Shown here: one piece after another, positions 1 to 64,000 of the stretch | Position numbering within the stretch: the stretch's first letter is position 1 | Layout of the letters: the number at the start of each line of letters is the position of its first letter | DNA from: a virus | DNA: 64,000 bases | Direction: 5' to 3' (one strand) | IMG/VR virus record: IMGVR_UViG_3300036715_001783 | Coordinates: 16,695-80,694 of that record | Translations under genes and position numbers: made by a program | The notes under the pieces: model-generated | The model's database searches: none | Told to the model about the DNA's origin: nothing | The model's input: only the letters and a program-made list of their open reading frames with translations

Positions 1-74
1 CAAGATGATAACTTGAAACAGCTGCATTAATCAGCATCAGCTTCCCTATTAATTTTAATTATTAGGAGATGAAT

Positions 75-392
75 ATGAGTGAACGACACCCATACACAGT
101 TATTATTGAAGGAGATGAGGGCGATGGTGATTATATCACTCACGAATTTGCTGCAACTGATGTTGATATGGCCTTATTGGTTAAATTTGTGGAATTAGCT
201 AGACCATTAAGAGGTAAGTTTCTTATTGGTGATTGTAGAATTAATGGGTCTAATCCAGAAGATATATATCCATCTTTGACGACCATTGAATTAGAACGAC
301 TTGCTGATATGTTCCCTTGTGGCGAACATGGAATACACCAAGTTCGATCTATTAAATTTGCACCCATTGTTAACTGGGTGGAAATGTTATAA
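75..392 (+). CDS. hypothetical protein, 105 aa
   Basis: I do not recognise this small acidic protein. Two in-frame ATGs lie at 69 and 75. AGGAG at 64-68 abuts the first and is 6 nt from the second, so ATG 75 is the better start. There are no membrane segments or signal peptide. It has an acidic N-terminal stretch (about residues 10-20) and a C-terminal part with scattered hydrophobic residues that looks globular. It is the first gene of a run of small + strand genes separated by tRNA genes. Confidence 0.7.
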   Translation: MSERHPYTVIIEGDEGDGDYITHEFAATDVDMALLVKFVELARPLRGKFLIGDCRINGSNPEDIYPSLTTIELERLADMFPCGEHGIHQVRSIKFAPIVNWVEML

Positions 393-481
393 CCAAATAT
401 AAACTGTTGCACTGCACCGAAGGGTTACTTCACATATAATGAAACCAAACACCCTTTACCGCAATTATATCTCAGTTTTAT

Positions 482-553
482 TCCAGCTAAATCACAAGGT
501 GTGATACTCGACTGTTAATCGATTTAAGCCAGGTTCGATTCCTGGAGTTGGAG
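482..553 (+). tRNA. tRNA-Asn (GTT)
   Basis: A cloverleaf can be drawn. Acceptor TCCAGCT (482-488) pairs with AGTTGGA (546-552) with one G-T wobble. A short D arm TCAC/GTGA has loop AAGGT. The anticodon loop CTGTTAA sits on a TCGA/TCGA stem whose outermost pair is mismatched, giving anticodon GTT. The T arm is CCAGG-TTCGATT-CCTGG. The discriminator is G, as usual for Asn. No CCA is encoded. The D loop is short, so efficiency is uncertain. Such phage tRNAs usually supplement the host tRNA pool. Confidence 0.8.
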
Positions 554-578
554 CATACATTAATTTTAGGAGACACAA

Positions 579-920
579 ATGAGTAAAGTGGATCATTATA
601 AAGGTACAATTGTAAAAATACCTGATTTAGTTGGTAAATCGTTTACAGAATCGATTGATTGGTTGTTAGCTAATGGTCATGAGATTGAAGACTTCGAACT
701 TGAAGATGAATACATGAGTGATCCTAATGTGGTTGTTGTGAATGGTGAGTTTTATTTTATAACAAGAACAGAGCTGGATGACGATGATGATATTTTGTAT
801 GCAAAGTCAATTCCAGGTGGATATGAATTTGATGTGAAGTATTATAACGGTGGTGTAAGTTTTGACGAAGCACTAGAGGATGCAGTAATAGCTGCAACCA
901 ACCGGGAGATGTCTGAATGA
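579..920 (+). CDS. acidic hypothetical protein, 113 aa
   Basis: Not recognised. The start follows TTAGGAGAC with good spacing. The protein is rich in Asp/Glu, with a run of five Asp near residue 67, and has no membrane segment. Its stop overlaps the next start (ATGA), so it is translationally coupled to the membrane-anchored protein downstream. DNA mimicry is conceivable for such an acidic small phage protein, but nothing specific supports it. Confidence 0.75.
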   Translation: MSKVDHYKGTIVKIPDLVGKSFTESIDWLLANGHEIEDFELEDEYMSDPNVVVVNGEFYFITRTELDDDDDILYAKSIPGGYEFDVKYYNGGVSFDEALEDAVIAATNREMSE

Positions 921-1264
921 ATCATTTAATAGCGCAAGCAATTGTAGTTGCAGTTGTAATATTTTTACTGTACAAAGGAGCAAAAAACGCTCCATTGCAA
1001 ATTACACCTAAACCACAAAAAACCGAATCAAAATTGTTACCAGTATTTTTTGCGTCTGGTGGTGGACAGACAACTCCTATTCATTTTACAAGTTTGGAAG
1101 AATTAAGAACTCATCCAATGTTTGATATTTGGAACAGTGAGTATGTGCTTAAACAACCCGAAGACAGTGTTAGTGTTTTCATGGTAAAAGAGGGCGATGA
1201 AGTATCTGAAGGTACAGTGGTCGGTTGGTTAGTTGAAATATCAACTAAACGATATTTTTCATAA
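917..1264 (+). CDS. membrane-anchored small protein, 115 aa
   Basis: One hydrophobic segment (about residues 5-20) at the N-terminus is followed by a Lys/Gln/Pro-rich linker and a soluble domain of about 80 residues. This predicts a single-pass inner-membrane or signal-anchor protein. The start overlaps the previous stop by 4 nt (ATGA). The family is not recognised. Confidence 0.7.
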   Translation: MNHLIAQAIVVAVVIFLLYKGAKNAPLQITPKPQKTESKLLPVFFASGGGQTTPIHFTSLEELRTHPMFDIWNSEYVLKQPEDSVSVFMVKEGDEVSEGTVVGWLVEISTKRYFS

Positions 1265-1273
1265 TATAACGAT

Positions 1274-1326
1274 CATTGGTGCAGCACATCTGTTAAACCA
1301 AGCTGGTTTGAGTCCAGAGGCCAATG
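1274..1326 (+). other. tRNA-like remnant (53 nt)
   Basis: CATTGGT at 1274-1280 can pair over 7 bp with GCCAATG at 1320-1326 (one wobble), like an acceptor stem. Just before the 3' strand is a T-arm-like hairpin CTGG-TTTGAGT-CCAG. The space between is only about 20 nt and holds CTGTTAA, the same loop as the tRNA-Asn anticodon loop, but without a proper stem or D arm. It looks like a tRNA reduced by deletion. A mimic or chance pairing is possible. Confidence 0.35.
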
Positions 1327-1359
1327 TTAGTTAATTTTTCAATTTTTAGGAGATATTAT

Positions 1360-1593
1360 ATGTGGTTTTTAGTTTGGATTTTAGTAACAACAGTTGGTGG
1401 GTTTTACTTTGGGCTTGATGTTGCTCCACCAGGGTCTGGTATGGAATGGGTTGGGGCAATTGTAGGCTTTGTGGTTGGGTTGTTGTTGTGGGTAATGTTT
1501 AAAGCTGCTTCTGGCGAATCACTTGGAGATGCATTTGGTAGCATCGGTGAATCATTTGGTGGTGATGGTTTTGGTGATGGTGGCGGTGATTAG
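1360..1593 (+). CDS. membrane protein with Gly-rich tail, 77 aa
   Basis: The start at 1360 follows TTTTTAGGAGATATTAT; a longer ORF reading from 1324 lacks a binding site. Two hydrophobic stretches (about residues 2-20 and 30-47) suggest a two-pass membrane protein, followed by a Gly/Asp/Phe-rich tail with repeated G-E-S and F-G-D-G motifs. Not recognised. A small inner-membrane role is likely; holin function cannot be claimed. Confidence 0.7.
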   Translation: MWFLVWILVTTVGGFYFGLDVAPPGSGMEWVGAIVGFVVGLLLWVMFKAASGESLGDAFGSIGESFGGDGFGDGGGD

Positions 1594-1646
1594 TTCAACA
1601 CATTACTTTTATAATTAGGAGATGCAAATGCATAAGTAAAAAATCG

Positions 1647-2081
1647 ATGATACTTCTAGCCTTGGTTAGTGTTGTGACAGTATTAAGTGGGTGTAAACCA
1701 GACCAACGATTTGACCATAGTACTTCAACCGCTGGTGCTCGAACATATGTGCAGTTTATCACAACAGTATTGGGGTGTTCCATTTACAAAGTGGTTGTTG
1801 AAGGTCCTACGTCAGATTTGTTTATCACTGTGTGCGACGACTCAACAAAAGCCTCTGCAGTTTCTTATATGAGTGGCAAGACTCCAGTGCATGTGGTATC
1901 AGGAAATACCCCATCTCCAACATCCACCGTGGTTCCCACCACGGTGGATACTTCATTGGATTTTAGCACAGAAGAAAAGAAAGTATTAGACCAAGCAGAC
2001 CAAATCCGTCACAAGTTTGAAATATTAGATAGGTTGTCCACAGAAGACAAGGCAACTTTAGGATTTGCAGTAAAAAAATAG
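1647..2081 (+). CDS. lipoprotein, start region frameshifted
   Basis: The protein begins with a hydrophobic segment ending in VLSGC, a lipobox, so it should be lipid-modified at the Cys and anchored in the envelope. The best ribosome site (TTAGGAGAT, 1616-1624) serves ATG 1628, which reads only Met-His-Lys and then TAA. Removing one base near 1637 would join that start to this frame and add the basic n-region a lipoprotein signal needs. The gene therefore seems to carry a one-base insertion, or starts weakly at ATG 1647. The mature part is Ser/Thr/Val-rich and unrecognised; lysis spanin or superinfection roles are only guesses. Confidence 0.6.
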   Translation: MILLALVSVVTVLSGCKPDQRFDHSTSTAGARTYVQFITTVLGCSIYKVVVEGPTSDLFITVCDDSTKASAVSYMSGKTPVHVVSGNTPSPTSTVVPTTVDTSLDFSTEEKKVLDQADQIRHKFEILDRLSTEDKATLGFAVKK

Positions 2082-2088
2082 CAACAAC

Positions 2089-2162
2089 GTCCATGTAGCT
2101 CAACAGGATAGAGCAAGACTCTTCTAAAGTCTAGGTTGGTGGATCGTGCCCACTCGTGGATG
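2089..2162 (+). tRNA. tRNA-Arg (TCT), 3' end replaced
   Basis: Acceptor GTCCATG (2089-2095) pairs with CGTGGAT (2155-2161). The D arm is GCTC/GAGC. The anticodon stem AGACT/AGTCT carries loop CTTCTAA, giving anticodon TCT (Arg). The T stem GGTGG/CCACT encloses the loop ATCGTGC, which departs from the usual TTCRANN. Downstream, at 3072-3091, lies a second 3' end with a canonical T loop. Joining 2089-2142 to 3072-3091 gives a perfect tRNA, so this gene was split by the endonuclease element, which supplied a substitute 3' end. Confidence 0.85.
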
Positions 2163-3071
2163 CTAAGGTATGTGTAAAAGTTGTTTGATCTCAGGTAGTT
2201 TTTGTTGTGATTGATATTCCCGATGAGTAACTCGAACAACTTTCCAACCTCTACCAGTCAAATAATCATCTCTAATATCGTCCAATTGTTTTCGTTTTTT
2301 GTGGTGTGAACCATCTAATTCTATTATTAATTTTAATTTTGGAAATACAAAATCTGCCCATCCATTCTTTTTTGTATCTGGATTAAAAAATCTAACTTCC
2401 ATAAGATAACCAGATAAACTATTAGTATAATTGTGGCTAATTAACCACTGCTCAAAAGAGTGTTCCATATAAGATTGTTGATGTGGTCCTCTGATGTGTT
2501 TTCTATTTGAAACCAACCAAATAGACATCAATCTGGAGTTTCGTATTTTCATACACTCCATAGAACACAAAATGCGGTGTTTGTTTTCAGCTATAAAGCC
2601 GCCCCCACATTCAGCACATATTAGAGAATGTTCGATTTTGGATTTAATTGGCCTAATTTTTTGCTTTAGTGTGGCAGATCTTTTTGTTTTTGATTCACTG
2701 GTGTGTATTCGGGTTGTATTATTTGTAATGGTGGCACATGACCTGGAGCAGAAATTGTTGCCAGATACACTAATGTTACACTGCCTTACTGTTATGTATT
2801 TTCCACAGTTGTGACATTGTATAGTTATTGGGGGCAATTTAATTGTAATTGGTAAGTTAGCCGCTGTTAATGCATCGTTCCAAGATCCAAATCTTTGTCT
2901 AATTACAATGGGGGATATGCCTAACTGAGAGGCAGTTAAATTACAAGTTGGAACTTTGTTCGTTGTGTTGTAATAATCAACTAAACATTGTATAATAGCT
3001 TCATTGGTAAATTTTACCATACATAATCCTTCGAGTGACTGTGTATATTTATAACTATCAGCAGGTCTTGG
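2143..3071 (-). mobile_element. homing-endonuclease element inserted in tRNA-Arg
   Basis: This 929-bp segment separates the 5' part of tRNA-Arg (to 2142) from its displaced original 3' end (from 3072). At its left end it carries a near-copy of the tRNA 3' end (CCACTCGTGGATG is shared), so the tRNA remains foldable. Its only gene is the minus-strand endonuclease. The arrangement is like integrative elements that rebuild the tRNA they enter, but there is no integrase; spread by the endonuclease and recombination is inferred. Confidence 0.7.
2163..3020 (-). CDS. homing endonuclease, Vsr-like (EDxHD type)
   Basis: This 285-aa protein on the minus strand has an N-terminal region resembling helix-turn-helix recognition modules, two Cys-rich zinc-ribbon-like motifs (CHNC..CSRSC and CAEC..CSMEC), and a C-terminal nuclease domain with IIELDGSHH, a downstream Asp-Arg and GWKVVRV. 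That pattern matches the Vsr/DUF559-like PD-(D/E)XK homing endonucleases. The gene's orientation opposes the surrounding operon and it sits inside a tRNA gene. Its start is preceded by AAGGAT on the complementary strand. It likely cuts tRNA-Arg alleles lacking the insert. Confidence 0.85.
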   Translation of the reverse strand: MVKFTNEAIIQCLVDYYNTTNKVPTCNLTASQLGISPIVIRQRFGSWNDALTAANLPITIKLPPITIQCHNCGKYITVRQCNISVSGNNFCSRSCATITNNTTRIHTSESKTKRSATLKQKIRPIKSKIEHSLICAECGGGFIAENKHRILCSMECMKIRNSRLMSIWLVSNRKHIRGPHQQSYMEHSFEQWLISHNYTNSLSGYLMEVRFFNPDTKKNGWADFVFPKLKLIIELDGSHHKKRKQLDDIRDDYLTGRGWKVVRVTHREYQSQQKLPEIKQLLHIP

Positions 3072-3091
3072 TTCGATTCCACTCGTGGATG
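3072..3091 (+). other. displaced original 3' end of tRNA-Arg
   Basis: TTCGATTCCACTCGTGGATG reads as T loop, 3' T stem, 3' acceptor strand and discriminator of a tRNA. It repeats the last 13 nt of tRNA-Arg at 2150-2162 exactly and has the canonical T loop that the upstream copy lacks. It marks the right edge of the inserted endonuclease element. Confidence 0.75.
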
Positions 3092-3130
3092 CATAGTTTT
3101 ATTCCCCAGTTATTTCAATAGGTCATTTTT

Positions 3131-3874
3131 ATGAATCGTCCAGCATTATATGTTCAAGCAGCTCCTTACAATAACAATTTAGCATTTGACTTTTGTTACT
3201 CAGCAAAGTTAGGAGCACAGGAAGCTGGAATTGAAGTATCTCATTTTGCCAACATTGTTGATGTTCCTCCTTCTCCATATAATATCATTGTGGGTTCTGT
3301 TGAAGTATGTACACAATGGTTGGCTCAATCTAGTTTTACTGTTCCCCCTGTAATAGATCTATTATTATTTAAAGATTTCCTTGGAAGACAAGTTGAAGTC
3401 TTGCCTATTTCCCAAGTCAACATTCCCGCCTTTATTAAACCTGCTTATCAACACAAAGCATTCACGGGCTTCATTGCTGATAGCAACTTAGCATTAGCAG
3501 TATGGAGTGAGGGATTTCAAGGTGACGTAATTTCACAACAAATCATCGATATTAAAAGCGAATATCGCATGTATATCAATTGCCAAAAGATTATTGGAAT
3601 GAAACACTATAGTGGGGATTGTCTTTTGTTTCCCAATAGCCAGTTCATTACGTCTTGTGTTGAAAAATCATATGAATTGTTGGATAATCATTCGTATACT
3701 CTTGATTTTGGAGTATTAGAAGATGGGACAACTGTCCTTATTGAACCAAATGATGGGTGGGCTGTAGGAAATTATGGTTTGGACCCACTTGACTATTATT
3801 ATTTTGTTCGTAATAGATGGTTACAATTAACAGGTGTACGAACACGAATGGAGCATAATTTACATGGCAGATAA
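3131..3874 (+). CDS. ATP-grasp domain protein, 247 aa
   Basis: The C-terminal half resembles phage ATP-grasp proteins of the DUF4343 type: a Lys in 'AFIKPAYQHKAFTG', 'EYRMYIN', and a metal/ATP-binding end 'TLDFGVLEDGTTVLIEPNDGWAVGNYG'. These enzymes ligate a carboxylate to an amine using ATP; the substrate here is unknown. The full-length frame starts at ATG 3131. The binding site is weak (AATAGGTC). It is the first gene after the tRNA-Arg element, and its neighbours downstream are small phage proteins. Confidence 0.7.
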   Translation: MNRPALYVQAAPYNNNLAFDFCYSAKLGAQEAGIEVSHFANIVDVPPSPYNIIVGSVEVCTQWLAQSSFTVPPVIDLLLFKDFLGRQVEVLPISQVNIPAFIKPAYQHKAFTGFIADSNLALAVWSEGFQGDVISQQIIDIKSEYRMYINCQKIIGMKHYSGDCLLFPNSQFITSCVEKSYELLDNHSYTLDFGVLEDGTTVLIEPNDGWAVGNYGLDPLDYYYFVRNRWLQLTGVRTRMEHNLHGR

Positions 3875-3910
3875 CATTTATCCCAGAAAACCAGAATAAG
3901 GAAACATACA

Positions 3911-4297
3911 ATGGAACTTAACGTATTACACGACCAAGAGATTTTAGTAATTGATCGACCTACTATTACAGGGCGAATATTTCCTCTACAAGTGTGTCAA
4001 GATATCGTGGACAAGTTTGAGGGGTGCTTTGGTCAACTTGGCATGTCGGATGACGGTAGGGTCAAAGTTGAATCTATTTCACACAAAGTAATTAACTTAC
4101 GGATTGTCGACAATCAAATAATTGGTGATGTAAAAATTCTGAACACACCATTGGGACAAATTCTTCAAGAATTACATCCTGATCAGTATAATTTTAGAAT
4201 AGCTGGTTTTTGTCATTATAAAAATGGCACATCAGAAGTTGCAGATTATCAGTTAATATCTATTAATGCGGTGAGTGTGTATGAAGTTTTGTGTTAA
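3911..4297 (+). CDS. S80 prohead-protease-like small protein
   Basis: Parts resemble T4 gp21-type (S80) prohead proteases: an N-terminal 'TITGRIFP', a middle 'ESISHKVINLRIVDNQIIGDV' followed by 'ILNTPLGQIL', and 'VADYQLISINAV' near the end. At 128 aa it is shorter than the roughly 200-aa proteases. The position normally holding the catalytic Ser in a GVSSRG-type motif reads FRIAGFC, so it is probably not an active serine protease. It may be a degenerate paralogue or a separate phage family of the same fold. This is an inference from motif similarity only. Confidence 0.45.
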   Translation: MELNVLHDQEILVIDRPTITGRIFPLQVCQDIVDKFEGCFGQLGMSDDGRVKVESISHKVINLRIVDNQIIGDVKILNTPLGQILQELHPDQYNFRIAGFCHYKNGTSEVADYQLISINAVSVYEVLC

Positions 4298-4466
4298 CGA
4301 AGTGGAATATGACCTAGGTTGGGGGTCAAGAGTATTAGACACCAAAGAATTTGATACTCTACAAGAAGCAAATGATTATATCGCAGAATTTAACTCACAA
4401 AACACCTGTGATCGTGTACCTGATTGGTATATGGTGGCAGTATTAGCCGGAGACTTATATGGATAA
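4281..4466 (+). CDS. hypothetical protein, 61 aa
   Basis: A small acidic soluble protein, not recognised. GTG 4275 and ATG 4281 are both in frame. It overlaps the previous gene's end and its own end overlaps the next start (ATG 4459), so the three genes are translationally coupled. Confidence 0.6.
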   Translation: MKFCVNEVEYDLGWGSRVLDTKEFDTLQEANDYIAEFNSQNTCDRVPDWYMVAVLAGDLYG

Positions 4467-4830
4467 AAATCCAGTTACCCCATTACAAATGTTATTCATT
4501 AGGGCGTGTAAATCTAATAACCCACAAAAACGATTACAGCGATTGTATCATGCTTTTTATGGGTGTTCTATAGATATCCCACAAGCTGAACTGAATATGC
4601 ACATTAGTAATAATTTAATGGACATTTGTGAACGGTATGAATTAACCAAACTCAGGGATGTGATGGCAGTAATGAACCCATCTCATTATATATCTCGGGG
4701 ATATGCGCCTGATACTCCATATTGGGAGATGGTAAGTATTACCATGTCCAATGTTATTAGATTTACAGAAGTTAAACAATTTCCTGGAATGCGATTACCT
4801 CGAAAATTCAGGACCCCCACAAGCTCATAG
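4459..4830 (+). CDS. hypothetical protein, 123 aa
   Basis: Not recognised. It is a soluble, basic protein with an N-terminal helical region (about residues 8-35) and no membrane segments. It overlaps the preceding gene by 8 nt and is followed after 9 nt by the Pth2 gene, with ATAGGATGAAC giving the latter's ribosome site. Confidence 0.6.
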   Translation: MDKNPVTPLQMLFIRACKSNNPQKRLQRLYHAFYGCSIDIPQAELNMHISNNLMDICERYELTKLRDVMAVMNPSHYISRGYAPDTPYWEMVSITMSNVIRFTEVKQFPGMRLPRKFRTPTSS

Positions 4831-4839
4831 GATGAACAA

Positions 4840-5277
4840 ATGTCAATACCAAAACAAGTAATAGTTATGAGAACTGATTTAAGAAATCAGGAAGGACATA
4901 AAATTAGAACTGGAAAATTAATTGCCCAAGGAGCGCATGCGTCCATGAAGGCAATTTTAGATGTTGGAACTGTTGTTCGCACGCATCCACAAGAAGATAA
5001 TCAAATGTTAATAATTGATATTACACCAGCACATTATCCTGAACGGTATGGGTGGCTAACAGACAAATTCACAAAAGTGTGTGTTAGTGTTAAGTCTGAA
5101 GAAGAATTATTAGCAATACATCAAGCAGCAGTAGATGCTGGTATTAAATGCACGTCTTTAATATTGGACGCTGGGTTAACAGAATTTGGTGGAGTTGCAA
5201 CATATACTTGTTGTGCAATAGGACCAGATTTCCCAGAAAATATCGATCCCATTACATCCCATTTGAAGTTATTTTGA
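4840..5277 (+). CDS. pth2: peptidyl-tRNA hydrolase, Pth2 family
   Basis: At 145 aa this covers the archaeal/eukaryotic-type Pth2 fold: 'GKLIAQGAHASMKA' near residues 25-39, a central 'FTKVCVSVKSEEELL', 'LILDAGLTEFGG', and the C-terminal 'TCCAIGPD' and 'ITSHLKLF'. Pth2 hydrolyses the ester of peptidyl-tRNA released from stalled ribosomes and so recycles tRNA. Its presence fits the tRNA genes and RNA ligase nearby as a translation/RNA maintenance set. The conserved end of the family coincides with the TGA stop, which shows that TGA terminates here. Confidence 0.88.
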   Translation: MSIPKQVIVMRTDLRNQEGHKIRTGKLIAQGAHASMKAILDVGTVVRTHPQEDNQMLIIDITPAHYPERYGWLTDKFTKVCVSVKSEEELLAIHQAAVDAGIKCTSLILDAGLTEFGGVATYTCCAIGPDFPENIDPITSHLKLF

Positions 5278-5430
5278 TATGGTGTAATTCCAGTTCCAAT
5301 ATGGGCTATTTAGTCTAACCATTATAGTAGATCGGTGTATGCCCAACGCATCTATTGCGTCTCTAACAGATTCAAACAGTACCCCATCTATATTAACTTG
5401 TTTTCTTAGGTGGGAGTGGCTTTCTGACAT
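5269..5430 (-). pseudogene. NUMOD1-like endonuclease remnant
   Basis: A 53-codon minus-strand ORF contains 'VNIDGVLFESVRDAIDALG' followed by an Ile/His-Arg-Ser-Thr-Ile stretch and an aromatic W-N-W-N-Y end. This is the pattern of the NUMOD1 DNA-recognition module found at the C-termini of GIY-YIG and HNH homing endonucleases. No nuclease domain precedes it; only its leading Met gives a start. It is most likely the tail of a deleted endonuclease. It overlaps the 3' end of pth2 by 9 bp. Confidence 0.6.
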
Positions 5431-5469
5431 TTGGGGTTTTTGTGTATTACGTATTTATGAAAGTTAGAG

Positions 5470-5497
5470 TTGACATAATATAGAAATGCTGTATAAT
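5470..5497 (+). promoter_or_regulatory. sigma70-type promoter
   Basis: TTGACA at 5470-5475 and TATAAT at 5492-5497 with a 16-nt spacer, 24 nt before the start of the P-loop/NADAR pair. Confidence 0.75.
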
Positions 5498-5520
5498 ATA
5501 ATTTTTAACAGGAGTAAAAT

Positions 5521-5760
5521 ATGAGTACAATTACTATCAATGTGTGTGGGACCTCCGGCACTGGAAAGACAACAATAGCCTATCTACTTGCAGACTTTTT
5601 AAGCAACACTGGATTTGCGACAGAACTTAATGTCACTGAAGAGTTTGAATTAGAAACTTTCGAAGAGCATTTTGTAGACCGTCTGGAAGCACTAGAAGAA
5701 AAACAATTAAAAATTGTTGTTAATGAAGTACAATTAGCAAGGGAATCTATTCATGAATAA
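5521..5760 (+). CDS. small P-loop NTPase-like protein, 79 aa
   Basis: It begins with a beta strand and a Walker A motif GTSGTGKTT (about residues 10-18), as in small kinases. The protein ends at residue 79, after a Glu-rich helix, so it is only a third to half the length of a nucleotide kinase and lacks an obvious Walker B or lid. It may bind a nucleotide or regulate its partner. Its end overlaps the NADAR gene start by 8 nt, so the two are coupled. Confidence 0.65.
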   Translation: MSTITINVCGTSGTGKTTIAYLLADFLSNTGFATELNVTEEFELETFEEHFVDRLEALEEKQLKIVVNEVQLARESIHE

Positions 5761-6235
5761 TGATCTGTATACTTTCTTTTGGTCAGGAATGTTTTCACAG
5801 TGGTATGCGTCTCCATTTAAAGTAGATGGAATTCAATACAATTGTGCAGAACAATTCATGATGCACAGTAAAGCCCTGATGTTTGAGGACTATGAGACTG
5901 CTGAATTAATTATGAATACCCCTAACCCAAAAATTCAAAAGCAATTAGGTAGGCAAGTAAAGAATTTTAATGCTGATAGTTGGAATGCAGTGGCAAAAAC
6001 TGTGGTGTATATTGCTAATATTGCAAAATTCACACATAGTCCGACCCTGTTAGAAGCATTATTGGCAACAGGAGATACTTTATTGGTTGAAGCATCTCCA
6101 TATGATACCATTTGGGGCATTGGGATGGGTGAAGTAGAAGCAAGAAAAAGCACCAAAGAACAGTGGAGAGGAACTAATTGGTTGGGAGAAGTTCTTACTG
6201 CTGTTAGAGACGATATTCGTTCTGATACAGTGTAA
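5753..6235 (+). CDS. NADAR (YbiA-like) domain protein
   Basis: The full 160-aa length fits a NADAR domain: 'FWSGMFSQWYASPF' near the start, 'YNCAEQFMMHSKALMF' (residues 25-40), 'LLEALLATGDTLLVEASPYDTIWGIG' and 'WRGTNWLGEVL' at the end. NADAR proteins act on ADP-ribose-linked compounds; some remove ADP-ribose from guanine in DNA, opposing DarT-type toxins, while YbiA hydrolyses riboflavin intermediates. A role against NAD- or ADP-ribose-based host defence is inferred, not shown. It is coupled to the small P-loop gene. Confidence 0.85.
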   Translation: MNNDLYTFFWSGMFSQWYASPFKVDGIQYNCAEQFMMHSKALMFEDYETAELIMNTPNPKIQKQLGRQVKNFNADSWNAVAKTVVYIANIAKFTHSPTLLEALLATGDTLLVEASPYDTIWGIGMGEVEARKSTKEQWRGTNWLGEVLTAVRDDIRSDTV

Positions 6236-6239
6236 TTTG

Positions 6240-6267
6240 TTGATTTTAATGAATATTGTAGTATAAT
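6240..6267 (+). promoter_or_regulatory. sigma70-type promoter
   Basis: TTGATT (6240-6245) and TATAAT (6262-6267) with a 16-nt spacer, just upstream of the membrane protein at 6298. Confidence 0.65.
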
Positions 6268-6297
6268 ATAATTTTTAACTTGACGGAGAAATAAAAT

Positions 6298-6954
6298 ATG
6301 TTTTTAATTGAAGGTACTGGCGCTATCTTAAGTGCGATGTTTTTGAGTGGTATGTGGTCTGGGATTTTATCAGCGGTGTTTATTATTGCTGCTATTTTAT
6401 TGACAGCATCCAGAGATTTTAGTGTGGCATATGCAATATTTGTTATCTATTTAATGCTGTTTGCCTTGTTTGGGTCGGTTAACCCGTTCATGGTAATAAT
6501 TCACAATCCAGGTGATGTTATTTCATACTTTATCGGGTATTTTGTCGTAGGTGCAGCATATTCGGTCATCAAATTCTGGGATTTTGTAGCATCAGCTGTA
6601 AAAATCACAAAGACCGCAAAACAAGCGTTTATTGAGTTTCATAAATTAAAAATTGGAGTACAAGATAATATTCCAGTGGAGTACGCTGAATCCTGGACTG
6701 TATCAAGACGACAAATTTTAAGACAGTACAGTAAACACAGTTGCAACGATTTATCAGATTTTCAACCATCCAACCAAAAATCACTGATTTTAAATTGGAT
6801 TGCGTTTTGGCCATTTAGTGCTGTAGGTTTGTTTATTGCTGATCCATTGCAAGCATTGGTGGTTGGTATCTACAACCGGTTAGGTTCTGTATATGATCGC
6901 ATTTATAAGAACACTATTGCAAAAACGATCAATATGTCTGATTTGGATCAATAA
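6298..6954 (+). CDS. membrane protein, 218 aa
   Basis: Several hydrophobic segments lie in the N-terminal half (about residues 8-35, 40-62, 70-92) and one around 160-180, with a basic soluble stretch between (about 100-155). A multi-pass inner-membrane protein is predicted. The family is not recognised. It stands alone between two promoters. Confidence 0.7.
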   Translation: MFLIEGTGAILSAMFLSGMWSGILSAVFIIAAILLTASRDFSVAYAIFVIYLMLFALFGSVNPFMVIIHNPGDVISYFIGYFVVGAAYSVIKFWDFVASAVKITKTAKQAFIEFHKLKIGVQDNIPVEYAESWTVSRRQILRQYSKHSCNDLSDFQPSNQKSLILNWIAFWPFSAVGLFIADPLQALVVGIYNRLGSVYDRIYKNTIAKTINMSDLDQ

Positions 6955-6971
6955 TTACCCCTTGTCCTATG

Positions 6972-6999
6972 TTGATTTTATTGTAGAGATGTGTATAAT
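6972..6999 (+). promoter_or_regulatory. sigma70-type promoter of the TROVE gene
   Basis: TTGATT (6972-6977) and TATAAT (6994-6999), spacer 16 nt, about 50 nt before the start of the Ro60-like gene. Confidence 0.7.
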
Positions 7000-7049
7000 A
7001 TGCATTTCTACATTAAACAAATTTAAAATAACTCTCAAAGGAGATGCAC

Positions 7050-8579
7050 ATGTCTAAACTTAACAAAGCACCAAAGAAAGTAACCAAAACTGTTGCAGTA
7101 GTTGCTGCAAAACACAATCTAACAGTTGCACATTCAGCAAACGGCAATCTACAGTTCAAAAAAGAACCACTGCAACATTTGTATGAGTTAACTGTATCCA
7201 CGTTGTTTGGTAGATCAACATTTTACCGTTCAAGTGATGCATTAGTACAAAGCTTACGAACAGAAGTACGGACTGCTGTTGAAATGGGTGCTCTTGATTT
7301 TGTCGCAAATCTTGCTATCCATGCAAGAGGTGAGATGAATATCAGAACAATTCCGATTGTTTTGGTTGTTGAATTTGCTAAAGCATTGCGTGAACAAGGT
7401 AAAACGTATCCACACTTAAGACACTTGGTTAGAGACGTTATTCAACGTGCTGATCAGATTACTGATATGTATGCTTATTCTCTTGACGTATTTGGAGAAA
7501 AAGGTAAAATCCCTATGGCCATCAAACGAGGTGTTGGTGATGCCTTCAATAATTTCGGTGAATATGCTTTTGCAAAATACAACAGAGCTGGTGCAATCAC
7601 CATTAAAGACGTGTTGCGAATTGTTCACCCTGTGGCAAACGAAGCTAAACAAGGTGCTATTTTTCAAAAAATCATTGATGAGAACCTGGAAACTCCATAC
7701 ACTTGGGAAACAGAACTGTCAAGAAACGGCCAATTACCAGAAGCTGAGCGTAAAAGCAAAGCAAAATTATGGACTGAGTTGTTGACTTCGGAAAAATTGG
7801 GATACATGGCACTGTTAAGAAACATGCGAAATATTCACGATGCAGGCGTGGCACACAATGTGGTTAAGACACATGTTGCTGATATTATTGCTGATGAACA
7901 ACGAGTTGCTGCTTCAAGACAGCTTACGTTTGATTTTTTGCAGGCCTATGATGTGATCAAACCTCTGAATTCCAGTATGGCTACTGCAGTATCAAAAGCT
8001 GTGGATATCAGTGTTAAGTACTTACCAAAAGTTGGTGAAAAAATTTGGGTAATTATTGATTACTCAGGCTCTATGAGTGGTAAAGCAATTGAAACAGCAA
8101 CGTTGTTGGCAGCAGCATTATTGAAAGCCAATGATGGATCAGAACGGTTAGCTGTAACTATGTTTGGTTCAGCAGCAAAGACCATTCATACTGTGGACAC
8201 AAATAACTCTGTGTTAGCTATCCAAAGAGAGTTGTTAACCCACCGTAGAGGGAACATTGCAGGCTCTACAGAGTTTCAAGCGGCAATGAGAGAATACCCA
8301 GGTTTAGGCTTTGTGCCTGATACCATCGTTGTGTTTACAGATGGCGAAATTAACAGATTTCACTACCCTGATTTGCAAAAAAATTCAGGCGATTCTAACA
8401 CAGTTAAACTGGTAGTTAATTTAGATGGAGCACCAACTACTCCATTCATTAAACAAGCTGGATGGTATGCAATGGCTGGCTGGACTCCTGCCATGTTTAA
8501 GTGGGTGCCTGCAATTAGAAACAAAGAAACTGTAGTGGATGCTTTATCTGGTCCATACACAGAACGAAAATCTAAGTAA
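7050..8579 (+). CDS. rsr: Ro60-like TROVE domain RNA-binding protein
   Basis: This 509-aa protein has an alpha-helical TROVE domain (about residues 30-320; for example 'LYELTVSTLFGRSTFY' and 'HARGEMNIRTIPIVLVVEFA') followed by a von Willebrand A domain with an intact MIDAS motif 'IIDYSGSMSG' (near 335) and 'VFTDGEINRFHYP'. Bacterial Ro60 (Rsr) binds misfolded RNAs and Y RNAs and works with PNPase in RNA decay. Of two close ATGs, 7050 is preferred because AAGGAG (7038-7043) abuts the one at 7044. No Y-RNA-like gene is evident beside it. RNA ligase and Pth2 genes nearby suggest an RNA quality or repair role during infection. Confidence 0.92.
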   Translation: MSKLNKAPKKVTKTVAVVAAKHNLTVAHSANGNLQFKKEPLQHLYELTVSTLFGRSTFYRSSDALVQSLRTEVRTAVEMGALDFVANLAIHARGEMNIRTIPIVLVVEFAKALREQGKTYPHLRHLVRDVIQRADQITDMYAYSLDVFGEKGKIPMAIKRGVGDAFNNFGEYAFAKYNRAGAITIKDVLRIVHPVANEAKQGAIFQKIIDENLETPYTWETELSRNGQLPEAERKSKAKLWTELLTSEKLGYMALLRNMRNIHDAGVAHNVVKTHVADIIADEQRVAASRQLTFDFLQAYDVIKPLNSSMATAVSKAVDISVKYLPKVGEKIWVIIDYSGSMSGKAIETATLLAAALLKANDGSERLAVTMFGSAAKTIHTVDTNNSVLAIQRELLTHRRGNIAGSTEFQAAMREYPGLGFVPDTIVVFTDGEINRFHYPDLQKNSGDSNTVKLVVNLDGAPTTPFIKQAGWYAMAGWTPAMFKWVPAIRNKETVVDALSGPYTERKSK

Positions 8580-8587
8580 TACCCAAC

Positions 8588-8615
8588 ACTTCACCAGAGG
8601 TCAATCTGGTGAAGT
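8588..8615 (+). terminator. 11-bp hairpin after the TROVE gene
   Basis: ACTTCACCAGA (8588-8598) pairs perfectly with TCTGGTGAAGT (8605-8615) around the loop GGTCAA. There is no long T tract, so it may be a weak terminator, an RNA-stability stem or a site that lowers read-through into the capsid-like gene. Confidence 0.55.
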
Positions 8616-8638
8616 TCCCTCCTATTAAGGACAATAAC

Positions 8639-9694
8639 ATGCAAGAAGACAAATCTCACGATATTCAACCATATATTGATATGGTATATACAAACCACCC
8701 ATGCTTACATCAATATAAATTAGGCAATTCTGAAATATTGGATGTGGATAATACCCCTACATTTGTATCAAACATAACATATGCAGTGTCCCGATTATTG
8801 AAAAATCAATTAAATACGTTACTTCAACAAAGTAGTATTGCAATTGAGGAATATCCAGGAGATTATGTACATAAAGTAATGGTGATATCAGCTCATATAG
8901 TATCAGAAATTATTAATATGGATAGATTGATTGGATTACAAGCTATGCACATGCCAGTAGATATGGCATATATCATGCAAACAACCATGCAAGAAGTCAC
9001 ATTAAAAAATGAACAACAATCGTGGTTAGAGTGGCAAGTGGTAGGACATCCAGTGCAAGCACAATCTCATAAATTATCAATTGTGAGCAATTCTATTGAC
9101 AATGTCCAACCCTTAGTTGTTTCCAAATTAATTATGTATACTTTTGTTGATATGTTGACAGAATATGCTGCAACTGCCCCTGATCGTAGTCATATTCACA
9201 TACCAACGGATAATTTTGATAAACTTTCCTCTGAAATTATTAAACAGTTGGAAATTAATATCAATGCACAATCGGTTAAAATTGCAGTTGGAACTAGTAG
9301 AGGAGTTGGCAATGTCATTTTAACTTCCCCAGCAGGATTTAAGGTACTGCAACAAGTATTTGTTGGGGATTATACTATTGAAATGGTGGATGGGGTGTGT
9401 AATGTGTTGTATAACAACAAAGTCAGATATACAGTGCTTGTGTCAGAGTCACCTGTGTTAGACGGCGAAACCCCAAAAGATATAAAATTTGTAGTTGGCT
9501 ACAGGGGAAAAACAACAGTGGATGCTGGAGTGGTGTTTGCACCATATACACTATTAATACCACATATACAAATTAACCAAACTACGTTTGAACAAGAACT
9601 GACATTTTCTACTAGATTTGGTACATATTTTCCTAAAGAAGGCACACCTGGTGCACACACTTATAATTTATTAACTATTACTTGTTCAAAATAA
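8639..9694 (+). CDS. T4 gp23/gp24-like capsid-fold protein
   Basis: The C-terminal half matches the pattern of T4-type major capsid proteins (HK97 fold): 'GTSRGVGNVILTSPAGFKVL' (compare the gp23 A-x-G-x-GN motif), then 'FVVGYRGKTTVDAGVVFAPY' and a following region ending in 'STRFGTYF'. In gp23 the equivalent reads VGYKG..DAGI.YAPY..TRYG. At 351 aa it is shorter than gp23 (521 aa), and the N-terminus (helical, unrecognised) differs. It could be a vertex protein (gp24-like) or second capsid paralogue. ATG 8639 follows TAAGGA. No other head genes adjoin it, which is odd for a main capsid gene. Confidence 0.65.
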   Translation: MQEDKSHDIQPYIDMVYTNHPCLHQYKLGNSEILDVDNTPTFVSNITYAVSRLLKNQLNTLLQQSSIAIEEYPGDYVHKVMVISAHIVSEIINMDRLIGLQAMHMPVDMAYIMQTTMQEVTLKNEQQSWLEWQVVGHPVQAQSHKLSIVSNSIDNVQPLVVSKLIMYTFVDMLTEYAATAPDRSHIHIPTDNFDKLSSEIIKQLEININAQSVKIAVGTSRGVGNVILTSPAGFKVLQQVFVGDYTIEMVDGVCNVLYNNKVRYTVLVSESPVLDGETPKDIKFVVGYRGKTTVDAGVVFAPYTLLIPHIQINQTTFEQELTFSTRFGTYFPKEGTPGAHTYNLLTITCSK

Positions 9695-9704
9695 GGAGAC
9701 ATGC

Positions 9705-10904
9705 ATGGCTGAATTTGAAGTAAAAATACAAAGAATTTATATTACTGAACACCCCAATGCAGATAGCTTACATATTGGACATATTGGCTCCCCTGATGGT
9801 TGGCAGGTTGTTGTTCGTAAGGGAGCATTTGCAGATCAATCTTTATGTGCATACATTGGAGAGAATGCAATTGTTCCTGATGAGATTTTACAAAAGTACA
9901 ATTATTGGAACGAAGACCAAAATAAAGGTATGTTGGCTGGAAGTAAAGGTAACCGGGTCAAGATGATCAAACTCAGAGGAGAGCCCAGTATGGGCATATG
10001 TATTCCTCTGATTGAAGAATGTAGTTGGGACGAAGAGGGAGGCACTCAATTATACGCACACACCCTTGAAGGAGAATATGTAATTGAAGGAGAGGTTGTT
10101 ACAGAATTGTTGGGTGTATACAAACACGAGCCACCAATCCCAGTTGCGATGGCAGGTGAAGTCTACAACGGTGGTACTTCTATTGGTGTGAGTTACGATA
10201 TTGAGAACTCCAAAAACTATCCAAATGTGTTTACTGAAGGTGAAGAAGTACAAGCAACTGAAAAATTGCATGGCTCGTTTTGTCAGATTGTGGTACTACC
10301 ACCAACAGACGAATTTTACAATGAAAATCATGGAGTAGGATTAGCAACCTCCGGAAAAATGGCATACATAGCTGTCTCCAGCAAAGGACTAGGGTCAAAA
10401 GGCTTGTTTCTTAAGCAGAACGAGAAAAATAACAACAATGTGTATCTCCGAGTAGCAAGACCATTGTACAGTACTCTCACAAGTGCTACGGAACAATTGT
10501 CAGATCCACTTGTACCAATCACTGTGTGTGGAGAAGTATTTGGGCATGGAGTGCAAGACTTAACATATGGGTTTTCTCAGGGCAATGTTGGGTTCAGAGT
10601 GTTTGATGTCTATGTGGGATGTCGTGGAATGGGATATTGGTTAAACGACGAAGAATTGGACGAGTGGTGTGCATTCACCTGTATTCCTCGAGTACCACTC
10701 TTATACAGAGGGCCATTTAATCTTGAGAAAATCAATGAGTTGTCCCAGAATACCCATTCTACATTTGATAAGAAACAAATACTTGAAGGGCTGGTGGTTA
10801 AATCAACGAAAGAGCGATTAGTTCATAATTTAGGTAGAGCGTGTTTGAAATACATTAATATTGCTTATTATTTACGTAAGGGCAATGCCACAGAGTTTAA
10901 TTAA
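9705..10904 (+). CDS. RNA ligase, DRB0094 family
   Basis: The 399-aa protein has an N-terminal OB-like domain ('HPNADSLHIGHI') and a nucleotidyltransferase domain with the ligase motifs in order: I 'TEKLHGS' (Lys near 187 would take AMP), III 'VCGEVFGHG', IV 'LEGLVVKST' and V 'CLKYIN'. This arrangement is that of the Deinococcus DRB0094-type ligase, which seals 3'-OH/5'-phosphate nicks in RNA. All catalytic motifs are present, so it should be active. Phage RNA ligases often repair tRNAs cut by host defence nucleases. It follows the capsid-like gene by 10 nt with AAGGAG. Confidence 0.88.
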   Translation: MAEFEVKIQRIYITEHPNADSLHIGHIGSPDGWQVVVRKGAFADQSLCAYIGENAIVPDEILQKYNYWNEDQNKGMLAGSKGNRVKMIKLRGEPSMGICIPLIEECSWDEEGGTQLYAHTLEGEYVIEGEVVTELLGVYKHEPPIPVAMAGEVYNGGTSIGVSYDIENSKNYPNVFTEGEEVQATEKLHGSFCQIVVLPPTDEFYNENHGVGLATSGKMAYIAVSSKGLGSKGLFLKQNEKNNNNVYLRVARPLYSTLTSATEQLSDPLVPITVCGEVFGHGVQDLTYGFSQGNVGFRVFDVYVGCRGMGYWLNDEELDEWCAFTCIPRVPLLYRGPFNLEKINELSQNTHSTFDKKQILEGLVVKSTKERLVHNLGRACLKYINIAYYLRKGNATEFN

Positions 10905-11189
10905 ATGAACGTTGTGTTGTTTATTCTCGGTGCTACGTTAGTGGAAATAGGTATTTTTTGTATATGTGCTGCCGTAACCATATTTCAAATCCCACAGCAC
11001 ACTTGGACTCAAATGGTAAGTTTTGACATGTGGAAAAATGCTGGACTTAAAAAGTATACTCCTGATTTGTATAATGACTGGAAGCAGTTTGTTAGAGATA
11101 CTTGGATAGAGTATTGGACATTCGGCCTTGGTGAGAAATTGTGTATATTTCTAACAATAGTATGGGGTGGTGTACTAATATTAATTTAA
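10905..11189 (+). CDS. small membrane protein, 94 aa
   Basis: It starts immediately after the ligase stop. Two hydrophobic segments (about residues 3-26 and 76-94) flank an aromatic-rich soluble loop with several Trp. Not recognised. It is the last gene before a strong terminator. Confidence 0.65.
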   Translation: MNVVLFILGATLVEIGIFCICAAVTIFQIPQHTWTQMVSFDMWKNAGLKKYTPDLYNDWKQFVRDTWIEYWTFGLGEKLCIFLTIVWGGVLILI

Positions 11190-11200
11190 TTTTTACCAAC

Positions 11201-11240
11201 AAACCAGGGGAGACAACTTGTCTCCCCTGGTTTTCTGTTT
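11201..11240 (+). terminator. intrinsic terminator
   Basis: AAACCAGGGGAGACAA (11201-11216) pairs perfectly with TTGTCTCCCCTGGTTT around a 2-nt centre, followed by TTTTCTGTTTT. This 16-bp G-rich stem with a U tract is the strongest terminator in the first 20 kb and ends the ligase transcript. Confidence 0.9.
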
Positions 11241-11243
11241 TGT

Positions 11244-11414
11244 ATGAGACCAAAAAATATGAACAACTGTCCAATCTGTGCCCGTCCTCTGGATGGTAAT
11301 TCAAACATTCAATTTCATCATCTCATTCCCAAGGCCTTTAAAGGCAAAGATGATATAAATATTCATGCTGTGTGTCATAATAAAATACACAGTGTGTATA
11401 AATACGTATATTAG
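11244..11414 (+). pseudogene. truncated HNH endonuclease, 5' part
   Basis: The 56-codon ORF reads 'CPICARPLDG', 'FHHLIPKAFKGK' and 'VCHNKIHS', the zinc-Cys and HNH catalytic half of the small HNH protein that is complete at 12321-12626 ('CVICGRLLG', 'KHHLIPKTF', 'ICHSKIHA'). It then runs out of the family after 'NKIHS'. The copy is cut off exactly where the modular endonuclease gene at 11431 begins, so insertion of that gene plausibly truncated and duplicated the HNH gene. Confidence 0.7.
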
Positions 11415-11430
11415 TTAAAAGGGCACAAAA

Positions 11431-12345
11431 ATGGGAACAAAATTATCGTTAGAAACTTTTGTTAATAAGTCCACAAAAGTTCATGGTGACACGTATGATT
11501 ATTCTTTGTTTGATTATAAAAATTGGGACACTAAATCTATAATAATATGTAAGATTCATGGAAATTTTTTACAACAACCAAGACTACACATTGAAAGAAA
11601 AAGTGGTTGTCCCATATGTGGTAAACGCAAGCAAGGGATAACCAAGGCAATTAAAGAATCTGAGTTTATAGTTAAAGCAACCCAACTTCACGGTGATAAA
11701 TATGATTATTCTCAACTGGGCTATGTTAATATATCATCTCCTGTTAATATTATATGTCCCATTCATGGGATATTTCGGATTGAGTATGCATATGCTCATA
11801 CCACAAATAAAACCGGCTGTGCTAAATGTGCACAGGATAGTGGTAGAAATACTACAGAAGACTTTATAACTAAATCAAAATCGTTATATGGAGATGCATT
11901 TTCATATGAGTTATCCCAATATGTTACTGTTCATACTCAGTTAACTATAAAGTGTGCTCAACATGGATATCAAGTAATAACGCCAGCAGACCATTATAGA
12001 ATTGGGTGCTGGATATGTAAACGAAATAGATTACAAGATATTTGGTTAGATAGCTTAAATCTACCAAATACAAGAAATCACCGACAAGTTAGATTAAAAA
12101 TCAACAATAGACTACATATCGTAGATGGTTTCGACTCTACAACTAATACAGTTTATTTGTTTCACGGAGATTATTGGCACGGAAATCCAATATTATATAA
12201 ACCAACTGACGTCAACAAACGAATAGAAAAATCATTTGGAGAATTATATGTTCAAACGTTAGAATATGAAGATAGAATAAGGCACGCAGGATATAAACTT
12301 TTAGTTATGTGGGAATATGAATGGCTACAACAGAACATTGTGTAA
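11431..12345 (+). CDS. modular homing endonuclease, 304 aa
   Basis: Three tandem modules of about 60 residues share the pattern F..K....HG..YDYS..Y......I.C..HG.F......H...GC..C, the treble-clef-like DUF723-type DNA-binding repeat. They are followed by a Vsr-like nuclease domain with 'YLFHGDYWHGNP' and the end 'GYKLLVMWEYEW'. The same C-terminal motif occurs in the genes at 14009 and 17147. It lies between a truncated and a complete HNH gene and its 3' end overlaps the latter's start by 25 nt. It is probably a free-standing homing enzyme. Confidence 0.8.
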   Translation: MGTKLSLETFVNKSTKVHGDTYDYSLFDYKNWDTKSIIICKIHGNFLQQPRLHIERKSGCPICGKRKQGITKAIKESEFIVKATQLHGDKYDYSQLGYVNISSPVNIICPIHGIFRIEYAYAHTTNKTGCAKCAQDSGRNTTEDFITKSKSLYGDAFSYELSQYVTVHTQLTIKCAQHGYQVITPADHYRIGCWICKRNRLQDIWLDSLNLPNTRNHRQVRLKINNRLHIVDGFDSTTNTVYLFHGDYWHGNPILYKPTDVNKRIEKSFGELYVQTLEYEDRIRHAGYKLLVMWEYEWLQQNIV

Positions 12346-12626
12346 TATGTGGAAGATTATTGGGAACTATAAATATCAGCAAACATCATTTAATTCCTAA
12401 AACATTTGATAAGAGTTCTCCAACTATAGTAATCCATAATATATGCCATTCCAAAATTCATGCATCTATGAGTGAACGAGAGCTTCAACATTATTATCAT
12501 ACTGTGGATAGGTTATTAGAGCACGCTGATATGATGAAGTTTGTGGAATGGGTGAAGAACAAGCCAACATCTTATTATGACACAAATAACGAAACAAAAT
12601 CCAGATATAGAAAGCGGAGAAAGTAA
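12321..12626 (+). CDS. HNH endonuclease-like protein, 101 aa
   Basis: It carries Cys-x2-Cys, 'KHHLIPKTF' and 'NICHSKIHA', the zinc-binding and catalytic parts of a compact HNH fold, plus a basic helical tail. It overlaps the endonuclease upstream (start within its last codons) and the next gene (TAATG). A 5'-truncated relative lies at 11244-11414. Function as a nickase, homing enzyme or packaging-associated nuclease cannot be separated. Confidence 0.7.
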   Translation: MATTEHCVICGRLLGTINISKHHLIPKTFDKSSPTIVIHNICHSKIHASMSERELQHYYHTVDRLLEHADMMKFVEWVKNKPTSYYDTNNETKSRYRKRRK

Positions 12627-12799
12627 TGAGTGCAGAACAAGATAAAATTATCAAGAAATTATCGAAAGATGTTCAGGATTTAAAAGTGATGGTATTAAGA
12701 CAAAATCGTTGTATAACAAACATGGATAAAGAAATCAGAAGGTTAAAACATCAATCAGTTGGTACAAAAAATGATATTGCAGCTATGAGGCGTACTTGA
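12626..12799 (+). CDS. coiled-coil small protein, 57 aa
   Basis: ATG overlaps the previous stop (TAATG). The protein is Lys/Arg/Asp-rich with heptad-like hydrophobic spacing from about residue 8 to 42 and no other motif, so a short coiled coil is expected. Not recognised. Confidence 0.6.
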   Translation: MSAEQDKIIKKLSKDVQDLKVMVLRQNRCITNMDKEIRRLKHQSVGTKNDIAAMRRT

Positions 12800-12856
12800 T
12801 AGTTGGGACAATATATGTAATACTATAAATACCTCTATTGATATGGAGATGGTTAT

Positions 12857-13168
12857 ATGTTACTAATTGAATTGTTTGAAGAGGATAGGAGTTTGATGGG
12901 GACACCAGCAAAACCACTTACTCCCGAAAAAACCAAAATGTGTTTTCCTAAAAAAGAGGTATGGAGACATGTGTCCGCACCTGGTAAAAAATCTGGTTGG
13001 AAAGAAGTTCATATAAAAACGGGCAAAACAAATAATACAGAAAGTGCTAAAGAAAATCACTCTGTCAAAAAATTAAACCCAAATATACTAGAGACACCAC
13101 TCCAAAAGGAAAAAGTCAACAGTATCGAAAGTATACAAGAGGAACAAACTAATGAGCGGACCAGCTAA
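12857..13168 (+). CDS. basic hypothetical protein, 103 aa
   Basis: ATG follows TATGGAGATGGTTAT. The protein is Lys-, Thr- and Glu-rich, has low hydrophobicity and is probably mostly unstructured after residue 55. Not recognised. It overlaps the following gene by 17 nt in another frame. Confidence 0.55.
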   Translation: MLLIELFEEDRSLMGTPAKPLTPEKTKMCFPKKEVWRHVSAPGKKSGWKEVHIKTGKTNNTESAKENHSVKKLNPNILETPLQKEKVNSIESIQEEQTNERTS

Positions 13169-13907
13169 AGAAACAACTACAACAACACACAGCAAGGAAA
13201 TGAATAACGGTTCTATTCCTAAACAAATGGATAATAAGAATTTTGGAAAGAAACGTCAAGCTACATCACATAAATTTAGCGTGAAAAGCACGAAAGACGG
13301 AAAGACTTATTGGATTCCAAGCATTAAGGAAGATAATACGTTTGTTGATTTTTTATTAAAAGAAGACCAAGATTCTAAGGCCCTTGAAAAACTCACAGTA
13401 TTACCACAAGCTGTCATAGGTGAGTTAAAGAAATTAATCAACAAAGGTGCAAAAGATTTGGAGCAGAATTGGTCTGATGCTGCAGAATTGGTAAATGTTG
13501 CATACCACGTTGCTCAAATCCGTAGGCCCATACCTTCACAAAAAGGAGCATGGGCTCAATATACAGATTTGTTGAGACATGGAGTTCACCAATTGTGGAA
13601 AGAAAGAGGTAACTCAGGAGGGTGGAGAGTGGGAGCATCAAAGATGGATGAAGGGTATGTCCCCACTATTTCCCCATTGTATGAAGATATTACATCAGGG
13701 TCACGCTTTTTTGTAAAAATTCCTGGCGCAATCGATGTTGAAATTGATGGAAAGGATTTGTCTGGTGTGATTAAAGAGTTGTCAAATAAAATTCGAAGAC
13801 AGGGAGGGAGTGTAGAAGTTAGGTACCGTACTCAAGAAGGGGCCGTATTAGTGGTTCACCGAAATGGTGAAGAAGTTGAAGAAATTATAATCCAAGCAGT
13901 ATCTTAA
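13152..13907 (+). CDS. hypothetical protein, 251 aa
   Basis: The N-terminal 50 residues are polar and basic (Thr/Lys/Asn-rich). The rest looks globular, with a helical middle (about 85-150) and a C-terminal alpha/beta part (about 190-251) ending in strands 'VEVRYRTQEGAVLVVHRNG'. No family recognised and no membrane segments. A structural or DNA-associated role is possible but unsupported. Confidence 0.6.
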   Translation: MSGPAKETTTTTHSKEMNNGSIPKQMDNKNFGKKRQATSHKFSVKSTKDGKTYWIPSIKEDNTFVDFLLKEDQDSKALEKLTVLPQAVIGELKKLINKGAKDLEQNWSDAAELVNVAYHVAQIRRPIPSQKGAWAQYTDLLRHGVHQLWKERGNSGGWRVGASKMDEGYVPTISPLYEDITSGSRFFVKIPGAIDVEIDGKDLSGVIKELSNKIRRQGGSVEVRYRTQEGAVLVVHRNGEEVEEIIIQAVS

Positions 13908-13955
13908 TTGATTAATTGATTAATTGTGCAGTTGTCAATGGGTTCCCACACATAG

Positions 13956-13984
13956 TTGATTTTTGTGGTGCTATCTGATATACT
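13956..13984 (+). promoter_or_regulatory. sigma70-type promoter
   Basis: TTGATT (13956-13961) and TATACT (13979-13984), 17-nt spacer, ahead of the endonuclease at 14009. A short repeat of ATTGATTA lies just upstream (13908-13925). Confidence 0.55.
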
Positions 13985-14008
13985 ATTACAACAATAATAG
14001 GATGTTAT

Positions 14009-15157
14009 ATGATTGATAAACAAGCTAATTGGTTAGCAAAGGCTAAAAAAATCCACGGAGACCTATATGACTATTCTCTTGTTGTATATGTGTCTCCAGA
14101 TGTTCCAGTAATTATAAACTGCCCAATTCATGGACAGTTTCACAAAAGTCCAAATGGACATACCAACAAAAAGGCTGGGTGTCCTAAATGTGGATATCTA
14201 ATTAGAGCAGTCAACAATCGGGAAAAATATGGGGTAGATAATCCAGCACAGTTGGCTATTATACAACAAAAGAAAAAACAAACTGTGTTAGCTCGGTATG
14301 GTGTGGAATATGCATCACAAAATGAAAATATACAAAACAAAACAAAACAAACTAATTTGGCAAAATATGGACACCAGAATATTGCCCACGGTACAAAGAA
14401 AGAGAAGGTGACACATACCAATTTAGAAAAATATGGCGGGCACCCAAGAAAAAATAAAGATGTACAAGAAAAACAAAAAAGAACAAATCTGGAACGGTAT
14501 GGGTACGAAAATGCTGCCCAATCAAATATTATCCAAAATAAAATAAAACAAACTAATTTAGAGCGATACGGAGTAGAGTATGCTTCGCAGAACAACATTA
14601 TCAAAGAAAAAATAAAACAAACTAATTTAGAGCGATATGGAACACAATCTTACAGCCAACAACACTTGGTGGATATTCTCCCATTGCTTGAAGATTATGG
14701 TTGGTTATTTGAACAATATATTACCCAAAATAAGACAGCTACCCAAATAGCAAACGAATTAGGGAATGTTTATTATGGAACTATAATTTCGTACTTAATG
14801 TACTATGAAATAGAAATCCAACAATATTATTGGAGTTCATACAAATGTCGACTGTGGATTGCACAACAAGACGGTGCAATAATTGAAGAGTGGAAAATAC
14901 CAAATACAAGATTCAGAGCGGATGGATATTGTGAGGCAACAAATACCATTTATGAATTTCATGGGGACTATTGGCACGGAAATCCATCAATTTACCAACC
15001 AGACGAAATAAATGAAGTAGTTGGAAAATCCATGGGTGAGCTGTATCTGAAAACATTGGACCGAGAAAGCCTAATAAAATCATTAGGTTACAATCTAGTG
15101 GTTGTGTGGGAACATGATTTTGATACGTCCATAGAATTTATGGTGCAACAACAATAA
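14009..15157 (+). CDS. modular homing endonuclease with short repeats
   Basis: The 382-aa protein has one DUF723-type module at the N-terminus (K..HG..YDYSLV.Y through GC..C). About seven tandem repeats of roughly 20-29 residues around 'KQTNLERYGVEYASQ' follow (about residues 68-212), then a linker. The C-terminal Vsr-like nuclease domain has 'YEFHGDYWHGNP' and 'GYNLVVVWEHDF'. The repeats occur in phage endonucleases and probably read DNA sequence. It has its own promoter and interrupts a run of ordinary genes, so it is a likely mobile intruder. Confidence 0.82.
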   Translation: MIDKQANWLAKAKKIHGDLYDYSLVVYVSPDVPVIINCPIHGQFHKSPNGHTNKKAGCPKCGYLIRAVNNREKYGVDNPAQLAIIQQKKKQTVLARYGVEYASQNENIQNKTKQTNLAKYGHQNIAHGTKKEKVTHTNLEKYGGHPRKNKDVQEKQKRTNLERYGYENAAQSNIIQNKIKQTNLERYGVEYASQNNIIKEKIKQTNLERYGTQSYSQQHLVDILPLLEDYGWLFEQYITQNKTATQIANELGNVYYGTIISYLMYYEIEIQQYYWSSYKCRLWIAQQDGAIIEEWKIPNTRFRADGYCEATNTIYEFHGDYWHGNPSIYQPDEINEVVGKSMGELYLKTLDRESLIKSLGYNLVVVWEHDFDTSIEFMVQQQ

Positions 15158-15168
15158 GTAATGTAAAG

Positions 15169-15197
15169 TTGACTATTCGACTCAATTATGATATAAT
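15169..15197 (+). promoter_or_regulatory. sigma70-type promoter
   Basis: TTGACT (15169-15174) and TATAAT (15192-15197), 17-nt spacer, ahead of the membrane protein/DpdA-like pair. Confidence 0.75.
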
Positions 15198-15223
15198 TTC
15201 TCTTCATTTGAGGAGAAATTATA

Positions 15224-15541
15224 TTGACTACCCACCCAATCCCCCCATCACTATATTGGGAAATTCTTAAATGGTGTTCCTCATTATGTTATATAATTGG
15301 TACAATATTATTATTGTCTCCGGTTATAGCATCTACAGCAGTAACACCATGGATAGTTTTCATACTTGGAAACACTATCCAATTTGCTAATTTTGTACAT
15401 CAACGGAACGTTCCATTCATATGTTTAAGTGTGTTTTTCTTTATTTGGGATTCTCTTATAATCACACAGCGCTTGACATCCATAGAAACATTGGGTATAA
15501 TTAGCGAATTAATCAAACATTTAGACAATTTTATCATATAA
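15224..15541 (+). CDS. membrane protein, 105 aa, TTG start
   Basis: Three hydrophobic segments (about residues 15-35, 37-55, 63-82) predict a small multi-pass membrane protein. The first usable codon after AGGAG (about 15211) is TTG 15224; there is no ATG in place. It is followed 10 nt later by the DpdA-like gene. Not recognised. Confidence 0.65.
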   Translation: MTTHPIPPSLYWEILKWCSSLCYIIGTILLLSPVIASTAVTPWIVFILGNTIQFANFVHQRNVPFICLSVFFFIWDSLIITQRLTSIETLGIISELIKHLDNFII

Positions 15542-15551
15542 AGGAGAACAT

Positions 15552-16385
15552 ATGAAAAACCTACCCACCACCCCTCAATTTTGTGTAATTGCTCCGACTA
15601 ACTATTTACAATACGCCACGGGATCAGATACACATTTGGTATTAGCACATCTGGTTGCAACAGATATTACATATAGAGATTTTTATAAAAATCTCAGTGT
15701 TGCTGGAGACTTCATTATTATGGACAATGGAGCATTTGAGCTTGGACAGAGTTATGCTCCTGATAAATTAATTAAGTTGGCCCACTTATGTGGTGCTGAT
15801 GCAATTGTGCTTCCTGACTATCCAGGAAAGCCTATTGACCAAACAATTGAAGCAGCAAAACAACTGATTCCCCTAGTCCAAGAATCTGGATTTAAAACAT
15901 TCTTTTGCCCACAAGCAGAAGTGGGAGATACAGAAGGTTGGATTTCCTCTTATGTGTGGGCTGCAAATAATCCTGATATAGATATGATTGGTATGTCTAT
16001 TCTTGCTATACCAAATGCATTACCTCACATTCCCAAGTCATATGCAAGGGTTGTTATGACTCAAATGTTGATGGACAGAGGTATTTTTGCTCACAATAAG
16101 TATCACCACTATTTGGGCCTCAACTCAGCTCCTAATATTGAGCTTCCATCATTGCTGACAATGAACGCGTTAAATAGTTGTGATAGTTCAGGTCCAGTTT
16201 GGTCTGCTATATGTGGACATAGATATAACATCACTGGTGATAGTTTTATGCCTGTGCATAAGAAGTTCTTAAGAGAAGTTGATTTTGACTATCCTTGGAC
16301 AATAAAAGATCACATTCATGAAGCGATTGATTTTAATTTACAAATTACATTTGACATTATGTGTGACCCAGAATCGTACTTATAA
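15552..16385 (+). CDS. dpdA: DpdA-like DNA 7-deazaguanine transglycosylase
   Basis: The 277-aa protein looks like a phage member of the tRNA-guanine transglycosylase superfamily. Key motifs are 'IIMDNGAFELGQ' (Asp near 57), 'ADAIVLPDYPG', and 'HHYLGLN' in the last barrel strands. Phage DpdA enzymes swap guanine in DNA for a 7-deazaguanine base made by the Que pathway. QueE (20520) and QueD (25016) genes in this window provide the precursor steps, which supports the assignment over a tRNA-modifying enzyme. DNA so modified resists many restriction enzymes. Precise product (preQ0, preQ1 or archaeosine-like) cannot be read here. Confidence 0.75.
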   Translation: MKNLPTTPQFCVIAPTNYLQYATGSDTHLVLAHLVATDITYRDFYKNLSVAGDFIIMDNGAFELGQSYAPDKLIKLAHLCGADAIVLPDYPGKPIDQTIEAAKQLIPLVQESGFKTFFCPQAEVGDTEGWISSYVWAANNPDIDMIGMSILAIPNALPHIPKSYARVVMTQMLMDRGIFAHNKYHHYLGLNSAPNIELPSLLTMNALNSCDSSGPVWSAICGHRYNITGDSFMPVHKKFLREVDFDYPWTIKDHIHEAIDFNLQITFDIMCDPESYL

Positions 16386-16389
16386 ATAG

Positions 16390-16432
16390 TTGACTAAAAC
16401 ACGAACACACTATATTATACAGTGTGTTCGTG
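16390..16432 (+). promoter_or_regulatory. promoter with -10 inside an inverted repeat
   Basis: TTGACT (16390-16395) and TATTAT (16413-16418) with a 17-nt spacer form a promoter for the dCTP deaminase-like gene. The -10 box lies in the loop of a perfect 12-bp inverted repeat, CACGAACACACT (16400-16411) and AGTGTGTTCGTG (16421-16432). Such symmetry around the -10 suggests an operator; the transcript itself would start near or beyond the right arm. Confidence 0.6.
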
Positions 16433-16484
16433 TGGAAAATACGAATACCACGGAAGAAATAATATAACAAAGGAGAAAGTTATT

Positions 16485-17144
16485 ATGTTTACAAACCCAA
16501 AAGATGTTATCAACAATAAATGGATTACACACCCAGATTGTACCACCCCACAACATTGGCTTGACAATAAATTTGTAAGTCCAAATGCCATCGATTTTTC
16601 CTTAGATGAACTTCTATTGGTCAAAGATACGGACACTGCCTATATTTCAAACAACAAAAAACTTGTTAAGATGAAACAATTGGTATCTGTGCACAAAATT
16701 ACAGAAGATACTGAAACTCCTTTTTGGGAATTAGAAGGTGGAAAGGTATATGATGGAACATCAAGTATGTATGTTGAAGTACCTGAAGGATATGTTTGTC
16801 TACCAATGTTCACTCGCTCTACATTTGCTCGCAATGGAACGTTCATTATGAGTGGGATTTTTGATTCTGGATACAAAGGTCATATCGGTTTTACGATTTA
16901 CACCAATGGTGGACCAATTGATATTGAAGTTGGTACTCGTATTGGGCAAATTGGTTTTGTAAAAACTGAGTATGCTCACTTGTATGATGGTGGGTATAGC
17001 CACGAGCAAGGTACACACTATGCTGACCCTATTATTATACAACCAGCACATGTTGCAATAGGCGAGCGTCAAATTCAACACAACCCAGCTAGAACTGAAC
17101 AAGGTATGGGTCCAATTCTTAACACAAACAGTGAGTTCTTATAA
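16485..17144 (+). CDS. dcd: dCTP deaminase / dUTPase-like protein
   Basis: ATG 16485 follows AAAGGAGAAAG; the 219-aa protein matches the trimeric dUTPase/Dcd fold: 'FTRSTFARNGTF' (near 108), 'GIFDSGYKGHIGF', 'GTRIGQIGF' and a C-terminal 'HLYDGGYSHEQGTHY'. Dcd converts dCTP to dUTP, and related enzymes hydrolyse dUTP, feeding thymidylate synthesis. The 'YDGGY.HEQGT' end favours the deaminase branch. It fits the nucleotide-metabolism block here. Its upstream inverted repeat suggests dedicated control. Confidence 0.8.
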   Translation: MFTNPKDVINNKWITHPDCTTPQHWLDNKFVSPNAIDFSLDELLLVKDTDTAYISNNKKLVKMKQLVSVHKITEDTETPFWELEGGKVYDGTSSMYVEVPEGYVCLPMFTRSTFARNGTFIMSGIFDSGYKGHIGFTIYTNGGPIDIEVGTRIGQIGFVKTEYAHLYDGGYSHEQGTHYADPIIIQPAHVAIGERQIQHNPARTEQGMGPILNTNSEFL

Positions 17145-17146
17145 TT

Positions 17147-18244
17147 ATGAGAAAAAGATGGTCTAATTTATTGGTTGATGAGTGGTTAATATCCCACAAG
17201 TTACCTATAACTAGATTATCATTATTTGAAAATGTCAGTACTCCATTACAATATAAATGTGAAGTTTGTGATAATATATGGAGTACTGCTTGGGTTAATA
17301 TATATTCCAGGGGCACTAGATGTCCCAAGTGTGCAATTGTACGAGTGGCACACTTACACACCAATTCGTTAGATTGGTGGAATGCTAAATTGGCATTGGT
17401 ACATATACTAAATATGGAGCCTATTATACCTGGAGATAATTCAGCTATAACATGGAAATGTGAAAATTGTGAATATACTTGGATAGCAACCAAAAGCTCC
17501 ATAATATCTCCAAATTTTGGAGGATGTAAGTGTTGTACTGGAAAATTGGTTAATAACCAAATTATAGATACCAAATTATCTGATAGAAATATTACTAGGT
17601 TGGATGATTTTATAGCAACAAATACTCCAATTAGTTGGAGTTGTAATGTGTGTGACCACAAGTGGAAGACATCTCCAACCAAAATTTTAAACGAAGGTAC
17701 AGGTTGCCCAAAATGTTCTAATAGGGTTAGGCATACAAATGAAGACATTGACCACAGGTGTGGGGCTATTGGAATACGACGAGTGGGAAATTATGTTAAT
17801 ACCCATACTAAAATAGAGTGGTGTTGCAAAAAGTGTAACAATACATGGCATGCAAAACCATCTAATATATTAAACCAACATACTGGATGTCCCCATTGTC
17901 GAACTCCATCATATTCAAAGAAAGCTATCCGGTGGTTAAATCAAACGATGCAGACTGATTGTTGTTTTATTCAACATGCTGAGAATATTGGGGAATACTT
18001 AGTACCAGATATTTTAGTAAAAGTAGATGGATACTGCAAAGAAACGAACACTATATACGAATTTCATGGGGATATATTTCATGGAAATCCAAATAAATTT
18101 ACAGCAGATGAAATGTGTAGTCCATTTCATAAATTAACAGCTGGTGAACTGTACAATAAAACTAAACACAAGGAGAGTAAAATAATGAAAGCGGGATATA
18201 AATTAGTAGTTATGTGGGAGAGTGAATATGACTCAAAAAAATAA
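17147..18244 (+). CDS. homing endonuclease with zinc-ribbon repeats
   Basis: This 365-aa protein has about four zinc-ribbon modules of some 60 residues, each with C.VC...W......I...G.GCP.C (DUF4379/treble-clef type; for example 'YKCEVCDNIWSTAW'). A Vsr-like nuclease domain with 'YEFHGDIFHGNP' and 'GYKLVVMWESEY' follows. It begins 2 nt after the Dcd stop and its end overlaps the next gene's start, so it slotted neatly between two metabolic genes. It is a likely free-standing homing endonuclease. Confidence 0.8.
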   Translation: MRKRWSNLLVDEWLISHKLPITRLSLFENVSTPLQYKCEVCDNIWSTAWVNIYSRGTRCPKCAIVRVAHLHTNSLDWWNAKLALVHILNMEPIIPGDNSAITWKCENCEYTWIATKSSIISPNFGGCKCCTGKLVNNQIIDTKLSDRNITRLDDFIATNTPISWSCNVCDHKWKTSPTKILNEGTGCPKCSNRVRHTNEDIDHRCGAIGIRRVGNYVNTHTKIEWCCKKCNNTWHAKPSNILNQHTGCPHCRTPSYSKKAIRWLNQTMQTDCCFIQHAENIGEYLVPDILVKVDGYCKETNTIYEFHGDIFHGNPNKFTADEMCSPFHKLTAGELYNKTKHKESKIMKAGYKLVVMWESEYDSKK

Positions 18245-18848
18245 CACAACAGGTTACATAACAAGGTTATTAGCGGTTGACACCGAAACTAGCGGGTTAT
18301 TCTTTAATGTAGACGATCCATCGTACAACCCAAAAACTAAACAGACTCACCAATTGTTGTCTATTGGGTTAATAGTCGTTGATGCAATTACTCTTGCACC
18401 CATTGAAGAGTTATATGTGGAAGTTAAATGGGATCCTTCTAACCAGTGGGATACCGGAGCTGAGAAGGTACATGGGTTGTCCCGTCAATACCTTGAGGAG
18501 AATGGAGTTTCAACATCTAAAGCGGTTGAGCTGATTGCTAATTTACTAATCAGTCACTGGGGTCCTTCTGCAGCTATTCATATTTTAGGACACAATCCAC
18601 AATTTGATTTAGCTTTCTTACGAAGATTATTGAGAACCGAAGAATTAGAATTTCGTTGGGGAAACAAAATGGTTGATACTAATAGTATCGGATTTGTTGT
18701 GTTTAATACTCACAATTCAGATGATTTATTTGATATGATTGGTGCAAAACATAGAGGAGAGCATAATGCTCTTGAAGATATTAGAAACACATTAAAAGTG
18801 GTTCAAGTAACTAGACAACTTGCTGATGTTATGTTAGGAGCTGAATAA
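18228..18848 (+). CDS. DEDD-family 3'-5' exonuclease (DnaQ-like)
   Basis: The 206-aa protein has Exo I 'LLAVDTETSG' (Asp/Glu near 18-20), Exo II 'ILGHNPQFDLAFLRR', and Exo III 'HRGEHNALEDIRNTL' with the DEDDh His and final Asp. These are the four acidic residues plus His of DnaQ-type exonucleases, which trim DNA or RNA 3' ends. ATG 18228 lies within the last codons of the endonuclease upstream. It is followed directly by the phosphoribosyltransferase (stop and start share bases). Confidence 0.85.
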   Translation: MTQKNNTTGYITRLLAVDTETSGLFFNVDDPSYNPKTKQTHQLLSIGLIVVDAITLAPIEELYVEVKWDPSNQWDTGAEKVHGLSRQYLEENGVSTSKAVELIANLLISHWGPSAAIHILGHNPQFDLAFLRRLLRTEELEFRWGNKMVDTNSIGFVVFNTHNSDDLFDMIGAKHRGEHNALEDIRNTLKVVQVTRQLADVMLGAE

Positions 18849-19342
18849 TGTACCTCCCCAAATCCAGAAAGTATAATCCGTCATATGAAGATATTCACAC
18901 AGCTTGTTGGAGTATTGCATATCAATGTAAAATGATGGGGTTAGATTTACAAGGGATAGTTGGGGTAGCAAGAGGGGGGTTAGTGCCAGGAGTACTAATC
19001 TCTCACATGTTACAATTACCCTTTTTCCCCATATCATATTCATCAAAAAAGGGGGTAGGAGATGATAGAAATCATGCAAATGATTTACCTGTAGTCCCAT
19101 TTAGCAATTTTTTGATTGTAGAAGACATTATTGATAGTGGACATACTATGGCAGAAATTGCTATACATTATACCAACACCCAATGTCAGCATGGTGAGAA
19201 GATTTATACAGCTTGTTTATATTACAAGGACAATCCTCACATCTATCCTGATTTAAATTGGTTAACAATTGATGTGGACTCACCATTTGTCAACTTTCCC
19301 TGGGAAAATGCACAATTGGGTAATATACCATGTATAACATAG
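18848..19342 (+). CDS. phosphoribosyltransferase
   Basis: The 164-aa protein has 'GIVGVARGGLVPGVLIS' (residues 35-52) and the PRPP-binding loop 'FLIVEDIIDSGHTMAE' (about 87-102), diagnostic of type I phosphoribosyltransferases. Length and the tail 'INFPWE'-type ending resemble the xanthine/hypoxanthine-guanine branch found in phages. It would salvage a purine base to a nucleotide with PRPP. With Que and Dcd genes around it, purine or deazapurine handling is plausible. The start is coupled to the exonuclease. Confidence 0.82.
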   Translation: MYLPKSRKYNPSYEDIHTACWSIAYQCKMMGLDLQGIVGVARGGLVPGVLISHMLQLPFFPISYSSKKGVGDDRNHANDLPVVPFSNFLIVEDIIDSGHTMAEIAIHYTNTQCQHGEKIYTACLYYKDNPHIYPDLNWLTIDVDSPFVNFPWENAQLGNIPCIT

Positions 19343-19533
19343 TTAATGTAATATGGGATTTGGTCCGTGGCAAAATTGAATTTGTAAGTTCAGTTGAAGC
19401 CACAGACCGAATGGATATATGCAAAGGGTGTGAAGTTCGAAATAAAAGGCTTAATATTTGCACAGCGTGTGGGTGTTATCTCCCGTTCAAAACTAAACTC
19501 ACGAAAGCTGAATGTCCAATGCAACTATGGTAA
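19330..19533 (+). CDS. small Cys-rich zinc-binding protein, 67 aa
   Basis: C-x2-C ('ICKGCEVR'), C-x2-C-x-C ('ICTACGCYL') and a final 'ECPMQLW' give six Cys in a compact zinc-finger arrangement seen in small phage proteins of the DUF6171-like kind. The start overlaps the phosphoribosyltransferase end by 13 nt. A structural zinc site is likely; its role is unknown. Confidence 0.6.
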   Translation: MYNIVNVIWDLVRGKIEFVSSVEATDRMDICKGCEVRNKRLNICTACGCYLPFKTKLTKAECPMQLW

Positions 19534-19593
19534 TTGTTGATTAAAATACACATTTAACGTAAAATATCATTTTATATTAAGGAGAATAATAAT

Positions 19594-20142
19594 ATGATAG
19601 AATTTCCATTTATGTCATGGAATGATATGTTTGCGTTAATGGATCATCACCGGTTAACTGATGAACAATCTTGTTTAGTGTTTAATGTAACACTATCTAA
19701 GTTGAATATGGCGAAGCAATTGAGATCAGTGGGAACATTTGCTCCCACTTATCCATTTGATTATACTGTATATCAAGAGTTAATGGTAGAGGCTATTGCA
19801 TATGCTGATAAACAACTAACTACACAACAAACTGTCGTCCAACTACCAAGTACAACAAAAGAATTACCATTAACTGCAACACGAAAGGTTAAGGTAAAAG
19901 TTCCAAAGAAACGAGGAAGACAGAGTAATAGAATTGTAACTGCATTATTTGCTGTACCAAATGAACCTACTCCTATTGAACAATTTGCGATACAGCAAGA
20001 AGTATCTATTGCAGTCCTTCGCCAGTCTACCCGTTTTATGGAACATTTGTCACCAGAAGATGTCCAGAAAATTGGAAAAATACAAATCAAAAAAGTAAAA
20101 CCACATAACCAATTAATGATATGGAGAGAAGACCTACCGTGA
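19594..20142 (+). CDS. putative DNA-binding protein with AT-hook-like motif
   Basis: The 182-aa protein has a polar N-terminal half and a strongly basic stretch (about residues 92-112) containing 'KVPKKRGRQSNR', which resembles an AT-hook core (R-G-R). The C-terminal half is helical. I do not recognise a family; minor-groove DNA binding is inferred from the basic motif alone. The start follows TTAAGGAGAATAAT. Its stop overlaps the next small gene (GTGA). Confidence 0.5.
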   Translation: MIEFPFMSWNDMFALMDHHRLTDEQSCLVFNVTLSKLNMAKQLRSVGTFAPTYPFDYTVYQELMVEAIAYADKQLTTQQTVVQLPSTTKELPLTATRKVKVKVPKKRGRQSNRIVTALFAVPNEPTPIEQFAIQQEVSIAVLRQSTRFMEHLSPEDVQKIGKIQIKKVKPHNQLMIWREDLP

Positions 20143-20246
20143 AAACTAATTTAAACTTCAAAATTGGCGTATTCCGAGTGGAAATCTTACCAAAATTTAA
20201 AATAGTTTTTCAATACAGAAAAACTCTAACAAAACGGAGACAATAA
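20139..20246 (+). CDS. short basic ORF, 35 aa, GTG start
   Basis: A GTG overlapping the previous stop (GTGA) opens a 35-codon frame that is Lys/Phe/Thr-rich and ends just before the next ribosome site. The tight coupling is the main reason to list it. Not recognised. Confidence 0.4.
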   Translation: MKTNLNFKIGVFRVEILPKFKIVFQYRKTLTKRRQ

Positions 20247-20247
20247 A

Positions 20248-20505
20248 GTGCCAAAATATAAAGATTTAGATACCACATTTGATGGCAAGTGTACTATATC
20301 CATAATGGGTAAACCATTTACGATTAGAATATTAGGTCAAAAATTTGACATTGGCCGTAATGTTAATGGAATTGCTTGGGAAGCATTAAATGCAGACGGA
20401 AAAAAGGATAAGTCACTTCAATATATTTTGATGGAAGATTATCGAGATGAAGTCGAAGAACAACTGCAAGCACATATAGATAAGCGTGAATCTTATCTTG
20501 ACTAA
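20248..20505 (+). CDS. hypothetical protein, 85 aa
   Basis: GTG start after ACGGAGACAATAAA. A small soluble alpha/beta protein with a C-terminal acidic helix. Not recognised. It directly precedes the QueE gene (14-nt gap, AAGGAAAAAC). Confidence 0.55.
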   Translation: MPKYKDLDTTFDGKCTISIMGKPFTIRILGQKFDIGRNVNGIAWEALNADGKKDKSLQYILMEDYRDEVEEQLQAHIDKRESYLD

Positions 20506-20519
20506 TTAAGGAAAAACAA

Positions 20520-21413
20520 ATGGCAAAATATTCATGGAGTGAAGTATTCACTTCAATCGAAGGAGAAGGAATCTGGTCCGGAACACCCACAGTTTATGTT
20601 AGATTTACTGGGTGTAATTTTACTTGTAGTGGTTTTAATAACCCTGAGAATGTAGATACCACCACAATTGAAACTTTAGGGTTTGATCCAAAAGATTACA
20701 CTAACATTTATGACATCCCTGTGATATCTAAGGGTTGTGATAGCATATATAGTTGGGACAATAAGTTTAAACATATGTGGGAAACTGGTGACGAAAATCA
20801 GTTAGCTGGAGCTATAATGGCACACGTTCCACGTGGTTCATGGCAACATCCTGTAACAGGGCAGCCTGTTATATTAAGTTTGACCGGAGGGGAACCCACA
20901 TTACGAGCTAAACACCTATTAACAATATTGAATCACCCCGACCTTGTTGGCTTGACAAAATTGTTAATTGAAACAAATTGTTCAGTGCCATTAACAAGAG
21001 AGTTTATTGATGGTTTATATGCTTGGGGGCAACAACGTCCAGATAGACAAGTAATTTGGAGTAATAGTCCAAAATTATCTGTTAGTGGTGAGCCTTGGGA
21101 AAAGGCTATTAGACCAGATATTGCATTACAACAAACTACTTATATGTTTTGTAGAGATGCAAATATACAACAATATTTTAAGTTTGTTTGTGGTCCATCA
21201 TCAGAAGATTTTGATGAGGTGGATAGAGCAATGGAACAATATTATGCAGGTCATGTGTGTAAGGGTGTAGGTGTGTATATCATGCCTGTAGCATGTCAAC
21301 AGTTAGATCAAACAGAAATTTCAGCACAAGTTGCTCGTATGTGTATAGAACGTGGGTATACATATTGCCATCGAGTCCATCTGGACGTGTTTGGTAACGC
21401 TGTAGGAACCTAA
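20520..21413 (+). CDS. queE: QueE-like 7-carboxy-7-deazaguanine synthase
   Basis: The 297-aa radical-SAM protein begins 'EVFTSIEGEGIWSGTP' and then 'RFTGCNFTCSGF' with Cys near 32 and 36 and a later 'SKGCDS' Cys, the cluster arrangement seen in phage QueE proteins. 'LSLTGGEPTL' is the SAM-contacting GGE motif, and 'IETNCSVPL' and 'WSNSPKLSVSG' follow as in QueE. It would turn 6-carboxytetrahydropterin into carboxy-deazaguanine. Together with QueD (25016) and DpdA-like (15552) it makes the deazaguanine DNA-modification route. GTP cyclohydrolase and QueC are not in the window. Confidence 0.85.
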   Translation: MAKYSWSEVFTSIEGEGIWSGTPTVYVRFTGCNFTCSGFNNPENVDTTTIETLGFDPKDYTNIYDIPVISKGCDSIYSWDNKFKHMWETGDENQLAGAIMAHVPRGSWQHPVTGQPVILSLTGGEPTLRAKHLLTILNHPDLVGLTKLLIETNCSVPLTREFIDGLYAWGQQRPDRQVIWSNSPKLSVSGEPWEKAIRPDIALQQTTYMFCRDANIQQYFKFVCGPSSEDFDEVDRAMEQYYAGHVCKGVGVYIMPVACQQLDQTEISAQVARMCIERGYTYCHRVHLDVFGNAVGT

Positions 21414-21468
21414 ACATACTTTGTATTGGTGTGCATAAATACAAGCAACAGGCATTTAACTATAAATT

Positions 21469-22311
21469 ATGAAATTTATTATATATAAACACACCAATAC
21501 AATAACAAAAAAATCATATATTGGTTATACCAGTAGTACTTTAGAAAAGCGTTTAAATAGACATTTTCAAGACGCAAAAAGAGGTTCTAATCAATATTTT
21601 CACCGTGCTATCAGAAAATATGGACAAGATTGTTGGATAAGTGAAATACTTGCTGAATGTGAAATAATTCAGCAAGCTCATAAATTAGAATGTTCGTTGA
21701 TATTAGAACACAACACTTTTGGAATAAATGGATATAACATGACTATTGGTGGGGAAGGTACAACTGGTAGAATAGTATCTGAGGAAAGTAGACAAAGGTT
21801 AAGAGCCCAGCATCTTAATTTTAGACATACAACCAAAAGTAAACAAACCATGGTTGAAAAATTTACTATATTAAGAGGACGAAAAGTAAATCAATATACC
21901 AAATCTGGACAATATATTGCTACATATGATTCATGCACACAAGCAGCTCAACAAGTATTAAATAATAAAAACTTGAGTGGTAGCATACACCAATTATGTG
22001 CTGGAACTTTTTCTAATTGGAATCAGGAATTGGTTAAGGGATTTCAGTGGAAATTTGATAACCTAGACAATCGCACAGATGTATCTCCGATTGTCGGGTT
22101 AAAGGATACTCATATAAAAAATCTGGTCAAGCGCAATAGCCAACAGGCCAAAAAAGTACAACAATTATCAACAAACGATGAATTGATATCCAGTTATACA
22201 AGCGCAAAAGAGGCCAGCCTACTTACAGGGATATACATATCAGGCATACAACGATGTTGTATAGGAAGATTATTAACAGCTGGTGGATATAAATGGGCCT
22301 ATATCAATTAA
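21469..22311 (+). CDS. GIY-YIG homing endonuclease
   Basis: The 280-aa protein starts with a GIY-YIG domain: 'IIYKHTNTITKKSYIGYT' carries the KH-Y / YIG pair, followed by 'EKRLNRHF' with the catalytic Arg and a Glu near residue 65. A NUMOD3-like stretch ('SEESRQRLRAQH') and two NUMOD1-type modules ('VNQYTKSGQYIATYDS' and 'VQQLSTNDELISSYTS') read DNA. It sits between QueE and a Nudix gene with no host-gene motifs shared and carries no strong ribosome site. It is a free-standing homing endonuclease. Confidence 0.88.
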   Translation: MKFIIYKHTNTITKKSYIGYTSSTLEKRLNRHFQDAKRGSNQYFHRAIRKYGQDCWISEILAECEIIQQAHKLECSLILEHNTFGINGYNMTIGGEGTTGRIVSEESRQRLRAQHLNFRHTTKSKQTMVEKFTILRGRKVNQYTKSGQYIATYDSCTQAAQQVLNNKNLSGSIHQLCAGTFSNWNQELVKGFQWKFDNLDNRTDVSPIVGLKDTHIKNLVKRNSQQAKKVQQLSTNDELISSYTSAKEASLLTGIYISGIQRCCIGRLLTAGGYKWAYIN

Positions 22312-22332
22312 CAATTACCAAGGAGAAATAAA

Positions 22333-22782
22333 ATGATGGATTTACCACAACCACACGACCACAAAATTTTGATTTATAGAGCTGGTCTAGTTCCATATAT
22401 CATTGAAAGCGGTAAGATATTAATGATGTTTATGAAACCGTCTGATCCTGCGTTTGGAGGAGATGAGTTTCAAATAGCTAAGGGTAAAGTTGAGGACGAA
22501 GATGATAGTTTTCAAGACGCTGCGCTCAGAGAAGCTAAAGAGGAAATTGGGCTATTTGAAGGAAATGTTATCAAAACCGAAGAAGTTGGAACATTTATGG
22601 GGCGAACTACTGTATTTGTATCAAAAGTGAAAAACAAAGATATGTTTGGGATGCCTTCATTTGAAACTGGGGATGTTAGTTGGATGACTCCAGAACAATT
22701 TCAATTGGATGGTAGAATTCTTCACCGTCCTGTGATTGCTGCTGTTGTTCGTAAAATCAAACAAATGGAAGGTATGGAGTAA
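22333..22782 (+). CDS. Nudix hydrolase
   Basis: The 149-aa protein contains the Nudix box G-K-V-E-D-E..QDAALREAKEEIGL (about residues 51-75), matching GX5EX7REUXEEXGU with all metal-binding Glu present. Nudix enzymes cleave nucleoside-diphosphate-linked compounds such as (d)NTPs, NADH, ADP-ribose or capped RNA. In this neighbourhood dNTP sanitation or NAD/ADP-ribose handling are both possible. AAGGAG lies 9 nt upstream of two adjacent ATG codons. Confidence 0.88.
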   Translation: MMDLPQPHDHKILIYRAGLVPYIIESGKILMMFMKPSDPAFGGDEFQIAKGKVEDEDDSFQDAALREAKEEIGLFEGNVIKTEEVGTFMGRTTVFVSKVKNKDMFGMPSFETGDVSWMTPEQFQLDGRILHRPVIAAVVRKIKQMEGME

Positions 22783-22783
22783 C

Positions 22784-23074
22784 ATGAAACATCGAATAGT
22801 AACACATTTTACTGCTCCGTTAGACCAACCTAATATTGTACAACAAAACTTAGCTGGTAATATTATTGAAGCAGATAATGTATCCATACAATTTGTTGAT
22901 GATGTACACACCAGGTATTCAGAAAATAATGGAAACATTGTTGGATTAAATATCAATGCTCCTGTGTGTTTAACTGGAAAACTAGTTAAGTGGTTAAACT
23001 ATACTGGAGACCCAACCACAATAGATCAAGAAGCTACAAATTATGAGTATTTTGAAATGGTTAAATTATCTTAA
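22784..23074 (+). CDS. hypothetical protein, 96 aa
   Basis: ATG 22784 follows the Nudix stop by 1 nt. A soluble acidic protein of mixed beta character, not recognised. A longer frame starting at 22736 inside the Nudix gene is less likely. Confidence 0.55.
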   Translation: MKHRIVTHFTAPLDQPNIVQQNLAGNIIEADNVSIQFVDDVHTRYSENNGNIVGLNINAPVCLTGKLVKWLNYTGDPTTIDQEATNYEYFEMVKLS

Positions 23075-23077
23075 TTT

Positions 23078-23386
23078 ATGAAAAAATTAATATTAGTATT
23101 GTTGTGGCTATGTTCTACGGCTGTGTTTGCCCATGGTAGTAGTCATGTATATCATTTTACAGCTGGCAAGGATAATATAGGAAATAGTTACTTGCATTGT
23201 AAAGATATTTACATTGCAGAAGTTGATTTGTTGTACTTAACTTGGAGTTATCCAACCCCACATGATTATAAGATACAACCTTATAAAGTGGCTTCACATC
23301 AATTATCTAGGCTACAATCAGATTTTGATGATACCAATTGTCAAACATACAACACCCCAAAATATGACTTAAACCAATATCAATAA
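23078..23386 (+). CDS. secreted small protein, 102 aa
   Basis: An N-terminal signal peptide (basic 'MKK', hydrophobic core, cleavage after 'AVFA') predicts export to the periplasm. The mature part has two Cys that could form a disulfide and many His/Tyr. Not recognised. It starts 3 nt after the previous gene. Confidence 0.6.
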   Translation: MKKLILVLLWLCSTAVFAHGSSHVYHFTAGKDNIGNSYLHCKDIYIAEVDLLYLTWSYPTPHDYKIQPYKVASHQLSRLQSDFDDTNCQTYNTPKYDLNQYQ

Positions 23387-23509
23387 AACGGAATTTACTA
23401 AACATATACCCAGCATTGGCTACAGTTAATGTTGGGATTTCAAATAAATGGGGCAGTTATTTGAAACTTTTATAAATATATGTTTAGAAACAATTAAAAG
23501 GAGATTTAC

Positions 23510-24355
23510 ATGAGTAACCCATGGGATTTAGAACATTTACGCAAAATTGCTGGTATTCCAGAAACCACACAATCAGTCCGTGCCTTACACGAAAGTTGGG
23601 ACGATGGTGATGATGACGATGAAGATGAAGACGTAAAGCATGCTGACGATGAAGCAAAAAAACGTAAGATCAAATTACCAAGTGCTGGTAAGGTTGATCC
23701 AGATAAAGACCTGCACGATTTAGCAGCAAGTAAACAAAAAGCAAAAGCGAAAGTAGAAGAAGATAAGCCAAAACCAAGAGCTGGTGGAGTTGCTGATTTG
23801 GCTGCCCGCCAATCAAACACTGCTGAGTTTGAAAAAAAGCAACAAGCTAAAAAAGAAGCGGAAAAGGCAGCAGCAGCTGAAAAAAAGAAAAACGTGGATC
23901 CTGATGCACCAAAGAAAAAAAGAGGCAAAGCAGAAAGTGAAACTTCTAAATCTGGACAATTGCGTGCATTTATCCAACGTCATATTGATGATGGCCAAGA
24001 CGCAAAGCAATTAAGAAAAGCAGCTTGGAAATGGGCTTCAGAAGAATGTGAACCACCTTTCACCCCAGCTGGTTTTAGTACTATCTTTCAAAGTATCAAA
24101 TCAAAAAATGCAAAAAAACTTGCTGATAATGCAGAAGCAGCTAACGAGTGTTGGATTCTACGTCACCCTGCAATCCCTTCCTTTATTTTGAAAGAAGACA
24201 CTGCAATGGGTATGTATCAATGGATTTCAGACAATGATGTAATGGGTGAGCCATTAGTATTTGAATCAGAAGCAGAAGCATTACAAGTTGCAAATTATTT
24301 AAAACAATTTAAAAACCAAAATGTTGATGTGGAATGGGTTGATTTAGATTACTAA
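23510..24355 (+). CDS. charged low-complexity protein, 281 aa
   Basis: An acidic stretch (about residues 32-42, mostly Asp/Glu) is followed by an extended Lys/Ala/Glu-rich region (about 70-145), likely a long helix or disordered linker. A folded C-terminal domain (about 150-281) is rich in Trp and helices. I do not recognise the family. AAGGAG precedes the start and a good terminator follows. The codon use matches other strongly translated genes of the window (GGT, GCA, AAA), so it may be an abundant protein. Confidence 0.65.
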   Translation: MSNPWDLEHLRKIAGIPETTQSVRALHESWDDGDDDDEDEDVKHADDEAKKRKIKLPSAGKVDPDKDLHDLAASKQKAKAKVEEDKPKPRAGGVADLAARQSNTAEFEKKQQAKKEAEKAAAAEKKKNVDPDAPKKKRGKAESETSKSGQLRAFIQRHIDDGQDAKQLRKAAWKWASEECEPPFTPAGFSTIFQSIKSKNAKKLADNAEAANECWILRHPAIPSFILKEDTAMGMYQWISDNDVMGEPLVFESEAEALQVANYLKQFKNQNVDVEWVDLDY

Positions 24356-24370
24356 ACAACACCAGTCTCC

Positions 24371-24411
24371 AAAAAATCCCTATCATAGAAATATGGTAGG
24401 GATTTTTTTTG
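24371..24411 (+). terminator. intrinsic terminator
   Basis: AAAAAATCCCTATCAT (24371-24386) pairs with ATGGTAGGGATTTTTT (one wobble), with a further T run to 24410. A clear bidirectional-looking terminator after the charged protein gene. Confidence 0.88.
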
Positions 24412-24448
24412 TTTATAAATACCAAGAATCATTTTATGTGGAGATTTT

Positions 24449-24946
24449 ATGAATATATTTTTATTACTTGGTCTATTAATCGCTATCCCAGCATCCGCTG
24501 ATATATCCCCTCCTATTTTACCTAGTCCGTTACTTACTCCTGGTGCTACTTATACATCTGATGCTACAGTCGCATGTAACACTAATACCGGAGGTGAATC
24601 TGATAGTATTAGATCTGTATCGGATAAAGTTAGACAGTCAGTATTTGCTGCATATAGTATACCAGCGGGAAACAAAACGGGATATTGTGAAGACAAGGGA
24701 TGTGAATTGGACCATTTAATTAGTTTGAAATTAGGTGGTAGCAACGATGAAAAAAACTTATGGCCCCAAAGCTATGCTGGTACAAAGAATGCTATTATGA
24801 AGGACAATTTGGAAAAAAGGTTGATTGCTAGAGTGTGTAGAACTTCCAAATTGCATCCAGTACGCCTAAGTTTGAAAGAAGCGCAACATGCAATTGCCAC
24901 TGATTGGGTAAAAGCATACAAAACGTATGTAACAAATAATCAGTAG
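24449..24946 (+). CDS. exported HNH nuclease-like protein
   Basis: A signal peptide (hydrophobic residues 2-15, 'PASA' cleavage) is followed by a domain with 'CELDHLISLKLGG' and 'DEKNLWPQSY', the DH..GG..N..N arrangement of a compact HNH nuclease family that is secreted in many bacteria, with four Cys for disulfides. Product length 165 aa is typical. It probably acts in the periplasm, perhaps degrading incoming DNA of competing phages; that role is inference. It follows a terminator and has its own ribosome site (GTGGAGATT). Confidence 0.75.
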   Translation: MNIFLLLGLLIAIPASADISPPILPSPLLTPGATYTSDATVACNTNTGGESDSIRSVSDKVRQSVFAAYSIPAGNKTGYCEDKGCELDHLISLKLGGSNDEKNLWPQSYAGTKNAIMKDNLEKRLIARVCRTSKLHPVRLSLKEAQHAIATDWVKAYKTYVTNNQ

Positions 24947-24948
24947 AG

Positions 24949-24995
24949 TTGTTTTATTATCAAAATTATTGTATAATATTATTATTATTATTATT
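24949..24995 (+). promoter_or_regulatory. promoter followed by (ATT)6
   Basis: TTGTTT (24949-24954) and TATAAT (24972-24977) with a 17-nt spacer lie ahead of QueD. Six ATT triplets (24978-24995) follow at the expected transcription start, before the CAAGGAGAG ribosome site. A triplet run there could vary in length and change initiation. Confidence 0.6.
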
Positions 24996-25015
24996 ATCAA
25001 CAAGGAGAGTATAAT

Positions 25016-25681
25016 ATGGCAACACACAAAATATCAAAGAGTATGAATTTTTCTTACGGACATCGGGTATACACCCAAAACTTAATTGAAGAATTTAGTT
25101 GCGATACCTCGTGTAAATGTAAATATTTACATGGACATAACGCAGACGTAACGGTGTATTTCGAAGCTGAGGAATTGGTACGAGGGTTTGTAACAGATTT
25201 TAAACATGCAAATTGGATCAATAAATTTTTGGACACTTATGTTGACCATAGATTTATTTTAGGGTTAGAAGACCCATGGTTTAATAAAATCATCAATGGA
25301 CACATTGTTGGGCAGATGGAATTGTTGAATGGTATTCCAACAGGGAAATTTACTAAAATGGAATCTTTACAGCTTCCACGAGAAAACGGTGAGAATAGAT
25401 ATATTCCATTGCTGCCTGTATATATTCCTGAGACGGACGTAATAGTAGCACATATTCTTGATGTGAATGCATCGTGTGGGTTAGGTAAAGAAATTTTCCT
25501 AGATGGACCTGAAAAAGAATTTTATGAAGGGTTTATTTTAGTTGATTTTGTTCCAACTAGTGAATATTTATCCAAATGGATATATGATTTAGTTACTGTG
25601 AAAATGGCAAAAATTGGAATTACCGTATCACAAGTTGATTTCAGTGAGACCCCAAAAACATTAGCATCATACATTGGGTAG
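25016..25681 (+). CDS. queD: QueD-like 6-carboxytetrahydropterin synthase
   Basis: The 221-aa protein is of the 6-pyruvoyltetrahydropterin synthase fold: the zinc His residues are in 'FSYGHRVY' and 'KYLHGHNADV', the Cys in 'CDTSCKCKYL', and 'VTDFKHANWINKFLDTYVDHRFI' gives the second-domain motif. It is longer than host QueD (about 120 aa) because of an insert around residues 85-140, as in other phage versions. It makes carboxytetrahydropterin, the substrate of QueE. With QueE and a DpdA-like enzyme it supplies deazaguanine for DNA. Confidence 0.85.
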   Translation: MATHKISKSMNFSYGHRVYTQNLIEEFSCDTSCKCKYLHGHNADVTVYFEAEELVRGFVTDFKHANWINKFLDTYVDHRFILGLEDPWFNKIINGHIVGQMELLNGIPTGKFTKMESLQLPRENGENRYIPLLPVYIPETDVIVAHILDVNASCGLGKEIFLDGPEKEFYEGFILVDFVPTSEYLSKWIYDLVTVKMAKIGITVSQVDFSETPKTLASYIG

Positions 25682-25700
25682 AGTTAATTAACCAGTACAT

Positions 25701-25727
25701 AAAAAGGAGCATTCATGCTCCTTTTTT
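25701..25727 (+). terminator. intrinsic terminator
   Basis: AAAAAGGAGCAT (25701-25712) pairs with ATGCTCCTTTTT (25715-25726) and is followed by T. It ends the QueD transcript. Confidence 0.88.
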
Positions 25728-25790
25728 GTATCTAATAGTTTTAAATCTTGAAGCATAAATATAGTATAATTATATTCAGGAGAATACCAA

Positions 25791-26909
25791 ATGTCATTTA
25801 AGTTACTAACAGAAGCAATTCATGAAGCTCGTTTTGATGGGCAAACAAAACAATCCGTTAAGGTACTAGAAAAAGCTATAGGAAAAGATAAGGCCCGCCG
25901 CATAGTGGAAGGATATCAGATCTCACCTAAAGATTACAAAAAATGGTTAGGTGTGGTTAAGGGGTATGCACAAAGTGAAGGAATTAGATTGAGCACAAAA
26001 GCTGCTTTTGTTGAAGTTGCACACGCTGTACTCGAAAATGATCCAGCTCCAATTGATGTATCCATGCAAGATGCTATTGCTGAAACTTTATGGGCTCATT
26101 TTAAAGCTGAACAACAACACTCAAAAGTACAAAAAATTACCAGAGCACATGAGGAAGAAGAACAACTATCATATGCACTTAAACAGATGCGTGGTGGATG
26201 TGAGGAAGAGGAAGAGGAAGATTACCAATCAGATGACTTTGACGATATCGATAATGACGAAGAAGATTTTGATGACATTGGAGATGACGAAACTGATTTT
26301 GGTGGTAGTGGATTTGATGATGACCTTGATGATTTCGAAGACGATGATTTCGAAGACGATGATTTCGAAGACGATGATTTCGAAGACGATGACCAATTTA
26401 GTGACGAAGGCGAATTTGAGGACGATGATGAATTTGAAATAGAAGATGAAGAGGCTTCTAGTCCATTTACATATGGACAATTAGTTCAATATAAAAAGGA
26501 CAACGGAACGTATAAAGTTGAAATCCCTGATGGTCCTGGAGATAATGTTGGTATTATGATGGGGAGCCGTATTAGAATGATTCCTAGTAAAGATTTGATT
26601 GTTCCAAAAGCTGACGAAGATGAAGAGGTAAATCAATTTACTAGTGAACGTCCAAAAATTTCTGGACTGTCTGATATTTTATCCGGTGCAAATTCTCAAC
26701 AACATTTAAAACAGTTACAAAATGAAATTGAAACTACTGCAGCCAATGCTTGGACAAAACATCATGCTAAGTTGCCACCAAACCCACACCCAAGAGGTAG
26801 TTTAGCTGCAAAAGCCTGGGAACGTGGTATTAAAAAAGCTGCATCTGAAGTTTGGGCTCCGAAACCAGTTGTTGACCCAAAACTGAAACCAAAACCTAAG
26901 AAAAAATAA
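25791..26909 (+). CDS. acidic repeat protein, 372 aa
   Basis: The N-terminal 110 residues look folded and helical ('QTKQSVKVLEKAIGKDKARRIVEG'). A long Asp/Glu/Phe-rich region (about 130-225) includes four exact copies of a five-residue acidic unit. A KOW/SH3-like stretch ('YGQLVQYKKDNGTYKVE', about 228-265) and a basic Pro/Lys-rich end close the protein. Its architecture suggests a DNA- or protein-mimicking scaffold, but the family is not recognised. AGGAGAATACC precedes the start. Confidence 0.65.
   Translation: MSFKLLTEAIHEARFDGQTKQSVKVLEKAIGKDKARRIVEGYQISPKDYKKWLGVVKGYAQSEGIRLSTKAAFVEVAHAVLENDPAPIDVSMQDAIAETLWAHFKAEQQHSKVQKITRAHEEEEQLSYALKQMRGGCEEEEEEDYQSDDFDDIDNDEEDFDDIGDDETDFGGSGFDDDLDDFEDDDFEDDDFEDDDFEDDDQFSDEGEFEDDDEFEIEDEEASSPFTYGQLVQYKKDNGTYKVEIPDGPGDNVGIMMGSRIRMIPSKDLIVPKADEDEEVNQFTSERPKISGLSDILSGANSQQHLKQLQNEIETTAANAWTKHHAKLPPNPHPRGSLAAKAWERGIKKAASEVWAPKPVVDPKLKPKPKKK
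26331..26390 (+). repeat. 15-bp tandem repeat, 4 copies
   Basis: GATTTCGAAGACGAT occurs four times without change, in frame, encoding Asp-Phe-Glu-Asp-Asp. The perfect identity indicates recent slippage or selection on the DNA. TTCGAA in each unit is a palindrome. Confidence 0.95.
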
Positions 26910-27280
26910 TTACCATTATCTCCCCCCACCATAATATACTAACCAACAGATACTTAATAATATTGTTGGTTGGTATTATCCACCCCCACCCCCACCAAGC
27001 ATACCCACCACTTTTTATATTATAGTACCAGTTCATGGACAGAACTGGTTTGGGTGTGGTGTATTTTATTAGCCATATAGACCCGGTTCAGGTTGGACTG
27101 GATAGGTCATGTCAATCGTTGCACCAGCTCAAATTGTATCCACTTTAAAAATTTTGAATTCCGTTTTCCAAAAATCAACCGATAAGTCAAATAGGGAACA
27201 TTTTTTGTCCCCATTGACTTTATACTTCATTCGTGTATAATATGATTTTTCCATCAACAAATATATGAGAGAATATAACC
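26910..27280 (+). promoter_or_regulatory. gene-free interval with hairpin and promoter
   Basis: No convincing gene. ACCAGTTC (27027-27034) pairs with GAACTGGT (27042-27049), flanked by partly complementary CACC/GGTG tracts, so a small structured RNA is possible. C-runs at 26980-26994 (two of five C) give G-quadruplex potential on the other strand. A promoter TTGACT (27214-27219) and TATAAT (27236-27241) with a 16-nt spacer drives the HNH gene. Confidence 0.55.
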
Positions 27281-27976
27281 ATGGAATCAGTTGAGATTTT
27301 ACCTATTGAAGATGTATTGACAGTGTACCAAACTTGTAAACAAGGATAAATGTTTGATGCTGGGGGCCATAGTTTCCGAGTCACTAAGCTACTTGCGGTT
27401 ATTAGAAGAAATGGTATTACCTGTGCTGGATGTAATGCATCTGCACTATTTTTCACCACTGTTGACCAAAAACATCTTGCTAACAACATGGATGTAGGGT
27501 TAGCTTTGGTGTTTGAGCATACTGATCACGATAGTTCATATGTAGTAATGACAAAAGACCATATTATTCCAAGAGCTATAGGTGGTCCAAACAGTATGGT
27601 TAACTTACAGCCAATGTGTAGTAAGTGTAACACCGATAAAGGACATGGATTTGATATTACCAATGTTCCCGATGCAGTTGCTCATTTACTTGATGACGAT
27701 GGCAATGTTAAGCCTCAAGTAACATCAACATCCAGTCACCCAAGTGCATTACAAATTATATTTTATAAGGGATATATTAGATGGTATACACAAGCGTGCC
27801 ACCCAAATACTACATTACATGGGTGGAACACAACGGTAAAACTCAACATAACAAAAAGACTCAAGGCAACGACCACAGACTTTAGCTCTGTGTTGTTTGA
27901 ACTGGCATTTAAACAATTACGCTACCAAATAGTCAATCAGACAAAAAAGCTAGACAACCAAAAACACACAACCTGA
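27281..27976 (+). pseudogene. HNH endonuclease with in-frame TAA
   Basis: ATG 27281 opens a frame reading 22 codons, then TAA (27347-27349), then ATG 27350 and 208 more codons in the same frame. The first piece ('EDVLTVYQTCKQG') and the second ('MFDAGGHSFRVTKLLAV') together match the N-terminal module of phage HNH proteins, so a single gene has been interrupted. The nuclease part has 'CAGCNA', 'TKDHIIPRAIGG' and 'NLQPMCSKCNTDKG', a complete HNH with zinc Cys. Restart at 27350 could give a nearly full protein, so activity may remain. Confidence 0.75.
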
Positions 27977-28007
27977 AACCAGCCAAGTGGTTTAAGTACA
28001 ATTGAGT

Positions 28008-28034
28008 TGATTAATATTCAATTTGAAGTATAAT
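28008..28034 (+). promoter_or_regulatory. promoter of the AAA+ gene
   Basis: TTGATT (28008-28013) and TATAAT (28029-28034), spacer 15 nt, about 30 nt before the start of the intein-bearing ATPase. Confidence 0.6.
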
Positions 28035-28065
28035 AATGAAATATTCAATAACAAAGGAGTAATAT

Positions 28066-30192
28066 ATGACAGAAGTTACAAGTCCAAAAACCCACTATTT
28101 ACGGACGGGGAACAGTATTAGAGTGGTAAGTGCTGCAAATATCAACATTTGTGATGGGTTACCTCCTGGTAATTATATTGTACAGTTTGACCAACAATCT
28201 GGTGAATATTTTTTGGAAACAGTTGATAACTTTACTATTCCAACAAAATTGTACGGTAATGTATTTGACCAAGCAGAGCGTATTATCTCTACGTTTATGG
28301 ATCGGCCTAATACAACTGGAGTATTGTTAACTGGTGAGAAAGGTAGTGGTAAAGCACTTCGTGTTGACCAATCTGTGTATACTCCAATGGGAGAACGTAA
28401 AATTGGTGAGTTGGTTGTAGGTGATATGATTTATGGTGCAGATGGTAAATTAACAACTGTATTGGGAGTATACCCACAAGGTGTGCGAGATATGTTTGAA
28501 GTTACATTTAACGATGGTAGCCAAGTTATTGCAGATGGTGAACATTTATGGGATGTAAAACAAACAACTCGTAGCCAAGTCGGATTTCCAAAACAATCCA
28601 CCAAAAATCGAATTAAATCAACTATCCCAAAAATTCTTACAACAGCACAAATTAAACAGGCACTAAACGCAGGGGTTAAACATGTGGTGCCTTTATGTGG
28701 CCCTGTAGAATTTCCAAAAAGTGATGTTGATGCTGATAGATATACAATTGGGTTGTTGATAGGGGATGGTTGTTTGTGTAATCCAACATTAACAATTAGC
28801 TCAAATGATCCAGCTATCGTAGAACACTTACAGATAGACAATATAATTAAATATACAAGTGGTGTTGATTATAGATTTGTTGACTGTAAACATTTAGTGG
28901 ACCAACTAACTTTGTTGGGGTTAAGAGGTACAAGAAGTAATACTAAGTTTATCCCCGAAAAATTAAAGTACGATTCGGTGGAAAACCGTTTTGCATTATT
29001 ACAAGGGCTAATGGACTCTGATGGAACAGTTAGTAAAAGAGGGGGCATTACATACACCACCGTTAGTAATATCTTAGCAAATGACATGGTGTGGTTGGCA
29101 AGATCTCTCGGATTCAGAAGTTCAATCCAACACACTCGTGCACCTTCATATACACACAATGGAATTAAAAAAATTGGACAATTAGCATATACAGTCCAAT
29201 TAACTGGAGAGCATACTGATAAGGTCTTTCGTTTAGAAAGAAAACAGGCAAGAGTTAAACCATGCTCATCAAATACTAAAACTATTGTGGATATTAAATC
29301 AGTTGCTCCCGATGAAGCTGTATGTATTTTGGTAGACAATGAATCTCATTTGTTTGTAACAAACGATTTTACAGTAACTCACAACACAATGCTCACAAAA
29401 GTCATCAGTACAACATTAGCTGCCAAAGGAATTTCAACAGTCGTTATTAACGAGTGTATGTATGGAGACTTATTCAACAAATTTATTCAGATGATTGATT
29501 CTGAATGTGTAGTGTTATTTGATGAGTTCGAAAAAGTATATCCAACAGATGTCCAAGAAAAAATGCTGACATTGTTGGATGGGGTATTTCCATCAAAGAA
29601 ATTATTCTTATTCACTAGCAATTCATCTAGCCGGATTAATTCACACCTGATGAACCGTCCTGGTCGTATTTTTTATGTGTTGAAATATGCTGGCCTAGAC
29701 AGTGAGTATATTACTCAATACTGTAATGATGTGCTTGTCGATAAGTCTTATATTGATGAAATTTGTCGATTGTCACTATTGTTCTCTGCATTTAACTTTG
29801 ATATGCTTAAAGCATTAGTTGAAGATATGAACAGATATAACGAATCTCCAACTCAAGTTATGAAGCTGTTGAATGCCATTCCAGAAGATACTGGAAACAA
29901 TAGTTTTGATGTTGAATTGTCGTACAAAGGTGAATGGTTTAACAAAGGTCAGTTGGATGATCATGGCGCTTGGAGTGGCAATCCACTGGATCCACGAGGG
30001 GTTGGTATTGAATACCGCAATCCAAACCCAAACGAAGATAATGATTCCAATTATTGGTTAACAGTTCTCCTGTTTAGTGAGAACCTCACCAGAGTGGACA
30101 TCGAAACTGGTACGTTTGAATATGCAAAAGATGATTTTGTACTTCGACTGAAACGAAGCAAAACATTGTCGTACCAATACTCTGCTTTCTAA
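28066..30192 (+). CDS. AAA+ ATPase split by an intein
   Basis: The 708-codon ORF encodes an AAA+ ATPase (364 aa after splicing). The Walker A motif reads GEKGSGK, then the intein (codons 97-440), then TMLTK, so the mature P-loop is GSGKT. Walker B 'VVLFDEFEKV', sensor 1 'LFLFTSNSSSR' and the arginine finger region 'LMNRPGRIFYVLKY' follow. Such stand-alone AAA+ proteins in phages may act in DNA metabolism or as chaperones; the exact role is unknown. The enzyme can work only once the intein is removed. AAAGGAG precedes the start and a terminator follows. Confidence 0.88.
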   Translation: MTEVTSPKTHYLRTGNSIRVVSAANINICDGLPPGNYIVQFDQQSGEYFLETVDNFTIPTKLYGNVFDQAERIISTFMDRPNTTGVLLTGEKGSGKALRVDQSVYTPMGERKIGELVVGDMIYGADGKLTTVLGVYPQGVRDMFEVTFNDGSQVIADGEHLWDVKQTTRSQVGFPKQSTKNRIKSTIPKILTTAQIKQALNAGVKHVVPLCGPVEFPKSDVDADRYTIGLLIGDGCLCNPTLTISSNDPAIVEHLQIDNIIKYTSGVDYRFVDCKHLVDQLTLLGLRGTRSNTKFIPEKLKYDSVENRFALLQGLMDSDGTVSKRGGITYTTVSNILANDMVWLARSLGFRSSIQHTRAPSYTHNGIKKIGQLAYTVQLTGEHTDKVFRLERKQARVKPCSSNTKTIVDIKSVAPDEAVCILVDNESHLFVTNDFTVTHNTMLTKVISTTLAAKGISTVVINECMYGDLFNKFIQMIDSECVVLFDEFEKVYPTDVQEKMLTLLDGVFPSKKLFLFTSNSSSRINSHLMNRPGRIFYVLKYAGLDSEYITQYCNDVLVDKSYIDEICRLSLLFSAFNFDMLKALVEDMNRYNESPTQVMKLLNAIPEDTGNNSFDVELSYKGEWFNKGQLDDHGAWSGNPLDPRGVGIEYRNPNPNEDNDSNYWLTVLLFSENLTRVDIETGTFEYAKDDFVLRLKRSKTLSYQYSAF
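28354..29385 (+). mobile_element. class 3 intein with LAGLIDADG endonuclease
   Basis: The 344-aa insert begins with Ala (not Cys/Ser) and ends 'TVTHN' before Thr +1. Block B reads 'ADGEHLW', with Trp two residues after His; block F carries Cys in 'EAVCILVDN'; Thr precedes the final His-Asn. This Trp-Cys-Thr triplet defines class 3 inteins, in which the block F Cys replaces residue 1 as nucleophile. 'IGLLIGDGCL' and 'LLQGLMDSDGTV' are the two LAGLIDADG motifs of a homing endonuclease. The insertion point in the Walker A loop is a classic protected homing site. Confidence 0.9.
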
Positions 30193-30205
30193 GTAAGGGT
30201 TAGTT

Positions 30206-30237
30206 AAAGCGGTGAGCATGCTCACCGCTTTCCTTTT
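30206..30237 (+). terminator. intrinsic terminator
   Basis: AAAGCGGTGAG (30206-30216) and CTCACCGCTTT (30221-30231) form an 11-bp stem with loop CATG, followed by CCTTTT. It ends the AAA+ transcript. Confidence 0.85.
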
Positions 30238-30255
30238 ATAACAATTCGGAAAACT

Positions 30256-30708
30256 ATGAAAAAATTAATGTGCTGTGTTTTATTGTGTATTTCCACCTCA
30301 GTAGCAGCATTTGATCAAGAATTAAATTCTGTTGCAGAACAAAATATTAAAACATTCAAGATGTCCCAGTCAGAACCTGGAGACATTCAATGTGGAGTTC
30401 AAAAATTACCAATACACCAATTAAACAATACAATTGGTATTCAAGTATTCACATTAACTGAATGTGGTGGTGGCAACCATGCTGAGCAATATGTTATGGT
30501 TTTGACAAAACACACAATGTGGAAAACAGCTATCATTTCTCTAGTTGGGAATGATATGGGATTTACGGCAGACTTCATCCGAACCAACTCATCCAATATA
30601 TTTACATTATATGGTTCAGTGCTCATGGAAAATGATGCACATTGTTGCCCTTCTGGAAAAACGCATCATACATACCAATGGAAGAACAATAAGTTGTATA
30701 CAAAATAG
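30256..30708 (+). CDS. secreted protein, 150 aa
   Basis: The N-terminus is a signal peptide (basic start, hydrophobic core, cleavage after 'SVAA'). The mature part has four to five Cys and a Gly/His-rich 'ECGGGNHAEQY'. Not recognised; presumably periplasmic. It follows the terminator closely. Confidence 0.65.
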   Translation: MKKLMCCVLLCISTSVAAFDQELNSVAEQNIKTFKMSQSEPGDIQCGVQKLPIHQLNNTIGIQVFTLTECGGGNHAEQYVMVLTKHTMWKTAIISLVGNDMGFTADFIRTNSSNIFTLYGSVLMENDAHCCPSGKTHHTYQWKNNKLYTK

Positions 30709-30711
30709 CCT

Positions 30712-31041
30712 TTAACTTTCTTTGTAATATTCAGCAATTAACTGTAAGTCACTTTCAGATGCGTTATTTTTCAGTCTATTTGCTTTCCAACTAATCACAC
30801 AAATATTATCTTTTGAGTATCCAAGAGATGAATCTTTCCTATCAATGCTGTATGAGTTATCCATAGCCTTTCCTCTATTAAACTTTAATGGTATATTAAG
30901 GATGGGGCAAGTAATAGGATAGCTTAACTCGTACAAATCTGTAACTTCCAAATCAAAAGATATGTTTCTTTTCTTCGCACTCATTTTCAATCTGTTATAT
31001 ATCAACTTAATGTCTGGTAAATAATCCATTAACAACTCCAT
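30712..31041 (-). CDS. HNH-like endonuclease, 109 aa
   Basis: On the minus strand. 'CPILNIPLKF', 'YSIDRKDSSLGYSKDNI' and 'VISWKANRLKNNAS' match small phage HNH-like endonucleases in which the Asp-Arg-Lys-Asp and Asn residues build the metal site. The opposite orientation to all neighbours and lack of shared operon support a mobile gene. It sits between a secreted protein and the endolysin. Confidence 0.75.
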   Translation of the reverse strand: MELLMDYLPDIKLIYNRLKMSAKKRNISFDLEVTDLYELSYPITCPILNIPLKFNRGKAMDNSYSIDRKDSSLGYSKDNICVISWKANRLKNNASESDLQLIAEYYKES

Positions 31042-31086
31042 TGTTTGTATAAATATTTAGTAAGATACATTAAGGGAGAATTTCAA

Positions 31087-31722
31087 ATGAACTATCTACA
31101 AACATATCAACAAGCTCACGGATTAACACCAGATGGAGTTATTGGTAAACAAACAGCAAAAGTTATGATGGAAGACCTTGGCATTACGTCTATAGTGGAG
31201 TTCTGTCATTTTATAGCTCAAGTCGAACATGAATCTGGACACTTCACAGCAGGTAGAGAAAATTTAAACTACAGTGCAAATGGATTGGTTGCCACATTTG
31301 GAAAATATTTTAGTCCTGGTGAGGTTGCTAGTTATGCAAGACACCCAGAAAAGATTGCCAACCGAGTGTATGCAAATCGTATGGGCAATGGTGATGAGGC
31401 ATCAGGGGATGGTTGGAGAAATAGGGGAGTTGGTGCACTACAGTTAACTGGTGCTGATAATATCCAACAATTTCTTAAATCAGAAAACTTACCATTGGAT
31501 ACCAATCCAGAAGTGTTGATTCAACCAGATTTTTATTTTAAAACAGCAAAGTATTTCTTTGATGTTAATCAGGTGTGGAAAAACTGTCAAGGTGGTGCAG
31601 ACCTTAACATTATTAAAGTGTCTAAACATATTAATTTGGGTAATGCTGATAGTATCCGTAAGCCAAATGGGCTAGCTGAACGAATTACACTCACCAAAAA
31701 ATACTTACATGCATTAACATAA
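31087..31722 (+). CDS. endolysin, glycoside hydrolase 19-like
   Basis: ATG 31087 follows AGGGAGAATTTCAA; 211 aa. The N-terminus ('QAHGLTPDGVIGKQTAKVM') looks like a short peptidoglycan-binding repeat, and the rest is a chitinase-like GH19 lysozyme domain: 'HFIAQVEHESGHF' with the catalytic Glu, 'ENLNYSA', 'NRGVGALQLTG' and 'DLNIIKVSKHINLG'. It degrades host peptidoglycan at lysis. No signal peptide, so a holin would be needed; none is obvious next to it. Confidence 0.88.
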   Translation: MNYLQTYQQAHGLTPDGVIGKQTAKVMMEDLGITSIVEFCHFIAQVEHESGHFTAGRENLNYSANGLVATFGKYFSPGEVASYARHPEKIANRVYANRMGNGDEASGDGWRNRGVGALQLTGADNIQQFLKSENLPLDTNPEVLIQPDFYFKTAKYFFDVNQVWKNCQGGADLNIIKVSKHINLGNADSIRKPNGLAERITLTKKYLHALT

Positions 31723-31724
31723 TT

Positions 31725-32270
31725 ATGAAACTATCTGATTTGGGAGTACCTCCTTTACTTGAAATAATTCAAGGAGGTAGTCAACCATTGGGGTTGATAA
31801 ATTCTATGATACTTAAACAATTAACAAATACTGGGCAAACTATTGAAGGGTTAGAGTTGTATGCTGCTTCTTTTAACCAAGATGATATTATTTTTGCTCT
31901 TAAACAGAATAATAAATTTGTTACTTTATTGATTGGTGAATTTATTTCAGATTTCCCAGGTACTAAGAAAACAATAGTTATCCATAGAACATACACTACA
32001 AAATTATTAAGAGGTAAAGGGTACTCTCCTGCACTGATGTATGGATTATCCCAATTGGGGTATAGGCTAATATCCGATGGTCAATTATCATCGGATGCTA
32101 TGAAGGTGTGGAGTAAGTTAAAAGACAAAAAACCGGTAACAGCATTTGATACAGACACTCAACAATTTACTACACTTGACCCCCAACAATACCCATCTGT
32201 TCGATATGTATTAGAAGCTACTTATATTAACAAGAATTTGCTATTACTAGATTCAAACCATTTTACATAA
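31725..32270 (+). CDS. GNAT-like acetyltransferase, 181 aa
   Basis: The middle has 'TTKLLRGKGYSPALMYGLSQLGYRLISDGQLSSDAMKVWSKL', in parts matching the acetyl-CoA loop (R-G-K-G) and following helix of phage GNAT-fold proteins. The N-terminal strands are less clear, and the family's full motif A is short. Starts 2 nt after the endolysin stop. The substrate is unknown. Confidence 0.55.
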   Translation: MKLSDLGVPPLLEIIQGGSQPLGLINSMILKQLTNTGQTIEGLELYAASFNQDDIIFALKQNNKFVTLLIGEFISDFPGTKKTIVIHRTYTTKLLRGKGYSPALMYGLSQLGYRLISDGQLSSDAMKVWSKLKDKKPVTAFDTDTQQFTTLDPQQYPSVRYVLEATYINKNLLLLDSNHFT

Positions 32271-32274
32271 ACAA

Positions 32275-32303
32275 TTGATTTGTTGACAACGATCGTGTAT
32301 AAT
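32275..32303 (+). promoter_or_regulatory. promoter of phoH
   Basis: TTGATT (32275-32280) and TATAAT (32298-32303), 17-nt spacer. A long 5' leader (32304-32427) precedes phoH; it contains a second AAGGAG at 32337 not followed by an ORF and a short hairpin CAATAA..TTATTG. Confidence 0.65.
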
Positions 32304-32427
32304 ATCTTTTTATAAACAACATAGGGGATATTATACAAGGAGTTACATTTATTTGGTGCAGAAATACTGGTGTAACAATAAGTATTATTGTTAGATGTAA
32401 AATAAATCAACGTTAAGGAATAACATT

Positions 32428-33162
32428 ATGAGCAGAGTTAAAGTTAAACGTAAATCCGAGATTAGAAGATACACCAACACCCAAGAGACAGAAACAACTT
32501 ATGATGACCACCAACCACATAGTTATCATGAAAAAGTAAGTTTTGAACCTGTCAAACCAATGAATAAATCACAGGAACGATACATCAATGCTATCAATGG
32601 AAATATTATTACATTTGGAGTTGGTTGTGCTGGTACTGGTAAAAGTTTTGTTGCAGCAGGAGTTGCAGCAGATATGCTCAGAGAATGTCACATTGATAAA
32701 ATCATCATCACCCGTCCAGTATGTGAAACTGGTAGAAATCTAGGTGCCCTTCCTGGTGAATTAAATGAAAAATATGCTCCTTACATTGAACCTTTAATGG
32801 ACGCCCTTAATAAACAATTAGGAGCTAGTTGGGTTCGCAATCTAGTTAAAAATAACAAAATTATTGCAGCTCCAATGGAGTTTATGCGGGGCAAAACGTT
32901 TGATAATTGTGTTGTCATTATTGATGAAAGTCAGAATACCACACCAGAGCAAATGAAAATGATGCTCACCCGTATAGGCAAAAATTGTAAAATGGTAATC
33001 ACTGGTGATACAAAACAAAGTGATTTAAAGCAACACAATGGATTAACTTATGCTGTTAGTAGAATAGGACGAGTTGATGGAGTTAGTGTTGTGGAATTTG
33101 GTCTCAATGATATTGTTAGACATGGTATTGTTAGAGATGTCCTTATAGCTTGGGAGGACTAA
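32428..33162 (+). CDS. phoH: PhoH-like ATPase
   Basis: The 244-aa protein has the PhoH layout: a variable basic N-terminus, then 'SQERYINAI', Walker A 'GCAGTGKS' (about 67-74), 'IIITRPVCETGRNLGALPGE', Walker B 'VVIIDESQNTTPEQMKM' and 'KMVITGDTKQSDL'. This family occurs in many phages and is linked to phosphate stress and RNA metabolism; the exact phage role is unsettled. It carries its own promoter. Confidence 0.92.
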   Translation: MSRVKVKRKSEIRRYTNTQETETTYDDHQPHSYHEKVSFEPVKPMNKSQERYINAINGNIITFGVGCAGTGKSFVAAGVAADMLRECHIDKIIITRPVCETGRNLGALPGELNEKYAPYIEPLMDALNKQLGASWVRNLVKNNKIIAAPMEFMRGKTFDNCVVIIDESQNTTPEQMKMMLTRIGKNCKMVITGDTKQSDLKQHNGLTYAVSRIGRVDGVSVVEFGLNDIVRHGIVRDVLIAWED

Positions 33163-33167
33163 TCCCA

Positions 33168-33196
33168 TTGACTTTTAATATATAATCCCATATAAT
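33168..33196 (+). promoter_or_regulatory. sigma70-type promoter
   Basis: TTGACT (33168-33173) and TATAAT (33191-33196), 17-nt spacer, ahead of a cluster of very small genes. Confidence 0.7.
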
Positions 33197-33226
33197 CCTC
33201 TTTTAATATATCTAAAGGGGATTATT

Positions 33227-33343
33227 ATGAACGGCATTGAAATAGATAGTACAGTAACAGCACTTGTTGATTTTGGCGAAGTTAAAGCAGGTGATGTTGG
33301 AGCAGTCGAAGATATTCAACCCAACCCCACACCTGACAAGTGA
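33227..33343 (+). CDS. acidic microprotein, 38 aa
   Basis: ATG follows AAAGGGGATTATT (33213-33226). The product is acidic, with no membrane segment and no known motif. Its place between a promoter and further small genes supports it as a real early gene. Confidence 0.5.
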   Translation: MNGIEIDSTVTALVDFGEVKAGDVGAVEDIQPNPTPDK

Positions 33344-33354
33344 GTATAAAATCA

Positions 33355-33486
33355 ATGAAGATAAATCCAATTTTGATGTTGATTATACTCGTGATAGCTG
33401 CGGTAGCGACTGGCAAAAAGATAATCAACAATACTAATGCTAAATCTATTTGGCAAGATATTATCATTGTTATCACAAACGAATAA
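33355..33486 (+). CDS. small membrane protein, 43 aa
   Basis: One hydrophobic segment (about residues 5-19) followed by a basic and amphipathic tail. Single-pass membrane peptide; not recognised. The upstream ribosome site is weak. Confidence 0.45.
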   Translation: MKINPILMLIILVIAAVATGKKIINNTNAKSIWQDIIIVITNE

Positions 33487-33505
33487 CTTATTAAGGAGTT
33501 CAAAT

Positions 33506-33739
33506 ATGTCTGACAATAAACATTATAAAATTAACTTGTGGAAGGTATTAGCTGTTGTGGTATTGTTAGCTGTTATTGACTTGTTAATTTCAAATTACAC
33601 ATCATACCAATCAAAAATTGATTGGTATGATGTGTGGTATTCCATCACAAATTTCATATACGATGACAGTGTTCCTGTTGAAACTTGTATGAAAACTCAA
33701 TGTGATGACCCCAAGCTTCCTTTTTGGAGCAAATTATGA
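33506..33739 (+). CDS. small membrane protein, 77 aa
   Basis: AAGGAG (33493-33498) serves ATG 33506. The product has one membrane span (about residues 11-30) and a Tyr/Trp/Asp-rich outer part with two Cys. A perfect 18-bp inverted repeat lies inside the gene. Its end overlaps the next start (ATGA). Not recognised. Confidence 0.6.
   Translation: MSDNKHYKINLWKVLAVVVLLAVIDLLISNYTSYQSKIDWYDVWYSITNFIYDDSVPVETCMKTQCDDPKLPFWSKL
33597..33635 (+). repeat. perfect 18-bp inverted repeat in a CDS
   Basis: ACACATCATACCAATCAA (33597-33614) and its exact complement (33618-33635) are separated by AAA. It lies in the coding region of the 77-aa membrane protein and would form a long RNA hairpin there. Confidence 0.95.
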
Positions 33740-33927
33740 CTGAAACAATTGATAGTAAACATAAGCAAGGCGATATCGTGTATTTTGCAACTGATAGCAC
33801 CAGAATGGTAGTGTTATTAGTTAAAAACCCTCAAGGTGATGTGTGATATATGTGTGGTTGATTATACACCCGTAACCATTATCAAATGGCTGATTTACCT
33901 GAGTGTGCATTACGGAGTAGAGCATGA
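33736..33927 (+). CDS. DUF2158-like small protein with two in-frame TGA
   Basis: The frame starts at ATG 33736, overlapping the previous stop, and ends at TGA 33925-33927, overlapping the next ATG, so both ends are coupled as in a real gene. Inside are TGA codons at 33844 and 33859. The downstream gene is a paralogue: 'GDIVYFATDSTRMVV' aligns with 'GDVVQLKSGGPAMTV', and the second TGA aligns with the Trp of 'ECNWYD' ('MCG-stop-LYTR'). Reading both TGA as Trp gives a sensible 63-aa protein. It is either recoded, mutated or mis-sequenced. Confidence 0.6.
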
Positions 33928-34193
33928 TTACTAAAACTGATGGAACAAATCCATACGAAACTGGTGATGTAGTTCAATTAAAGTCTGGTGGTCCAGCAAT
34001 GACAGTTATCTGGCCAAGTACTGTTCGACCTTCTTTATTGGAGTGTAATTGGTATGACATTAAAGGTAGGCTGCAACATGGCTCATTTCATTTTAAAATG
34101 TTAAGAATTGTTCCCAATCAACATCTCAGTGATCGATGTCCCGACCAAACTTCTGTTGTGTTACATGGATATGCGTATCCTGTATACAAATGA
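33924..34193 (+). CDS. DUF2158-like protein, 89 aa
   Basis: 'GDVVQLKSGGPAMTVI' and 'LLECNWYDIKGRLQHGSF' resemble the DUF2158 family of small beta-rich proteins of unknown function. The start overlaps the previous gene's stop. It is the last gene before the CRISPR-Cas cassette and is followed 6 nt later by the left 66-bp flanking repeat. Confidence 0.65.
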   Translation: MITKTDGTNPYETGDVVQLKSGGPAMTVIWPSTVRPSLLECNWYDIKGRLQHGSFHFKMLRIVPNQHLSDRCPDQTSVVLHGYAYPVYK

Positions 34194-34198
34194 TTTGT

Positions 34199-34264
34199 CC
34201 CCCTATTGACATTTAATTTATTTCATGTATAATAGGGTTTTTAAATTAATCAAAAGGAGATAAT
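34199..34264 (+). repeat. left 66-bp direct repeat with promoter (CRISPR cassette edge)
   Basis: This 66-bp segment recurs at 42363-42428 with a single mismatch (A/G). It contains TTGACA (34206-34211), TATAAT (34228-34233; 16-nt spacer) and the ribosome site AAAGGAGATAAT that serves cas8f. It is the promoter of the cas operon. No other promoter pair in the window is this similar except the tandem pair at 58.4 kb, so it reads as a duplication that frames the cassette. Confidence 0.95.
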
Positions 34265-34265
34265 T

Positions 34266-35339
34266 GTGACAAAAGAAAAGGTTCCAAAGGTAAAAACCTG
34301 GGATGAGAAGTGGGGGAATTTAACAGATGATGCTATACTGGTGTCTGGTAATAATGCTGTTCACTATTCATTCAAATATATCAATTCAAACTTACAAGGT
34401 GGAATAAGATTATCTCCATCTGATGTGATATTAGATTCACCATATGTTTCTGGTATAACTGCTATGTGTTATCAACAACTACCTGTTGAATACTTTGCGT
34501 CATCTGTTATCACAATTTATAGTTATTTAGATTACCTTAATAACTCAAATCCAAGTCACCCACACGTTTCACTATTTACAACCAACCATACAGCTAGGTA
34601 TGAATATGGTACAACTGATTTATCTGGAACAAATTGTCGAATGAGACAAGTTTTGATACCTATTGGTGATGGGTACATAAGTGCTACACCAGTTAGTCCA
34701 GCAGGATTTAATTACCTAATGAAACAATTGAATGACCAAATTGAACCCAAAGAACGGTTAACTACTTATTTCATCACGTATGGTGGTGCAAATGGACGGA
34801 ATGTTGGGTGGGAAGCATGCAAAAAACATACCTATGCACTGTGTATGTCAGCTCCAACTGAGGATAGAAACATCCAACATGCGTATTCTATTTTTTACAA
34901 AGGTGTTGACTTGTCTTTGCCTAAACATATTGTACGTGAGTTATTTAATTTGCGACTACACCCCGACATGGTGGGATATACCAAAAAAGAAAATGATATA
35001 TTATCAAGTTTCATCAATGTGGTGTTGCACAAAGCTGTATTAGCTCGAGACATATTAATATCACAGAAGGATGCATTATATGATGCAGAACTATTTGAAA
35101 ATGTTACTGCACCACATAGTTATATTTTTGAATTACATGAGTCAGTAACAAACGATCTTATACAAAGTGGACTAATAAATCCAACTAAACGGAATAAGGA
35201 ATGGAAAGGGTTGTTGGCAACTAAGATTGTGAGCATGTTGGTGGATGAGAAGATCACTATTAGTGGGCAAACACGGTCATTAAATCTTGATGATGACCAA
35301 ATTGCTGAACTATCAGATAAGATGAGAAAAATGCTATGA
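34266..35339 (+). CDS. cas8f: Cas8f (Csy1), type I-F Cascade large subunit
   Basis: GTG start placed 9 nt after AAGGAG. The 357-aa protein is shorter than the roughly 430-aa Csy1 of Pseudomonas, chiefly in the C-terminal half. The recognisable core is 'FITYGGANGRNVGWEA' (about 169-184), matching the Csy1 G-G-x-x-P-Q-N region that helps read the PAM, and a helical C-terminal domain. Order and spacing (overlap of 4 nt with cas5f) match a csy1-csy2-csy3-csy4 operon. It would recognise the PAM on target DNA and hold the crRNA 5' end. Sequence identity is low, so the call rests largely on context. Confidence 0.82.
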   Translation: MTKEKVPKVKTWDEKWGNLTDDAILVSGNNAVHYSFKYINSNLQGGIRLSPSDVILDSPYVSGITAMCYQQLPVEYFASSVITIYSYLDYLNNSNPSHPHVSLFTTNHTARYEYGTTDLSGTNCRMRQVLIPIGDGYISATPVSPAGFNYLMKQLNDQIEPKERLTTYFITYGGANGRNVGWEACKKHTYALCMSAPTEDRNIQHAYSIFYKGVDLSLPKHIVRELFNLRLHPDMVGYTKKENDILSSFINVVLHKAVLARDILISQKDALYDAELFENVTAPHSYIFELHESVTNDLIQSGLINPTKRNKEWKGLLATKIVSMLVDEKITISGQTRSLNLDDDQIAELSDKMRKML

Positions 35340-36139
35340 ACAATATATTAATAATTCCAAGAATTGAAGTGGTCAAATATAATGTATTGGCTTCTCAGTG
35401 GTTAATTTCACCAACCCCTGTACATGCCATAAACATGTTTGTCCACAATTTACAACTTAAAACTGGTATTGTATGCTCACGGGTATCCATTGTGCACCAT
35501 GATTTTTCATACAAGGCTGCTATTGGGAAATATAATGCACCCGCATTTGAAAAGCCAAAGGGAGCATCGTTTATTGATAAGTTAGATTATCCAAGTGACG
35601 GAAAGCCATTAATAGGGCCAAAATCACTATCATTTCAACCTAATTTTTATGGAGACATGACTATTAGTTTGATTATCGAAATTGACGATAGTGATAAGCA
35701 CACAGACGTGGAAGATTTTCTACATACAGCAAAAATTGCTGGTGGGGATATTATATCACACAAACCAATAAAGGTGTGTAATATCGCTGATGTATTTAAC
35801 CACATCAAAACTGGTTTCTTCGTCGAAGATTATAGCCACCTAATTGACCCTTCAAAAAATCAATTAGAACAATTGGTTACAACAATATCTAATAGCAAAG
35901 ATTGGATAAGTGCTGCCACATTGGGGTATGCTAAACTAACACAAGAGATTCACAAGCCAGGAGTACGAAATGGTGTTAAACATTGTTTCGTAGAGCCTTT
36001 AGTGGGGCTAATAAAATATATTCCAATTCACAACACCAAGGATGTTTCTGATATTCGATTTTGGAATTATGAGTGGAACACCCCATCAACTTTTATATGC
36101 AAACAAGAAGCCCTAATTTTAAATTCAGAGGAGAATTAA
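35336..36139 (+). CDS. cas5f: Cas5f (Csy2)
   Basis: The 267-aa protein starts 'ILIIPRIEVVKYNVLAS', as in Csy2 ('LLVIPRLQVQNANA'), followed by 'PTPVHAINMFVHNL' and 'VCSRVSIVHHDF' that match the Csy2 pattern. A C-terminal aromatic 'RFWNYEW' also fits. It is about 50 aa shorter than usual. It should cap the 5' end of the crRNA beside Cas8f. ATGA overlap with cas8f. Confidence 0.88.
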   Translation: MNNILIIPRIEVVKYNVLASQWLISPTPVHAINMFVHNLQLKTGIVCSRVSIVHHDFSYKAAIGKYNAPAFEKPKGASFIDKLDYPSDGKPLIGPKSLSFQPNFYGDMTISLIIEIDDSDKHTDVEDFLHTAKIAGGDIISHKPIKVCNIADVFNHIKTGFFVEDYSHLIDPSKNQLEQLVTTISNSKDWISAATLGYAKLTQEIHKPGVRNGVKHCFVEPLVGLIKYIPIHNTKDVSDIRFWNYEWNTPSTFICKQEALILNSEEN

Positions 36140-36140
36140 T

Positions 36141-37196
36141 ATGTCAAAACAAGTTTTTAAAAAGACCCCAAGTGTGTTAGCATTTCAACGGGCTGTATTA
36201 GCAACCGATGCTTTAATTTACAGTGTGTTGGATACCGGTATTGAGTTACCAGTACAAGTGACAGAAGTTGGAATCAGAGGTACTCAAAATATTAATGGTT
36301 CAATAAAAGAAGAAGTGCGAAATCTTCAATTGGTGGACGCTGCTAAAACTGCACCAAATACAAAGTTTGTTAAATTTGTATTTGGTATTAAGTTTATTGA
36401 TATAAGAAAATCATTACACTCCATCGCAAGTGGTAAAGAGGATAGCAAACAAGACGTAAGTGATTTCAAACAAAGTTTAGATGAATTTTTGAACAGAGTA
36501 ACTGGTCAAGAAGATGGAGAATTAGAAATCACTGGTAGTGATGGAATTTTAGATGTTGCAACTCGTTATGCCAGAAATATTGCAAATGCAAAGTGGTTGT
36601 GGCGTAATCGGTTATATGCTTCATCAATCACAACAACCGTTTCTGTTACTGATATCAAATCAAAACAGGCTCCTACAGTGTTTGTGTTTGATTCACTTGA
36701 GGTAGAATCTAAACATTTTGATGATTTTACTAAGGACGAAGAAGAACTTGGTAAACTAATCAACGATAGCTTATTAGGTACACGATTGTTAACCATCGAA
36801 GTATCAAGTGTTGTGGATTTTGGGGTTACAGGCGTGTTTGAAGTATTCCCATCCCAGTTATTCATTGATACTGATGCACTACCAAAAAATAAAAAAGGTA
36901 AATTTTTGTATGCAATCAAAAATAGCAATGATAGCATTGGCCAAGCAGCCATTAGAGATCAAAAAATAACCAATGCGTTGAGAACAATTGATACTTGGTA
37001 CAAAGAATTTGATCAAGTAAAAGATCCTATTCCAGTTGAACCAAATGGTGCAAGTTTAACCCATATGGTCTTTTTTAGAAAAGGTGCAGAATCGTCCTTT
37101 GATATTATTAAACGATTGAACACCATTGATGTTGATAGTGATGAAGGTAAGTTCTTTATATCCGCATTAATTCGTGGCGGCGTTTATTCATCATAA
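36141..37196 (+). CDS. cas7f: Cas7f (Csy3), crRNA backbone subunit
   Basis: At 351 aa this is a full-length Csy3 with close motifs: 'PSVLAFQRAVLATDALIYS', 'VRGT'-like 'IRGTQNING', 'ATRYARNIANAKWLWRNRLYA' (P. aeruginosa reads ARRYAHNLANARFLWRNR), 'VFEVFPSQLFID', 'KITNALRTIDTWY', 'VEPNGAS' and the end 'ISALIRGGVYSS' (host: IANLIRGGVF). Six copies line the crRNA in the Csy complex. It is the best conserved Cas protein of the locus and fixes the subtype as I-F. GAGGAG precedes the start. Confidence 0.97.
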   Translation: MSKQVFKKTPSVLAFQRAVLATDALIYSVLDTGIELPVQVTEVGIRGTQNINGSIKEEVRNLQLVDAAKTAPNTKFVKFVFGIKFIDIRKSLHSIASGKEDSKQDVSDFKQSLDEFLNRVTGQEDGELEITGSDGILDVATRYARNIANAKWLWRNRLYASSITTTVSVTDIKSKQAPTVFVFDSLEVESKHFDDFTKDEEELGKLINDSLLGTRLLTIEVSSVVDFGVTGVFEVFPSQLFIDTDALPKNKKGKFLYAIKNSNDSIGQAAIRDQKITNALRTIDTWYKEFDQVKDPIPVEPNGASLTHMVFFRKGAESSFDIIKRLNTIDVDSDEGKFFISALIRGGVYSS

Positions 37197-37207
37197 GGAA
37201 TAATAAC

Positions 37208-37780
37208 ATGACAATTTTGCATTATGTTGATTTAACACACTCCCGGTTCAATAATATTCCACAAGATAAGTCTAATATATTCAGACTATTGCATGGTATT
37301 TTTAAATCAGATAATCATTTATACAACGTATTCGGGTTAGCTTTTATTAAAAATGGAGTTAGAGTGTTTTGTGAAGATATTGGTGGGTTAGAAGATTTGT
37401 GGACAGAACTAAAAAATAACGATTCTGTAAAAGAATCATTTTATTTAGATAGACCAAATTCTGTTAATTTATCAAAATATATTGGCGGATGGATTTCGCA
37501 TTCAAGGTTCTCTATCCCAACAAGAAAACAAGATAGACACCCAACAGGTCCACTACGAAGAAAACGATTATTAGAAGCAGATGAAAATCCTAACATTTCA
37601 TATGTAAATGTTGGTTCAAAATCACAACAAACCCATTTCAGATATTATGTGAATCATCAATTCCATAATGATTGGAATTATGAGAGTGGTTGGGAAACTA
37701 ATGGTTATGGATTGTCATCATCTACAAGGTTGGTTGCTTTTCCATATTCAATTGGTAGAGAGTATCCGATTTATGAATGA
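37208..37780 (+). CDS. cas6f: Cas6f (Csy4), crRNA-processing endonuclease
   Basis: 190 aa, as in Csy4. His29 in 'FRLLHGIF' is at the same position as the catalytic His29 of P. aeruginosa Csy4; 'VGSKSQQTHFRYYVNH' matches the SQSTGQHFRLFIRH strand holding the catalytic Ser; 'GPLRRKRLLE' is the Arg-rich helix that grips the hairpin; 'NGYGLSSSTRLVAF' is the C-terminal strand. The residues matching Arg102/Gln104, which read the two bases at the stem foot, are Arg100 and Ser102. It cleaves each repeat and stays on the crRNA. A solitary repeat lies 32 nt after its stop. Confidence 0.95.
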   Translation: MTILHYVDLTHSRFNNIPQDKSNIFRLLHGIFKSDNHLYNVFGLAFIKNGVRVFCEDIGGLEDLWTELKNNDSVKESFYLDRPNSVNLSKYIGGWISHSRFSIPTRKQDRHPTGPLRRKRLLEADENPNISYVNVGSKSQQTHFRYYVNHQFHNDWNYESGWETNGYGLSSSTRLVAFPYSIGREYPIYE

Positions 37781-37812
37781 CCCAACATTCACAGGGATAA
37801 TGTTATCTAAGC

Positions 37813-37840
37813 ATTAGTCATCGTGTAGATGATTTAGAAA
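37813..37840 (+). repeat. solitary CRISPR repeat between cas6f and cas1 fragment
   Basis: A 28-bp copy identical to the array repeats, starting ATTAGTCATCG and ending TTTAGAAA. It lies 32 nt after the cas6f stop and 527 bp before the array's first repeat. In the cas transcript it would be a Cas6f cleavage site. Its presence left of cas1 suggests that an older array edge or a repeat-mediated deletion produced the present layout. Confidence 0.97.
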
Positions 37841-37865
37841 TCCCATTGATAAAGTTAGAGGACAA

Positions 37866-38318
37866 GTGAACAAATCTACTAATGTGAATGAATTGATGGG
37901 ACATGAAGGAGCATTTGCAAAGAAACTATTTTCACTGTTAGCAACTGGTTTCAACATAACTAATTTTTCAAGACAACGAAATGAACAAGATTCTACACAA
38001 TCTATTAATGTTATGATTAATAACTATTTAGATTATGGTAATTATTTGGCCTATGGATACGCTGCTGTAGTTCTAAATGGGTTGGGATTGAATCATGGGT
38101 TTCCGTTGTTGCACGGTACAACCAGAAGAGATGCTTTAATTTTTGATGTAGCTGATTTATTCAAAGATGGGCATATAATGCCCACTGCTTTCGAATATGC
38201 TACATCAGGAACAAAACAAACAGGACAACTATATAGACAATTAGTTACCAAACATTGCTACGATTCAGGGGTGTTAGATGACGCATTTTTATCCATGAAA
38301 TCCATCGTTTCTTTGTGA
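37866..38318 (+). pseudogene. cas1: truncated Cas1 (C-terminal catalytic domain only)
   Basis: The 150-aa product aligns with the alpha-helical catalytic domain of type I-F Cas1 (about 325 aa in hosts): 'MGHEGAFAKKLFSL' (Glu14, the metal Glu), 'YLDYGNYLAYGYAAVVLNGLG', 'PLLHGTTRRDALIFDVADLFKD' (His83 and Asp94/Asp97). All three metal ligands remain, but the N-terminal beta domain used for dimerisation is missing: a TGA inside the solitary repeat closes the frame upstream. The GTG start has a weak GAGGA site, so it may be expressed. Spacer integration is probably lost; a minimal or altered Cas1 cannot be excluded. Confidence 0.9.
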
Positions 38319-38333
38319 TTGTTACCTATGTTG

Positions 38334-38362
38334 TTGATTTTAGCAGTAAAATGTGCTAAACT
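38334..38362 (+). promoter_or_regulatory. array promoter abutting the first repeat
   Basis: TTGATT (38334-38339) and an extended -10, TG-C-TAAACT (38354-38362), with a 17-nt spacer. The start of transcription would fall at about the first base of repeat 1 (38368). Only 49 bp separate the cas1 stop from the array, so there is little room for an adaptation leader with IHF sites. Confidence 0.6.
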
Positions 38363-38367
38363 ACAGC

Positions 38368-39355
38368 ATTAGTCATCGTGTAGATGATTTAGAAACGCAT
38401 GAATAACGCTACGCGGCATACCGTCATATTAGTCATCGTGTAGATGATTTAGAAATGACATGACAGTTGACATGACAGGTGATGTGAATTAGTCATCGTG
38501 TAGATGATTTAGAAATGATGATGTGATGTTGTCATACAGTCGTGATAATTAGTCATCGTGTAGATGATTTAGAAACAAACAAACCATGCCTGTTTTACCC
38601 ACTACTTATTAGTCATCGTGTAGATGATTTAGAAAAATTCGGTAGTGGCTCTTCAGCACAATCAATGATTAGTCATCGTGTAGATGATTTAGAAAACCAT
38701 ATGAAGGAGTGGTAGCACCATCGGGGCATTAGTCATCGTGTAGATGATTTAGAAACACTTGGAGGATATTTCTTAGATGGACACAAAATTAGTCATCGTG
38801 TAGATGATTTAGAAATAGACCCATTGTCTGTTCCACCAGTATGGTAAATTAGTCATCGTGTAGATGATTTAGAAAATCAAATAATAAAATATTTTTGATT
38901 GATAAATATTAGTCATCGTGTAGATGATTTAGAAAAATGGAGTAATAGTGAGTTTGACAGCTGATGTATTAGTCATCGTGTAGATGATTTAGAAATCAAA
39001 GTATCGCCATATAATCAGCTCCTTCTAATTAGTCATCGTGTAGATGATTTAGAAAATTATATGCAAAAGGTAGATTTACGTTAGTTGATTAGTCATCGTG
39101 TAGATGATTTAGAAAACATAAGTACACATATGGGTATTTGGTTAATAATTAGTCATCGTGTAGATGATTTAGAAAAATCAATTTTTGATATAGATGTGTA
39201 ATTTGAAATTAGTCATCGTGTAGATGATTTAGAAAAGCATACGGGTACAAAGGAGAAGTTGGATTCAATTAGTCATCGTGTAGATGATTTAGAAAACATG
39301 AATAATATACAATCATCGTCTGCAATAATTAGTCATCGTGTAGATGATTTAGAAA
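38368..39355 (+). CRISPR. type I-F CRISPR array, 17 repeats and 16 spacers
   Basis: Repeats of 28 bp recur with an exact 60-bp period; all 17 are identical, and every spacer is 32 bp. The repeat (ATTAG, stem TCATC, loop GTGTA, stem GATGA, then TTTAGAAA) has the type I-F form: GTTCACTGCC-GTATA-GGCAG with 8-nt handle CTAAGAAA in the classic version. This sets the transcription direction as + strand. The stem foot is a T-A pair where the classic repeat has C-G. Spacers are all different. None matched the rest of the window by eye; targets are unknown. Confidence 0.99.
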
Positions 39356-39379
39356 TGTTATAACAATCGGAGGGTAATA

Positions 39380-42358
39380 ATGTTTATAGTAATTGTATCA
39401 TCATGTATTAAGAAAGCAAAAGGTAGAACAAGAAGAGTATTAGATCAATATGCTACCCGGATAGAGTCGAATGCTTGGCAAACACCAATAACCAATATTG
39501 GATTACAACAACTGCACAAGGACCTAAAAAAGGTAGCAACTAGACACACATCAGTAACTTGTTTTGTTAATAGTGGGTACAAACAACTTCAAAAATTATG
39601 GACTGTTGGATCTGAAGCTAGCAAATACAACTTCCAACAAAGTGTGTTCAAGACTAAAGATGGTAGCTCATACCGGTCAACTGTCCCACCACACATCCGC
39701 AAAATTTCATTATTATCCAAAACCGCTGGATATGCTCATGATTTGGGCAAAGCCTCTGTTAAATTTCAAAATAAATTAATAGGGAAGGGTTCCATTGGAG
39801 ATGATATCCGACATGAGTGGATATCAATGAGAGTTCTCCAACAACTTAGAAAAGGAAAATCTTGGCAACAGGCATGGGACTCCCCTATAAACATTGAGTT
39901 TGATGGGTTTATGAAAAATGGGATGACTCAGATCAACGATGTGTTGGATTTTTGTGTGGCTACTCATCATGGACTATTCTGCAAGTATGACACAGAGACT
40001 CGGGAAATAAACAACGATGTAAATAATTTTCACGTAAGAAATGTAAATTTTAAATCATCAGATTTTCAAGTAGCTGGTAACATTGACCCTGATTTATTAT
40101 CTAAAATATCATCAGGTGAAAAAAGATTAAACAAAATGATTTCGGGGGCAACTCCTCTTGAATTGGAATACCTAGCTTGGATTTCCAGAGCTATGTTAAT
40201 TATGGCAGACCAAGTTGTTTCTGCAACACACAAAAACAAATACAAAAAAAGTGAGTTATACGCTAATACCGATAGAATACTAGGTCAAAAAAATGGTCCA
40301 CTTAATCAACCATTAGATTATCATTTAACTAATGTTGGTGAGTATGCATCTAATTATGCATACAAGTTTCTAACAGAAGTTGACTATCCAGCTTTATCCT
40401 CACAAACTATCAGCAATATTTTAACAAAATCAACAGATACCAGATTTGTTTGGCAGGATATTGCTTGTGAACATTTTATAGCTCAACCTGAATCAAATTT
40501 TTTAATTTTCAATATTGCAAATACAGGATGTGGGAAAACTCTAGCAAACCTAAAACTTGCAACAACTATTTCAAAAAATGAAGAACAAACAAGAATATCT
40601 ATCTGCCTCAATTTACGCTCTCTAACTCTACAAACTGGTAGAGAATATAACCGTATATTGAACCCACATGAAATAGACGCATTTGCTGTCCTTATAGGGG
40701 ACAAAACTACCCAACAACTATTTGATAATGACTGCGACGAAAATATTACCGAACCTAATATTGACATCGACGAAAACTTCCATATAAACAAGGAGTTACC
40801 TGAATGGTTGGAATTATTTTGTGATCTGTCATCAAATAGGAACACTATATTAGCGGCACCATTATTAGTGTCCACTGTAGATTATTTAATAAAAGCAGCT
40901 ACCCCAAGTGCACAAGGCCACCATGTTGCAAGTTTAATTAGAGCAGCCTCATCTGATTTAATATTAGATGAAGTTGACGGATATGAACCTAATCAATTGG
41001 TAATTATATGTAAATTGATTGAATTAGTTTCTTTTTTCGGTAGAAACGTAATATGCTCGACCGCTACTTTATCCACACCTGTTGCTGATTTAATATTGAT
41101 AGCGTTTAATAGAGGTAGAGAAGCTCGACAATTGTTGATTGATAGTAATCACACATCCCAATTTGGAATTGTGGATAATATAATTAAACCATCATCAATA
41201 TCATTTGGGGAAGATGTAAAAACTCATTACATGAACACAATAACAACCAAAAATAATTTAAACAATCAAGTAATAACAAAACTTGCAAAATTAACTCGTG
41301 TTCCAGAGGTAACAGAAGAATGTTGGTTTAATTCAATAGCAGAGGATTGTGTTGAACACCATAACAACCACCAGTGGATATACAAAGAAGCAACAGTTTC
41401 AATTGGATTGATACGAGTTGCTAATATTAAACATGGAATTGCCTTATCCAAATTCTTGACACAAACCCTATCAAACGTAAAGGTATGTTTTTATCACGCA
41501 AATGATTTCAAAATCGCTAGGTTTCACAAAGAACAAATATTAGATAGATTATTAACTAGAAAAAATCCCAACAAGGTGTATTCGGATTTGGATAGTGAAT
41601 TGGAGCCTGGAAAAGATATAATGTTTATAGTTGTAGCAACTCCTGTTGAAGAAATAGGAAGAGACCATGATTTTGATTGGGCTATTATTGAGCCATCAAG
41701 TTGCTCATCTATTATACAAACAGCTGGTCGAGTCAATCGACACCGTCTAATTAAGCAAACAGTTCCTAATATTAGTATATTGCAATACAATCATCGAAAT
41801 ATTAACAACCACAACAAATCAACAAAGATATCATTTGTGAGACCTGGATTGGAATGTCAATTAATTGGAGGAACATCTCACCCATCCAAAGATATAGAAC
41901 AATTATTGCCATGGGATAATGATGTATTGCAAATATCGTCAACGTTAAGATTTAATAGTGTGTTTGCAAGTTGTGATGATACAGCAATATCAAATACCAC
42001 TACTCACGCTATTAAAAGGTTTTTTTCTACTAAGCACACCCTATTATTAAAAAATAAATTTTATAATGACTATAGGTTGCGTGATAATGAACAACAAACT
42101 GAAATTATATTAGGCTGGGAAAATGGTGACACTTATAAATTTTGTGAGTATAAACAACTACCCGTTATAAGGACCAATAAAGTATTAGTTGATCCACCAT
42201 ATGGAAATACTTGGCTATCATTATCACACCTCGAGTTGAATAAAAAATGTAAGGCTAATGATGTTCCATACTATATTGGTAAATCATTATCCGTAAGAAA
42301 AGTTAAAGACGAAACAAGCCTTCACCACGATTGGTCATTTGGTTGGTGGATGGAATAA
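39380..42358 (+). CDS. cas2-3: Cas2-Cas3 fusion, type I-F helicase-nuclease
   Basis: The 992-aa protein begins with a Cas2 domain (about 1-95; 'RRVLDQYATRI' and 'NAWQTPITNIGLQQLHKDLKK' match the Pseudomonas fusion). An HD nuclease follows ('AGYAHDLGKASVKFQNKL', His120-Asp121, and 'VATHHGLF'), then an SF2 helicase with 'NTGCGKTLANL' (Walker A, about 380), 'LILDEVDGYEP' (motif II, about 530), 'CSTATLSTP' and 'QTAGRVNRHR' (motif VI). It is recruited by Cascade to degrade target DNA. It lies downstream of the array, away from cas1. TCGGAGGG provides a strong ribosome site 24 nt after the last repeat. Confidence 0.96.
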   Translation: MFIVIVSSCIKKAKGRTRRVLDQYATRIESNAWQTPITNIGLQQLHKDLKKVATRHTSVTCFVNSGYKQLQKLWTVGSEASKYNFQQSVFKTKDGSSYRSTVPPHIRKISLLSKTAGYAHDLGKASVKFQNKLIGKGSIGDDIRHEWISMRVLQQLRKGKSWQQAWDSPINIEFDGFMKNGMTQINDVLDFCVATHHGLFCKYDTETREINNDVNNFHVRNVNFKSSDFQVAGNIDPDLLSKISSGEKRLNKMISGATPLELEYLAWISRAMLIMADQVVSATHKNKYKKSELYANTDRILGQKNGPLNQPLDYHLTNVGEYASNYAYKFLTEVDYPALSSQTISNILTKSTDTRFVWQDIACEHFIAQPESNFLIFNIANTGCGKTLANLKLATTISKNEEQTRISICLNLRSLTLQTGREYNRILNPHEIDAFAVLIGDKTTQQLFDNDCDENITEPNIDIDENFHINKELPEWLELFCDLSSNRNTILAAPLLVSTVDYLIKAATPSAQGHHVASLIRAASSDLILDEVDGYEPNQLVIICKLIELVSFFGRNVICSTATLSTPVADLILIAFNRGREARQLLIDSNHTSQFGIVDNIIKPSSISFGEDVKTHYMNTITTKNNLNNQVITKLAKLTRVPEVTEECWFNSIAEDCVEHHNNHQWIYKEATVSIGLIRVANIKHGIALSKFLTQTLSNVKVCFYHANDFKIARFHKEQILDRLLTRKNPNKVYSDLDSELEPGKDIMFIVVATPVEEIGRDHDFDWAIIEPSSCSSIIQTAGRVNRHRLIKQTVPNISILQYNHRNINNHNKSTKISFVRPGLECQLIGGTSHPSKDIEQLLPWDNDVLQISSTLRFNSVFASCDDTAISNTTTHAIKRFFSTKHTLLLKNKFYNDYRLRDNEQQTEIILGWENGDTYKFCEYKQLPVIRTNKVLVDPPYGNTWLSLSHLELNKKCKANDVPYYIGKSLSVRKVKDETSLHHDWSFGWWME

Positions 42359-42362
42359 TATA

Positions 42363-42428
42363 CCCCCTATTGACATTTAATTTATTTCGTGTATAATAGG
42401 GTTTTTAAATTAATCAAAAGGAGATAAT
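42363..42428 (+). repeat. right 66-bp direct repeat with promoter (CRISPR cassette edge)
   Basis: This copy of the 34199-34264 segment differs at one base between the -35 and -10. TTGACA (42370-42375) and TATAAT (42392-42397) precede the ribosome site for the membrane protein at 42432. It starts 5 nt after the cas2-3 stop. A recombination between the two copies would delete the entire cassette and leave one intact promoter. Confidence 0.95.
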
Positions 42429-42431
42429 ATC

Positions 42432-42635
42432 ATGTGGAACAGAGTTTTAAGATTAGCAGCCTTTCTTGCACTATTGTGGTTAATCATCACAGTATTTTTA
42501 TGTGTTGGAATGTGGAATAATGGTTTTGCTCCTCATGATTATCTCGAAAATGAGCATGTCGATCGTTCATCTTTCATCAAACAAAAGAAAGCAGAACAAG
42601 ACCAACGATTCAGAGACAGAGGATGGATTAAATAA
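42432..42635 (+). CDS. small membrane protein, 67 aa
   Basis: One hydrophobic segment (about residues 5-28) followed by a charged tail. It is driven by the right copy of the flanking promoter and was probably the first gene after this promoter before the CRISPR cassette arrived. Not recognised. Confidence 0.65.
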   Translation: MWNRVLRLAAFLALLWLIITVFLCVGMWNNGFAPHDYLENEHVDRSSFIKQKKAEQDQRFRDRGWIK

Positions 42636-42790
42636 TGAATTGAAATATTTTGTGGGCAATTGCTATAGTTGGGTGGTTAGCCATCACCTGTGATTTAATA
42701 TGGGAAGATGTGTTTCATTCATCCAACACCACTATCCAACTGCAGCAGAGAGCAATAAACTATGAGCCAAGATATATTTGGTCTAGTTGA
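42635..42790 (+). CDS. membrane peptide with TGA at codon 3
   Basis: ATG 42635 overlaps the previous stop (TAATG). Codon 3 is TGA (42641-42643), then 48 codons read through with a hydrophobic segment ('ILWAIAIVGWLAI') and end at TGA 42788. As Trp, the TGA gives a natural-looking N-terminus. Without read-through, no other start of the same frame exists before the membrane segment except a TTG. Confidence 0.45.
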
Positions 42791-42914
42791 AGATATTAAT
42801 AACCAACTAGGAACGAAATTAGATTCAGTTGGAAGTTATTATTTGACTTCGTATGCTCACAATGGATTACAATGTTATGCACTGAGAACTATTGTGTTTA
42901 ATGAACCGCAATAA
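42762..42914 (+). CDS. small hypothetical protein, 50 aa
   Basis: ATG 42762 lies in the end of the previous frame. Acidic N-terminal part, aromatic C-terminal part, no known motif. Its stop overlaps the start of the next frame. Confidence 0.5.
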   Translation: MSQDIFGLVEDINNQLGTKLDSVGSYYLTSYAHNGLQCYALRTIVFNEPQ

Positions 42915-43157
42915 CGTTGACATTAATGCAAAATTAGATGATGGGGACTATACAGTTCCTGATGGAATGTTGTTAGTTGTTTGCATCCAGAGTTAATTGG
43001 TTTTGTAATTGGTAACACACCTGATTGGTGTGCTGATCACTTAGATCAAATTTGTGCTTTGATGCACAAACATAAAGTGATAAATAAGGTGTGTGATGTA
43101 TATAACATTACATATTGTAAGTATGATGTGTGGGCTCGATTAAGAGTGTATAGTTAG
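42901..43157 (+). pseudogene. frameshifted small gene
   Basis: ATG 42901 reads 31 codons to TAA 42994-42996. A second frame then continues without break with 'ELIGFVIGNTPDWCADHLDQ' and a sensible basic C-terminus to TAG 43155-43157. The switch is at about 42980-42990 in a GTTGTTAGTTGTTTG tract. A single-base indel would make one protein of about 85 aa. Confidence 0.5.
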
Positions 43158-43160
43158 CAA

Positions 43161-43467
43161 TACCCTGACTGTTGTCTACTAATGGAAATTAGTAGATAAT
43201 AACTAAAATTATAAGAATGATTGTGATGACTCAATCGGCAACAGGTGATACCCTTCTCCCTGTCAAGTAGGAACAGAAGTGCAAGGATGCACTTAACGTA
43301 GCCTTTAGGATGATGCCTATAAAGTTGACCTACTTGGGAGCTATGTCAACTATAGTTAAATATAATAAACATGTGATATTCATGTCGCCAGGTACTTCCA
43401 ATCAACTGCGTTAATGTGGGGGCAGGGATATGTTTTAAGAGCAGATATTATTAGTTAATTAGTAAAC
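43161..43467 (+). ncRNA. candidate structured RNA, no ORF
   Basis: About 300 bp with no coding frame but many complementary segments: TCTACTAAT/ATTAGTAGA (43175-43196), AGG-TGAT-ACCCT in an ACAGG/CCTGT stem (43240-43263), CAAGTAGG/CCTACTTG (43264-43271 with 43329-43336) enclosing AAGTGC/GCACTT and a TTTAGG/CCTATAAA stem, and ACATG/CATGT (43369-43385). This multibranched pattern suggests a structured RNA. I cannot place it in a family; group I intron core motifs are not convincing. Confidence 0.5.
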
Positions 43468-43518
43468 AAGATAACCAATTAACTTTCGCATCAAATGCGA
43501 AAGTTAATTGGTTATCTT
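43468..43518 (+). terminator. 24-bp perfect hairpin
   Basis: AAGATAACCAATTAACTTTC and four further bases (43468-43491) pair without mismatch with 43495-43518 around the loop CAA. It lacks a T tract of normal length but follows the structured, gene-free stretch and could end or protect that RNA. It could equally be a protein-binding palindrome. Confidence 0.65.
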
Positions 43519-43576
43519 ACGCAGTCAGATGTATTGATTGTGTCTAAATCAAAACCATTACTCATAAGGAATCATT

Positions 43577-43867
43577 ATGGTTGAAACACCAACACCAATA
43601 CCAATTACGGAAATATTATCTTGGTTGATACATGAACCAGTAGCTTATTATCCACATGTGGATTTTTTATTCCATTCCACCATATTTGATTTGGTCATTA
43701 GATAATAAACTCATTACCCATATATATGTGGAAGATGTTGAGGGTATTGAAGTCGTTATAATGGAGGTCCATCTGATTTTCGATGTGATGTAGCAGGTGT
43801 AATCACATCGGTTAAAAATTTACACAGAACAAAAATCATTGTTCAGTCATATTTTAACTGGTTGTAA
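43577..43867 (+). pseudogene. small gene broken by two frameshifts
   Basis: ATG 43577 after ATAAGGAATC reads 'VETPTPIPITEILSWLIH' and so on to about residue 36. A second frame continues with 'YLIWSLDNKLITHIYVEDVEG', and a third with 'NGGPSDFRCDVAGVITSVK' to TAA 43865-43867. Each piece looks natural, so one protein of about 95 aa has been split by two indels near 43680 and 43763. Confidence 0.55.
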
Positions 43868-44114
43868 AGCACAACAAAAACCACGAACTGGTTTTAATAT
43901 TTTTGCTTACTTGACAGAAGAATTTGGTGAGGTAGCCACAGAAATTAATATTGAGCAAGGATATTCAACAAAACCACCTGGTAAAGATGGTATTATTGGT
44001 GAATGTGTTGATGTTATGGTATGTGTTATTGATTTGATTCGCCATTATTACCCAGACGTAACTGAACAAGAACTAGTTGATATAGCAACCAACAAATTAG
44101 CCAAGTGGAAATAA
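43839..44114 (+). CDS. MazG-like nucleotide pyrophosphohydrolase, 91 aa
   Basis: 'AYLTEEFGEVATEI' followed by 'GECVDVMVCVIDLIRHYYPD' gives the E-x2-E ... E-x2-D metal-binding pattern of the MazG fold. Such enzymes hydrolyse (d)NTPs to monophosphates; phage MazG may lower ppGpp or sanitise nucleotides. The start is uncertain (TTG 43839 is the first codon in frame) and the upstream gene is damaged, so an N-terminal piece may be missing. Confidence 0.7.
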   Translation: MFSHILTGCKAQQKPRTGFNIFAYLTEEFGEVATEINIEQGYSTKPPGKDGIIGECVDVMVCVIDLIRHYYPDVTEQELVDIATNKLAKWK

Positions 44115-44115
44115 T

Positions 44116-44340
44116 ATGACAGGACAATATAGAAATTTGCGAGATTTACTAGGAAACTCTCCAAGTGTAGTTATCACTAATCCTAAGAACACACTGTTTG
44201 ATATCGGTGCTATTGGTGAATTAACACATATTACAAGAGGTGAATTTCCAATCCAGGTATGGGCAGTAACAAAAACAAATCGTGGCTGGATTAATATTGA
44301 AAATGTGGAGGTGATTAATGACTCCAAATCAATTAATTGA
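44116..44340 (+). CDS. hypothetical protein, 74 aa
   Basis: Starts 1 nt after the MazG-like stop and overlaps the next gene by 23 nt. Small beta-rich soluble protein, not recognised. Confidence 0.55.
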   Translation: MTGQYRNLRDLLGNSPSVVITNPKNTLFDIGAIGELTHITRGEFPIQVWAVTKTNRGWINIENVEVINDSKSIN

Positions 44341-44836
44341 TTTACTGAGACAAGATTTGTGCCCAGGAGAACCAACTAATACCTATCTTGCCTCTTGTTG
44401 GAAAGCAGGGGCAAGATTTTACAATTATCCAATAACACAAATCTGGACATTGGATGATGAAGTAATAACACATATTTGTGTGGTTCGAGATGCACGTAGC
44501 AATCCAATATTATTAGTTGTTGGATATGATGACACGAATAGCGTGTTTTTGTTTACTGAAAATATTGATGAAAATCGTATTAGAATTTACACAGACAACC
44601 TGGCCGAAAAACAGCTCAGCACAAACCAAATAAGTGCACCTGATTGGTCTGATGCTCCTGAATGGGCCACATTTCTTGCCCAAGACCAGAGTGGTGATTG
44701 GTATTGGTTTTGGAAAGAACCTACCATATCAGATACAGGTATGTGGGAATCGGACACAATTTATTGTAAAGCGTATAGGGTCTCTAATTGGGAGGACACC
44801 TTACAACCTAAACCTATCGAAGAGGGCAAAAAATGA
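44318..44836 (+). CDS. hypothetical protein with APxW motif, 172 aa
   Basis: A Trp-rich C-terminal half with 'APDWSDAPEWATFLAQDQSGDWYWF', a motif found in small phage proteins of unknown function and repeated in the damaged gene that follows. The start overlaps the previous gene and GGAGGTG lies upstream. Not further recognised. Confidence 0.6.
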   Translation: MTPNQLIDLLRQDLCPGEPTNTYLASCWKAGARFYNYPITQIWTLDDEVITHICVVRDARSNPILLVVGYDDTNSVFLFTENIDENRIRIYTDNLAEKQLSTNQISAPDWSDAPEWATFLAQDQSGDWYWFWKEPTISDTGMWESDTIYCKAYRVSNWEDTLQPKPIEEGKK

Positions 44837-45159
44837 CCGAATTAGAAAATTCAATAATTGGTGGGAAAAATACTATGACAAATATGATTTTCATGGACCC
44901 GAATGGTCCATAGCACACAGTGTGTGGATGGCAAGAGCCACACTTATTACTCCATTTCCTGATTGGACTGGTGCACCTGATTGGGCTAATCATGTTGCCC
45001 AAGACGGAAATGGAAAGTGGTCTCAAGGTTTGTACTCGTGTAGATGAGGCCTGGCAGGTTGGAACCATGACAGAAGCTGATTTCTTGAATGCAGATGACG
45101 ATATGGATACCATTCATAATGTTGAGGCATTAATAAGAGAGTTAATCGAAATTTTGTAA
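44833..45159 (+). pseudogene. paralogue of preceding gene, frameshifted
   Basis: ATG 44833 overlaps the previous stop. The frame soon fails (TAG at about 44911), while a second frame reads 'WEKYYDKYDFHGPEW' and 'FPDWTGAPDWANHVAQDGNGKW', matching the APDW motif of the gene upstream. A third frame supplies the end 'MTEADFLNADDDMDTI' and so on to TAA 45157-45159. Two indels (near 44870 and 45030) would restore one protein of about 108 aa. Confidence 0.6.
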
Positions 45160-45163
45160 CCCG

Positions 45164-45191
45164 TTGAAGTAATTTAATTTTACTGTATAAT
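45164..45191 (+). promoter_or_regulatory. promoter of the helicase gene
   Basis: TTGAAG (45164-45169) and TATAAT (45186-45191), spacer 16 nt. Confidence 0.6.
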
Positions 45192-45237
45192 ACTCTTCAT
45201 CAGTTAAGTAATTCAATTCACACAAAAGGCATTCATT

Positions 45238-46386
45238 ATGAGTAATAAAACATCTAAATCGGCTCCAGTTGTAATTGATGAAGTAGAGCTCTTTGGGGAA
45301 CGTGCGGTACGGTGGTATCAGATAGCAGCCAGAAATGAGGTGGCTGAAGCATTGGAAGAAAATCCAGTTGCTCGTATTTTAGTTGTGATGCCAACAGGTA
45401 CTGGTAAAACAGTAACATCTGGTTTAATCTTCTCTTCTGAACGTGTTCGTGCTGCAATTGGTGTTAAGCCTGGTGCTCCACTCAGATTGTTGTTCATTGC
45501 ACATAAACACAGATTATTGACTCAAGCAGAACAAGCATATGCTGATGCTGAGAATGTTACATTCATTCAACAAAGTGCCTTTTCTGATATTCCACAATCT
45601 GTATTGGATGCAGATTGGGATATTACTTGTATTGATGAGGCACATCATGAAGCTATGTCATCTATCCAATACCACTTGGAACTATTAGGTGAAAAACCAT
45701 TAATTGGTTTAACAGCAACACCTGACAGAGCTGATGGATGTTTAATCAAATTTGACATTGTTGTTAATCCAATTTCAAGAGAACAAGCAGTGGCAGAAGG
45801 TCATTTGGCTGAAACAAGAATTCATACATTTGTTGATGTACCATCTAAATCAAAAACAGTTGTATTGACTGACTTGTTGGAGAATTACATTCACCAAATG
45901 GGTCAAACAATGATTTTTGTTAAGACCAAACAAGAAGTTCGTGAAATAACAGCTGTTATCAATGAACTTGGTTACATTGCGGTTGGTATTTTAGACCAAT
46001 CAAACAAAGAATTGGATGTTATTCTGAATTTGTTCTCAGAAGGAAAAATAGAGTTCTTAGTTAATTGTGCCAAAATATCTGAAGGAGTGGATGTTAAGGG
46101 GTGTACTGATGTTATCCTTGGTAGACAAATTGGTTCATACTCACAACTGAACCAAATTATTGGTCGTGCAGCACGACCAGATTCAACCTGTAATGTTTGG
46201 GAACTTATCAATCCATTATCTGGTACAAATCTTGATTCAACTGTTGTGGTTGGGACTCCAGCCTTTCACAGATTGGTATCAAAACGCAAAGACAATTGGG
46301 TCGAAAATGTATTCGACTATGTTACACACAAAACCAGTAAACAACTTGGTATTGCATCTGGTATCAGAATTGGTGCAGGTCGGTAG
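45238..46386 (+). CDS. SF2 DEAH-box helicase
   Basis: The 382-aa protein has 'LVVMPTGTGKTVTS' (Walker A, about 50-63), 'LLFIAHKHRLL' (Ia), 'ITCIDEAHHEAM' (II, DEAH), 'IGLTATPDR' (III), 'MIFVKTKQEVRE' (IV), 'FLVNCAKISEGVDVKG' (V) and 'QIIGRAARPD' (VI). All helicase motifs are intact. It resembles compact phage restriction-type or UvsW-like helicases that remodel branched DNA or R-loops, important for recombination-dependent replication in T4-like phages. No nuclease domain is fused. A terminator follows directly. Confidence 0.88.
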   Translation: MSNKTSKSAPVVIDEVELFGERAVRWYQIAARNEVAEALEENPVARILVVMPTGTGKTVTSGLIFSSERVRAAIGVKPGAPLRLLFIAHKHRLLTQAEQAYADAENVTFIQQSAFSDIPQSVLDADWDITCIDEAHHEAMSSIQYHLELLGEKPLIGLTATPDRADGCLIKFDIVVNPISREQAVAEGHLAETRIHTFVDVPSKSKTVVLTDLLENYIHQMGQTMIFVKTKQEVREITAVINELGYIAVGILDQSNKELDVILNLFSEGKIEFLVNCAKISEGVDVKGCTDVILGRQIGSYSQLNQIIGRAARPDSTCNVWELINPLSGTNLDSTVVVGTPAFHRLVSKRKDNWVENVFDYVTHKTSKQLGIASGIRIGAGR

Positions 46387-46397
46387 TCACACCAACC

Positions 46398-46426
46398 GGG
46401 GGGATTAATTATCCCCCTTTTCTTTT
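46398..46426 (+). terminator. intrinsic terminator
   Basis: GGGGGAT and ATCCCCC flank a short AT loop (46399-46417), followed by TTTTCTTTT. Ends the helicase transcript. Confidence 0.85.
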
Positions 46427-46480
46427 GTGTAAAATGTAGTATAATAGTATTTTATTCATCATTAATAGGAAGTACATCAA

Positions 46481-47392
46481 ATGTTATTATCTAAACAATT
46501 ATTAAAAAATCTGCAAGCCTGTGATACTGGCATTGCTTTTTGTGAACGAAACCAGTTGTTCGGATTTGATTTAGATCTGTTGCACACTGTTACTGGTGAC
46601 TATCACTTTTTTGTATCTTGGCTAAGAGACAATTTGGGAGAGAATGAGTTTGATAATAATGAGAATCGTATCAAACGAGTTAATGGATCTGACCAACCAA
46701 CATTGTGGGTGTATGATGATAACCGTAACTTGTTATCGTACACCAATGGTAGTATACATGAATTATACACTTACAATGAGTTTGGTAAACTATCAACTTT
46801 TGTTGATAGAACAAAATCAAAAACCTTCAAATATGATGATGACCAAAATATGGTTCGATTTGATTCCTATATGGGCCAACATCACTATTGGGAAGAATGG
46901 ACATATAGTAAGACTGGTAAAGAATTAACATACCTGGATTCATACAAAAATCAACATGTGTGGACGTATGATGAACATGACAATCAGGTGTCTCAGAGTA
47001 CCACCCGTGGTGTTAATGGAAGTATTGAATTAATTGAGGCAACTTATGATGATAAAGGTAGAGTAGCCTCAAAAACTCATAACTCTGGTAAAGAAGAATA
47101 TTGGGAGTATGATGACATGGACAATGTCTTATCATACAAAGAAGTGTATCCTGATCCTAATGGTGAAGTGTATCATCTAACACAAACATTTGATTCCAAA
47201 GGAAACAGATTAACTGCATGTTGGAATGGTGACGGTATTGAGCGGTGGGTATATGACGACCACAACAACATAGTTTCATACTTCACCAATGATGATCCAG
47301 TTGATCGTTTCAAAAATGAATACGAATACTATCCAAATGGACAATTAAAACGAGCTAATGGCTTACATATCCCATTGATTGATAAGGAATAA
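46481..47392 (+). CDS. YD-repeat protein A, 303 aa
   Basis: The N-terminal 50 residues ('LQACDTGIAFCERNQLFGFDL') form a module shared with the next gene. The rest consists of about ten RHS/YD-type repeats of 18-22 residues with the pattern W.YD...N......G (for example 'WTYDEHDNQVSQ', 'WVYDDHNNIVSY'). YD repeats build beta-shell or fibre-like surfaces in Rhs toxins and teneurins; in phages they occur in proteins of unknown role. No toxin domain or signal peptide is present. It is tandem with a paralogue, which points to duplication. Confidence 0.75.
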   Translation: MLLSKQLLKNLQACDTGIAFCERNQLFGFDLDLLHTVTGDYHFFVSWLRDNLGENEFDNNENRIKRVNGSDQPTLWVYDDNRNLLSYTNGSIHELYTYNEFGKLSTFVDRTKSKTFKYDDDQNMVRFDSYMGQHHYWEEWTYSKTGKELTYLDSYKNQHVWTYDEHDNQVSQSTTRGVNGSIELIEATYDDKGRVASKTHNSGKEEYWEYDDMDNVLSYKEVYPDPNGEVYHLTQTFDSKGNRLTACWNGDGIERWVYDDHNNIVSYFTNDDPVDRFKNEYEYYPNGQLKRANGLHIPLIDKE

Positions 47393-47396
47393 TAAC

Positions 47397-48368
47397 ATGA
47401 TTTTAACAAAAGAAATGTTGCAACAATTGGGTGCTTGTGCTGATGGTATTGAATGGTGTGAGCGAAACAAATTGTTTGGTTTAGATTTATCGTTATTACC
47501 AAAACAACCCACAAAAGATCCACTTGGTTACATTCAGTGGTTAACCAGCAAAACAGTTGGTTATGTGTTCAATGATAAATTTCAGCCACTATCATTCACC
47601 AATGAACGTGGCAAAACCATGTTTTGGAAATATGATAACAGAGGCAACAAAATTGAGTTCATAAGTTCAACTGGGAGTACGCAGCGTTGGACTTATGATG
47701 ATAATAATAACATACTCACTTATGATGACGATTTAGGTTTTAAAAATGTGTATGCTTATGATGAACATAGTAATCGAGTGTCAAAAGGGGTTTGTTCCCC
47801 CAACCACCCAGATTGGACTCTGTTTGCATTTGAATATAACGACAACCATCAATTAATTCGTACAACAGGTGAGATGTATGTTATATCATGTGAATATGAT
47901 GTGAATGGTAACCTGGTATACCGAGCTTATTTTGATGCGACAGGTACACATCTTACGACCTGGGAACGTTGGGAGTATAACAAAGATGGGAATCTCACAA
48001 AACATTGGCTCTCCAGCGGAGAATGGCAATATCGAAAATATGATGAAGAAGGAAGGATTGTGGAAATCAAAGATAGTAGTGGGCAGGACTGTGTCACCAC
48101 ATATCAAACCAGTTTCGAGCCCATTCCACCTCCACAAATAGAAGGATCTATCCGACAATTTTTGGTTGGACCATCTGGGCAATTATTACCACTTCGACAA
48201 TTTGAAGATGGTGAAGTGGTGGATCGTTATGTATATGATGACCACTTTAATTGTATTGAACATGAATCGTGGGGGGATAGTTCGTATTCACTATGTGAAT
48301 ATTGGCCTAATGGCCAATTAAAACAATGGGTGGGTATTGATATTCCCCTTATCGATAATTCTCTGTAA
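47397..48368 (+). CDS. YD-repeat protein B, 323 aa
   Basis: A paralogue of the preceding gene: N-terminal 'LGACADGIEWCERNKLFGLDL' aligns with it, and YD-type repeats ('WKYDNRGNKIEF', 'WTYDDNNNILTY', 'YAYDEHSNRVSK') fill the remainder, ending 'YWPNGQLKQWVGIDIPLID' as in gene A ('YYPNGQLKRANGLHIPLID'). ATG 47397 lies 2 nt after the stop of gene A; a longer frame from 47379 has no site. The shared ends show that whole genes, not single repeats, were duplicated. Confidence 0.75.
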   Translation: MILTKEMLQQLGACADGIEWCERNKLFGLDLSLLPKQPTKDPLGYIQWLTSKTVGYVFNDKFQPLSFTNERGKTMFWKYDNRGNKIEFISSTGSTQRWTYDDNNNILTYDDDLGFKNVYAYDEHSNRVSKGVCSPNHPDWTLFAFEYNDNHQLIRTTGEMYVISCEYDVNGNLVYRAYFDATGTHLTTWERWEYNKDGNLTKHWLSSGEWQYRKYDEEGRIVEIKDSSGQDCVTTYQTSFEPIPPPQIEGSIRQFLVGPSGQLLPLRQFEDGEVVDRYVYDDHFNCIEHESWGDSSYSLCEYWPNGQLKQWVGIDIPLIDNSL

Positions 48369-48863
48369 TATATCTAATAAGATATGTGACTCAAAAAACG
48401 GAATTCTAATCAATTGAATTCCGTTTTTTTCTGCGTATTGTGTTTTTATTTCATCATTTTTCTGAGTACGTTTAAGTGCTTCTTCACCATGTATCGGATT
48501 ATAGTGATACTCCCCATCATACTCAATAATTAGGTTATGCTCAGGTAAATAAAAATCATATCGCAATTGTATATTATGATCGCTAATTAAATCATCAAAT
48601 CTTTGTTGTGGAATGAATTTGATGTTATTACCTGACAGGAATAATGATATTATCTTCTCCTTACTGCTTAGTGGAGTGTTACACGAAACGCATCCTTGTT
48701 TGTGTGAAGTTAAATGATAAGGTCTAATCCAAAAACTCCCATGATCAGGACAAACAATATTTACTTTGGTGCTGTTATTAACATAAACCACCTGTGAGTA
48801 ATCAAACTTGTGTCCATGAACAGCAACTGCCCTTTCAATAAACTCATCAGTTGATAATACCAT
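48318..48863 (-). CDS. homing endonuclease, DUF723 module plus Vsr-like domain
   Basis: Minus strand, 181 aa. One DUF723-type module ('RAVAVHGHKFDYSQVVYVN' through 'GCVSC') precedes a nuclease domain 'RYDFYLPEHNLIIEYDGEYHY' with the D..E-Y-D-G-x-x-H pattern and 'DEIKTQYAEKNG'. It is smaller than the related plus-strand enzymes. Its C-terminus encodes the terminator used by the convergent YD gene. Its orientation marks it as an intruder. Confidence 0.82.
   Translation of the reverse strand: MVLSTDEFIERAVAVHGHKFDYSQVVYVNNSTKVNIVCPDHGSFWIRPYHLTSHKQGCVSCNTPLSSKEKIISLFLSGNNIKFIPQQRFDDLISDHNIQLRYDFYLPEHNLIIEYDGEYHYNPIHGEEALKRTQKNDEIKTQYAEKNGIQLIRIPFFESHILLDILQRIIDKGNINTHPLF
48393..48429 (+). terminator. 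bidirectional terminator inside a convergent gene
   Basis: AAAAAACGGAATTC (48393-48406) and GAATTCCGTTTTTT (48416-48429) form a 14-bp stem flanked by A and T tracts, effective in both directions. It lies in the 3' coding part of the minus-strand endonuclease. Confidence 0.88.
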
Positions 48864-48929
48864 TGTTGATTTCCTATGATTTATAGAGTAATATAATATT
48901 ATTTATTACACACTAAAAAGGGGGAGTTT

Positions 48930-49112
48930 ATGCATACAACCACTCGAGTATTAACAACAGATGACACCACTTGGTTATTAGAAGGGGTAAAACAAGAATT
49001 GTCACAACTACAAGAACAGGTTAATCAATTAAGAAAAGAGAACCAACAGTTGAATAATAGAGTGAATACTCTTACTAAAGCGGTTCATCACCAAACACAA
49101 GGGATGTATTAA
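48930..49112 (+). CDS. coiled-coil small protein, 60 aa
   Basis: Heptad pattern with Leu/Val from about residue 17 to 50 ('LSQLQEQVNQLRKENQQLNN') predicts a leucine-zipper-like coiled coil. GGGGGAG precedes the start. It overlaps the next start by 1 nt. Possibly a dimerising regulator; no DNA-binding basic region is seen. Confidence 0.6.
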   Translation: MHTTTRVLTTDDTTWLLEGVKQELSQLQEQVNQLRKENQQLNNRVNTLTKAVHHQTQGMY

Positions 49113-49327
49113 TGAGACTCCTGTCAAGTATGTTGTGGGCATCGGATAATATACAAATAGGGAATATTGGAGCCAGACACTACATCAAATTCACATTACA
49201 TACACCAAAACAAAAAGATAGTCTAGTTGATTATTATGTGGAAAGTTATCACTCTATTGAAGATATGTTAATTGAAGCTAACCATTTTATTATAACCAAT
49301 GCTAAACCCTCTTGTGTTCCAAAGTGA
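49112..49327 (+). CDS. hypothetical protein, 71 aa
   Basis: Starts on the last base of the previous stop (TAATG). Small soluble protein of mixed character, not recognised. Confidence 0.55.
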   Translation: MRLLSSMLWASDNIQIGNIGARHYIKFTLHTPKQKDSLVDYYVESYHSIEDMLIEANHFIITNAKPSCVPK

Positions 49328-49363
49328 CATCATAAATATCTGTATACTCAAAATGGATATGAT

Positions 49364-49582
49364 ATGGACTACGAGAGATTATTAGATTTGGCTGGAATTG
49401 ATGGAATTGATTCCACAAATAAAAGAGCAAATAGGTTAGCTCGTGAAATTTTAGTATCAGCTACCCCTTTGGTCGAACGAACACATGATGTGCTTCAAAA
49501 CCTTGATCCTGTTAAGGATAAGTTGATAAGGGAAACGGTTGTTAATAATTTATTAAGAGCAATCAAACAACAATTATTATAG
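49364..49582 (+). CDS. hypothetical protein, 72 aa
   Basis: Helical, with alternating charged and hydrophobic residues; no known motif. A short intergenic region with GGATATGAT precedes the start. Not recognised. Confidence 0.55.
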   Translation: MDYERLLDLAGIDGIDSTNKRANRLAREILVSATPLVERTHDVLQNLDPVKDKLIRETVVNNLLRAIKQQLL

Positions 49583-49597
49583 TATAAGGAACATACC

Positions 49598-49819
49598 ATG
49601 ACTCAAGCAGACACAATTACCAAAATTACCAACTATTTACACAATAACAATACCCAATTGGTGGATGTGCATGTTGGAACTATGATATGTTTCATTGTTA
49701 AACATGCTGAACCATTTGTTTTGGACAGTTTACCCACATTCAACTCATCCATTAATGTAAGACACATATTACCATCCGTTAAAGAAAAATATCATTATAT
49801 TTTGGTTGATAAGGTATAG
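49598..49819 (+). CDS. hypothetical protein, 73 aa
   Basis: Preceded by TAAGGAACATACC. Small soluble protein, not recognised. Its stop overlaps the -35 box of the rIIA promoter. Confidence 0.55.
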   Translation: MTQADTITKITNYLHNNNTQLVDVHVGTMICFIVKHAEPFVLDSLPTFNSSINVRHILPSVKEKYHYILVDKV

Positions 49820-49848
49820 TTGATTTTGTTGTTATTATTCTCTATAAT
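49820..49848 (+). promoter_or_regulatory. promoter of rIIA
   Basis: TTGATT (49820-49825) and TATAAT (49843-49848), 17-nt spacer. Confidence 0.7.
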
Positions 49849-49877
49849 GATGTTTTACATCAATATGGAGAATAATA

Positions 49878-52067
49878 ATGATACTCACTACAGCCACCAC
49901 TGTTGTTGAACGGTCTGGTACTACCCAAGAACATGCATTTACGATTAAAGCAACTGCATCTGCCTTCCAAATTCTTTCTTCTGGTTTATATAGCGATAAG
50001 ATTCTTGCAATTATTCGAGAATTGAGTGCCAATGCATATGATTCCCATGTTGCAGCTGGTAAAAAGCATGTACCAATTGAAGTTAAACTACCAAGCACGT
50101 TTGATGCTACCTTTTATGTTAAAGATTTTGGTATTGGATTAAGCCATGAGCAAGTTATCTCATTGTATTCCACCTACTTCGACTCCACAAAACAAGATAG
50201 TAACGACTTTATTGGTGCACTTGGTTTGGGAAGTAAAAGTCCTTTTAGTTATACCACTGCATTCAATGTTGAATCAAGGTATGATGGTATTCGCCATGTG
50301 TACTCCTGTTTTATTAATGAGAATCAGTTACCGTCTATCGTAAAGTTGAGTGAAGTTGCAATGGTTCCTGGTGAAGAAAATGGAATGACTATTTCGTTGT
50401 CAGCTAAACAGGATGATTTTTCTCGTTTTGAAACAGCTGCCAAGAAAACGTATATGTATTATGACCCATTACCTGAAATAGTTGGTCGCTCCACATTTGC
50501 TCCATATTCATTATCTCACACTGTTGTTGGTTCCAATTGGAAAATTAGACACAGTGACTATTATGCGTCAATGTATGGACCACATGTGGTTCAAGGATTT
50601 ATTACATATCCAATTGATAGATCAGCAATAACAGCACAAGGGTTGTCAGTAACCGCACAAGCACTGGTAGATGTTGCAATTGACTTTACAGTTCCAATTG
50701 GACAAGTTGAGGTAGCAGCTTCAAGAGAAGCACTATCATATAGCAAACAAACCACCAGTAACATTGTAAACATATTTGAAGTTGCTGCCACAGAAATTTA
50801 TGAGTCGTTCCAAGTGGCATTTGACAAATGTTCCTCTTTGTGGGAAGTTGGGTTGTTGTTTGAAGAACTAACCACCTCTCCATCGAAAGAGTTTAACGAG
50901 TTGTTTCTTAAATTTGACAAGTCCCAACCATTTACATGGAAGGGCCATATTGTACGAGATAAGATTAGAATAGACCTATCCAACATCACCTATACAAAAA
51001 TACAACAATTTAGTGTTATTAATGGTGGTTCGAGAATATCCATGAACCGAGACTGGTTGCCTGGCAGGGGTAGTGATAGTTTTGACATTCCAATCGGTAA
51101 AAATGTGCGTGTTATGGTTGATGATACATTTGTTGCAACTCGTGAAGTGTGTCGCAAATATATCAACTCTTTTTCGGTAGGTAAGATTACATTAATTGTA
51201 ATCAAACCTATTATTAAAAAACATAAAAACCAACTAGAACTTGACCGTATATTGGAAAGTATTGGTATAGAGGAGTATGTATTAGCATCTGATTGTGTTG
51301 ATAGTGTAGATGTTAAACCTCGTTCCAAACCAATCAAACGAGAAAAAACTGAACGGTTAGTTTGGACTCCAGTTGAAACCGTTGATCGATACTATCAATA
51401 TCCAACACATGGTAAGAATCATTGGGACCTTGATAGTATTGATATTAGTGCAGGTGGATATTATGTTGCTGTTAATCGATATACTCCATATTATAACAAC
51501 CAACCATATACAGTATTTAAAGACTTAATTAAGTACAGCACTCTTATTGGTTTAATTCCAAAAGGAACTCCTATTTACGGTTTACCAATAGCAGAAGTAG
51601 CTAAACTTGGCACTGGTTCTCAATGGATCAATGTTGTGGATATGTTAAAAACACAATTTGAGCAATTCTTGCTTGATACTAATGATGGTATCAATGCCTG
51701 TTACGAGGTTACAGATTTCAAAAGCAAAATAGGAGCTACCACTCATCATGTGTTGTGTAGCTATCATGATACAAAAAGTCCTTGGACCTTTGTTGGAGAT
51801 TTTAACACCTTTTGGGATAATGTGGTCCGAATTACTAACACTGCTCAATCAATAAATCGTGATCATGTGAATAAAGTGGCTAATGTGTTCCAGATTAAAT
51901 TGAACAGTTATACCAGTACGAATTCACTATATGAACAGTGGACCAAATTAAAAGATACCTATTCAATGTTGAGTTTTGTTGAAGATGGTGGGCTTGATAC
52001 AGAAGATGATGTACAAAAACTGGTAACTTATATTAATTTGGTAGATCTCCCATCTATTGACATTTAG
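49878..52067 (+). CDS. rIIA: RIIA-like protein, GHKL ATPase fold
   Basis: The 729-aa protein begins with a GHKL ATPase domain: 'IRELSANAYDSH' (motif N, about residue 48), 'YVKDFGIGLSHEQV' (G1, about 84), and 'IGALGLGSKSPFSYT' (G2). This matches the N-terminus of T4 rIIA. In T4, rIIA and rIIB act in lysis timing and exclusion by lambda Rex and associate with the membrane. Length equals T4 rIIA (725 aa). rIIB follows, as in T4. It has its own promoter with GGAGAATAAT ribosome site. Confidence 0.93.
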   Translation: MILTTATTVVERSGTTQEHAFTIKATASAFQILSSGLYSDKILAIIRELSANAYDSHVAAGKKHVPIEVKLPSTFDATFYVKDFGIGLSHEQVISLYSTYFDSTKQDSNDFIGALGLGSKSPFSYTTAFNVESRYDGIRHVYSCFINENQLPSIVKLSEVAMVPGEENGMTISLSAKQDDFSRFETAAKKTYMYYDPLPEIVGRSTFAPYSLSHTVVGSNWKIRHSDYYASMYGPHVVQGFITYPIDRSAITAQGLSVTAQALVDVAIDFTVPIGQVEVAASREALSYSKQTTSNIVNIFEVAATEIYESFQVAFDKCSSLWEVGLLFEELTTSPSKEFNELFLKFDKSQPFTWKGHIVRDKIRIDLSNITYTKIQQFSVINGGSRISMNRDWLPGRGSDSFDIPIGKNVRVMVDDTFVATREVCRKYINSFSVGKITLIVIKPIIKKHKNQLELDRILESIGIEEYVLASDCVDSVDVKPRSKPIKREKTERLVWTPVETVDRYYQYPTHGKNHWDLDSIDISAGGYYVAVNRYTPYYNNQPYTVFKDLIKYSTLIGLIPKGTPIYGLPIAEVAKLGTGSQWINVVDMLKTQFEQFLLDTNDGINACYEVTDFKSKIGATTHHVLCSYHDTKSPWTFVGDFNTFWDNVVRITNTAQSINRDHVNKVANVFQIKLNSYTSTNSLYEQWTKLKDTYSMLSFVEDGGLDTEDDVQKLVTYINLVDLPSIDI

Positions 52068-52085
52068 ATATTATCAGTATATAAT
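52057..52085 (+). promoter_or_regulatory. promoter of rIIB
   Basis: TTGACA (52057-52062) and TATAAT (52080-52085), 17-nt spacer; the -35 lies in the last codons of rIIA. Confidence 0.75.
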
Positions 52086-52116
52086 AACGACTTGAAATGA
52101 CAAAAAGGAGAAAAAT

Positions 52117-53511
52117 ATGACGGACAGTAATAACTCATTCATCATTACACCTTCCGCTTTATCGGTGGTAATTGATGGTAAACCGTATGCTGTAGACAAT
52201 CAGCATCCTAATTATGAACAAATTGTGAATGCCATCAAACGGGGTGTTTGGGGAATTGTTCCTAATTTGATTAACGTTGGAAAAACCTTCCAAACATTTG
52301 CTGAAAACACAGATATTTTGGTGGATATGGCAGGTGAATCTATTTGGTACAAGGGTGAACGAGTCCATAACACTATGGTTCAACATATTTTGAGTATGAT
52401 TAAGGAAGGGTTTGATGCTACACCAATGACCAATTTCTTACAAAATATGTATGATAATGTTTCCAAGAAAGCCATTAACGAGTTGTATTCGTTCTTGGAA
52501 TATGGCAAGATGCCCATCACAGGTGATGGCTATTTTTTAGCTTACAAACGTGTAAATGTTGACTATACCAGTTGTTTTGATGGAGTTACAGAAAACAAAA
52601 TTGGTACTGTTGTTGATATGCCACGAAACCAAGTTGATGATAGAAGTCATGTAACTTGTTCTCAAGGGCTTCATATCTGCTCATTTGAGTACCTGCGACA
52701 TTATCGTGGTGCAAGAGTTATTGTGGTAAAGGTAAATCCTGCTGATGTGGTTAGTATTCCAACTGATTACAATAATACAAAAGCTCGTGTGTGTCGATAT
52801 GAAGTGGTTGGAGAATTAACATTTGAAGAAGCTGGTTTAGATTCCCACACATTCGGAAAATCTGTTATCAATGAATTTGACCAAGGGGTAACAAAACCTT
52901 ATGTGGATGAACTTATTGAACCAGTAGATATTATTCAAGTGCCTCCATTTAAAACTGATGATGGCTCATTATTCCCATCTCATTTTGAACTGGATGCTCC
53001 AGAAGAATTACAAGAAGTGATACAATCTGGTGAGTTATCTGACTGGCTACAAGAACAGATAACATCTGGAGCTGCAACCATTCTGGCAATAGATACTGGT
53101 GATGCATTTGATAGTACTTTGTCAGCATTAACAGCCTCTAACGAAGCAGAAACAGGTCTTGTTGAATTCTTAAGATATTGTATTGCTGCTGATAAAGAAG
53201 GTTCTGTAATCATGCCTAGCGATGGTAGTGATGGTGGTACTGTAAAAATTAAGTGGCCAGAATTGGATACTTCTGCCACTGATATGTTAGCTACCACGTT
53301 TCACACAAGTGTATCTAATTATTACAAGGTTGGCTATACAAATGGATATCGACATGGTAGGGATAAATTACCAGTTGCTTGTGCGTCAACCACAGTATCT
53401 GCACCCGATTTGACGGTACAGGATATTATGGATTTGAATGCTGGCTACAGTATTGGTTATGTTGATGGCAAAACCACAAAAAACGTAAATTTGAAAAAAC
53501 AAGTGAAGTAA
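52117..53511 (+). CDS. rIIB: RIIB-like protein
   Basis: The 464-aa protein matches the T4 rIIB pattern: an N-terminal 'HPNYEQIVNAIKRG', a helical region, 'FLEYGKMPITGDGYFLAYKRV' and 'DDRSHVTCSQGLHICSFEYL', and 'RVCRYEVVGEL'. It is longer than T4 rIIB (312 aa) because of a C-terminal extension (about 290-464) that I do not recognise. It follows rIIA, as expected, but has a separate promoter and AAAAAGGAG ribosome site. Confidence 0.9.
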   Translation: MTDSNNSFIITPSALSVVIDGKPYAVDNQHPNYEQIVNAIKRGVWGIVPNLINVGKTFQTFAENTDILVDMAGESIWYKGERVHNTMVQHILSMIKEGFDATPMTNFLQNMYDNVSKKAINELYSFLEYGKMPITGDGYFLAYKRVNVDYTSCFDGVTENKIGTVVDMPRNQVDDRSHVTCSQGLHICSFEYLRHYRGARVIVVKVNPADVVSIPTDYNNTKARVCRYEVVGELTFEEAGLDSHTFGKSVINEFDQGVTKPYVDELIEPVDIIQVPPFKTDDGSLFPSHFELDAPEELQEVIQSGELSDWLQEQITSGAATILAIDTGDAFDSTLSALTASNEAETGLVEFLRYCIAADKEGSVIMPSDGSDGGTVKIKWPELDTSATDMLATTFHTSVSNYYKVGYTNGYRHGRDKLPVACASTTVSAPDLTVQDIMDLNAGYSIGYVDGKTTKNVNLKKQVK

Positions 53512-53532
53512 CAACACTGAAATAAACCAATC

Positions 53533-53562
53533 GAATGAGGTGGCTTGATACCCACCTCATTC
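53533..53562 (+). terminator. 11-bp hairpin after rIIB
   Basis: GAATGAGGTGG (53533-53543) and CCACCTCATTC (53552-53562) flank the loop CTTGATAC. It lacks a T tract, so termination may be partial. Confidence 0.6.
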
Positions 53563-53592
53563 ACATATTATCACAACTATAAGGAACAACAC

Positions 53593-54155
53593 ATGAAAAA
53601 AATATTAAGAATTGCAACATTGTTATTAGCCATGGTGTTAGTTCCAACTGCATCATTCGCTGACAACTCAGCCATACCAGGTTGGGACAATTTAAATGAT
53701 GCACAGCAGTTGACAAACAAGAAACACACAAAGAAACACAAAAACCAATCATTAGTCCTGATAATGTGAATAGTTGGGTAGATGTTGGTAAGAATATTGG
53801 ATTGGCTTTTGGTGGTGCAGCTAAAGAATTGGGGTTGGCCGTAAATGAGTTCATTCATTCCCCAATTGGTGTATTGGCAGTGGTACTAATTGTGTGGAAT
53901 TTTATTGGAGGCGCTATATTGCATATTTTAGCGGGTTTGGTTATCCTTTTGTTTGCAGTTTGGTTCGTACGATGGCACTACGATGTTACAACCAATAAAA
54001 TAATTGTGTATGACCCAATTACAAAGAACATTTTTGGTAATAGAGTTGTTACTGGTATACAACGTGATGGTGTTGACGGTGATTGGGCAGGGATATATGT
54101 TGCTATCTATTTTATTACTGGTGCTGTATCTATCATACTGTTTGTCTCGGCCTAA
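53593..54155 (+). pseudogene. signal-peptide membrane protein with frameshift
   Basis: ATG 53593 (AAGGAAC upstream) reads a signal peptide ending 'PTASFA' and 'DNSAIPGWDNLNDAQQ', then runs into a non-coding-like frame ending at TGA 53767. Another frame, open from 53700, gives 'KQETHKETQKPIISPDNVNSW' and continues as a protein with two or more membrane spans ('VLAVVLIVWNFIGGAILHI') to 54155. A -1 shift (or a one-base indel) in the A-rich tract 53710-53745 would give one protein of about 185 aa. No classic slippery heptamer is present. Confidence 0.6.
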
Positions 54156-54159
54156 TATT

Positions 54160-54780
54160 ATGAGACCGTATTCTCAGACATTAGATGGTTACCTGAAAAG
54201 AGCCTACGAAATTATGTCACAGTTGGCTAAGTATCACACTACCCCAGAAGCTGATATACTAATAAAACATATGTCTGATACATTGATCGCCATTGCTAAT
54301 AATCCAAATGGCGATCGGTACATGGAGTTCTCTGAATATAACACCAGATATGGATATGCCAACTCAATTGTTGGCATAGTCGGAGAATCAATTGTTGCAC
54401 TAAATCTGATGGGGCTGTCTGATGGCCCCATCAGAATTGCAACAACAGATATTGACCAGGATATAAATGCAACTGATATGTGGTTCATTGTTGGTAGCAC
54501 TGAACAATCAGTCCAAGTCAAATCTGTTATAATGGTGAATGAGTTGTTAACTAGACCAACTCAATATCTTAACATGAAAACAGATTGGATATCATTAATC
54601 GATATTGATGAGTATCATCACTATTTGTGTACCCCTCAAATGTTGAACCTATTGATACACAAAGGAGTAACTAATCACGAAGGGCTAAAAGAAATTGGAG
54701 CATATTGGGACAATCTGGACCTATATGGGACTCCAGCTGATAGGTTGGTTCGTAATATTAAACATAAACAAGGTGGATAG
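54160..54780 (+). CDS. hypothetical protein, 206 aa
   Basis: ATG 54160 is preferred over an upstream in-frame ATG inside the previous gene. An alpha-helical soluble protein with no motif I recognise and no membrane segments. The end is basic. It is followed by a small gene 3 nt downstream. Confidence 0.6.
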   Translation: MRPYSQTLDGYLKRAYEIMSQLAKYHTTPEADILIKHMSDTLIAIANNPNGDRYMEFSEYNTRYGYANSIVGIVGESIVALNLMGLSDGPIRIATTDIDQDINATDMWFIVGSTEQSVQVKSVIMVNELLTRPTQYLNMKTDWISLIDIDEYHHYLCTPQMLNLLIHKGVTNHEGLKEIGAYWDNLDLYGTPADRLVRNIKHKQGG

Positions 54781-54783
54781 CTG

Positions 54784-55134
54784 ATGAAACCATTAGAATG
54801 ATTTATACAAGAAGCTGTAACATACGAGTTGGGTCCAATTGAAATTAAAGATGATTTGCGAAGTCATCGAACACTAACATTGGATATTTGTGGTGAACCA
54901 TTAGTCGATGCTATCTTCTTATATGGTAAAGAAGCTGCTATTAAAATGATTAGTGAGCACCTGGTTAATTTGTTTATCACCAACAATGTTGGTATTGATT
55001 GGTGTATGGCTCCAGATCAGTTGGAGGAGTTGCTCCAACCAATAAAACGAATTCCAGCCATACAAAACAAATTGCAGGAAATTCATGATTCAGAACAAGC
55101 TGTTAACAAAATTATAAGAAACTTACAATTATAG
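54784..55134 (+). CDS. hypothetical protein with TGA at codon 6
   Basis: ATG 54784 opens 'MKPLE', then TGA (54799-54801), then 'FIQEAVTYELGPIEIKDDL' and so on to TAG 55134. The only alternative start in frame is TTG 54829 without a binding site. Reading TGA as Trp gives 'MKPLEWFIQEAV', an unremarkable N-terminus. The remaining protein (about 116 aa) is helical and unrecognised. Confidence 0.5.
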
Positions 55135-55200
55135 TGTGTTGATTTGTGTTTAAAAGATGAGTAAAATATCAATTTTATCATAGTTTATAGGAGTATTAAC

Positions 55201-55506
55201 ATGAGTATTGCAGTGACAAATGACGAATTGGCAAATATCATTCGTCTATATAATAAGTCGCAAATTTTTAGTGTGACTTTCGTCAAAAGAACAACTGGCA
55301 CTACCCGTAGGATGGTTTGCAGAAAAGGTGTTCATTCATATACAACTGGTGGGTCACTTCCATATGAACCAACTAATATGGGATTGGTTGGTGTGTTTGA
55401 TTTCTTCAAACGAGCCTACCGAATGGTGAATCTGGAAGACCTAACAGAAGCAAAAATCGCAGGGAACCATTATATTGTAACTCCCCAACAAATTACCCCC
55501 AATTGA
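55201..55506 (+). CDS. SH3-like small protein, 101 aa
   Basis: 'QIFSVTFVKRTTGTTRRMVCRKGV' and 'YRMVNLEDLTEAKIAGNHYIV' match small phage proteins with an SH3-like beta-barrel of unknown role that occur widely in T4-like genomes. TAGGAG precedes the start. No catalytic residues are seen; nucleic-acid binding is a common guess. Confidence 0.6.
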   Translation: MSIAVTNDELANIIRLYNKSQIFSVTFVKRTTGTTRRMVCRKGVHSYTTGGSLPYEPTNMGLVGVFDFFKRAYRMVNLEDLTEAKIAGNHYIVTPQQITPN

Positions 55507-55530
55507 TTTACTCAATTATTTGAGTATAAT
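55503..55530 (+). promoter_or_regulatory. sigma70-type promoter
   Basis: TTGATT (55503-55508) and TATAAT (55525-55530), 16-nt spacer, before the gene at 55566. Confidence 0.65.
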
Positions 55531-55565
55531 ACATCACATAGAGTTAATCACACAGAAGCTTTAAG

Positions 55566-55868
55566 ATGGTTTGGGAAACAGAAACTTTTGAAGGGCCAGT
55601 AGATGATTGGAAAAACCAAATCATTAGTGAAATTGGTGAACAATTTGTTTATTTCAGAGAAACGGGTGCTCAAGGATGGAGTAAATTGGTAGTTAACAAT
55701 GGTGTGCCTGACTTTGAACCATCAAGTGGCCCACACTACATTGATGTTGCACCAAGAAATGATCATCCTTTTCAATCAGCTTGTAAATTGGTTGGAACGT
55801 ACAATGTGTACACATCTGTTGGTAAATTTTTTCGTTGGGTGGTTATCAAATCTTCTCCTGTTGATTAA
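55566..55868 (+). CDS. hypothetical protein, 100 aa
   Basis: Soluble mixed alpha/beta protein with several Trp, not recognised. It has its own promoter; the ribosome site is weak (AAGCTTTAAG). Confidence 0.55.
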   Translation: MVWETETFEGPVDDWKNQIISEIGEQFVYFRETGAQGWSKLVVNNGVPDFEPSSGPHYIDVAPRNDHPFQSACKLVGTYNVYTSVGKFFRWVVIKSSPVD

Positions 55869-55888
55869 ATGATAAATTGCAGTATAAT
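55861..55888 (+). promoter_or_regulatory. sigma70-type promoter
   Basis: TTGATT (55861-55866) and TATAAT (55883-55888), 16-nt spacer, before the 392-aa gene. Confidence 0.65.
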
Positions 55889-55930
55889 ACGACTTATAGT
55901 ATTTCATTCATAAATAAAGAGTAATTCATC

Positions 55931-57109
55931 ATGATTAAATTTGACAAAACAAAATTAACAACACAAATAGTATTGTTAAAAAGTGTAACTCAAGCATTGG
56001 GTGGAGCCATCTCAGTAATTGATGAAGAAAAATCAATTGACAGAAAAGAGGTTACAATTCGTATTCCAGTTCCTCTGTCTGTTGCAAGAGCGTTTATAAT
56101 TCGTCACAAAAAAGTGACAAAGTACCTTAAACCAGTACTAACTGCTTTAGTTATGTATGAAGGACGTGTTATATCTATGGAACGCCATGCAATGGGTTCG
56201 ATGGGTGAATTGATGCATGAAGGGTTTGGTGGTGAGATGGTTATGTGGGAACCATACAGTGTTTCTAACTTAAACCAACTAATCTATCCATTAATGGCAG
56301 CCAGTAATAAAGATTGGTATATTGATGGTCGTTATGTGTATTCATTTGAAAGTTTCAACCTTGACAGGTTGGTGGATGAAGCTCCTACAATGACAGCTGA
56401 TGCACATTTTCGTAAATTATCTGTAACAGCTATTGACTTTCAAGAAATATCAAATGCAGACAAGTTGCAGCCAACTAATCGGTCATGTTTGGTGTACAAA
56501 GCAACAACAGGCGAATTCATTATTTCACCTCCAATTTGGAAAGAATTGGGTGGTGTTGGTGCTTCGAAAAGAAGCGAAGATGATGCCGCAGCACCTGTTG
56601 CGTCTTTTGATGAAATTGACGAAAATATGTGTGTCAATTTAAACTTTGCACTTACAGCAGGTAAACAAATTGGTGCTATGTTTGGGTATGAAGAAGTAGA
56701 ACCACTTCAGTTGCCACGTTTGATGATTGAGTTACATACAGTCAATCTCCCAAACATTCCGTCACAAGTGAAATCGACATATGATATTGGAATGTCATTT
56801 ACTCATACACTAGCTTGGTTGATGGGTTTATCAAGACAAGCTGATACATTGGATGCGTATATCATGATCAGATCACTTTTGAAGTATCTGACCACAAAAG
56901 GGATTTATAGATCCAACCTGTTTCAAGTAGAACAAGTATTTGTTGAAGGTACGACTTTATCGACCTTGAAAATGAAAAGTTTAGATGATTTGATGGCTGA
57001 TCCAGATATTACTGGTTCCGCAATCAGAAGCATCCTAAACAAAACCAAAAAATCATCCACCCAACAAGTTAATGTTGTTGCTGGTCTATTAACTGAAAAG
57101 GACATCTAG
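55931..57109 (+). CDS. hypothetical protein, 392 aa
   Basis: Not recognised. It looks globular, with a basic N-terminal third ('ARAFIIRHKKVTKYLKPVL'), Met-rich stretches around residues 75-105 and a helical C-terminus. No membrane segments or signal. It has its own promoter, AAGAG-type ribosome site and strong terminator-like hairpin, so it forms a single-gene unit. Codon use resembles that of well-expressed neighbours. Confidence 0.65.
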   Translation: MIKFDKTKLTTQIVLLKSVTQALGGAISVIDEEKSIDRKEVTIRIPVPLSVARAFIIRHKKVTKYLKPVLTALVMYEGRVISMERHAMGSMGELMHEGFGGEMVMWEPYSVSNLNQLIYPLMAASNKDWYIDGRYVYSFESFNLDRLVDEAPTMTADAHFRKLSVTAIDFQEISNADKLQPTNRSCLVYKATTGEFIISPPIWKELGGVGASKRSEDDAAAPVASFDEIDENMCVNLNFALTAGKQIGAMFGYEEVEPLQLPRLMIELHTVNLPNIPSQVKSTYDIGMSFTHTLAWLMGLSRQADTLDAYIMIRSLLKYLTTKGIYRSNLFQVEQVFVEGTTLSTLKMKSLDDLMADPDITGSAIRSILNKTKKSSTQQVNVVAGLLTEKDI

Positions 57110-57138
57110 ATGGTGTTGTGTACAACTAACTATCTTTA

Positions 57139-57167
57139 AACTTGGGGCAATGTATTCGCCCCAAGTT
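57139..57167 (+). terminator. 10-bp GC-rich hairpin
   Basis: AACTTGGGGC (57139-57148) and GCCCCAAGTT (57158-57167) flank loop AATGTATTC; followed by CGTTCC rather than a T run. Probable terminator. Confidence 0.7.
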
Positions 57168-57284
57168 CGTTCCATATTGAAATCATGTATAGTGTCCATA
57201 TTAGATATATGGGCTGCATTATACATATTAAAACTTGTTGTGTATGTCGCACAACATTATATTACTACTTAAGGGAGTACTTAT

Positions 57285-57593
57285 ATGCTTACAAAATGTC
57301 GAATGTTGTTAATTGACTGGTGGAACGAATTAAAATATCGGTATAATAATACATCTGAGTTTAATTGGGAAACTGCTTTCTGGGTTGTTATGGCTCTAAT
57401 TGCTATTTGTTTTATTATTGGTGGTATTGTGGTGGCTATACTGTGGCCACTGATATTTGTTTGGGCGATCAATTACATGTTTGGAACCACCATTCCTATG
57501 ACCTTTCTTACCTGGTTGGCTGTGGTTATTATTGCCACTGTATGTAACTCACTGTTTGGTGGATCCTTATTTAAAGTAACCATCAAAAGATAA
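57285..57593 (+). CDS. membrane protein, 102 aa
   Basis: Two or three membrane spans (about residues 28-55, 60-70 and 74-93) with a basic N-terminus containing 'WWNEL'. AAGGGAG precedes the start. Not recognised. Confidence 0.65.
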   Translation: MLTKCRMLLIDWWNELKYRYNNTSEFNWETAFWVVMALIAICFIIGGIVVAILWPLIFVWAINYMFGTTIPMTFLTWLAVVIIATVCNSLFGGSLFKVTIKR

Positions 57594-57626
57594 CCACTGT
57601 TACGACCAAGTAATTATTTAGAATAT

Positions 57627-57668
57627 CGATATACTCAATGCAAAATCAATTTGTCATTGAGTATATCG
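57627..57668 (+). repeat. 14-bp inverted repeat
   Basis: CGATATACTCAATG (57627-57640) and CATTGAGTATATCG (57655-57668) flank 14 nt. It sits between a membrane-protein gene and the HAD-like gene and may be a terminator without U tract or an operator. Confidence 0.8.
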
Positions 57669-57738
57669 CATATTTGACGTGATTTTTGATGATAATATAA
57701 GAGTATATTATCATTAAAACTTACTTATTGGAGTAAAA

Positions 57739-58200
57739 ATGGCACAACAGGTATACCTCGACCTAGAGGAAACAATTATCGATAGTTGGGATAGTGGTTT
57801 ACTTATTAACACTTCTTACATCAAAAAATGGTTAGATACAAACCATCTTGGTGATATTCATATTTGGTCATTTGCTATCTATCATGAACGAGACAAGAAA
57901 GATTTTGTATTACATTTACAAGATCGAATCTGTCGCATCTTAAAAAGACAAGTATTATCCTTTCCTTCCATGGAAGAATCTATGAAGGTTGTCAGTAAGT
58001 ATGAAAGTGTTCAGTATGATTCCAGATTCGAGTACGCTCAATTAAATGGTAAGCACTGGTCCTTCTTTAAATATTGTATGAGCCAACATGTTGGTGATCA
58101 CTGTATTCTGATTGATGACGCAGTCCCGTCTTGGACCCTAACAGACCACAAAACAGGAACAACAATTGAATTAATTAATATATTGGATATCAAATCATGA
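57739..58200 (+). CDS. HAD-like phosphatase, 153 aa
   Basis: 'VYLDLEETIIDSWDSG' near the N-terminus resembles HAD motif I (D-x-D/E-x-T) and 'HCILIDDAVPSW' near residue 125 the acidic motif IV. The expected Lys/Arg and Thr motifs between are not clear, and motif I has Glu at the second acidic position, so activity is uncertain. Similar small proteins occur in T4-like phages. TTGGAG precedes the start. Confidence 0.6.
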   Translation: MAQQVYLDLEETIIDSWDSGLLINTSYIKKWLDTNHLGDIHIWSFAIYHERDKKDFVLHLQDRICRILKRQVLSFPSMEESMKVVSKYESVQYDSRFEYAQLNGKHWSFFKYCMSQHVGDHCILIDDAVPSWTLTDHKTGTTIELINILDIKS

Positions 58201-58376
58201 TACAATTGGAACCTGGAGATGCAGTTCATCTAACCAATTCTATTTTTAGATTGGGCATTATTAAAACTCGCATAAATGATGCGTTTTATAGGGTGGAGGA
58301 ACAATATCCAATTGCTAAATACCACCCAAGAACCATAATAGTGCCAAGGACCAATATTTTAACTGGTGATGGTTAA
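58197..58376 (+). CDS. hypothetical protein, 59 aa
   Basis: ATGA overlap with the HAD-like gene. A small basic protein whose 'LEPGDAVHLTNS' start resembles an SH3-like barrel strand. Not recognised further. Confidence 0.55.
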   Translation: MIQLEPGDAVHLTNSIFRLGIIKTRINDAFYRVEEQYPIAKYHPRTIIVPRTNILTGDG

Positions 58377-58390
58377 TTATCACATATTAA

Positions 58391-58546
58391 TATTGCCCCA
58401 TTGATTAAAAATGAAAAATGTGTATAATATGTTTTGTTGATTAAGTAATTTGATTAACAAAACGCATATTTTTGTTCAACGCTTGATTTTATTGCCCCGT
58501 TGATTAAAAATGAAAAATGTGTATAATATGTCTTGTTGATTAAGTA
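58391..58546 (+). repeat. tandemly duplicated promoter (two 57-bp copies)
   Basis: Segments 58391-58447 and 58490-58546 differ at few bases and lie 99 bp apart. Each has TTGATT (58401 and 58500) and TATAAT (58423 and 58522) with 16-nt spacers and the same flank TGTTGATTAAGTA. They drive the DUF932-like gene at 58606; two equal promoters suggest strong expression. Confidence 0.9.
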
Positions 58547-58605
58547 TCTTAATTAACATTAAAGATAACACATAACTATAACGTACATCGAAATAGGAAT
58601 ATATT

Positions 58606-59715
58606 ATGACCGACTCAATTCAAGTTTCAGCTGCTCCAGCAATCGTCGCACATTTAGGTATGCATAAATTATACAAAAATGCTCACGTGACTGTTGTTAA
58701 ACAGTTTGACGAAAAACATCGTCCACTTGCTGCAATTACTGTTAATGGTGAACTGCAGCACATCTTCCCACATACCAGCCGTGTGAGTCAACATTTGGAT
58801 GTAATGGATGCTGACAGTTTAGCACGTCGTCTTTCAGGTGGTTCATTTTTCTCAGTAGAAAACCAATTGGTTGACTTCAGAGATGGTTCATACAAAGGTT
58901 TCATTCACACTGATGCCAATATCCAAATGTTTATGGATTTGTTGGGGTACCAGCATAAAAATGAGCTGAACTTGGTTCACATGCAAAAAGATACAGATGA
59001 AAATGATTCACCAATTGTTCTGAGAAAAATTTGGGATAAGAACGAAATCATGGTCCCTGGTTATGCTTCTGGCGGCGAATTCAATTCTGTACTGTCTTTC
59101 ACTTGGAACCCTTATGTTAAAACTGTTAATACAGTATTTGACTTAGTCAGATTGATCTGTACAAATGGTATGGTTGGGTTAACCAACTTTGTTAACTCAA
59201 AAGTTCCATTGGAAAACAGATTCGAAGAACATTTGAACATTGCAGCCAGATTAATTCAAAACAAAGTGAATGGTATTGTTGTTGAACGTGTTGGACAGAT
59301 GGCTAAAGAACATTGTTCAGTTGCAGACCTGTTGTTATTGGAAAGTCATGCAACAGAAAGATTACAAACAACTGTTGATTCTATTGAACATGCAAAATTG
59401 TCCAATATCATCCATGCAGTATCTCCAAGTCTTCAACTGGCTGATATTTACAGACCATCTGTTTTCGAAGATAAAAACTTGGCTGCTCAATTACCAGGCC
59501 ATTTATCAGCCTTTGATGTGTTCAATGTTGCAACTGAAATGAGAACACACATTCTACCATCTACAAAAAGTTCTGATTTTGCATTGGACAAATTTGCAAA
59601 CGGTAAGTTGTTCGACAGTCAAGACAACTATAATGTTGTTGCAGGTCGTGCAAGTGCACAACAAATGGATTCATTCGAATCTTCACAACAAGCCTTCTTT
59701 GGCAACATGGCTTAA
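58606..59715 (+). CDS. DUF932-like protein, 369 aa
   Basis: The region 'HVTVVKQFDEKHRPLAAITVNGEL' through 'NPYVKTVNTVFDLVRLICTNGMVG' resembles the DUF932 (phage/plasmid-like) family, in which N-terminal beta structure is followed by a helical 'CTNGM' core. The function of the family is unknown; a DNA-linked role is suggested by its spread in phages and plasmids. Twin promoters, good codon use and a strong terminator indicate high expression. I rate the family call as moderate. Confidence 0.6.
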   Translation: MTDSIQVSAAPAIVAHLGMHKLYKNAHVTVVKQFDEKHRPLAAITVNGELQHIFPHTSRVSQHLDVMDADSLARRLSGGSFFSVENQLVDFRDGSYKGFIHTDANIQMFMDLLGYQHKNELNLVHMQKDTDENDSPIVLRKIWDKNEIMVPGYASGGEFNSVLSFTWNPYVKTVNTVFDLVRLICTNGMVGLTNFVNSKVPLENRFEEHLNIAARLIQNKVNGIVVERVGQMAKEHCSVADLLLLESHATERLQTTVDSIEHAKLSNIIHAVSPSLQLADIYRPSVFEDKNLAAQLPGHLSAFDVFNVATEMRTHILPSTKSSDFALDKFANGKLFDSQDNYNVVAGRASAQQMDSFESSQQAFFGNMA

Positions 59716-59725
59716 ATAACAGAAT

Positions 59726-59760
59726 AGGTGAGAGAAGTAGTTTCTCTCACCTTTCCCTTC
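59726..59760 (+). terminator. intrinsic terminator
   Basis: AGGTGAGAGAA (59726-59736) and TTCTCTCACCT (59742-59752) pair over 11 bp, followed by TTCCCTTCCC. Ends the DUF932-like unit. Confidence 0.8.
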
Positions 59761-59784
59761 CCTCTTGTATGAGCATACACCATA

Positions 59785-59934
59785 ATGAGCATTACTTCCT
59801 TAATGAGCCTTTTAAATATTTTTTCAGAAGGTATTCCAGCACTAGGCACTTTACCATCAACTGTGCTCGGACCAGAAAAACGAAGAATCATCCAGAAATT
59901 AGAACTACTAATTGAGCAGATCAAAGAACTATAG
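59785..59934 (+). CDS. small hypothetical protein, 49 aa
   Basis: A short frame with an N-terminal hydrophobic part and a C-terminal helix rich in Leu/Glu/Lys ('IIQKLELLIEQIKEL'). No good ribosome site. It lies after the terminator and before the next promoter, so expression is unclear. Confidence 0.4.
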   Translation: MSITSLMSLLNIFSEGIPALGTLPSTVLGPEKRRIIQKLELLIEQIKEL

Positions 59935-59948
59935 GTCAATTACCCATA

Positions 59949-59977
59949 TTGACTTTTCTCTTTTAGTATCGTATAAT
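59949..59977 (+). promoter_or_regulatory. sigma70-type promoter
   Basis: TTGACT (59949-59954) and TATAAT (59972-59977), 17-nt spacer, before the Rap1a-like gene. Confidence 0.75.
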
Positions 59978-60004
59978 ATCTTTTTAATTCAACTGAGATG
60001 AAAA

Positions 60005-60328
60005 ATGAAAAAATTATTAATGGTACCTTTACTAATACTAGCATCTCCAGTCCAAGCATTGACTGGACTTGAATTACAACAAATGGGACATTCAATCACG
60101 GATGAAGCTGCAATGTTTCAGGGATATGTTATTGGGGTGTATGATAGTACCAAATCAATACATAAAAAAACAGCATGCCTTCCAATTGAGATTACAAATC
60201 AAATTGTACTTGATACAGTACTGGATTATCTGGATACACATGTTGCAAAACTACAAGAACCAGCTGACAAATTAATAGTGAAAGCAATTACCAATCAGTT
60301 CCCTTGTAACAAACCACCACCTAAATAA
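60005..60328 (+). CDS. Rap1a/Tai-like secreted protein, 107 aa
   Basis: A signal peptide (cleavage after 'PVQA') is followed by 'AMFQGYVIGVYDS', 'ACLPIEITNQIVLDTVLDYLDTH' and 'ITNQFPCNK', the pattern of the Rap1a/Tai family: CxP...Q...V..YL..H...FPC with two disulfide Cys. Bacterial members neutralise T6SS amidase effectors in the periplasm. A phage copy might protect the infected cell wall or inhibit a host enzyme. That role is inference; the family match is by motif only. Confidence 0.65.
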   Translation: MKKLLMVPLLILASPVQALTGLELQQMGHSITDEAAMFQGYVIGVYDSTKSIHKKTACLPIEITNQIVLDTVLDYLDTHVAKLQEPADKLIVKAITNQFPCNKPPPK

Positions 60329-60356
60329 CCAATTAACTGATACAAGGAATGTTATC

Positions 60357-61238
60357 ATGTACGAACCTATTATTAAAAATCAATACCATCACCACTACGA
60401 AACTAATACATTAGGTAGAGATTTCGTAGTTGGTGACCTGCACGGTGTTTATACACACCTCATGAACGCCCTCACATCACTCAATTTCAACTTCCAAACC
60501 GATAGACTGTTCTCAGTTGGGGATTTGTGTGACAGAGGACCAGAAAATGTTGAATGCGCCTCCCTTATGTTCGAACCTTGGTTCATTCCAACTCAAGGCA
60601 ACCACGAAATGCTTATGTGGAAGTCCCTTCTCGAACAAGACAACCAATATATCAACTGTTGGCTTATGAACGGTGGCGAATGGTTCCAACACGAACCAGT
60701 TCCACAACTCAAATTCATATCAGAATATATGAAAAAATTGCCACTCATAATTTCCGTTGGCAATAATAATGACAGATTTAATGTCGTTCACGCGGAAATT
60801 CTTCGATTTAACAATGCCAAAGTGATTCCTGTGACAAATGACGATATTGACAAATGGCAATTCTCAGACACAGATATTAATAATATGTTATGGGGAAGAT
60901 ACATTATTGGAATGCATACGAATGATCGGACATATAAGTTAGAACAAAGTCCTGTTCCAACCACTAAATTTCAATCCGATGATTTATCAATTACGTTTTG
61001 TGGGCATTCTGTTGTTCCTGGAGAACCGATTAAGATTCAGAGACAAATTTACATTGATACTGGATGTGTGAATGGAACTAAACCAAAAAATAGATACCAC
61101 CAGTCTAAGTATCCATTAACTATTGCCTGTCCAAAAGAACAAGTGTGCTACTCATACGATAACCACACAAATAACTTAACTACCATTCCTTTCTCCAACA
61201 TTGTGGAATATAAATATCATGCCACAAATAAGTTATAA
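60357..61238 (+). CDS. Ser/Thr protein phosphatase (calcineurin-like)
   Basis: The 293-aa protein has the metallophosphatase motifs in order: 'FVVGDLHGVYTHL' (GDxHG), 'LFSVGDLCDRGPEN' (GDxxDRG), 'QGNHEMLM' (GNHE), a later His in 'FNVVHAE' and 'FCGHSVV'. This is the lambda-phosphatase (PPP) type that removes phosphate from proteins or nucleotides. It carries an insertion after the GNHE motif and a basic C-terminus. From here on the + strand becomes C-rich in third codon positions, unlike upstream genes. Confidence 0.88.
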   Translation: MYEPIIKNQYHHHYETNTLGRDFVVGDLHGVYTHLMNALTSLNFNFQTDRLFSVGDLCDRGPENVECASLMFEPWFIPTQGNHEMLMWKSLLEQDNQYINCWLMNGGEWFQHEPVPQLKFISEYMKKLPLIISVGNNNDRFNVVHAEILRFNNAKVIPVTNDDIDKWQFSDTDINNMLWGRYIIGMHTNDRTYKLEQSPVPTTKFQSDDLSITFCGHSVVPGEPIKIQRQIYIDTGCVNGTKPKNRYHQSKYPLTIACPKEQVCYSYDNHTNNLTTIPFSNIVEYKYHATNKL

Positions 61239-61249
61239 GGAAGAAATAT

Positions 61250-61450
61250 ATGCCAGTTCCATTAAACAACCAACCACTAGCACTCGAAACTCGTGTTAAA
61301 GCTAATAAACCAAGATGTGCCTGTCGAGGTGGAGGCCACGAAGTAGTTGTGGGCGTAATTAAAAAAGTAATAACAAATCATACCGGAAATTGGTATTACC
61401 TCTCAAACGGTAGTACTGTTTCCGAGAATTGGATCACCGAAACACTTTAA
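61250..61450 (+). CDS. hypothetical protein, 66 aa
   Basis: Small basic protein with 'PRCACRGGGHEVVVG' and a beta-rich end; it may be a small SH3-like or zinc-binding fold. Not recognised. AAGGAAG precedes the start. Confidence 0.6.
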   Translation: MPVPLNNQPLALETRVKANKPRCACRGGGHEVVVGVIKKVITNHTGNWYYLSNGSTVSENWITETL

Positions 61451-61463
61451 AAGGACTTAAATA

Positions 61464-62069
61464 ATGCACTTCGCCTACCATATCATCTTTGCAACCATTA
61501 CATTGATTCTTAGCTACTCATTAATAATCTTCTACCTCTTCGGTAAAGATATTCATGAACAACTACTAATCGCAACTAACCCCAACATTATCCATAAATT
61601 AGATGGACCAACTCAACAAACAACTTTTAAACGAGCTGCTAAAACAGTTGAGTGGCTATATCGTTTAGTTCTACCACTTGCTGCCGTATCCACATCCATT
61701 ACTGTATTCACTTGGATATATGTTGGCTTGTACGACGAAATGATATGGGGCATAAACTATATCGGACCAATTATTATTGCCCTCTATGCCACTATTGTTC
61801 TTAATACAGATACAGACCCTGAATGGCTCCTTCATTGGGAAAACCTCCACGAACATACAATCAAACTTATCTATATCGAATTCATCGAACACCGACTTCA
61901 CGAACTTAAACTATTACTTCAAGATGCCCAGAACGGCACCCACTTCGACCCAGAAGAACTAAAAGATATTAAACTAGAAAGCCTCGTCCTCTCTCAAGAA
62001 GCCTTCTACCTCAACGGCGAACATCAAGCAGCAGATGACCTTCAACCCCTAATCGATTCATTCGATTAA
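61464..62069 (+). CDS. membrane protein, 201 aa
   Basis: Three hydrophobic segments (about residues 5-26, 67-90 and 97-113) followed by a long acidic, helical cytoplasmic tail. Not recognised. Third codon positions are notably C-rich. It is the last + strand gene in the window and runs into a terminator. Confidence 0.7.
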   Translation: MHFAYHIIFATITLILSYSLIIFYLFGKDIHEQLLIATNPNIIHKLDGPTQQTTFKRAAKTVEWLYRLVLPLAAVSTSITVFTWIYVGLYDEMIWGINYIGPIIIALYATIVLNTDTDPEWLLHWENLHEHTIKLIYIEFIEHRLHELKLLLQDAQNGTHFDPEELKDIKLESLVLSQEAFYLNGEHQAADDLQPLIDSFD

Positions 62070-62073
62070 TAAT

Positions 62074-62103
62074 AAGGGGGGGGGCTTTTTTAGCCCCCTT
62101 TGT
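62074..62103 (+). terminator. intrinsic terminator between convergent genes
   Basis: AAGGGGGGGGCT and AGCCCCCTT pair around TTTTT (62074-62100). T-rich sequence on one side and A-rich on the other could stop both converging transcripts. It overlaps the end of the minus-strand gene by about 10 bp. Confidence 0.8.
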
Positions 62104-62359
62104 TGAAAATGATGTCAACTCTTTCAACCGAACCTGGCGCAAACACAACCAACTTACTAATCTCATGACACCATATCGATATCCCCATCCCCCCTACCCT
62201 AACTATTTCAACTTCCTCCATAACCTCTTCTAACATTTCCATCGGAATAGCACTAGACCTCTGCACCTTACCAACACTATATACCTCAATAATAAACGAC
62301 TTACCAACCTCAACACTATCCTGATAACTCCTCAACCCAACATAATATCCCTCACTCAT
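62090..62359 (-). CDS. hypothetical protein, 89 aa
   Basis: Minus strand. Val/Glu/Ser-rich beta protein with no recognised motif. Its + strand is almost free of G, so the mRNA is G-rich with G-ending codons. It overlaps the next minus-strand gene by 8 nt, making a two-gene operon read leftwards from about 62.82 kb. Confidence 0.6.
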   Translation of the reverse strand: MSEGYYVGLRSYQDSVEVGKSFIIEVYSVGKVQRSSAIPMEMLEEVMEEVEIVRVGGMGISIWCHEISKLVVFAPGSVERVDIIFNKGG

Positions 62360-62816
62360 CTTCCCTACCTACTATAATATCACTAAACGATTCACTGTCA
62401 AATATAATTACATTCACCCAATCTATCTCCCTTCGTACCTGATCCATAAACATTCGAACACCAACATCATATAAAAAACTTCCCCCTATTACCATATCAC
62501 TTATTAAGATATACGTCCTCCCACTAAATGGCTTAACCCCTTCCGGCAAACTAACATTAACATAATATACCAACTTCAAACTCCCATTCAACCAAAATAC
62601 CTTACTCGGAATATATCCACTTACCTCCCCATACCCATCCAAATTACATAACAATCCCCCTACCTCCCCTCTCCCTTCCCCTTTCTCATAATCAAACTTA
62701 GTTTCTACCTTAACCCACTGAACATCCACCAAATCAATACATACTACCCTCATCTTACTATTTCTCAACTCCTCCCCCAGTTCATCAAAACTAGGCAATA
62801 CACTCTCCATTTCCAT
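62352..62816 (-). CDS. possible phosphoribosyltransferase-like protein, 154 aa
   Basis: Minus strand. Strand/loop 'TYILISDMVIGGSFLYDVGV' resembles the PRPP loop of type I phosphoribosyltransferases (normally V-D-D-x-x-x-T/S-G-x-T), but key residues differ, so the likeness may be only structural. Two copies of the G-E-G-R-G-E type stretch reflect strong G bias of the strand. First gene of the leftward pair; AAAAGGAGT lies before its start. Confidence 0.5.
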   Translation of the reverse strand: MEMESVLPSFDELGEELRNSKMRVVCIDLVDVQWVKVETKFDYEKGEGRGEVGGLLCNLDGYGEVSGYIPSKVFWLNGSLKLVYYVNVSLPEGVKPFSGRTYILISDMVIGGSFLYDVGVRMFMDQVRREIDWVNVIIFDSESFSDIIVGREDE

Positions 62817-64000
62817 AACTACTACTCCTTTTAATTATTTAACCGGTACTCTTTAGTCAATTCATTCAGTACCTATTCTTATATACCCGTAACTTATTTC
62901 ACTTTTATATACTTATTCACATCTCAGTAACACATTAATGGGGTTAACAATACTACCCATTAGAATAACACATAACAACTTACATCTAATAGTAAACAAA
63001 CTTTACCTTTTTATATTCAACTAGTTATACTATTAAATAGTTCAACACACTAAAACTGCAGTGTAGAACACTATATCACTAACCATATATCTACTAGTAA
63101 TCAACCAAATCAATAACAACTTATCTATCAAAAATTGCACCACATCCCTCCTTTATAACTAATATATTATGAAGGGGGATCACACTTTTGGGGGGGCTTA
63201 TATAACAAAAGGTGGTATTATTGTGCACCAACCTGCAGTTTCTGTGGTGTTGAGAGCAACCACCTTTTTGGTTGTTTATATGGTTGTGTATATTTTGGAT
63301 GTTGAGCCGGTAGAAAACCGTACTGAACGGTAGAATGGGGGTTGAGGTATGGTTGGGGTGTATGGTTGGATACTTCCCCCAATGAAAAACTAGTCGATTG
63401 GTTTATTATTTTGGTGGGGTGTGCAGAAACTGTGGTTCTGTTCAATCTGGTTGAGTAGGATAAAATAGAAAAATGGTTGAATGAAGTGGTTAGGACATTT
63501 CTTTGGAGCGCAGACCAGCGTGCCACCATTAAAAAGTGGTTCAGGTTGTTTCAGTTTGATTGACCAATTGTTTATTATATGGTCTTTTCTAAATGTCAAC
63601 GGTGGCCAATTGCCCCATTGTTAATCGTGCTAAATTCGTGGTGTTGACATTCAGAGAAATATATTATACGGGAACCATGAGAAAAAATCAAATGAGTCGG
63701 GAGGTAGATCAACAGTGCATGTTCGGGGTATTAACCTGTTGATAAAGTGAATAAAATAGTGTATAATGGAGTGGGGTCAATCCCGGCGAGACATGTGGGT
63801 TGGTCTATATTTTATTTTAGACAACGTTGCCAGTTTTATGAAGACCAGTTAATTAGCCTTGTGATGTCTTTCCTGACTTCATGTAGTATATTATACATCA
63901 AATTGATGATTTATCAACGGGGCGATACTTCCCCCAATGAAAAACCACTCCAACGAGAGAATGTGGTGTTGAGGTATGTGGTTCAAATAAATCGATACTT
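62817..64000 (+). other. gene-free region, possible replication origin
   Basis: Nearly 1.2 kb with no credible gene; the ORFs here are low-complexity. The left part (to about 63.15 kb) is A/C/T-rich and G-poor on the + strand, and the right part is G-rich. A 22-bp sequence GATACTTCCCCCAATG with tail AAAAAC occurs at 63369-63390 and 63924-63945, and a third copy begins at the window end. TTGAGGTATG occurs twice near these copies. Composition switch plus iterated sequence suggest an origin or packaging region. Confidence 0.5.
63739..63767 (+). promoter_or_regulatory. promoter into gene-free DNA
   Basis: TTGATA (63739-63744) and TATAAT (63762-63767), 17-nt spacer. No coding frame follows within the window, so a non-coding transcript or a gene beyond the window is expected. 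Confidence 0.6.

Follow-up and report, generated by a model that had tools for sequence, protein, structure and literature searches.

An apparently selfish gene for a Vsr-like (EDxHD) endonuclease has probably inserted by homing, in antisense orientation, at the T-arm and 3′ end of a tRNA-Arg(TCT) gene in a bacterial virus, leaving an intact tRNA upstream of it. We document below the anatomy of this locus, the fold of the nuclease, the recurrence of the arrangement at a different tRNA in a second phage, and an empty counterpart of that second site. The DNA analysed, referred to here as the window, is a stretch of 64,000 nucleotides corresponding to bases 16695-80694 of an 80,694-bp IMG/VR virus record.

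Organization of the tRNA-Arg locus

The order along the locus is tRNA-Arg(TCT), a head-on gene of 285 codons, a late-promoter-like element and a headless tRNA 3′ end (Table 1). The tRNA was the single call made there by ARAGORN and by Rfam (RF00005, 52.5 bits, E 1.9e-9), and all its stems are paired. It is the variant tRNA that the original prediction had expected to remain upstream. Joining 2089-2142 to 3072 onward generated a 75-nt tRNA-Arg(TCT) in which every stem was formed and the T loop was the canonical TTCGATT, as had been predicted, with the correction that the fragment ends at 3092 and not at 3091. The length of the intervening segment, 929 bp (2143-3071), also agreed with that prediction. 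A second complete tRNA enclosing 3072-3092 would have told against a split gene, and none was found, even when ARAGORN was relaxed to 80% of its threshold.

Table 1. Features of the tRNA-Arg locus, in coordinates of the window.
Feature	Position	Strand	Basis
Complete tRNA-Arg(TCT), no encoded CCA, T loop ATCGTGC	2089..2163	+	ARAGORN, Rfam RF00005, structure
tRNA 3′ portion adjoining the endonuclease gene (T loop, T-stem 3′ strand, acceptor 3′ strand)	2143..2163	+	Sequence
14-nt direct repeat CCACTCGTGGATGC, left copy (T-stem 3′ strand to nt 74)	2150..2163	+	Sequence search
Predicted homing endonuclease gene, 285 aa	2163..3020	-	ORF; PF04480 DUF559 (3e-11), weak HNH_repeat PF18780
Vsr-like/EDxHD nuclease domain, residues 183-285	2166..2474	-	Structure match, invariant residues
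Two Cys4 zinc-finger-like modules, residues ~69-95 and ~135-156	2553..2816	-	Invariant cysteines, weak zf-FCS match
TATAAATA, T4-type late-promoter-like element of the endonuclease gene	3046..3053	-	Sequence search
Orphan tRNA 3′ fragment, canonical T loop TTCGATT	3072..3092	+	Sequence, joined-tRNA fold
14-nt direct repeat CCACTCGTGGATGC, right copy	3079..3092	+	Sequence search

The 21 nt adjoining the endonuclease gene run parallel to the orphan fragment, and the two share the direct repeat CCACTCGTGGATGC. This repeat has two copies only in the whole 64 kb, while none of 100 shuffles contained it twice, and it is beyond chance expectation. The pair was found by direct sequence search and a script; a general repeat listing missed this 14-mer.

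The perfect joined tRNA could also have been the product of an intron, with splicing joining 2089-2142 to 3072 onward, and tRNA genes can hold group I introns with endonuclease genes. However, only ∼71 bp of the insert lie outside the open reading frame, which is too little for a group I or group II core, the Rfam matches in positions 1-6000 are tRNAs only, with no intron at E values up to 1, the endonuclease gene is antisense, and the upstream tRNA is already complete. The intron was rejected on the Rfam result and the short non-coding sequence, and we regard it as extremely improbable.

The endonuclease gene and its product

The endonuclease gene is convergent with the tRNA-Arg gene, and its stop codon (TAG) takes in the final tRNA base. 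As had been predicted, the insert contains no integrase; the open reading frame that fills it encodes the Vsr-like endonuclease. The weak Pfam match to HNH_repeat is to a homing-endonuclease-associated repeat. TATAAATA, the late-promoter-like element, has its sole occurrence on the minus strand of the window at this gene.

A structure model of the 285-aa protein had a mean pLDDT of 68.6 and was good over the C-terminal 100 residues. The best match of the modelled nuclease domain was to the catalytic domain of I-Bth0305I (PDB 3R3P; Z 10.9 over 91 residues), the match to E. coli Vsr gave Z 9.1-9.4, and Foldseek assigned a probability of 1.00 to a Vsr-like catalytic fold. At the level of the predicted fold, the proposed Vsr-like identity was thus confirmed. 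An alignment of 13 diverse relatives showed E186, D223, H240 and D247 to be invariant, and we infer that these residues correspond one-to-one to the catalytic residues of the EDxHD motif. The resemblance to I-Bth0305I would then hold for the catalytic residue pattern as well as for the modelled fold of the domain. I-Bth0305I is intron-associated, unlike the window gene, which is free-standing at a tRNA gene and encodes zinc-finger-like modules.

Relatives of the endonuclease at tRNA genes

Relatives were collected by alignment searches of IMG/VR, and ∼100 loci were fetched. Most of the better-matching relatives lie within phage tRNA clusters. At 15 of the 16 loci examined in the closest group, the gene faces a tRNA in antisense and has its stop codon between -60 and +20 nt from the tRNA 3′ end; the window itself comes on top of this count. 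A random point in the same loci falls in this range 7.9% of the time, giving P ∼4e-16 for 15/16. The target tRNAs of this group are Gly(TCC), Lys(TTT), Thr(TGT) and Met(CAT), next to Arg(TCT) in the window, and a T4-type late-promoter-like TATTTAT precedes most of the related endonuclease genes on their 5′ side. No close relative was found in bacterial genomes, where matches were confined to the nuclease domain, or in named phages, which gave distant matches only, two of them within tRNA clusters.

A more distant sub-group is in sense orientation and runs into the 5′ end of a tRNA. Ten of these genes (L032, L036-L040, L076, L086, L091 and L098) extend 10 nt into the tRNA that follows, with tRNA nucleotides 8-10 serving as their stop codon (TGA, TAA or TAG).

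A second duplicated 3′ end and its empty counterpart

The closest match to the window enzyme, with 50% identity, is encoded at a locus of another phage (L021). There, the order is a complete tRNA-Gly(TCC), the endonuclease gene in antisense, a late-promoter-like element and, last, the orphan CCGACTACCCGCTC, which is an exact copy of tRNA positions 63-76. The duplicates are spaced by 934 bp, compared with 929 bp in the window. Among 527 distinct tRNAs from ∼100 loci, an exact 3′-end duplicate outside a called tRNA was present in the window and L021 only; in both, 14 nt extending from tRNA position 62/63 to the 3′ end flank the endonuclease gene. The stranded copy in L021 retains the CCA end (GCTCCA), while the copy adjoining the gene is without CCA. 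The other relatives abut a tRNA end with no recognisable fragment. Candidate decayed fragments in L002 (tRNA-Ala) and L022, in which TTCGA is correctly spaced from a matching 3′ end, were rejected as they did not rise above shuffles.

A sister phage of L021, L122, has a neighbour protein that is 89% identical. Its tRNA-Gly(TCC) is uninterrupted and ends in CCA, no endonuclease gene is present there, and both flanks align, although the tRNA-Gly sequences of the two phages have diverged. As judged from these alignments, L122 carries a syntenic, not near-identical, empty site for L021. In each phage the two copies share an identical 14 nt; their T loops differ in the window only, and the stranded CCA of L021 matches L122. 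For the window phage, IMG/VR searches with the neighbour protein, a tRNA anticodon/variable-region pattern and a T-arm/acceptor pattern found no relative with an uninterrupted tRNA-Arg, and the named phages searched gave generic tRNA matches only.

Two tandem tRNA-Arg genes could have produced the window arrangement with nothing being regenerated, had the endonuclease gene landed between them and the 5′ part of the second been lost. Similar neighbouring tRNAs do occur in such clusters, as illustrated by three tRNA-Asn genes in the same genome, and the two T loops of the window differ. However, truncation would have had to occur at about one and the same tRNA position in both phages, with elements of the same length, and L122 has a single tRNA-Gly(TCC) at the site, with tRNA-Ile next. 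We consider this history decidedly unlikely.

A further alternative is a target-site duplication, in which a staggered break and gap filling doubled the 14 bp that run from the 3′ strand of the T-stem to nt 74; in that case, the upstream tRNA would be wholly native, including its odd T loop, and the insert would have contained no tRNA sequence. Exact 14-nt copies at matching positions of two different tRNAs, one in each phage, are what such an event would leave. L021 fits it fully, as its upstream T loop is canonical and its downstream copy has CCA, and a duplication would explain how one family occupies Arg, Gly, Lys, Thr and Met tRNAs with no need to carry matching 3′ ends. In the window, however, the right copy directly follows a canonical T loop (GGTTCGATT), so that the similarity extends beyond 14 nt, which would be a coincidence under a duplication. 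The ends of the insert share no obvious terminal sequence, and we know of no 14-nt stagger for Vsr-like or other homing endonucleases. A target-site duplication therefore appears to us an unlikely, though not a negligible, explanation. Under homing and duplication alike, the gene inserted at the 3′ end of the tRNA and the tRNA upstream stayed intact.

A different and complex arrangement, a duplication of a tRNA 5′ region in L073 (1317-2350), was left out of the duplicate count. A 21-nt copy of the 5′ region precedes the whole tRNA by 944 bp, and a nuclease-like open reading frame of a different kind (1431-2099) separates the two; this is possibly a mirror image of the 3′-end duplication.

T loops of tRNAs next to endonuclease genes

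T loops beginning with A54 were found in 35 of the 527 distinct tRNAs from the relatives' loci, and the ATCGTGC loop is uncommon, not unique. This weakened the argument that the odd T loop proves the 3′ end to be foreign. The upstream tRNA of L021 has a canonical T loop, and it is the fragment that is the copy lacking one. Of the original claim that the insert brought its own 3′ end, the duplication of the 3′ end across the gene was upheld, while these two observations weaken the idea that the odd T loop arrived with the insert.

The A54/T58 exchange was present in 3 of 14 tRNAs abutting antisense endonuclease genes versus 18 of 513 others, a weak excess from a post hoc comparison (p = 0.015). 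Loss of the SegB-like motif at endonuclease-abutting tRNAs was not significant (p = 0.27). Within the genome itself, A54 occurs in 2 of 11 tRNAs, Arg and Ala, exactly those that abut antisense nuclease-like genes. Since the upstream loop of L021 is canonical, a change in the T loop is no general rule of immunity. In the window phage only, the altered loop may plausibly represent an escape from self-cutting.

The tRNA-Ala(TGC), with T loop ATCATAG, lies outside the window at 12134-12207 of the record. An antisense 268-aa open reading frame overlaps its 3′ end by 33 nt (record 12134-12981 for the pair) and belongs to another family (PHROG 23051), with a weak HNH endonuclease match.

Proposed mechanism

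From the arrangement of the locus we infer the position of cleavage, homing, resistance and a function for the upstream tRNA, as follows. The enzyme would cut intact tRNA genes near the T-arm, and repair of the break would copy in the endonuclease gene along with the tRNA 3′ end joined to it. This end would complete the upstream tRNA, so that the target is not lost, and the other copy of the 3′ end would be left stranded beyond the promoter of the endonuclease gene. The occupied locus would resist cutting because its site is divided and, in the window phage, also because the upstream loop reads ATCGTGC instead of TTCGATT.

SegB, another endonuclease from a tRNA cluster of phages, cleaves within tRNA genes and has the published motif RAWTSGAAC (PMC13096335). 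The reverse complement of this motif, GTTCSAWTY, is the T-arm sequence; the words T-arm and T-loop are absent from that paper. In the window, the stranded copy GTTCGATTC fits GTTCSAWTY and the upstream tRNA GATCGTGCC does not. I-TevI binds an operator that resembles its own homing site and overlaps its own late promoter (PMC2988022). By analogy, one may speculate that the orphan copy, just upstream of the late-promoter-like element, could serve as an operator of the I-TevI type.

The T-arm is the sequence most shared among tRNA genes. A bolder possibility, which we hold to be doubtful, is that a Vsr-like lineage of tRNA-rich phages recognises the T-arm and jumps from one kind of tRNA gene to another (Arg, Gly, Lys, Thr and Met). 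Each jump would duplicate 14 bp at the tRNA 3′ end and so preserve a functional tRNA, in the manner of a transposon with no transposase, and some odd T loops of phage tRNAs would be scars left by resistance to these enzymes.

Comparison with known systems

The nearest published precedent is that of the mORFs (mobile endonuclease ORFs) of fungal mitochondria, which form gene hybrids by bringing in a 3′ end that completes the upstream gene and leave the native 3′ end stranded ∼1 kb downstream, as in atp6, atp9, cox2 and nad3 of Glomus and atp6 of Allomyces (PMC3630166). The loci in the window and L021 resemble these in that an endonuclease gene lies in a gene, with a complete target upstream and a second 3′ end downstream. 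The mORFs, however, occupy protein genes of organelles and encode LAGLIDADG or GIY-YIG enzymes, whereas here an EDxHD-like gene lies antisense in a phage tRNA gene. By this analogy, the locus is best read as a tRNA version of the mitochondrial gene hybrids.

SegB of T4/T6, a free-standing GIY-YIG enzyme, is similar in its location in a phage tRNA cluster, its T-arm motif and a predicted late promoter. It belongs, however, to a different nuclease family and is encoded between tRNA genes, and no stranded tRNA end is described in the available parts of the two papers (PMC13096335, PMC2988022).

Integrases act on tRNA genes at their T loops and 3′ ends, with the same signature left behind (mycobacteriophage Ms6, PMC1762012; ICEs, PMC9897764). 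Like elements carried by integrases, the locus has a whole tRNA at one end and a 3′ fragment (3072-3092) at the other. Unlike them, it lacks a recombinase, measures 0.93 kb, lies inside a virus and has the nuclease gene as its only cargo. The original description as an integrative-element strategy thus fits the result, but no recombinase is implied and the precedent lies in the mitochondrial gene hybrids. The open literature searched, with incomplete coverage, gave no paper on a tRNA gene that is both split and restored by a gene for an endonuclease.

Other mobile and tRNA-related features

Further likely mobile endonuclease genes are present in the window at 21469-22311, 11431-12345, 14009-15157 and 17147-18244; they include a GIY-YIG/NUMOD1 gene directly behind a gene that we take to be QueE-like, for which there was no Pfam match, and genes for DUF723, DUF7487 and DUF4379 proteins. 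At 28066-30192, a probable intein that includes an endonuclease domain of the LAGLIDADG type splits an AAA ATPase gene. An array of ∼60-bp repeats (ATTAGTCATCGTGTAGATGATTTAGAAA...) extends over 37813-39360, with regular 60-bp steps at 38368-39328. A tRNA-like stretch between two open reading frames (1270-1328) has the T-arm-like CTGGTTTGAGTCCAG and ends in CCAATG; it seemingly has no D arm and was not called as a tRNA.

Outside the window, a probable CCA-adding enzyme with PolyA_pol head and RNA-binding domains is encoded before the tRNA cluster (record 9711-10826), and most of the tRNAs inspected lack an encoded CCA. ARAGORN also called a tRNA with anticodon TTA (record 15212-15286), which would read the stop codon UAA.

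Significance

The recurrence of this arrangement at a different tRNA, in another phage with a related gene, suggests that endonuclease genes have a repeated means of entering tRNA genes while sparing them. Gene-hybrid homing, described earlier in protein genes of mitochondria, would thereby extend to the tRNA genes of bacterial viruses, and a route into tRNA genes that is free of recombinases is suggested. The published SegB motif is open to being read as the tRNA T-arm. The analysis also provides an enzyme family with predicted, directly testable targets, and would help explain why nuclease genes, fragments of tRNAs and odd T loops are so numerous in phage tRNA clusters.

Follow-up and report, generated by a model that had tools for sequence, protein, structure and literature searches.

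A solitary CRISPR repeat within the truncated cas1 of a phage-borne type I-F operon, a probable recombination scar

Introduction

Lone repeats in phage type I-F operons are already known from ICP1. Two CRISPR loci have been described in phages of this type (PMC5665941), and the second one, placed between cas2-3 and csy1, contains four repeats in ICP1_2005_A, two in 2017_Dha_A and a single one in ICP1_2011_A (KC152959). Since other isolates carry two or four repeats at that place, the lone repeat of ICP1_2011_A represents an array reduced to one; there, the ribosome-binding site of csy1 is immediately preceded by a leader with one degenerate repeat (L010:3747-3774). RNAs of the CreR type are encoded by mini-arrays in which a second, degenerate repeat follows a short guide that matches a cas promoter. 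Single I-F repeats have also been described in viruses as the SRUs of Racr RNAs, for which binding and cutting by Cas6f are expected and which are intergenic and not linked to cas genes, frequently placed immediately after a promoter of their own (PMC10651486). At the level of gene content, a large survey found that the majority of phage CRISPR systems have no acquisition genes (PMC7162821).

The locus described here belongs to a single metagenomic virus contig, the 80.7-kb IMG/VR record IMGVR_UViG_3300036715_001783, and was analysed in a stretch of 64,000 nt corresponding to its positions 16,695-80,694 (hereafter, the window). As in ICP1_2011_A, a phage-borne I-F operon is accompanied by a lone repeat. 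However, the repeat of ICP1_2011_A has its own leader, carries 2 changes relative to the array repeat and does not disrupt a gene, in a phage whose cas1 is full length, whereas that of the window is unchanged, leaderless and located in a truncated cas1; its left flank encodes the start of Cas1 and resembles the end of a leader by its last bases only, which separates it from the lone array remnants of ICP1 type. It shares with the Racr SRUs the condition of being a single I-F repeat in a virus where Cas6f binding and cutting are expected, but it is the repeat of its own system and stands in its own cas operon, within cas1, outside the definition given for SRUs (PMC10651486). The features of a CreR-type RNA are also missing, as there is no second repeat nearby and the match to the promoter is weak and mismatched in the seed. 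Finally, like the phage systems devoid of acquisition genes (PMC7162821), it retains interference genes and an array after the loss of the acquisition module; unlike them, part of cas1 remains and a CRISPR repeat marks the breakpoint. What sets the locus apart is an unchanged, leaderless repeat in place of half of cas1; a search of open-licence papers for phage cas1 truncations and for lone repeats within cas operons did not bring up this arrangement. Loss of an acquisition gene appears here with its breakpoint still readable at the locus, and the fact that this breakpoint is a CRISPR repeat would connect the lost adaptation with recombination involving the array.

Retrieval and annotation of related loci

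Single-protein scans with Csy3, Cas1 and Cas2-3 gave no close relatives. Related loci were retrieved with alignment queries, and 15 + 7 viral loci, 80 bacterial loci, 4 plasmids and 3 phage records were annotated with purpose-built models.

A type I-F operon with a broken adaptation gene

All the elements of the operon are located on the + strand, in the order promoter, csy1, csy2, csy3, cas6f, solitary repeat, cas1 fragment, array and cas2-3 (Table 1), and the promoter is presumed to serve the entire operon. The genes that define type I-F are present (cas8f, cas5f, cas7f, cas6f and the fused cas2-3), and so are the characteristic features of its repeats, namely a length of 28 nt, a 5-bp stem, a GNNNA-type loop, an 8-nt handle and 32-nt spacers. 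Of a full-length Cas1, on the contrary, only the C-terminal half is found, apart from a start of 13 codons. On this sequence basis the system is classed as type I-F with a broken adaptation gene, whose interference genes and array appear complete.

Table 1. Features of the CRISPR-Cas operon (window coordinates)
Feature	Position	Strand	Evidence
Sigma70-type promoter (TTGACA-16-TATAAT) and ribosome-binding module before csy1	34199..34264	+	12/12 consensus
csy1 / cas8f	34266..35339	+	PADLOC Cas8f E 8e-21
csy2 / cas5f	35336..36139	+	Pfam Cas_Csy2 E 3e-12; PADLOC Cas5f E 3e-27
csy3 / cas7f	36141..37196	+	TIGR02566 E 3e-66
cas6f / csy4, crRNA-processing endoribonuclease	37208..37780	+	94.5 bits, HMM of 40 relatives
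cas1 5' remnant (putative)	37773..37812	+	Profile of Cas1f start; like variants start the Cas1f of relatives
Solitary CRISPR repeat	37813..37840	+	28/28 identity; replaces ~145 cas1 codons
cas1 3' remnant, C-terminal half	37841..38318	+	TIGR03637 E 6e-40, positions 167-305 of 307
Leader-like short stretch, cas1 to array	38319..38367	+	Sequence
CRISPR array	38368..39355	+	17 identical 28-nt repeats, 16 spacers of 32 nt, 60-nt period
cas2-3 (Cas3f, N-terminal Cas2 domain)	39380..42358	+	TIGR02562 E 3e-186; PADLOC Cas3f E 2e-201

The repeat motif of the array, ATTAGTCATCGTGTAGATGATTTAGAAA, has 18 exact matches in the window, all of them on the + strand, 17 in the array and one alone (0.00 expected by chance according to shuffled sequence). 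No further copies exist on the 80.7-kb contig, and an exact-repeat scan of IMG/VR found the same repeat on no other contig. The solitary copy forms its stem between 37818-37822 and 37828-37832, followed by the 8-nt handle UUUAGAAA (37833-37840). The preliminary description of this DNA had reported an unchanged repeat 32 nt beyond cas6f, which is confirmed by its identity at all 28 positions to each of the 17 array repeats and by the gap of 32 nt that separates it from the end of the cas6f stop at 37780. The same description had placed the repeat upstream of cas1, a position that has to be corrected, given that the repeat lies within a truncated cas1 with the first 13 codons and one base on its left.

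Regarding the spacers, none of the 16 matches the cas1 remnant, and comparison of the array with phage records yielded weak low-complexity matches only. Spacer 14 (39176-39207) matches its own contig at an intergenic hairpin (33585-33622, - strand); the first 14 and the last 15 nt are identical, the stretch that separates them differs in length by 3 nt, a CC lies directly upstream and the score is 47 against a shuffled maximum of 31. This spacer was probably acquired from a related phage, or from the present phage before a change at the site. The promoter and ribosome-binding module, 66 nt long, has a second copy of 98% identity at 42363-42428, so that both copies flank the csy1-cas2-3 operon as if this were a cassette between direct repeats.

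The two pieces of cas1

The ORF first called cas1, which starts at GTG 37866, corresponds to the C-terminal half of the protein only. On the right side of the repeat, NPIDKVRGQVNKSTNVNELMGHEG aligns gap-free to full Cas1f from about the first codon, and the homology continues to the normal end of Cas1. On the left side, a frame opens with an ATG at 37773 that overlaps the stop codon of cas6f, an arrangement shared by many relatives; it encodes MNDPTFTGIMLSK and contains one further base, the first of the following codon. This peptide fits the '(I/L)(M/L)LSKR' start of Cas1f, which among relatives reads ..(I/L)(M/L)LSKRA(N/C)VFYLE, with IMLSKR or close variants. When a profile of the Cas1f start was run over the six frames of the window, the score of the heptamer TGIMLSK was equalled or exceeded by 8 of 85,227 heptamers, and 38 of 372,006 heptamers of shuffled sequence reached it; the chance of such a match is about 1e-4 per position and a few times 1e-4 over the usable frames. 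The assignment of the 5' remnant as the putative start of cas1 thus combines about five residues with the position and the frame of its 13 codons.

Both pieces share strand and reading frame and follow each other in the correct order, and the repeat interrupts the frame of the gene with two in-frame stops, TAG and TGA. The missing stretch has a median of 145 residues (139-152 against most relatives), about 435 bp, and no other Cas1 match or piece is found on the contig. The 3' half has remained open and retains conserved residues of the C-terminal and catalytic region, an intactness that could be explained equally well by a recent break or by selection of the fragment. A C-terminal Cas1 fragment could be translated from GTG 37866, which is preceded by AGAGGA.

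Gene order in related loci

The comparison with related loci points to cas6f-cas1-array as the ancestral order. Forty-seven loci have cas1 downstream of cas6f in the same orientation, and cas1 is full length in 46 of them, the only exception being L051, in which it is frameshifted. The distance between both genes ranges mostly from a slight overlap to about 30 nt, with 94 nt in L044 and 626 nt in L013, and no copy of the repeat was found between cas6f and cas1 or inside cas1 in any of the 47. When an array is present on the contig of a relative, it usually begins some 100 nt past the cas1 match. It is the presence of a full cas1 in 46 of the 47 loci, usually directly behind cas6f, together with the lack of a repeat there and the usual position of arrays after cas1, that argues for an old cas6f-cas1-array order.

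The closest proteins found belong to Acinetobacter-type I-F loci (for example, p1DB053 and pANC7974.1), which coincide with the window up to the array (cas8f-cas5f-cas7f-cas6f-cas1-array) and have a similar repeat (TCATC..GATGATTTAGAAA). In these loci, however, cas1 is intact, there is no repeat in or before it, and cas3f is divergent. The phage of the window differs in this respect, with cas2-3 behind the array on the same strand. The state that preceded the break is shown by no close relative. In another viral I-F locus (L025:9941-10447) the match to Cas1 begins only at model position 146, with a break that carries no repeat.

These comparisons bear on the two origins that had been suggested for the solitary repeat in the preliminary description. 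The possibility that cas1 sits inside a former array does not agree with the relatives, where 46 of 47 have a full cas1, no repeat precedes it and arrays come after it. The alternative of a deletion running from a repeat into cas1 holds in part: the breakpoint does join repeat and cas1, but the break occurred within cas1, whose 5' end is placed on the left of the repeat.

Cas6f and its predicted cleavage of the solitary repeat

The Cas6f of the window is divergent, with marginal scores in Pfam and PADLOC, and was recognised, with 94.5 bits, by an HMM made from 40 relatives from which it had been left out. Its AlphaFold model has a pLDDT of 86, and the best structural matches are Csy4. In the alignment of relatives, His29, Ser137 and Tyr167 occupy conserved columns, and, combining this with the alignments, we take them to be the catalytic histidine, the active-site serine and the tyrosine of Csy4. 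In sequence and model, the enzyme looks catalytically complete. The stem of the repeat is fully paired in 27 of 27 aligned repeats of relatives, and three of its five pairs show changes on both sides.

Given the conservation of this stem and the identity of the lone copy to the array repeats, recognition by Cas6f is predicted, and the cut would be expected after nt 37832. Such a cut had been proposed to part the csy mRNA from the RNA of cas1, array and cas2-3, and perhaps to serve autoregulation. Nevertheless, the first repeat of the array (38368) would separate what is upstream from the array anyway, so that cleavage at the solitary copy would free the csy1-4 mRNA from the cas1 fragment only. 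No positive evidence of autoregulation was found, and the structure of the RNA around the repeat is not unusual (z -1.0). No specific regulatory role is supported for the solitary repeat.

Origin of the solitary repeat

Taken together, the solitary repeat is probably a scar left by recombination in the cas1 of a phage I-F operon. It would most likely be the mark of a broken cas1 in the first place and an RNA-cutting site only secondarily. According to this model, the first half of cas1 in an ancestral csy1-csy2-csy3-cas6f-cas1-array phage operon would have been shortened by about 145 codons, whose place was taken by exactly one CRISPR repeat, which may have been copied from the array through a template switch or left behind by a duplication followed by deletion. 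Each junction falls precisely at an end of the repeat, neither a leader nor a spacer accompanies it, and cas1 retains both its ends. The left flank in cas1 and the leader before the first array repeat both end in AGC, three bases that the left junction may have used, and a right-anchored alignment of the two flanks scores higher than 99% of operon positions taken at random (p 0.011). This suggests that the left junction was formed at the leader-repeat boundary, either by template switch or by tandem duplication and subsequent deletion. Another model is not favoured: exchange with an array of structure S1-repeat-S2 whose spacers derive from cas1 would account for the exact ends on both sides, but it needs CC at 37779-37780, where the sequence is GA. 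This judgement takes the 32 nt left of the repeat, as every present spacer has 32 nt, and assumes for the system the CC motif suggested by the match of spacer 14.

As regards the consequences of the scar, acquisition of spacers is not expected from a Cas1 fragment that lacks the N-terminal half. No full Cas1 could be made, and the array would be frozen unless a helper supplied Cas1, while the interference proteins and the array would persist. Cleavage of transcripts at the repeat by Cas6f would be a by-product of the scar and not the reason for its presence. Judging from its genes, the phage therefore probably carries an I-F system whose adaptation gene is dead and whose array is frozen; the loss of cas1 can be regarded as tolerated because acquisition genes are absent from most of the phage CRISPR systems surveyed (PMC7162821).

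Selection could also have kept the repeat because Cas6f processes the polycistronic mRNA there. Cas6f would cut 52 nt after its own stop and stay on the hairpin, stabilising or limiting the csy1-4 message, and the perfect hairpin and handle, the complete-looking enzyme and the single strong promoter before csy1 are in favour of it. We consider this autoregulatory origin unlikely, since all 47 relatives lack a repeat between cas6f and cas1, the array already supplies a downstream cut, the surrounding RNA has an ordinary structure, and a repeat hosted by a disrupted gene does not need a regulatory explanation. The general implication is that a lone repeat beside a short cas gene calls for checking whether the gene is disrupted before regulation is proposed. 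It is decidedly unlikely, moreover, that the repeat is the last one of an array formerly located directly behind cas6f, with cas1 having moved behind or into that array. Canonical I-F loci do have the array after cas6f, including ICP1 and several of the loci examined, and ICP1 isolates illustrate how the second array of an operon shrinks to a single repeat; in the I-F branch of the present phage, however, cas1 directly follows cas6f and the array follows cas1, and the cas1 codons on the left of the repeat imply that the gene was already there. An assembly artefact, that is, a misjoin or collapse at the repeat, would be conceivable in a metagenomic virus record, repeats being classical misjoin points. 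We regard it as very unlikely, as the 17 identical repeats of the downstream array were assembled without collapsing and the two flanks fit together as parts of one cas1, with order, strand and frame correct.

Two further readings make the RNA a guide or an inhibitor. In one of them, the array of the phage or of a rival would have acted as template for the repair or rearrangement of a broken cas1, and the resulting RNA, composed of the handle and cas1 sequence, would now guide the phage's own complex against related phages with an intact cas1, which is highly improbable. The other, the most improbable of all, sees in the repeat an RNA guide or inhibitor, either, together with the cas1 sequence behind it, a CreR-like repressor of the csy promoter or a Racr-like RNA anti-CRISPR. 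Degenerate mini-arrays do exist in the promoter region between cas8f and cas3f of bacterial relatives, and the first 11 nt of the guide match the csy1 promoter at 8 of 11 positions behind a CC (1.5% in the null). Against it, a short guide would lack its closing repeat, as no second copy lies within 500 nt, mismatches fall at positions 1 and 4 of the guide, and the longest exact run from the start is no better than chance; with a p of 0.015 in a self-chosen region and mismatches in the seed, the promoter match was treated as chance. As to the Racr-like version, the SRUs described are not associated with cas genes and often lie directly behind a promoter (PMC10651486).

Further repeat copies and minor observations

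Copies of the repeat with 1-9 mismatches occur in the divergent cas8f-cas3f promoter region of bacterial relatives (for example L012:8834-8861, L013:8951-8978, L045:9960-9987 and L066:9822-9849), some of them followed by a short spacer of about 20-30 nt and a second stem. Candidates were seen in 14 of the 35 loci examined, several of them no better than shuffled sequence, and they resemble cas-regulating mini-arrays in position and form. In Vibrio phage 1.161.O, whose annotated array lies between cas3 and csy1, an unannotated second array of about three repeats is located between csy3 and csy4 (L015:14468-14616).

Elsewhere in the window, a perfect 24-bp inverted repeat with a 3-nt loop is found at 43468-43518, in a region poor in open frames. 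At 28066-30192, a 708-aa ORF resembles, as judged by eye from its translation, an ATPase with an intein-like insertion that ends in ...VTNDFTVTHNT, after which the Walker region continues.

Follow-up and report, generated by a model that had tools for sequence, protein, structure and literature searches.

A type I-F cassette in a phage genome

The window, which is the whole stretch of 64,000 bases analysed here, comprises bases 16695-80694 of a linear virus record of 80,694 bases, the record being a fragment of a larger genome. Within it lies a CRISPR-Cas cassette in which everything reads on the + strand, in the order cas8f, cas5f, cas7f, cas6f, a solitary repeat, a cas1 remnant, a leader-like stretch, the array and cas2-3 (Table 1). 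Judged by sequence, the interference side of the system (Cas8f, Cas5f, Cas7f, Cas6f, Cas2-3 and the array) looks intact. The assignment to type I-F rests on the interference genes and is independent of cas1, which is missing approximately residues 5-161. Cas2-3 keeps its Cas2 domain, its HD motif and its helicase motifs, and Cas8f is 25-28% identical to the proteins that relatives encode at the csy1 position. Among the interference genes the least certain call is that of Cas6f; it shares 27-30% identity with the csy4 products of relatives, and the LHG..F and YGL motifs are kept.

The whole cassette is flanked by direct repeats. A 66-bp promoter and ribosome-binding element occurs only twice in the record, before cas8f and again after cas2-3, and the two copies are identical at 65 of 66 positions. 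These flanking repeats suggest that the cassette was inserted recently behind a phage promoter that was duplicated.

Table 1. Features of the cassette, in window coordinates
Feature	Position	Strand	Remarks
Promoter and ribosome-binding site	34199..34264	+	strong sigma-70-like; ahead of csy1
cas8f (csy1), 357 aa	34266..35339	+	PADLOC Cas8f, E 8e-21
cas5f (csy2)	35336..36139	+	Pfam Cas_Csy2, E 3e-12; PADLOC Cas5f
cas7f (csy3)	36141..37196	+	Pfam Cas_Csy3, E 4e-60; TIGR02566, 224 bits
cas6f (csy4)	37208..37780	+	weak PADLOC Cas6f, E 1e-3
Possible remnant of original cas1 start	37800..37812	+	ATG TTA TCT AAG C behind AGGGATA
Solitary CRISPR repeat	37813..37840	+	same sequence as all 17 repeats of the array; presumed deletion scar
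C-terminal half of cas1f	37842..38318	+	approximately residues 161-317 of a full-length relative
Leader-like stretch, 49 nt	38319..38367	+	between cas1 remnant and first array repeat
CRISPR array	38368..39355	+	17 identical 28-nt repeats, 16 unique 32-nt spacers
Spacer 14	39176..39207	+	near match, with CC motif, to the phage's own gene 33437-33739
cas2-3, 992 aa	39380..42358	+	TIGR02562, 621 bits; PADLOC Cas3f full length, E 2e-201
Second copy of 66-bp promoter element	42363..42428	+	right border of cassette

The cas1 remnant and the solitary repeat

The sequence-only reading had placed a short Cas1 at 37866-38318, and an ORF of 150 codons, encoding 150 aa, is indeed found there, the GTG at 37866 beginning the longest ORF that has a start codon. 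Its product is a Cas1f, matching TIGR03637 with 140 bits (E 9e-41) over profile positions 161-305 of 307; Pfam Cas_Cas1 matches at E 5e-12, and Cas1 chains in the PDB, among them that of Vibrio phage ICP1, match at 1e-20 to 1e-22. Similarity to the solved chains begins at about their residue 152 and continues onward. The homology also reaches back beyond the GTG in the same frame, stopping only a few bases short of the solitary repeat (37842-37866); there the window reads 'PIDKVRGQVNKSTN' and a relative, L027, reads 'LLNRFSNRIEKSTN'. The open frame of the remnant is 159 codons long, and its GTG corresponds to residue 170 in the 317-aa Cas1 of another relative, L028.

The claimed loss of the N-terminal half of Cas1 stands. 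A tblastn search of the whole 80.7 kb record with two Cas1f proteins returned the C-terminal half only, and a clade-specific query for the N-terminal half found no match in the same record, so that a half hidden elsewhere in it, or in another frame, can be set aside. An N-terminal half lying beyond the 80.7 kb would not restore the gene in place. A simple frameshift is likewise rejected, since mid-cas1 is preceded by the repeat, and the repeat by the end of csy4.

How much of the protein is gone? An AlphaFold2 model of the L028 Cas1 (317 aa), with a mean pLDDT of 84.6, puts the beginning of the helical catalytic domain at about residue 111. The fragment's GTG is at 170, and the cut therefore removes both the beta domain and some 50 residues of the catalytic domain; relative to the model, helices 111-121, 123-147 and 149-153 are gone, together with part of 160-172. 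By these limits the remnant has neither the N-terminal beta domain nor a complete alpha-helical domain, and the earlier description of a Cas1 reduced to its catalytic domain does not hold. Residues H25, R72 and R76 contribute to the handling of foreign DNA by the Cas1 of P. aeruginosa (PMC12259127), and the equivalents of all three fall in the missing half.

The ancestral arrangement can be read from the relatives. Among plasmids, the best relatives of Cas2-3 belong to I-F systems of Acinetobacter and Allochromatium, in which csy1-csy2-csy3-csy4-cas1 is followed by the array and cas1 is full length, at 317-318 aa. Bacterial genomes scanned with a Cas1 alignment of the same I-F branch yielded many more loci of the same order, csy1-csy2-csy3-csy4-cas1-leader-array. 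In these, cas1 encodes 309-321 aa (35 proteins examined) and begins 3-63 nt after csy4 (33 loci with csy4 detected). The window's leader-like stretch fits this cas1-leader-array order, although the relatives' leaders are longer, most of them about 100 nt. The fragment and the relatives have in common an insertion before the LDHGNY motif. Gene order, full-length cas1 and common insertion together indicate that the phage locus descends from one with a complete cas1 at this position. Over the half that both possess, the nearest Cas1 has about 45% identity, a distance at which synonymous sites are saturated. Close relatives of the phage itself were found in neither INPHARED nor IMG/VR.

Two other interrupted cas1 genes came to light and were rejected as examples of the same truncation, as their disruptions are different. 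An IMG/VR prophage contig, L019 (9200-10441), abuts cas1 at about residue 146, which looks like a prophage lodged within a bacterial cas1. In a Desulfovibrio MAG, L061 (9493-10432), cas1 is split near residues 151-161 by a frameshift that could be real or a sequencing error.

Compared with the relatives, approximately 155 codons of cas1 have been replaced in the window by one exact 28-nt CRISPR repeat, which abuts the mid-cas1 homology. The solitary repeat of the sequence-only reading is thus confirmed as an exact copy of the array repeat, and its sequence occurs 18 times in the record. Between csy4 and this repeat lies AGGGATA-ATG-TTA-TCT-AAG-C, which is possibly the old cas1 start, to judge by 13 bases; the frame read from the ATG at 37800 ends at a stop inside the repeat. 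Might the repeat be flanked by spacers? The 32 nt to its right were rejected as a spacer, as they align instead as cas1, and their best match elsewhere in the record was equalled by 2 of 150 shuffles. The 32 nt to its left are of a length that fits a spacer, and no target was found for them.

Loss of adaptation and its alternatives

What events account for this structure? We think it quite likely that the type I-F system of this phage lost adaptation recently, by deletion within cas1, leaving the 16-spacer array frozen. As its alternative, the sequence-only reading had proposed that a deletion took place recently and was joined at the solitary repeat, and this is the part that is supported, the relatives having a full cas1 between csy4 and the leader and array, and the repeat abutting mid-cas1. 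A recent rearrangement would have removed the codons for residues 5-161, approximately, and left one CRISPR repeat as a scar. A plausible route has two steps, resting on a few bases: a duplication or strand transfer would have connected mid-cas1 with a repeat's right edge, and a deletion would then have followed, bounded by the cas1 start (..CTAAGC) and by the leader end (..CTACAGC). The putative start-codon remnant likewise rests on a few bases.

The Cas1 beta domain pairs Cas1 subunits and helps to position prespacer DNA. A remnant lacking it, and part of the catalytic domain, would form no integrase and acquire no new spacers, and we infer that integrase activity has been lost and that the adaptation half of the system is dead. 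If so, only a host Cas1 acting in trans could add to the array, which is otherwise frozen. As for interference, a promoter at 34206 would drive the operon; Cas6f would cut the array transcript, the Csy complex would form, and Cas2-3 would degrade matching DNA, these steps being established type I-F biology. With its genes intact, the system probably still cuts DNA that matches its 16 spacers. The recency of the deletion, the retention of interference and the route are what we infer from these comparisons.

One would think that a decaying cas1 would soon lose its catalytic residues, and the sequence-only reading took their survival as a sign of selection. The fragment does keep E14, H83 and D97, which align with the Cas1 metal ligands and occupy the Glu, His and Asp columns that never vary across 48 aligned Cas1f sequences, so that the claim that all ligands are retained is borne out; but G89D and V92I change two otherwise invariant columns, both between H83 and D97, inside the active-site segment. 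Of the 29 columns in which the other 47 sequences never vary, the fragment thus keeps 27; none of those 47 breaks an otherwise invariant column. The 159 open codons and the 27 of 29 invariant positions count against deletion followed by decay, and selection would also explain them. How long would a neutral fragment look like this? At 0.1 replacements per site, the probability that at least 27 invariant columns are kept is 0.47 and that no stop arises is 0.38; at 0.3 replacements per site, these fall to 0.01 and 0.06. A neutral fragment would hold 27 of 29 columns without a stop up to about 0.2 replacements per site, and the intactness therefore merely dates the event as recent. Retained catalytic residues are no proof of selection, since a recent deletion predicts them too, and the argument from their survival is a weak one.

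Divergence of the remnant can also be measured against its clade and its operon partners. At 54 columns the residue is shared by 90% or more of 34 relatives; the fragment has changed at 14 of these columns and no relative at more than 3. For the fragment the distance to the clade amounts to 1.7-1.8 clade means, versus 1.2-1.4 for the five partner Cas proteins, and the ratio of Cas1 to partner distance is 1.27, against a mean of 1.00 (sd 0.07). No other Cas1 in the set is as divergent as the window copy, which is also out of line with its partner Cas proteins. In the same comparison the Cas1 of ICP1 stands at 1.31, against 0.93-1.27 for the other ICP1 proteins, and the ICP1 CRISPR system is described as fully functional (PMC11656645). 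A Cas1 may therefore be somewhat divergent in a functional system, and the acceleration is no proof of relaxed constraint.

Could the 150-aa product nonetheless be made, and be retained for some function in which the integrase dimer has no part, such as holding Cas2-3 in check or acting as a nuclease? We regard this as unlikely. It is favored by the open frame, by the retained ligands and invariant columns, by an AGAGGA preceding the GTG start, and by the finding that full Cas1 represses Cas2/3 in type I-F (PMC12259127). The predicted structure speaks on both sides. AlphaFold2 models the 150-aa product alone with a mean pLDDT of 87.5, and the model matches Cas1 chains at TM 0.84, including 3nke, the C-terminal domain of E. 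coli Cas1 that was solved in isolation; some folding of the product is thus plausible. The fold is confident overall and Cas1-like, but the segment around H83 is weak, with a mean pLDDT of 56 in the fragment versus 82-89 in the full-length relative. Further, the cut falls inside the catalytic domain, G89D and V92I lie in the active-site segment, no other Cas protein of the locus is as accelerated against its clade as the remnant, and the truncation, sought among the relatives as had been proposed, is common to none of those examined. The excess divergence relative to the operon partners and the path of the cut through the catalytic domain weigh against the selected short Cas1 that had been suggested. 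Improbable in our estimation is the stronger form of that suggestion, in which the truncated Cas1 is a selected monomeric core that regulates Cas2-3 or acts as a nuclease, with no integration and an array deliberately frozen.

A different concern is that the junction is an artefact of assembly, in which a longer array was collapsed or two variants were joined at the 28-nt repeat. The junction is a sequence that occurs 18 times in the record, and the record is an 80.7 kb fragment. Even if the join were false, however, there would have to be real DNA in which a repeat stands beside the csy4 end and beside mid-cas1, and the N-terminal half of cas1 is nowhere in the record, so that we give an artefact little credence. 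Finally, it is most improbable that the solitary repeat is a functional RNA, either a Racr (RNA anti-CRISPR) or a Cas6f site for processing the operon transcript, with the cas1 remnant incidental: the repeat is exact, folds as the repeat hairpin (z -3.8) and follows cas6f on the same strand, where a Cas6f cut of the transcript would be expected, and solitary repeats of phages act as Racrs against type I-F (PMC10651486), but a repeat identical to those of the phage's own array would act on its own system, and, for all its resemblance to a CRISPR repeat, it has no strong promoter of its own, the + strand directly upstream being without a promoter-like site of at least 10 matches, whereas RacrIF1 is strongly expressed from its own promoter (PMC10651486).

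Known systems, the array and neighboring genes

Type I-F systems with the order csy1-csy2-csy3-csy4-cas1-array are found on A. baumannii p1DB053, a plasmid of Acinetobacter sp. ANC 7974, Allochromatium tepidum pAt1, Acinetobacter chromosomes and others. The phage locus has in common with these its gene order, its Cas8f type and an array directly after cas1, and its repeat agrees by eye with that of A. modestus at 25 of 28 bases. It differs in several respects. The relatives are plasmids and chromosomes, whereas the carrier here is a phage; cas1 is full length in the relatives and halved in the phage; and cas2-3, which is divergent or upstream in the relatives, follows the array on the same strand in the phage. 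Vibrio phage ICP1 likewise encodes a I-F system, a complete one, with homologs of Cas1f and Cas2-3; its Cas1 and Csy3 are 40% and 31% identical to the window proteins. ICP1, however, has the order cas1-cas2-3-csy1-4 and a full cas1, and is of a different I-F branch; the window locus has neither that order nor a full cas1.

That phage CRISPR systems are typically without acquisition genes is already known from published work, and in huge phages almost all CRISPR systems are without Cas1, Cas2 and Cas4 (Al-Shayeb 2020, PMC7162821). The window locus resembles those of the huge phages in that interference is retained and adaptation is not, but in the huge phages the acquisition genes are absent, while here half of cas1 is still present. 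Racrs and other solitary repeat units (PMC10651486) resemble the window in having a single repeat outside an array in a phage; unlike them, the solitary repeat of the window is inside a complete cas locus, equals the repeat of its own array and would mark a deletion scar. What is new is a phage-borne I-F system of a branch other than that of ICP1, with the loss of adaptation apparently caught midway. Published surveys seldom show how the acquisition genes of phage CRISPR systems get lost.

From where were the spacers taken? A search for their targets in phages and plasmids gave nothing beyond repeat-driven or weak matches, and spacers 1 and 14 have no exact match in IMG/VR. Spacer 14 differs from the phage's own minus strand at 33589-33623 by a short gap and one mismatch, with a score of 47 compared with 38 or less in 150 shuffles. 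CC lies directly upstream of this match, as expected for type I-F, and the difference preserves the frame of the ORF at 33437-33739. The near self-match, the CC and the kept frame indicate that the probable source of spacer 14 was a phage related to this one, or this phage in an earlier form, while adaptation worked. The near match would connect the array with competition among related phages, or with self-targeting in the past.

The phage's own copy of the spacer 14 target has a net insertion of 3 nt, in frame, within a long perfect palindrome, and the insertion is possibly an escape mutation that arose by template switching. Long perfect palindromes with 3-nt loops are seen at 33597-33635, 43468-43518 and 11201-11233, with arms of 18, 24 and 15 bases.

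Several other genes of the window deserve mention. An AAA-type ATPase gene at 28066-30192 contains internal homing-endonuclease and LAGLIDADG domains and is intein-like. ORFs at 21469-22311, 11431-12345, 14009-15157 and 17147-18244 resemble homing-type endonucleases by eye (GIY-YIG or Vsr-like), and a 511-aa ORF at 7044-8579 is, also by eye, a TROVE/Ro60-like candidate.
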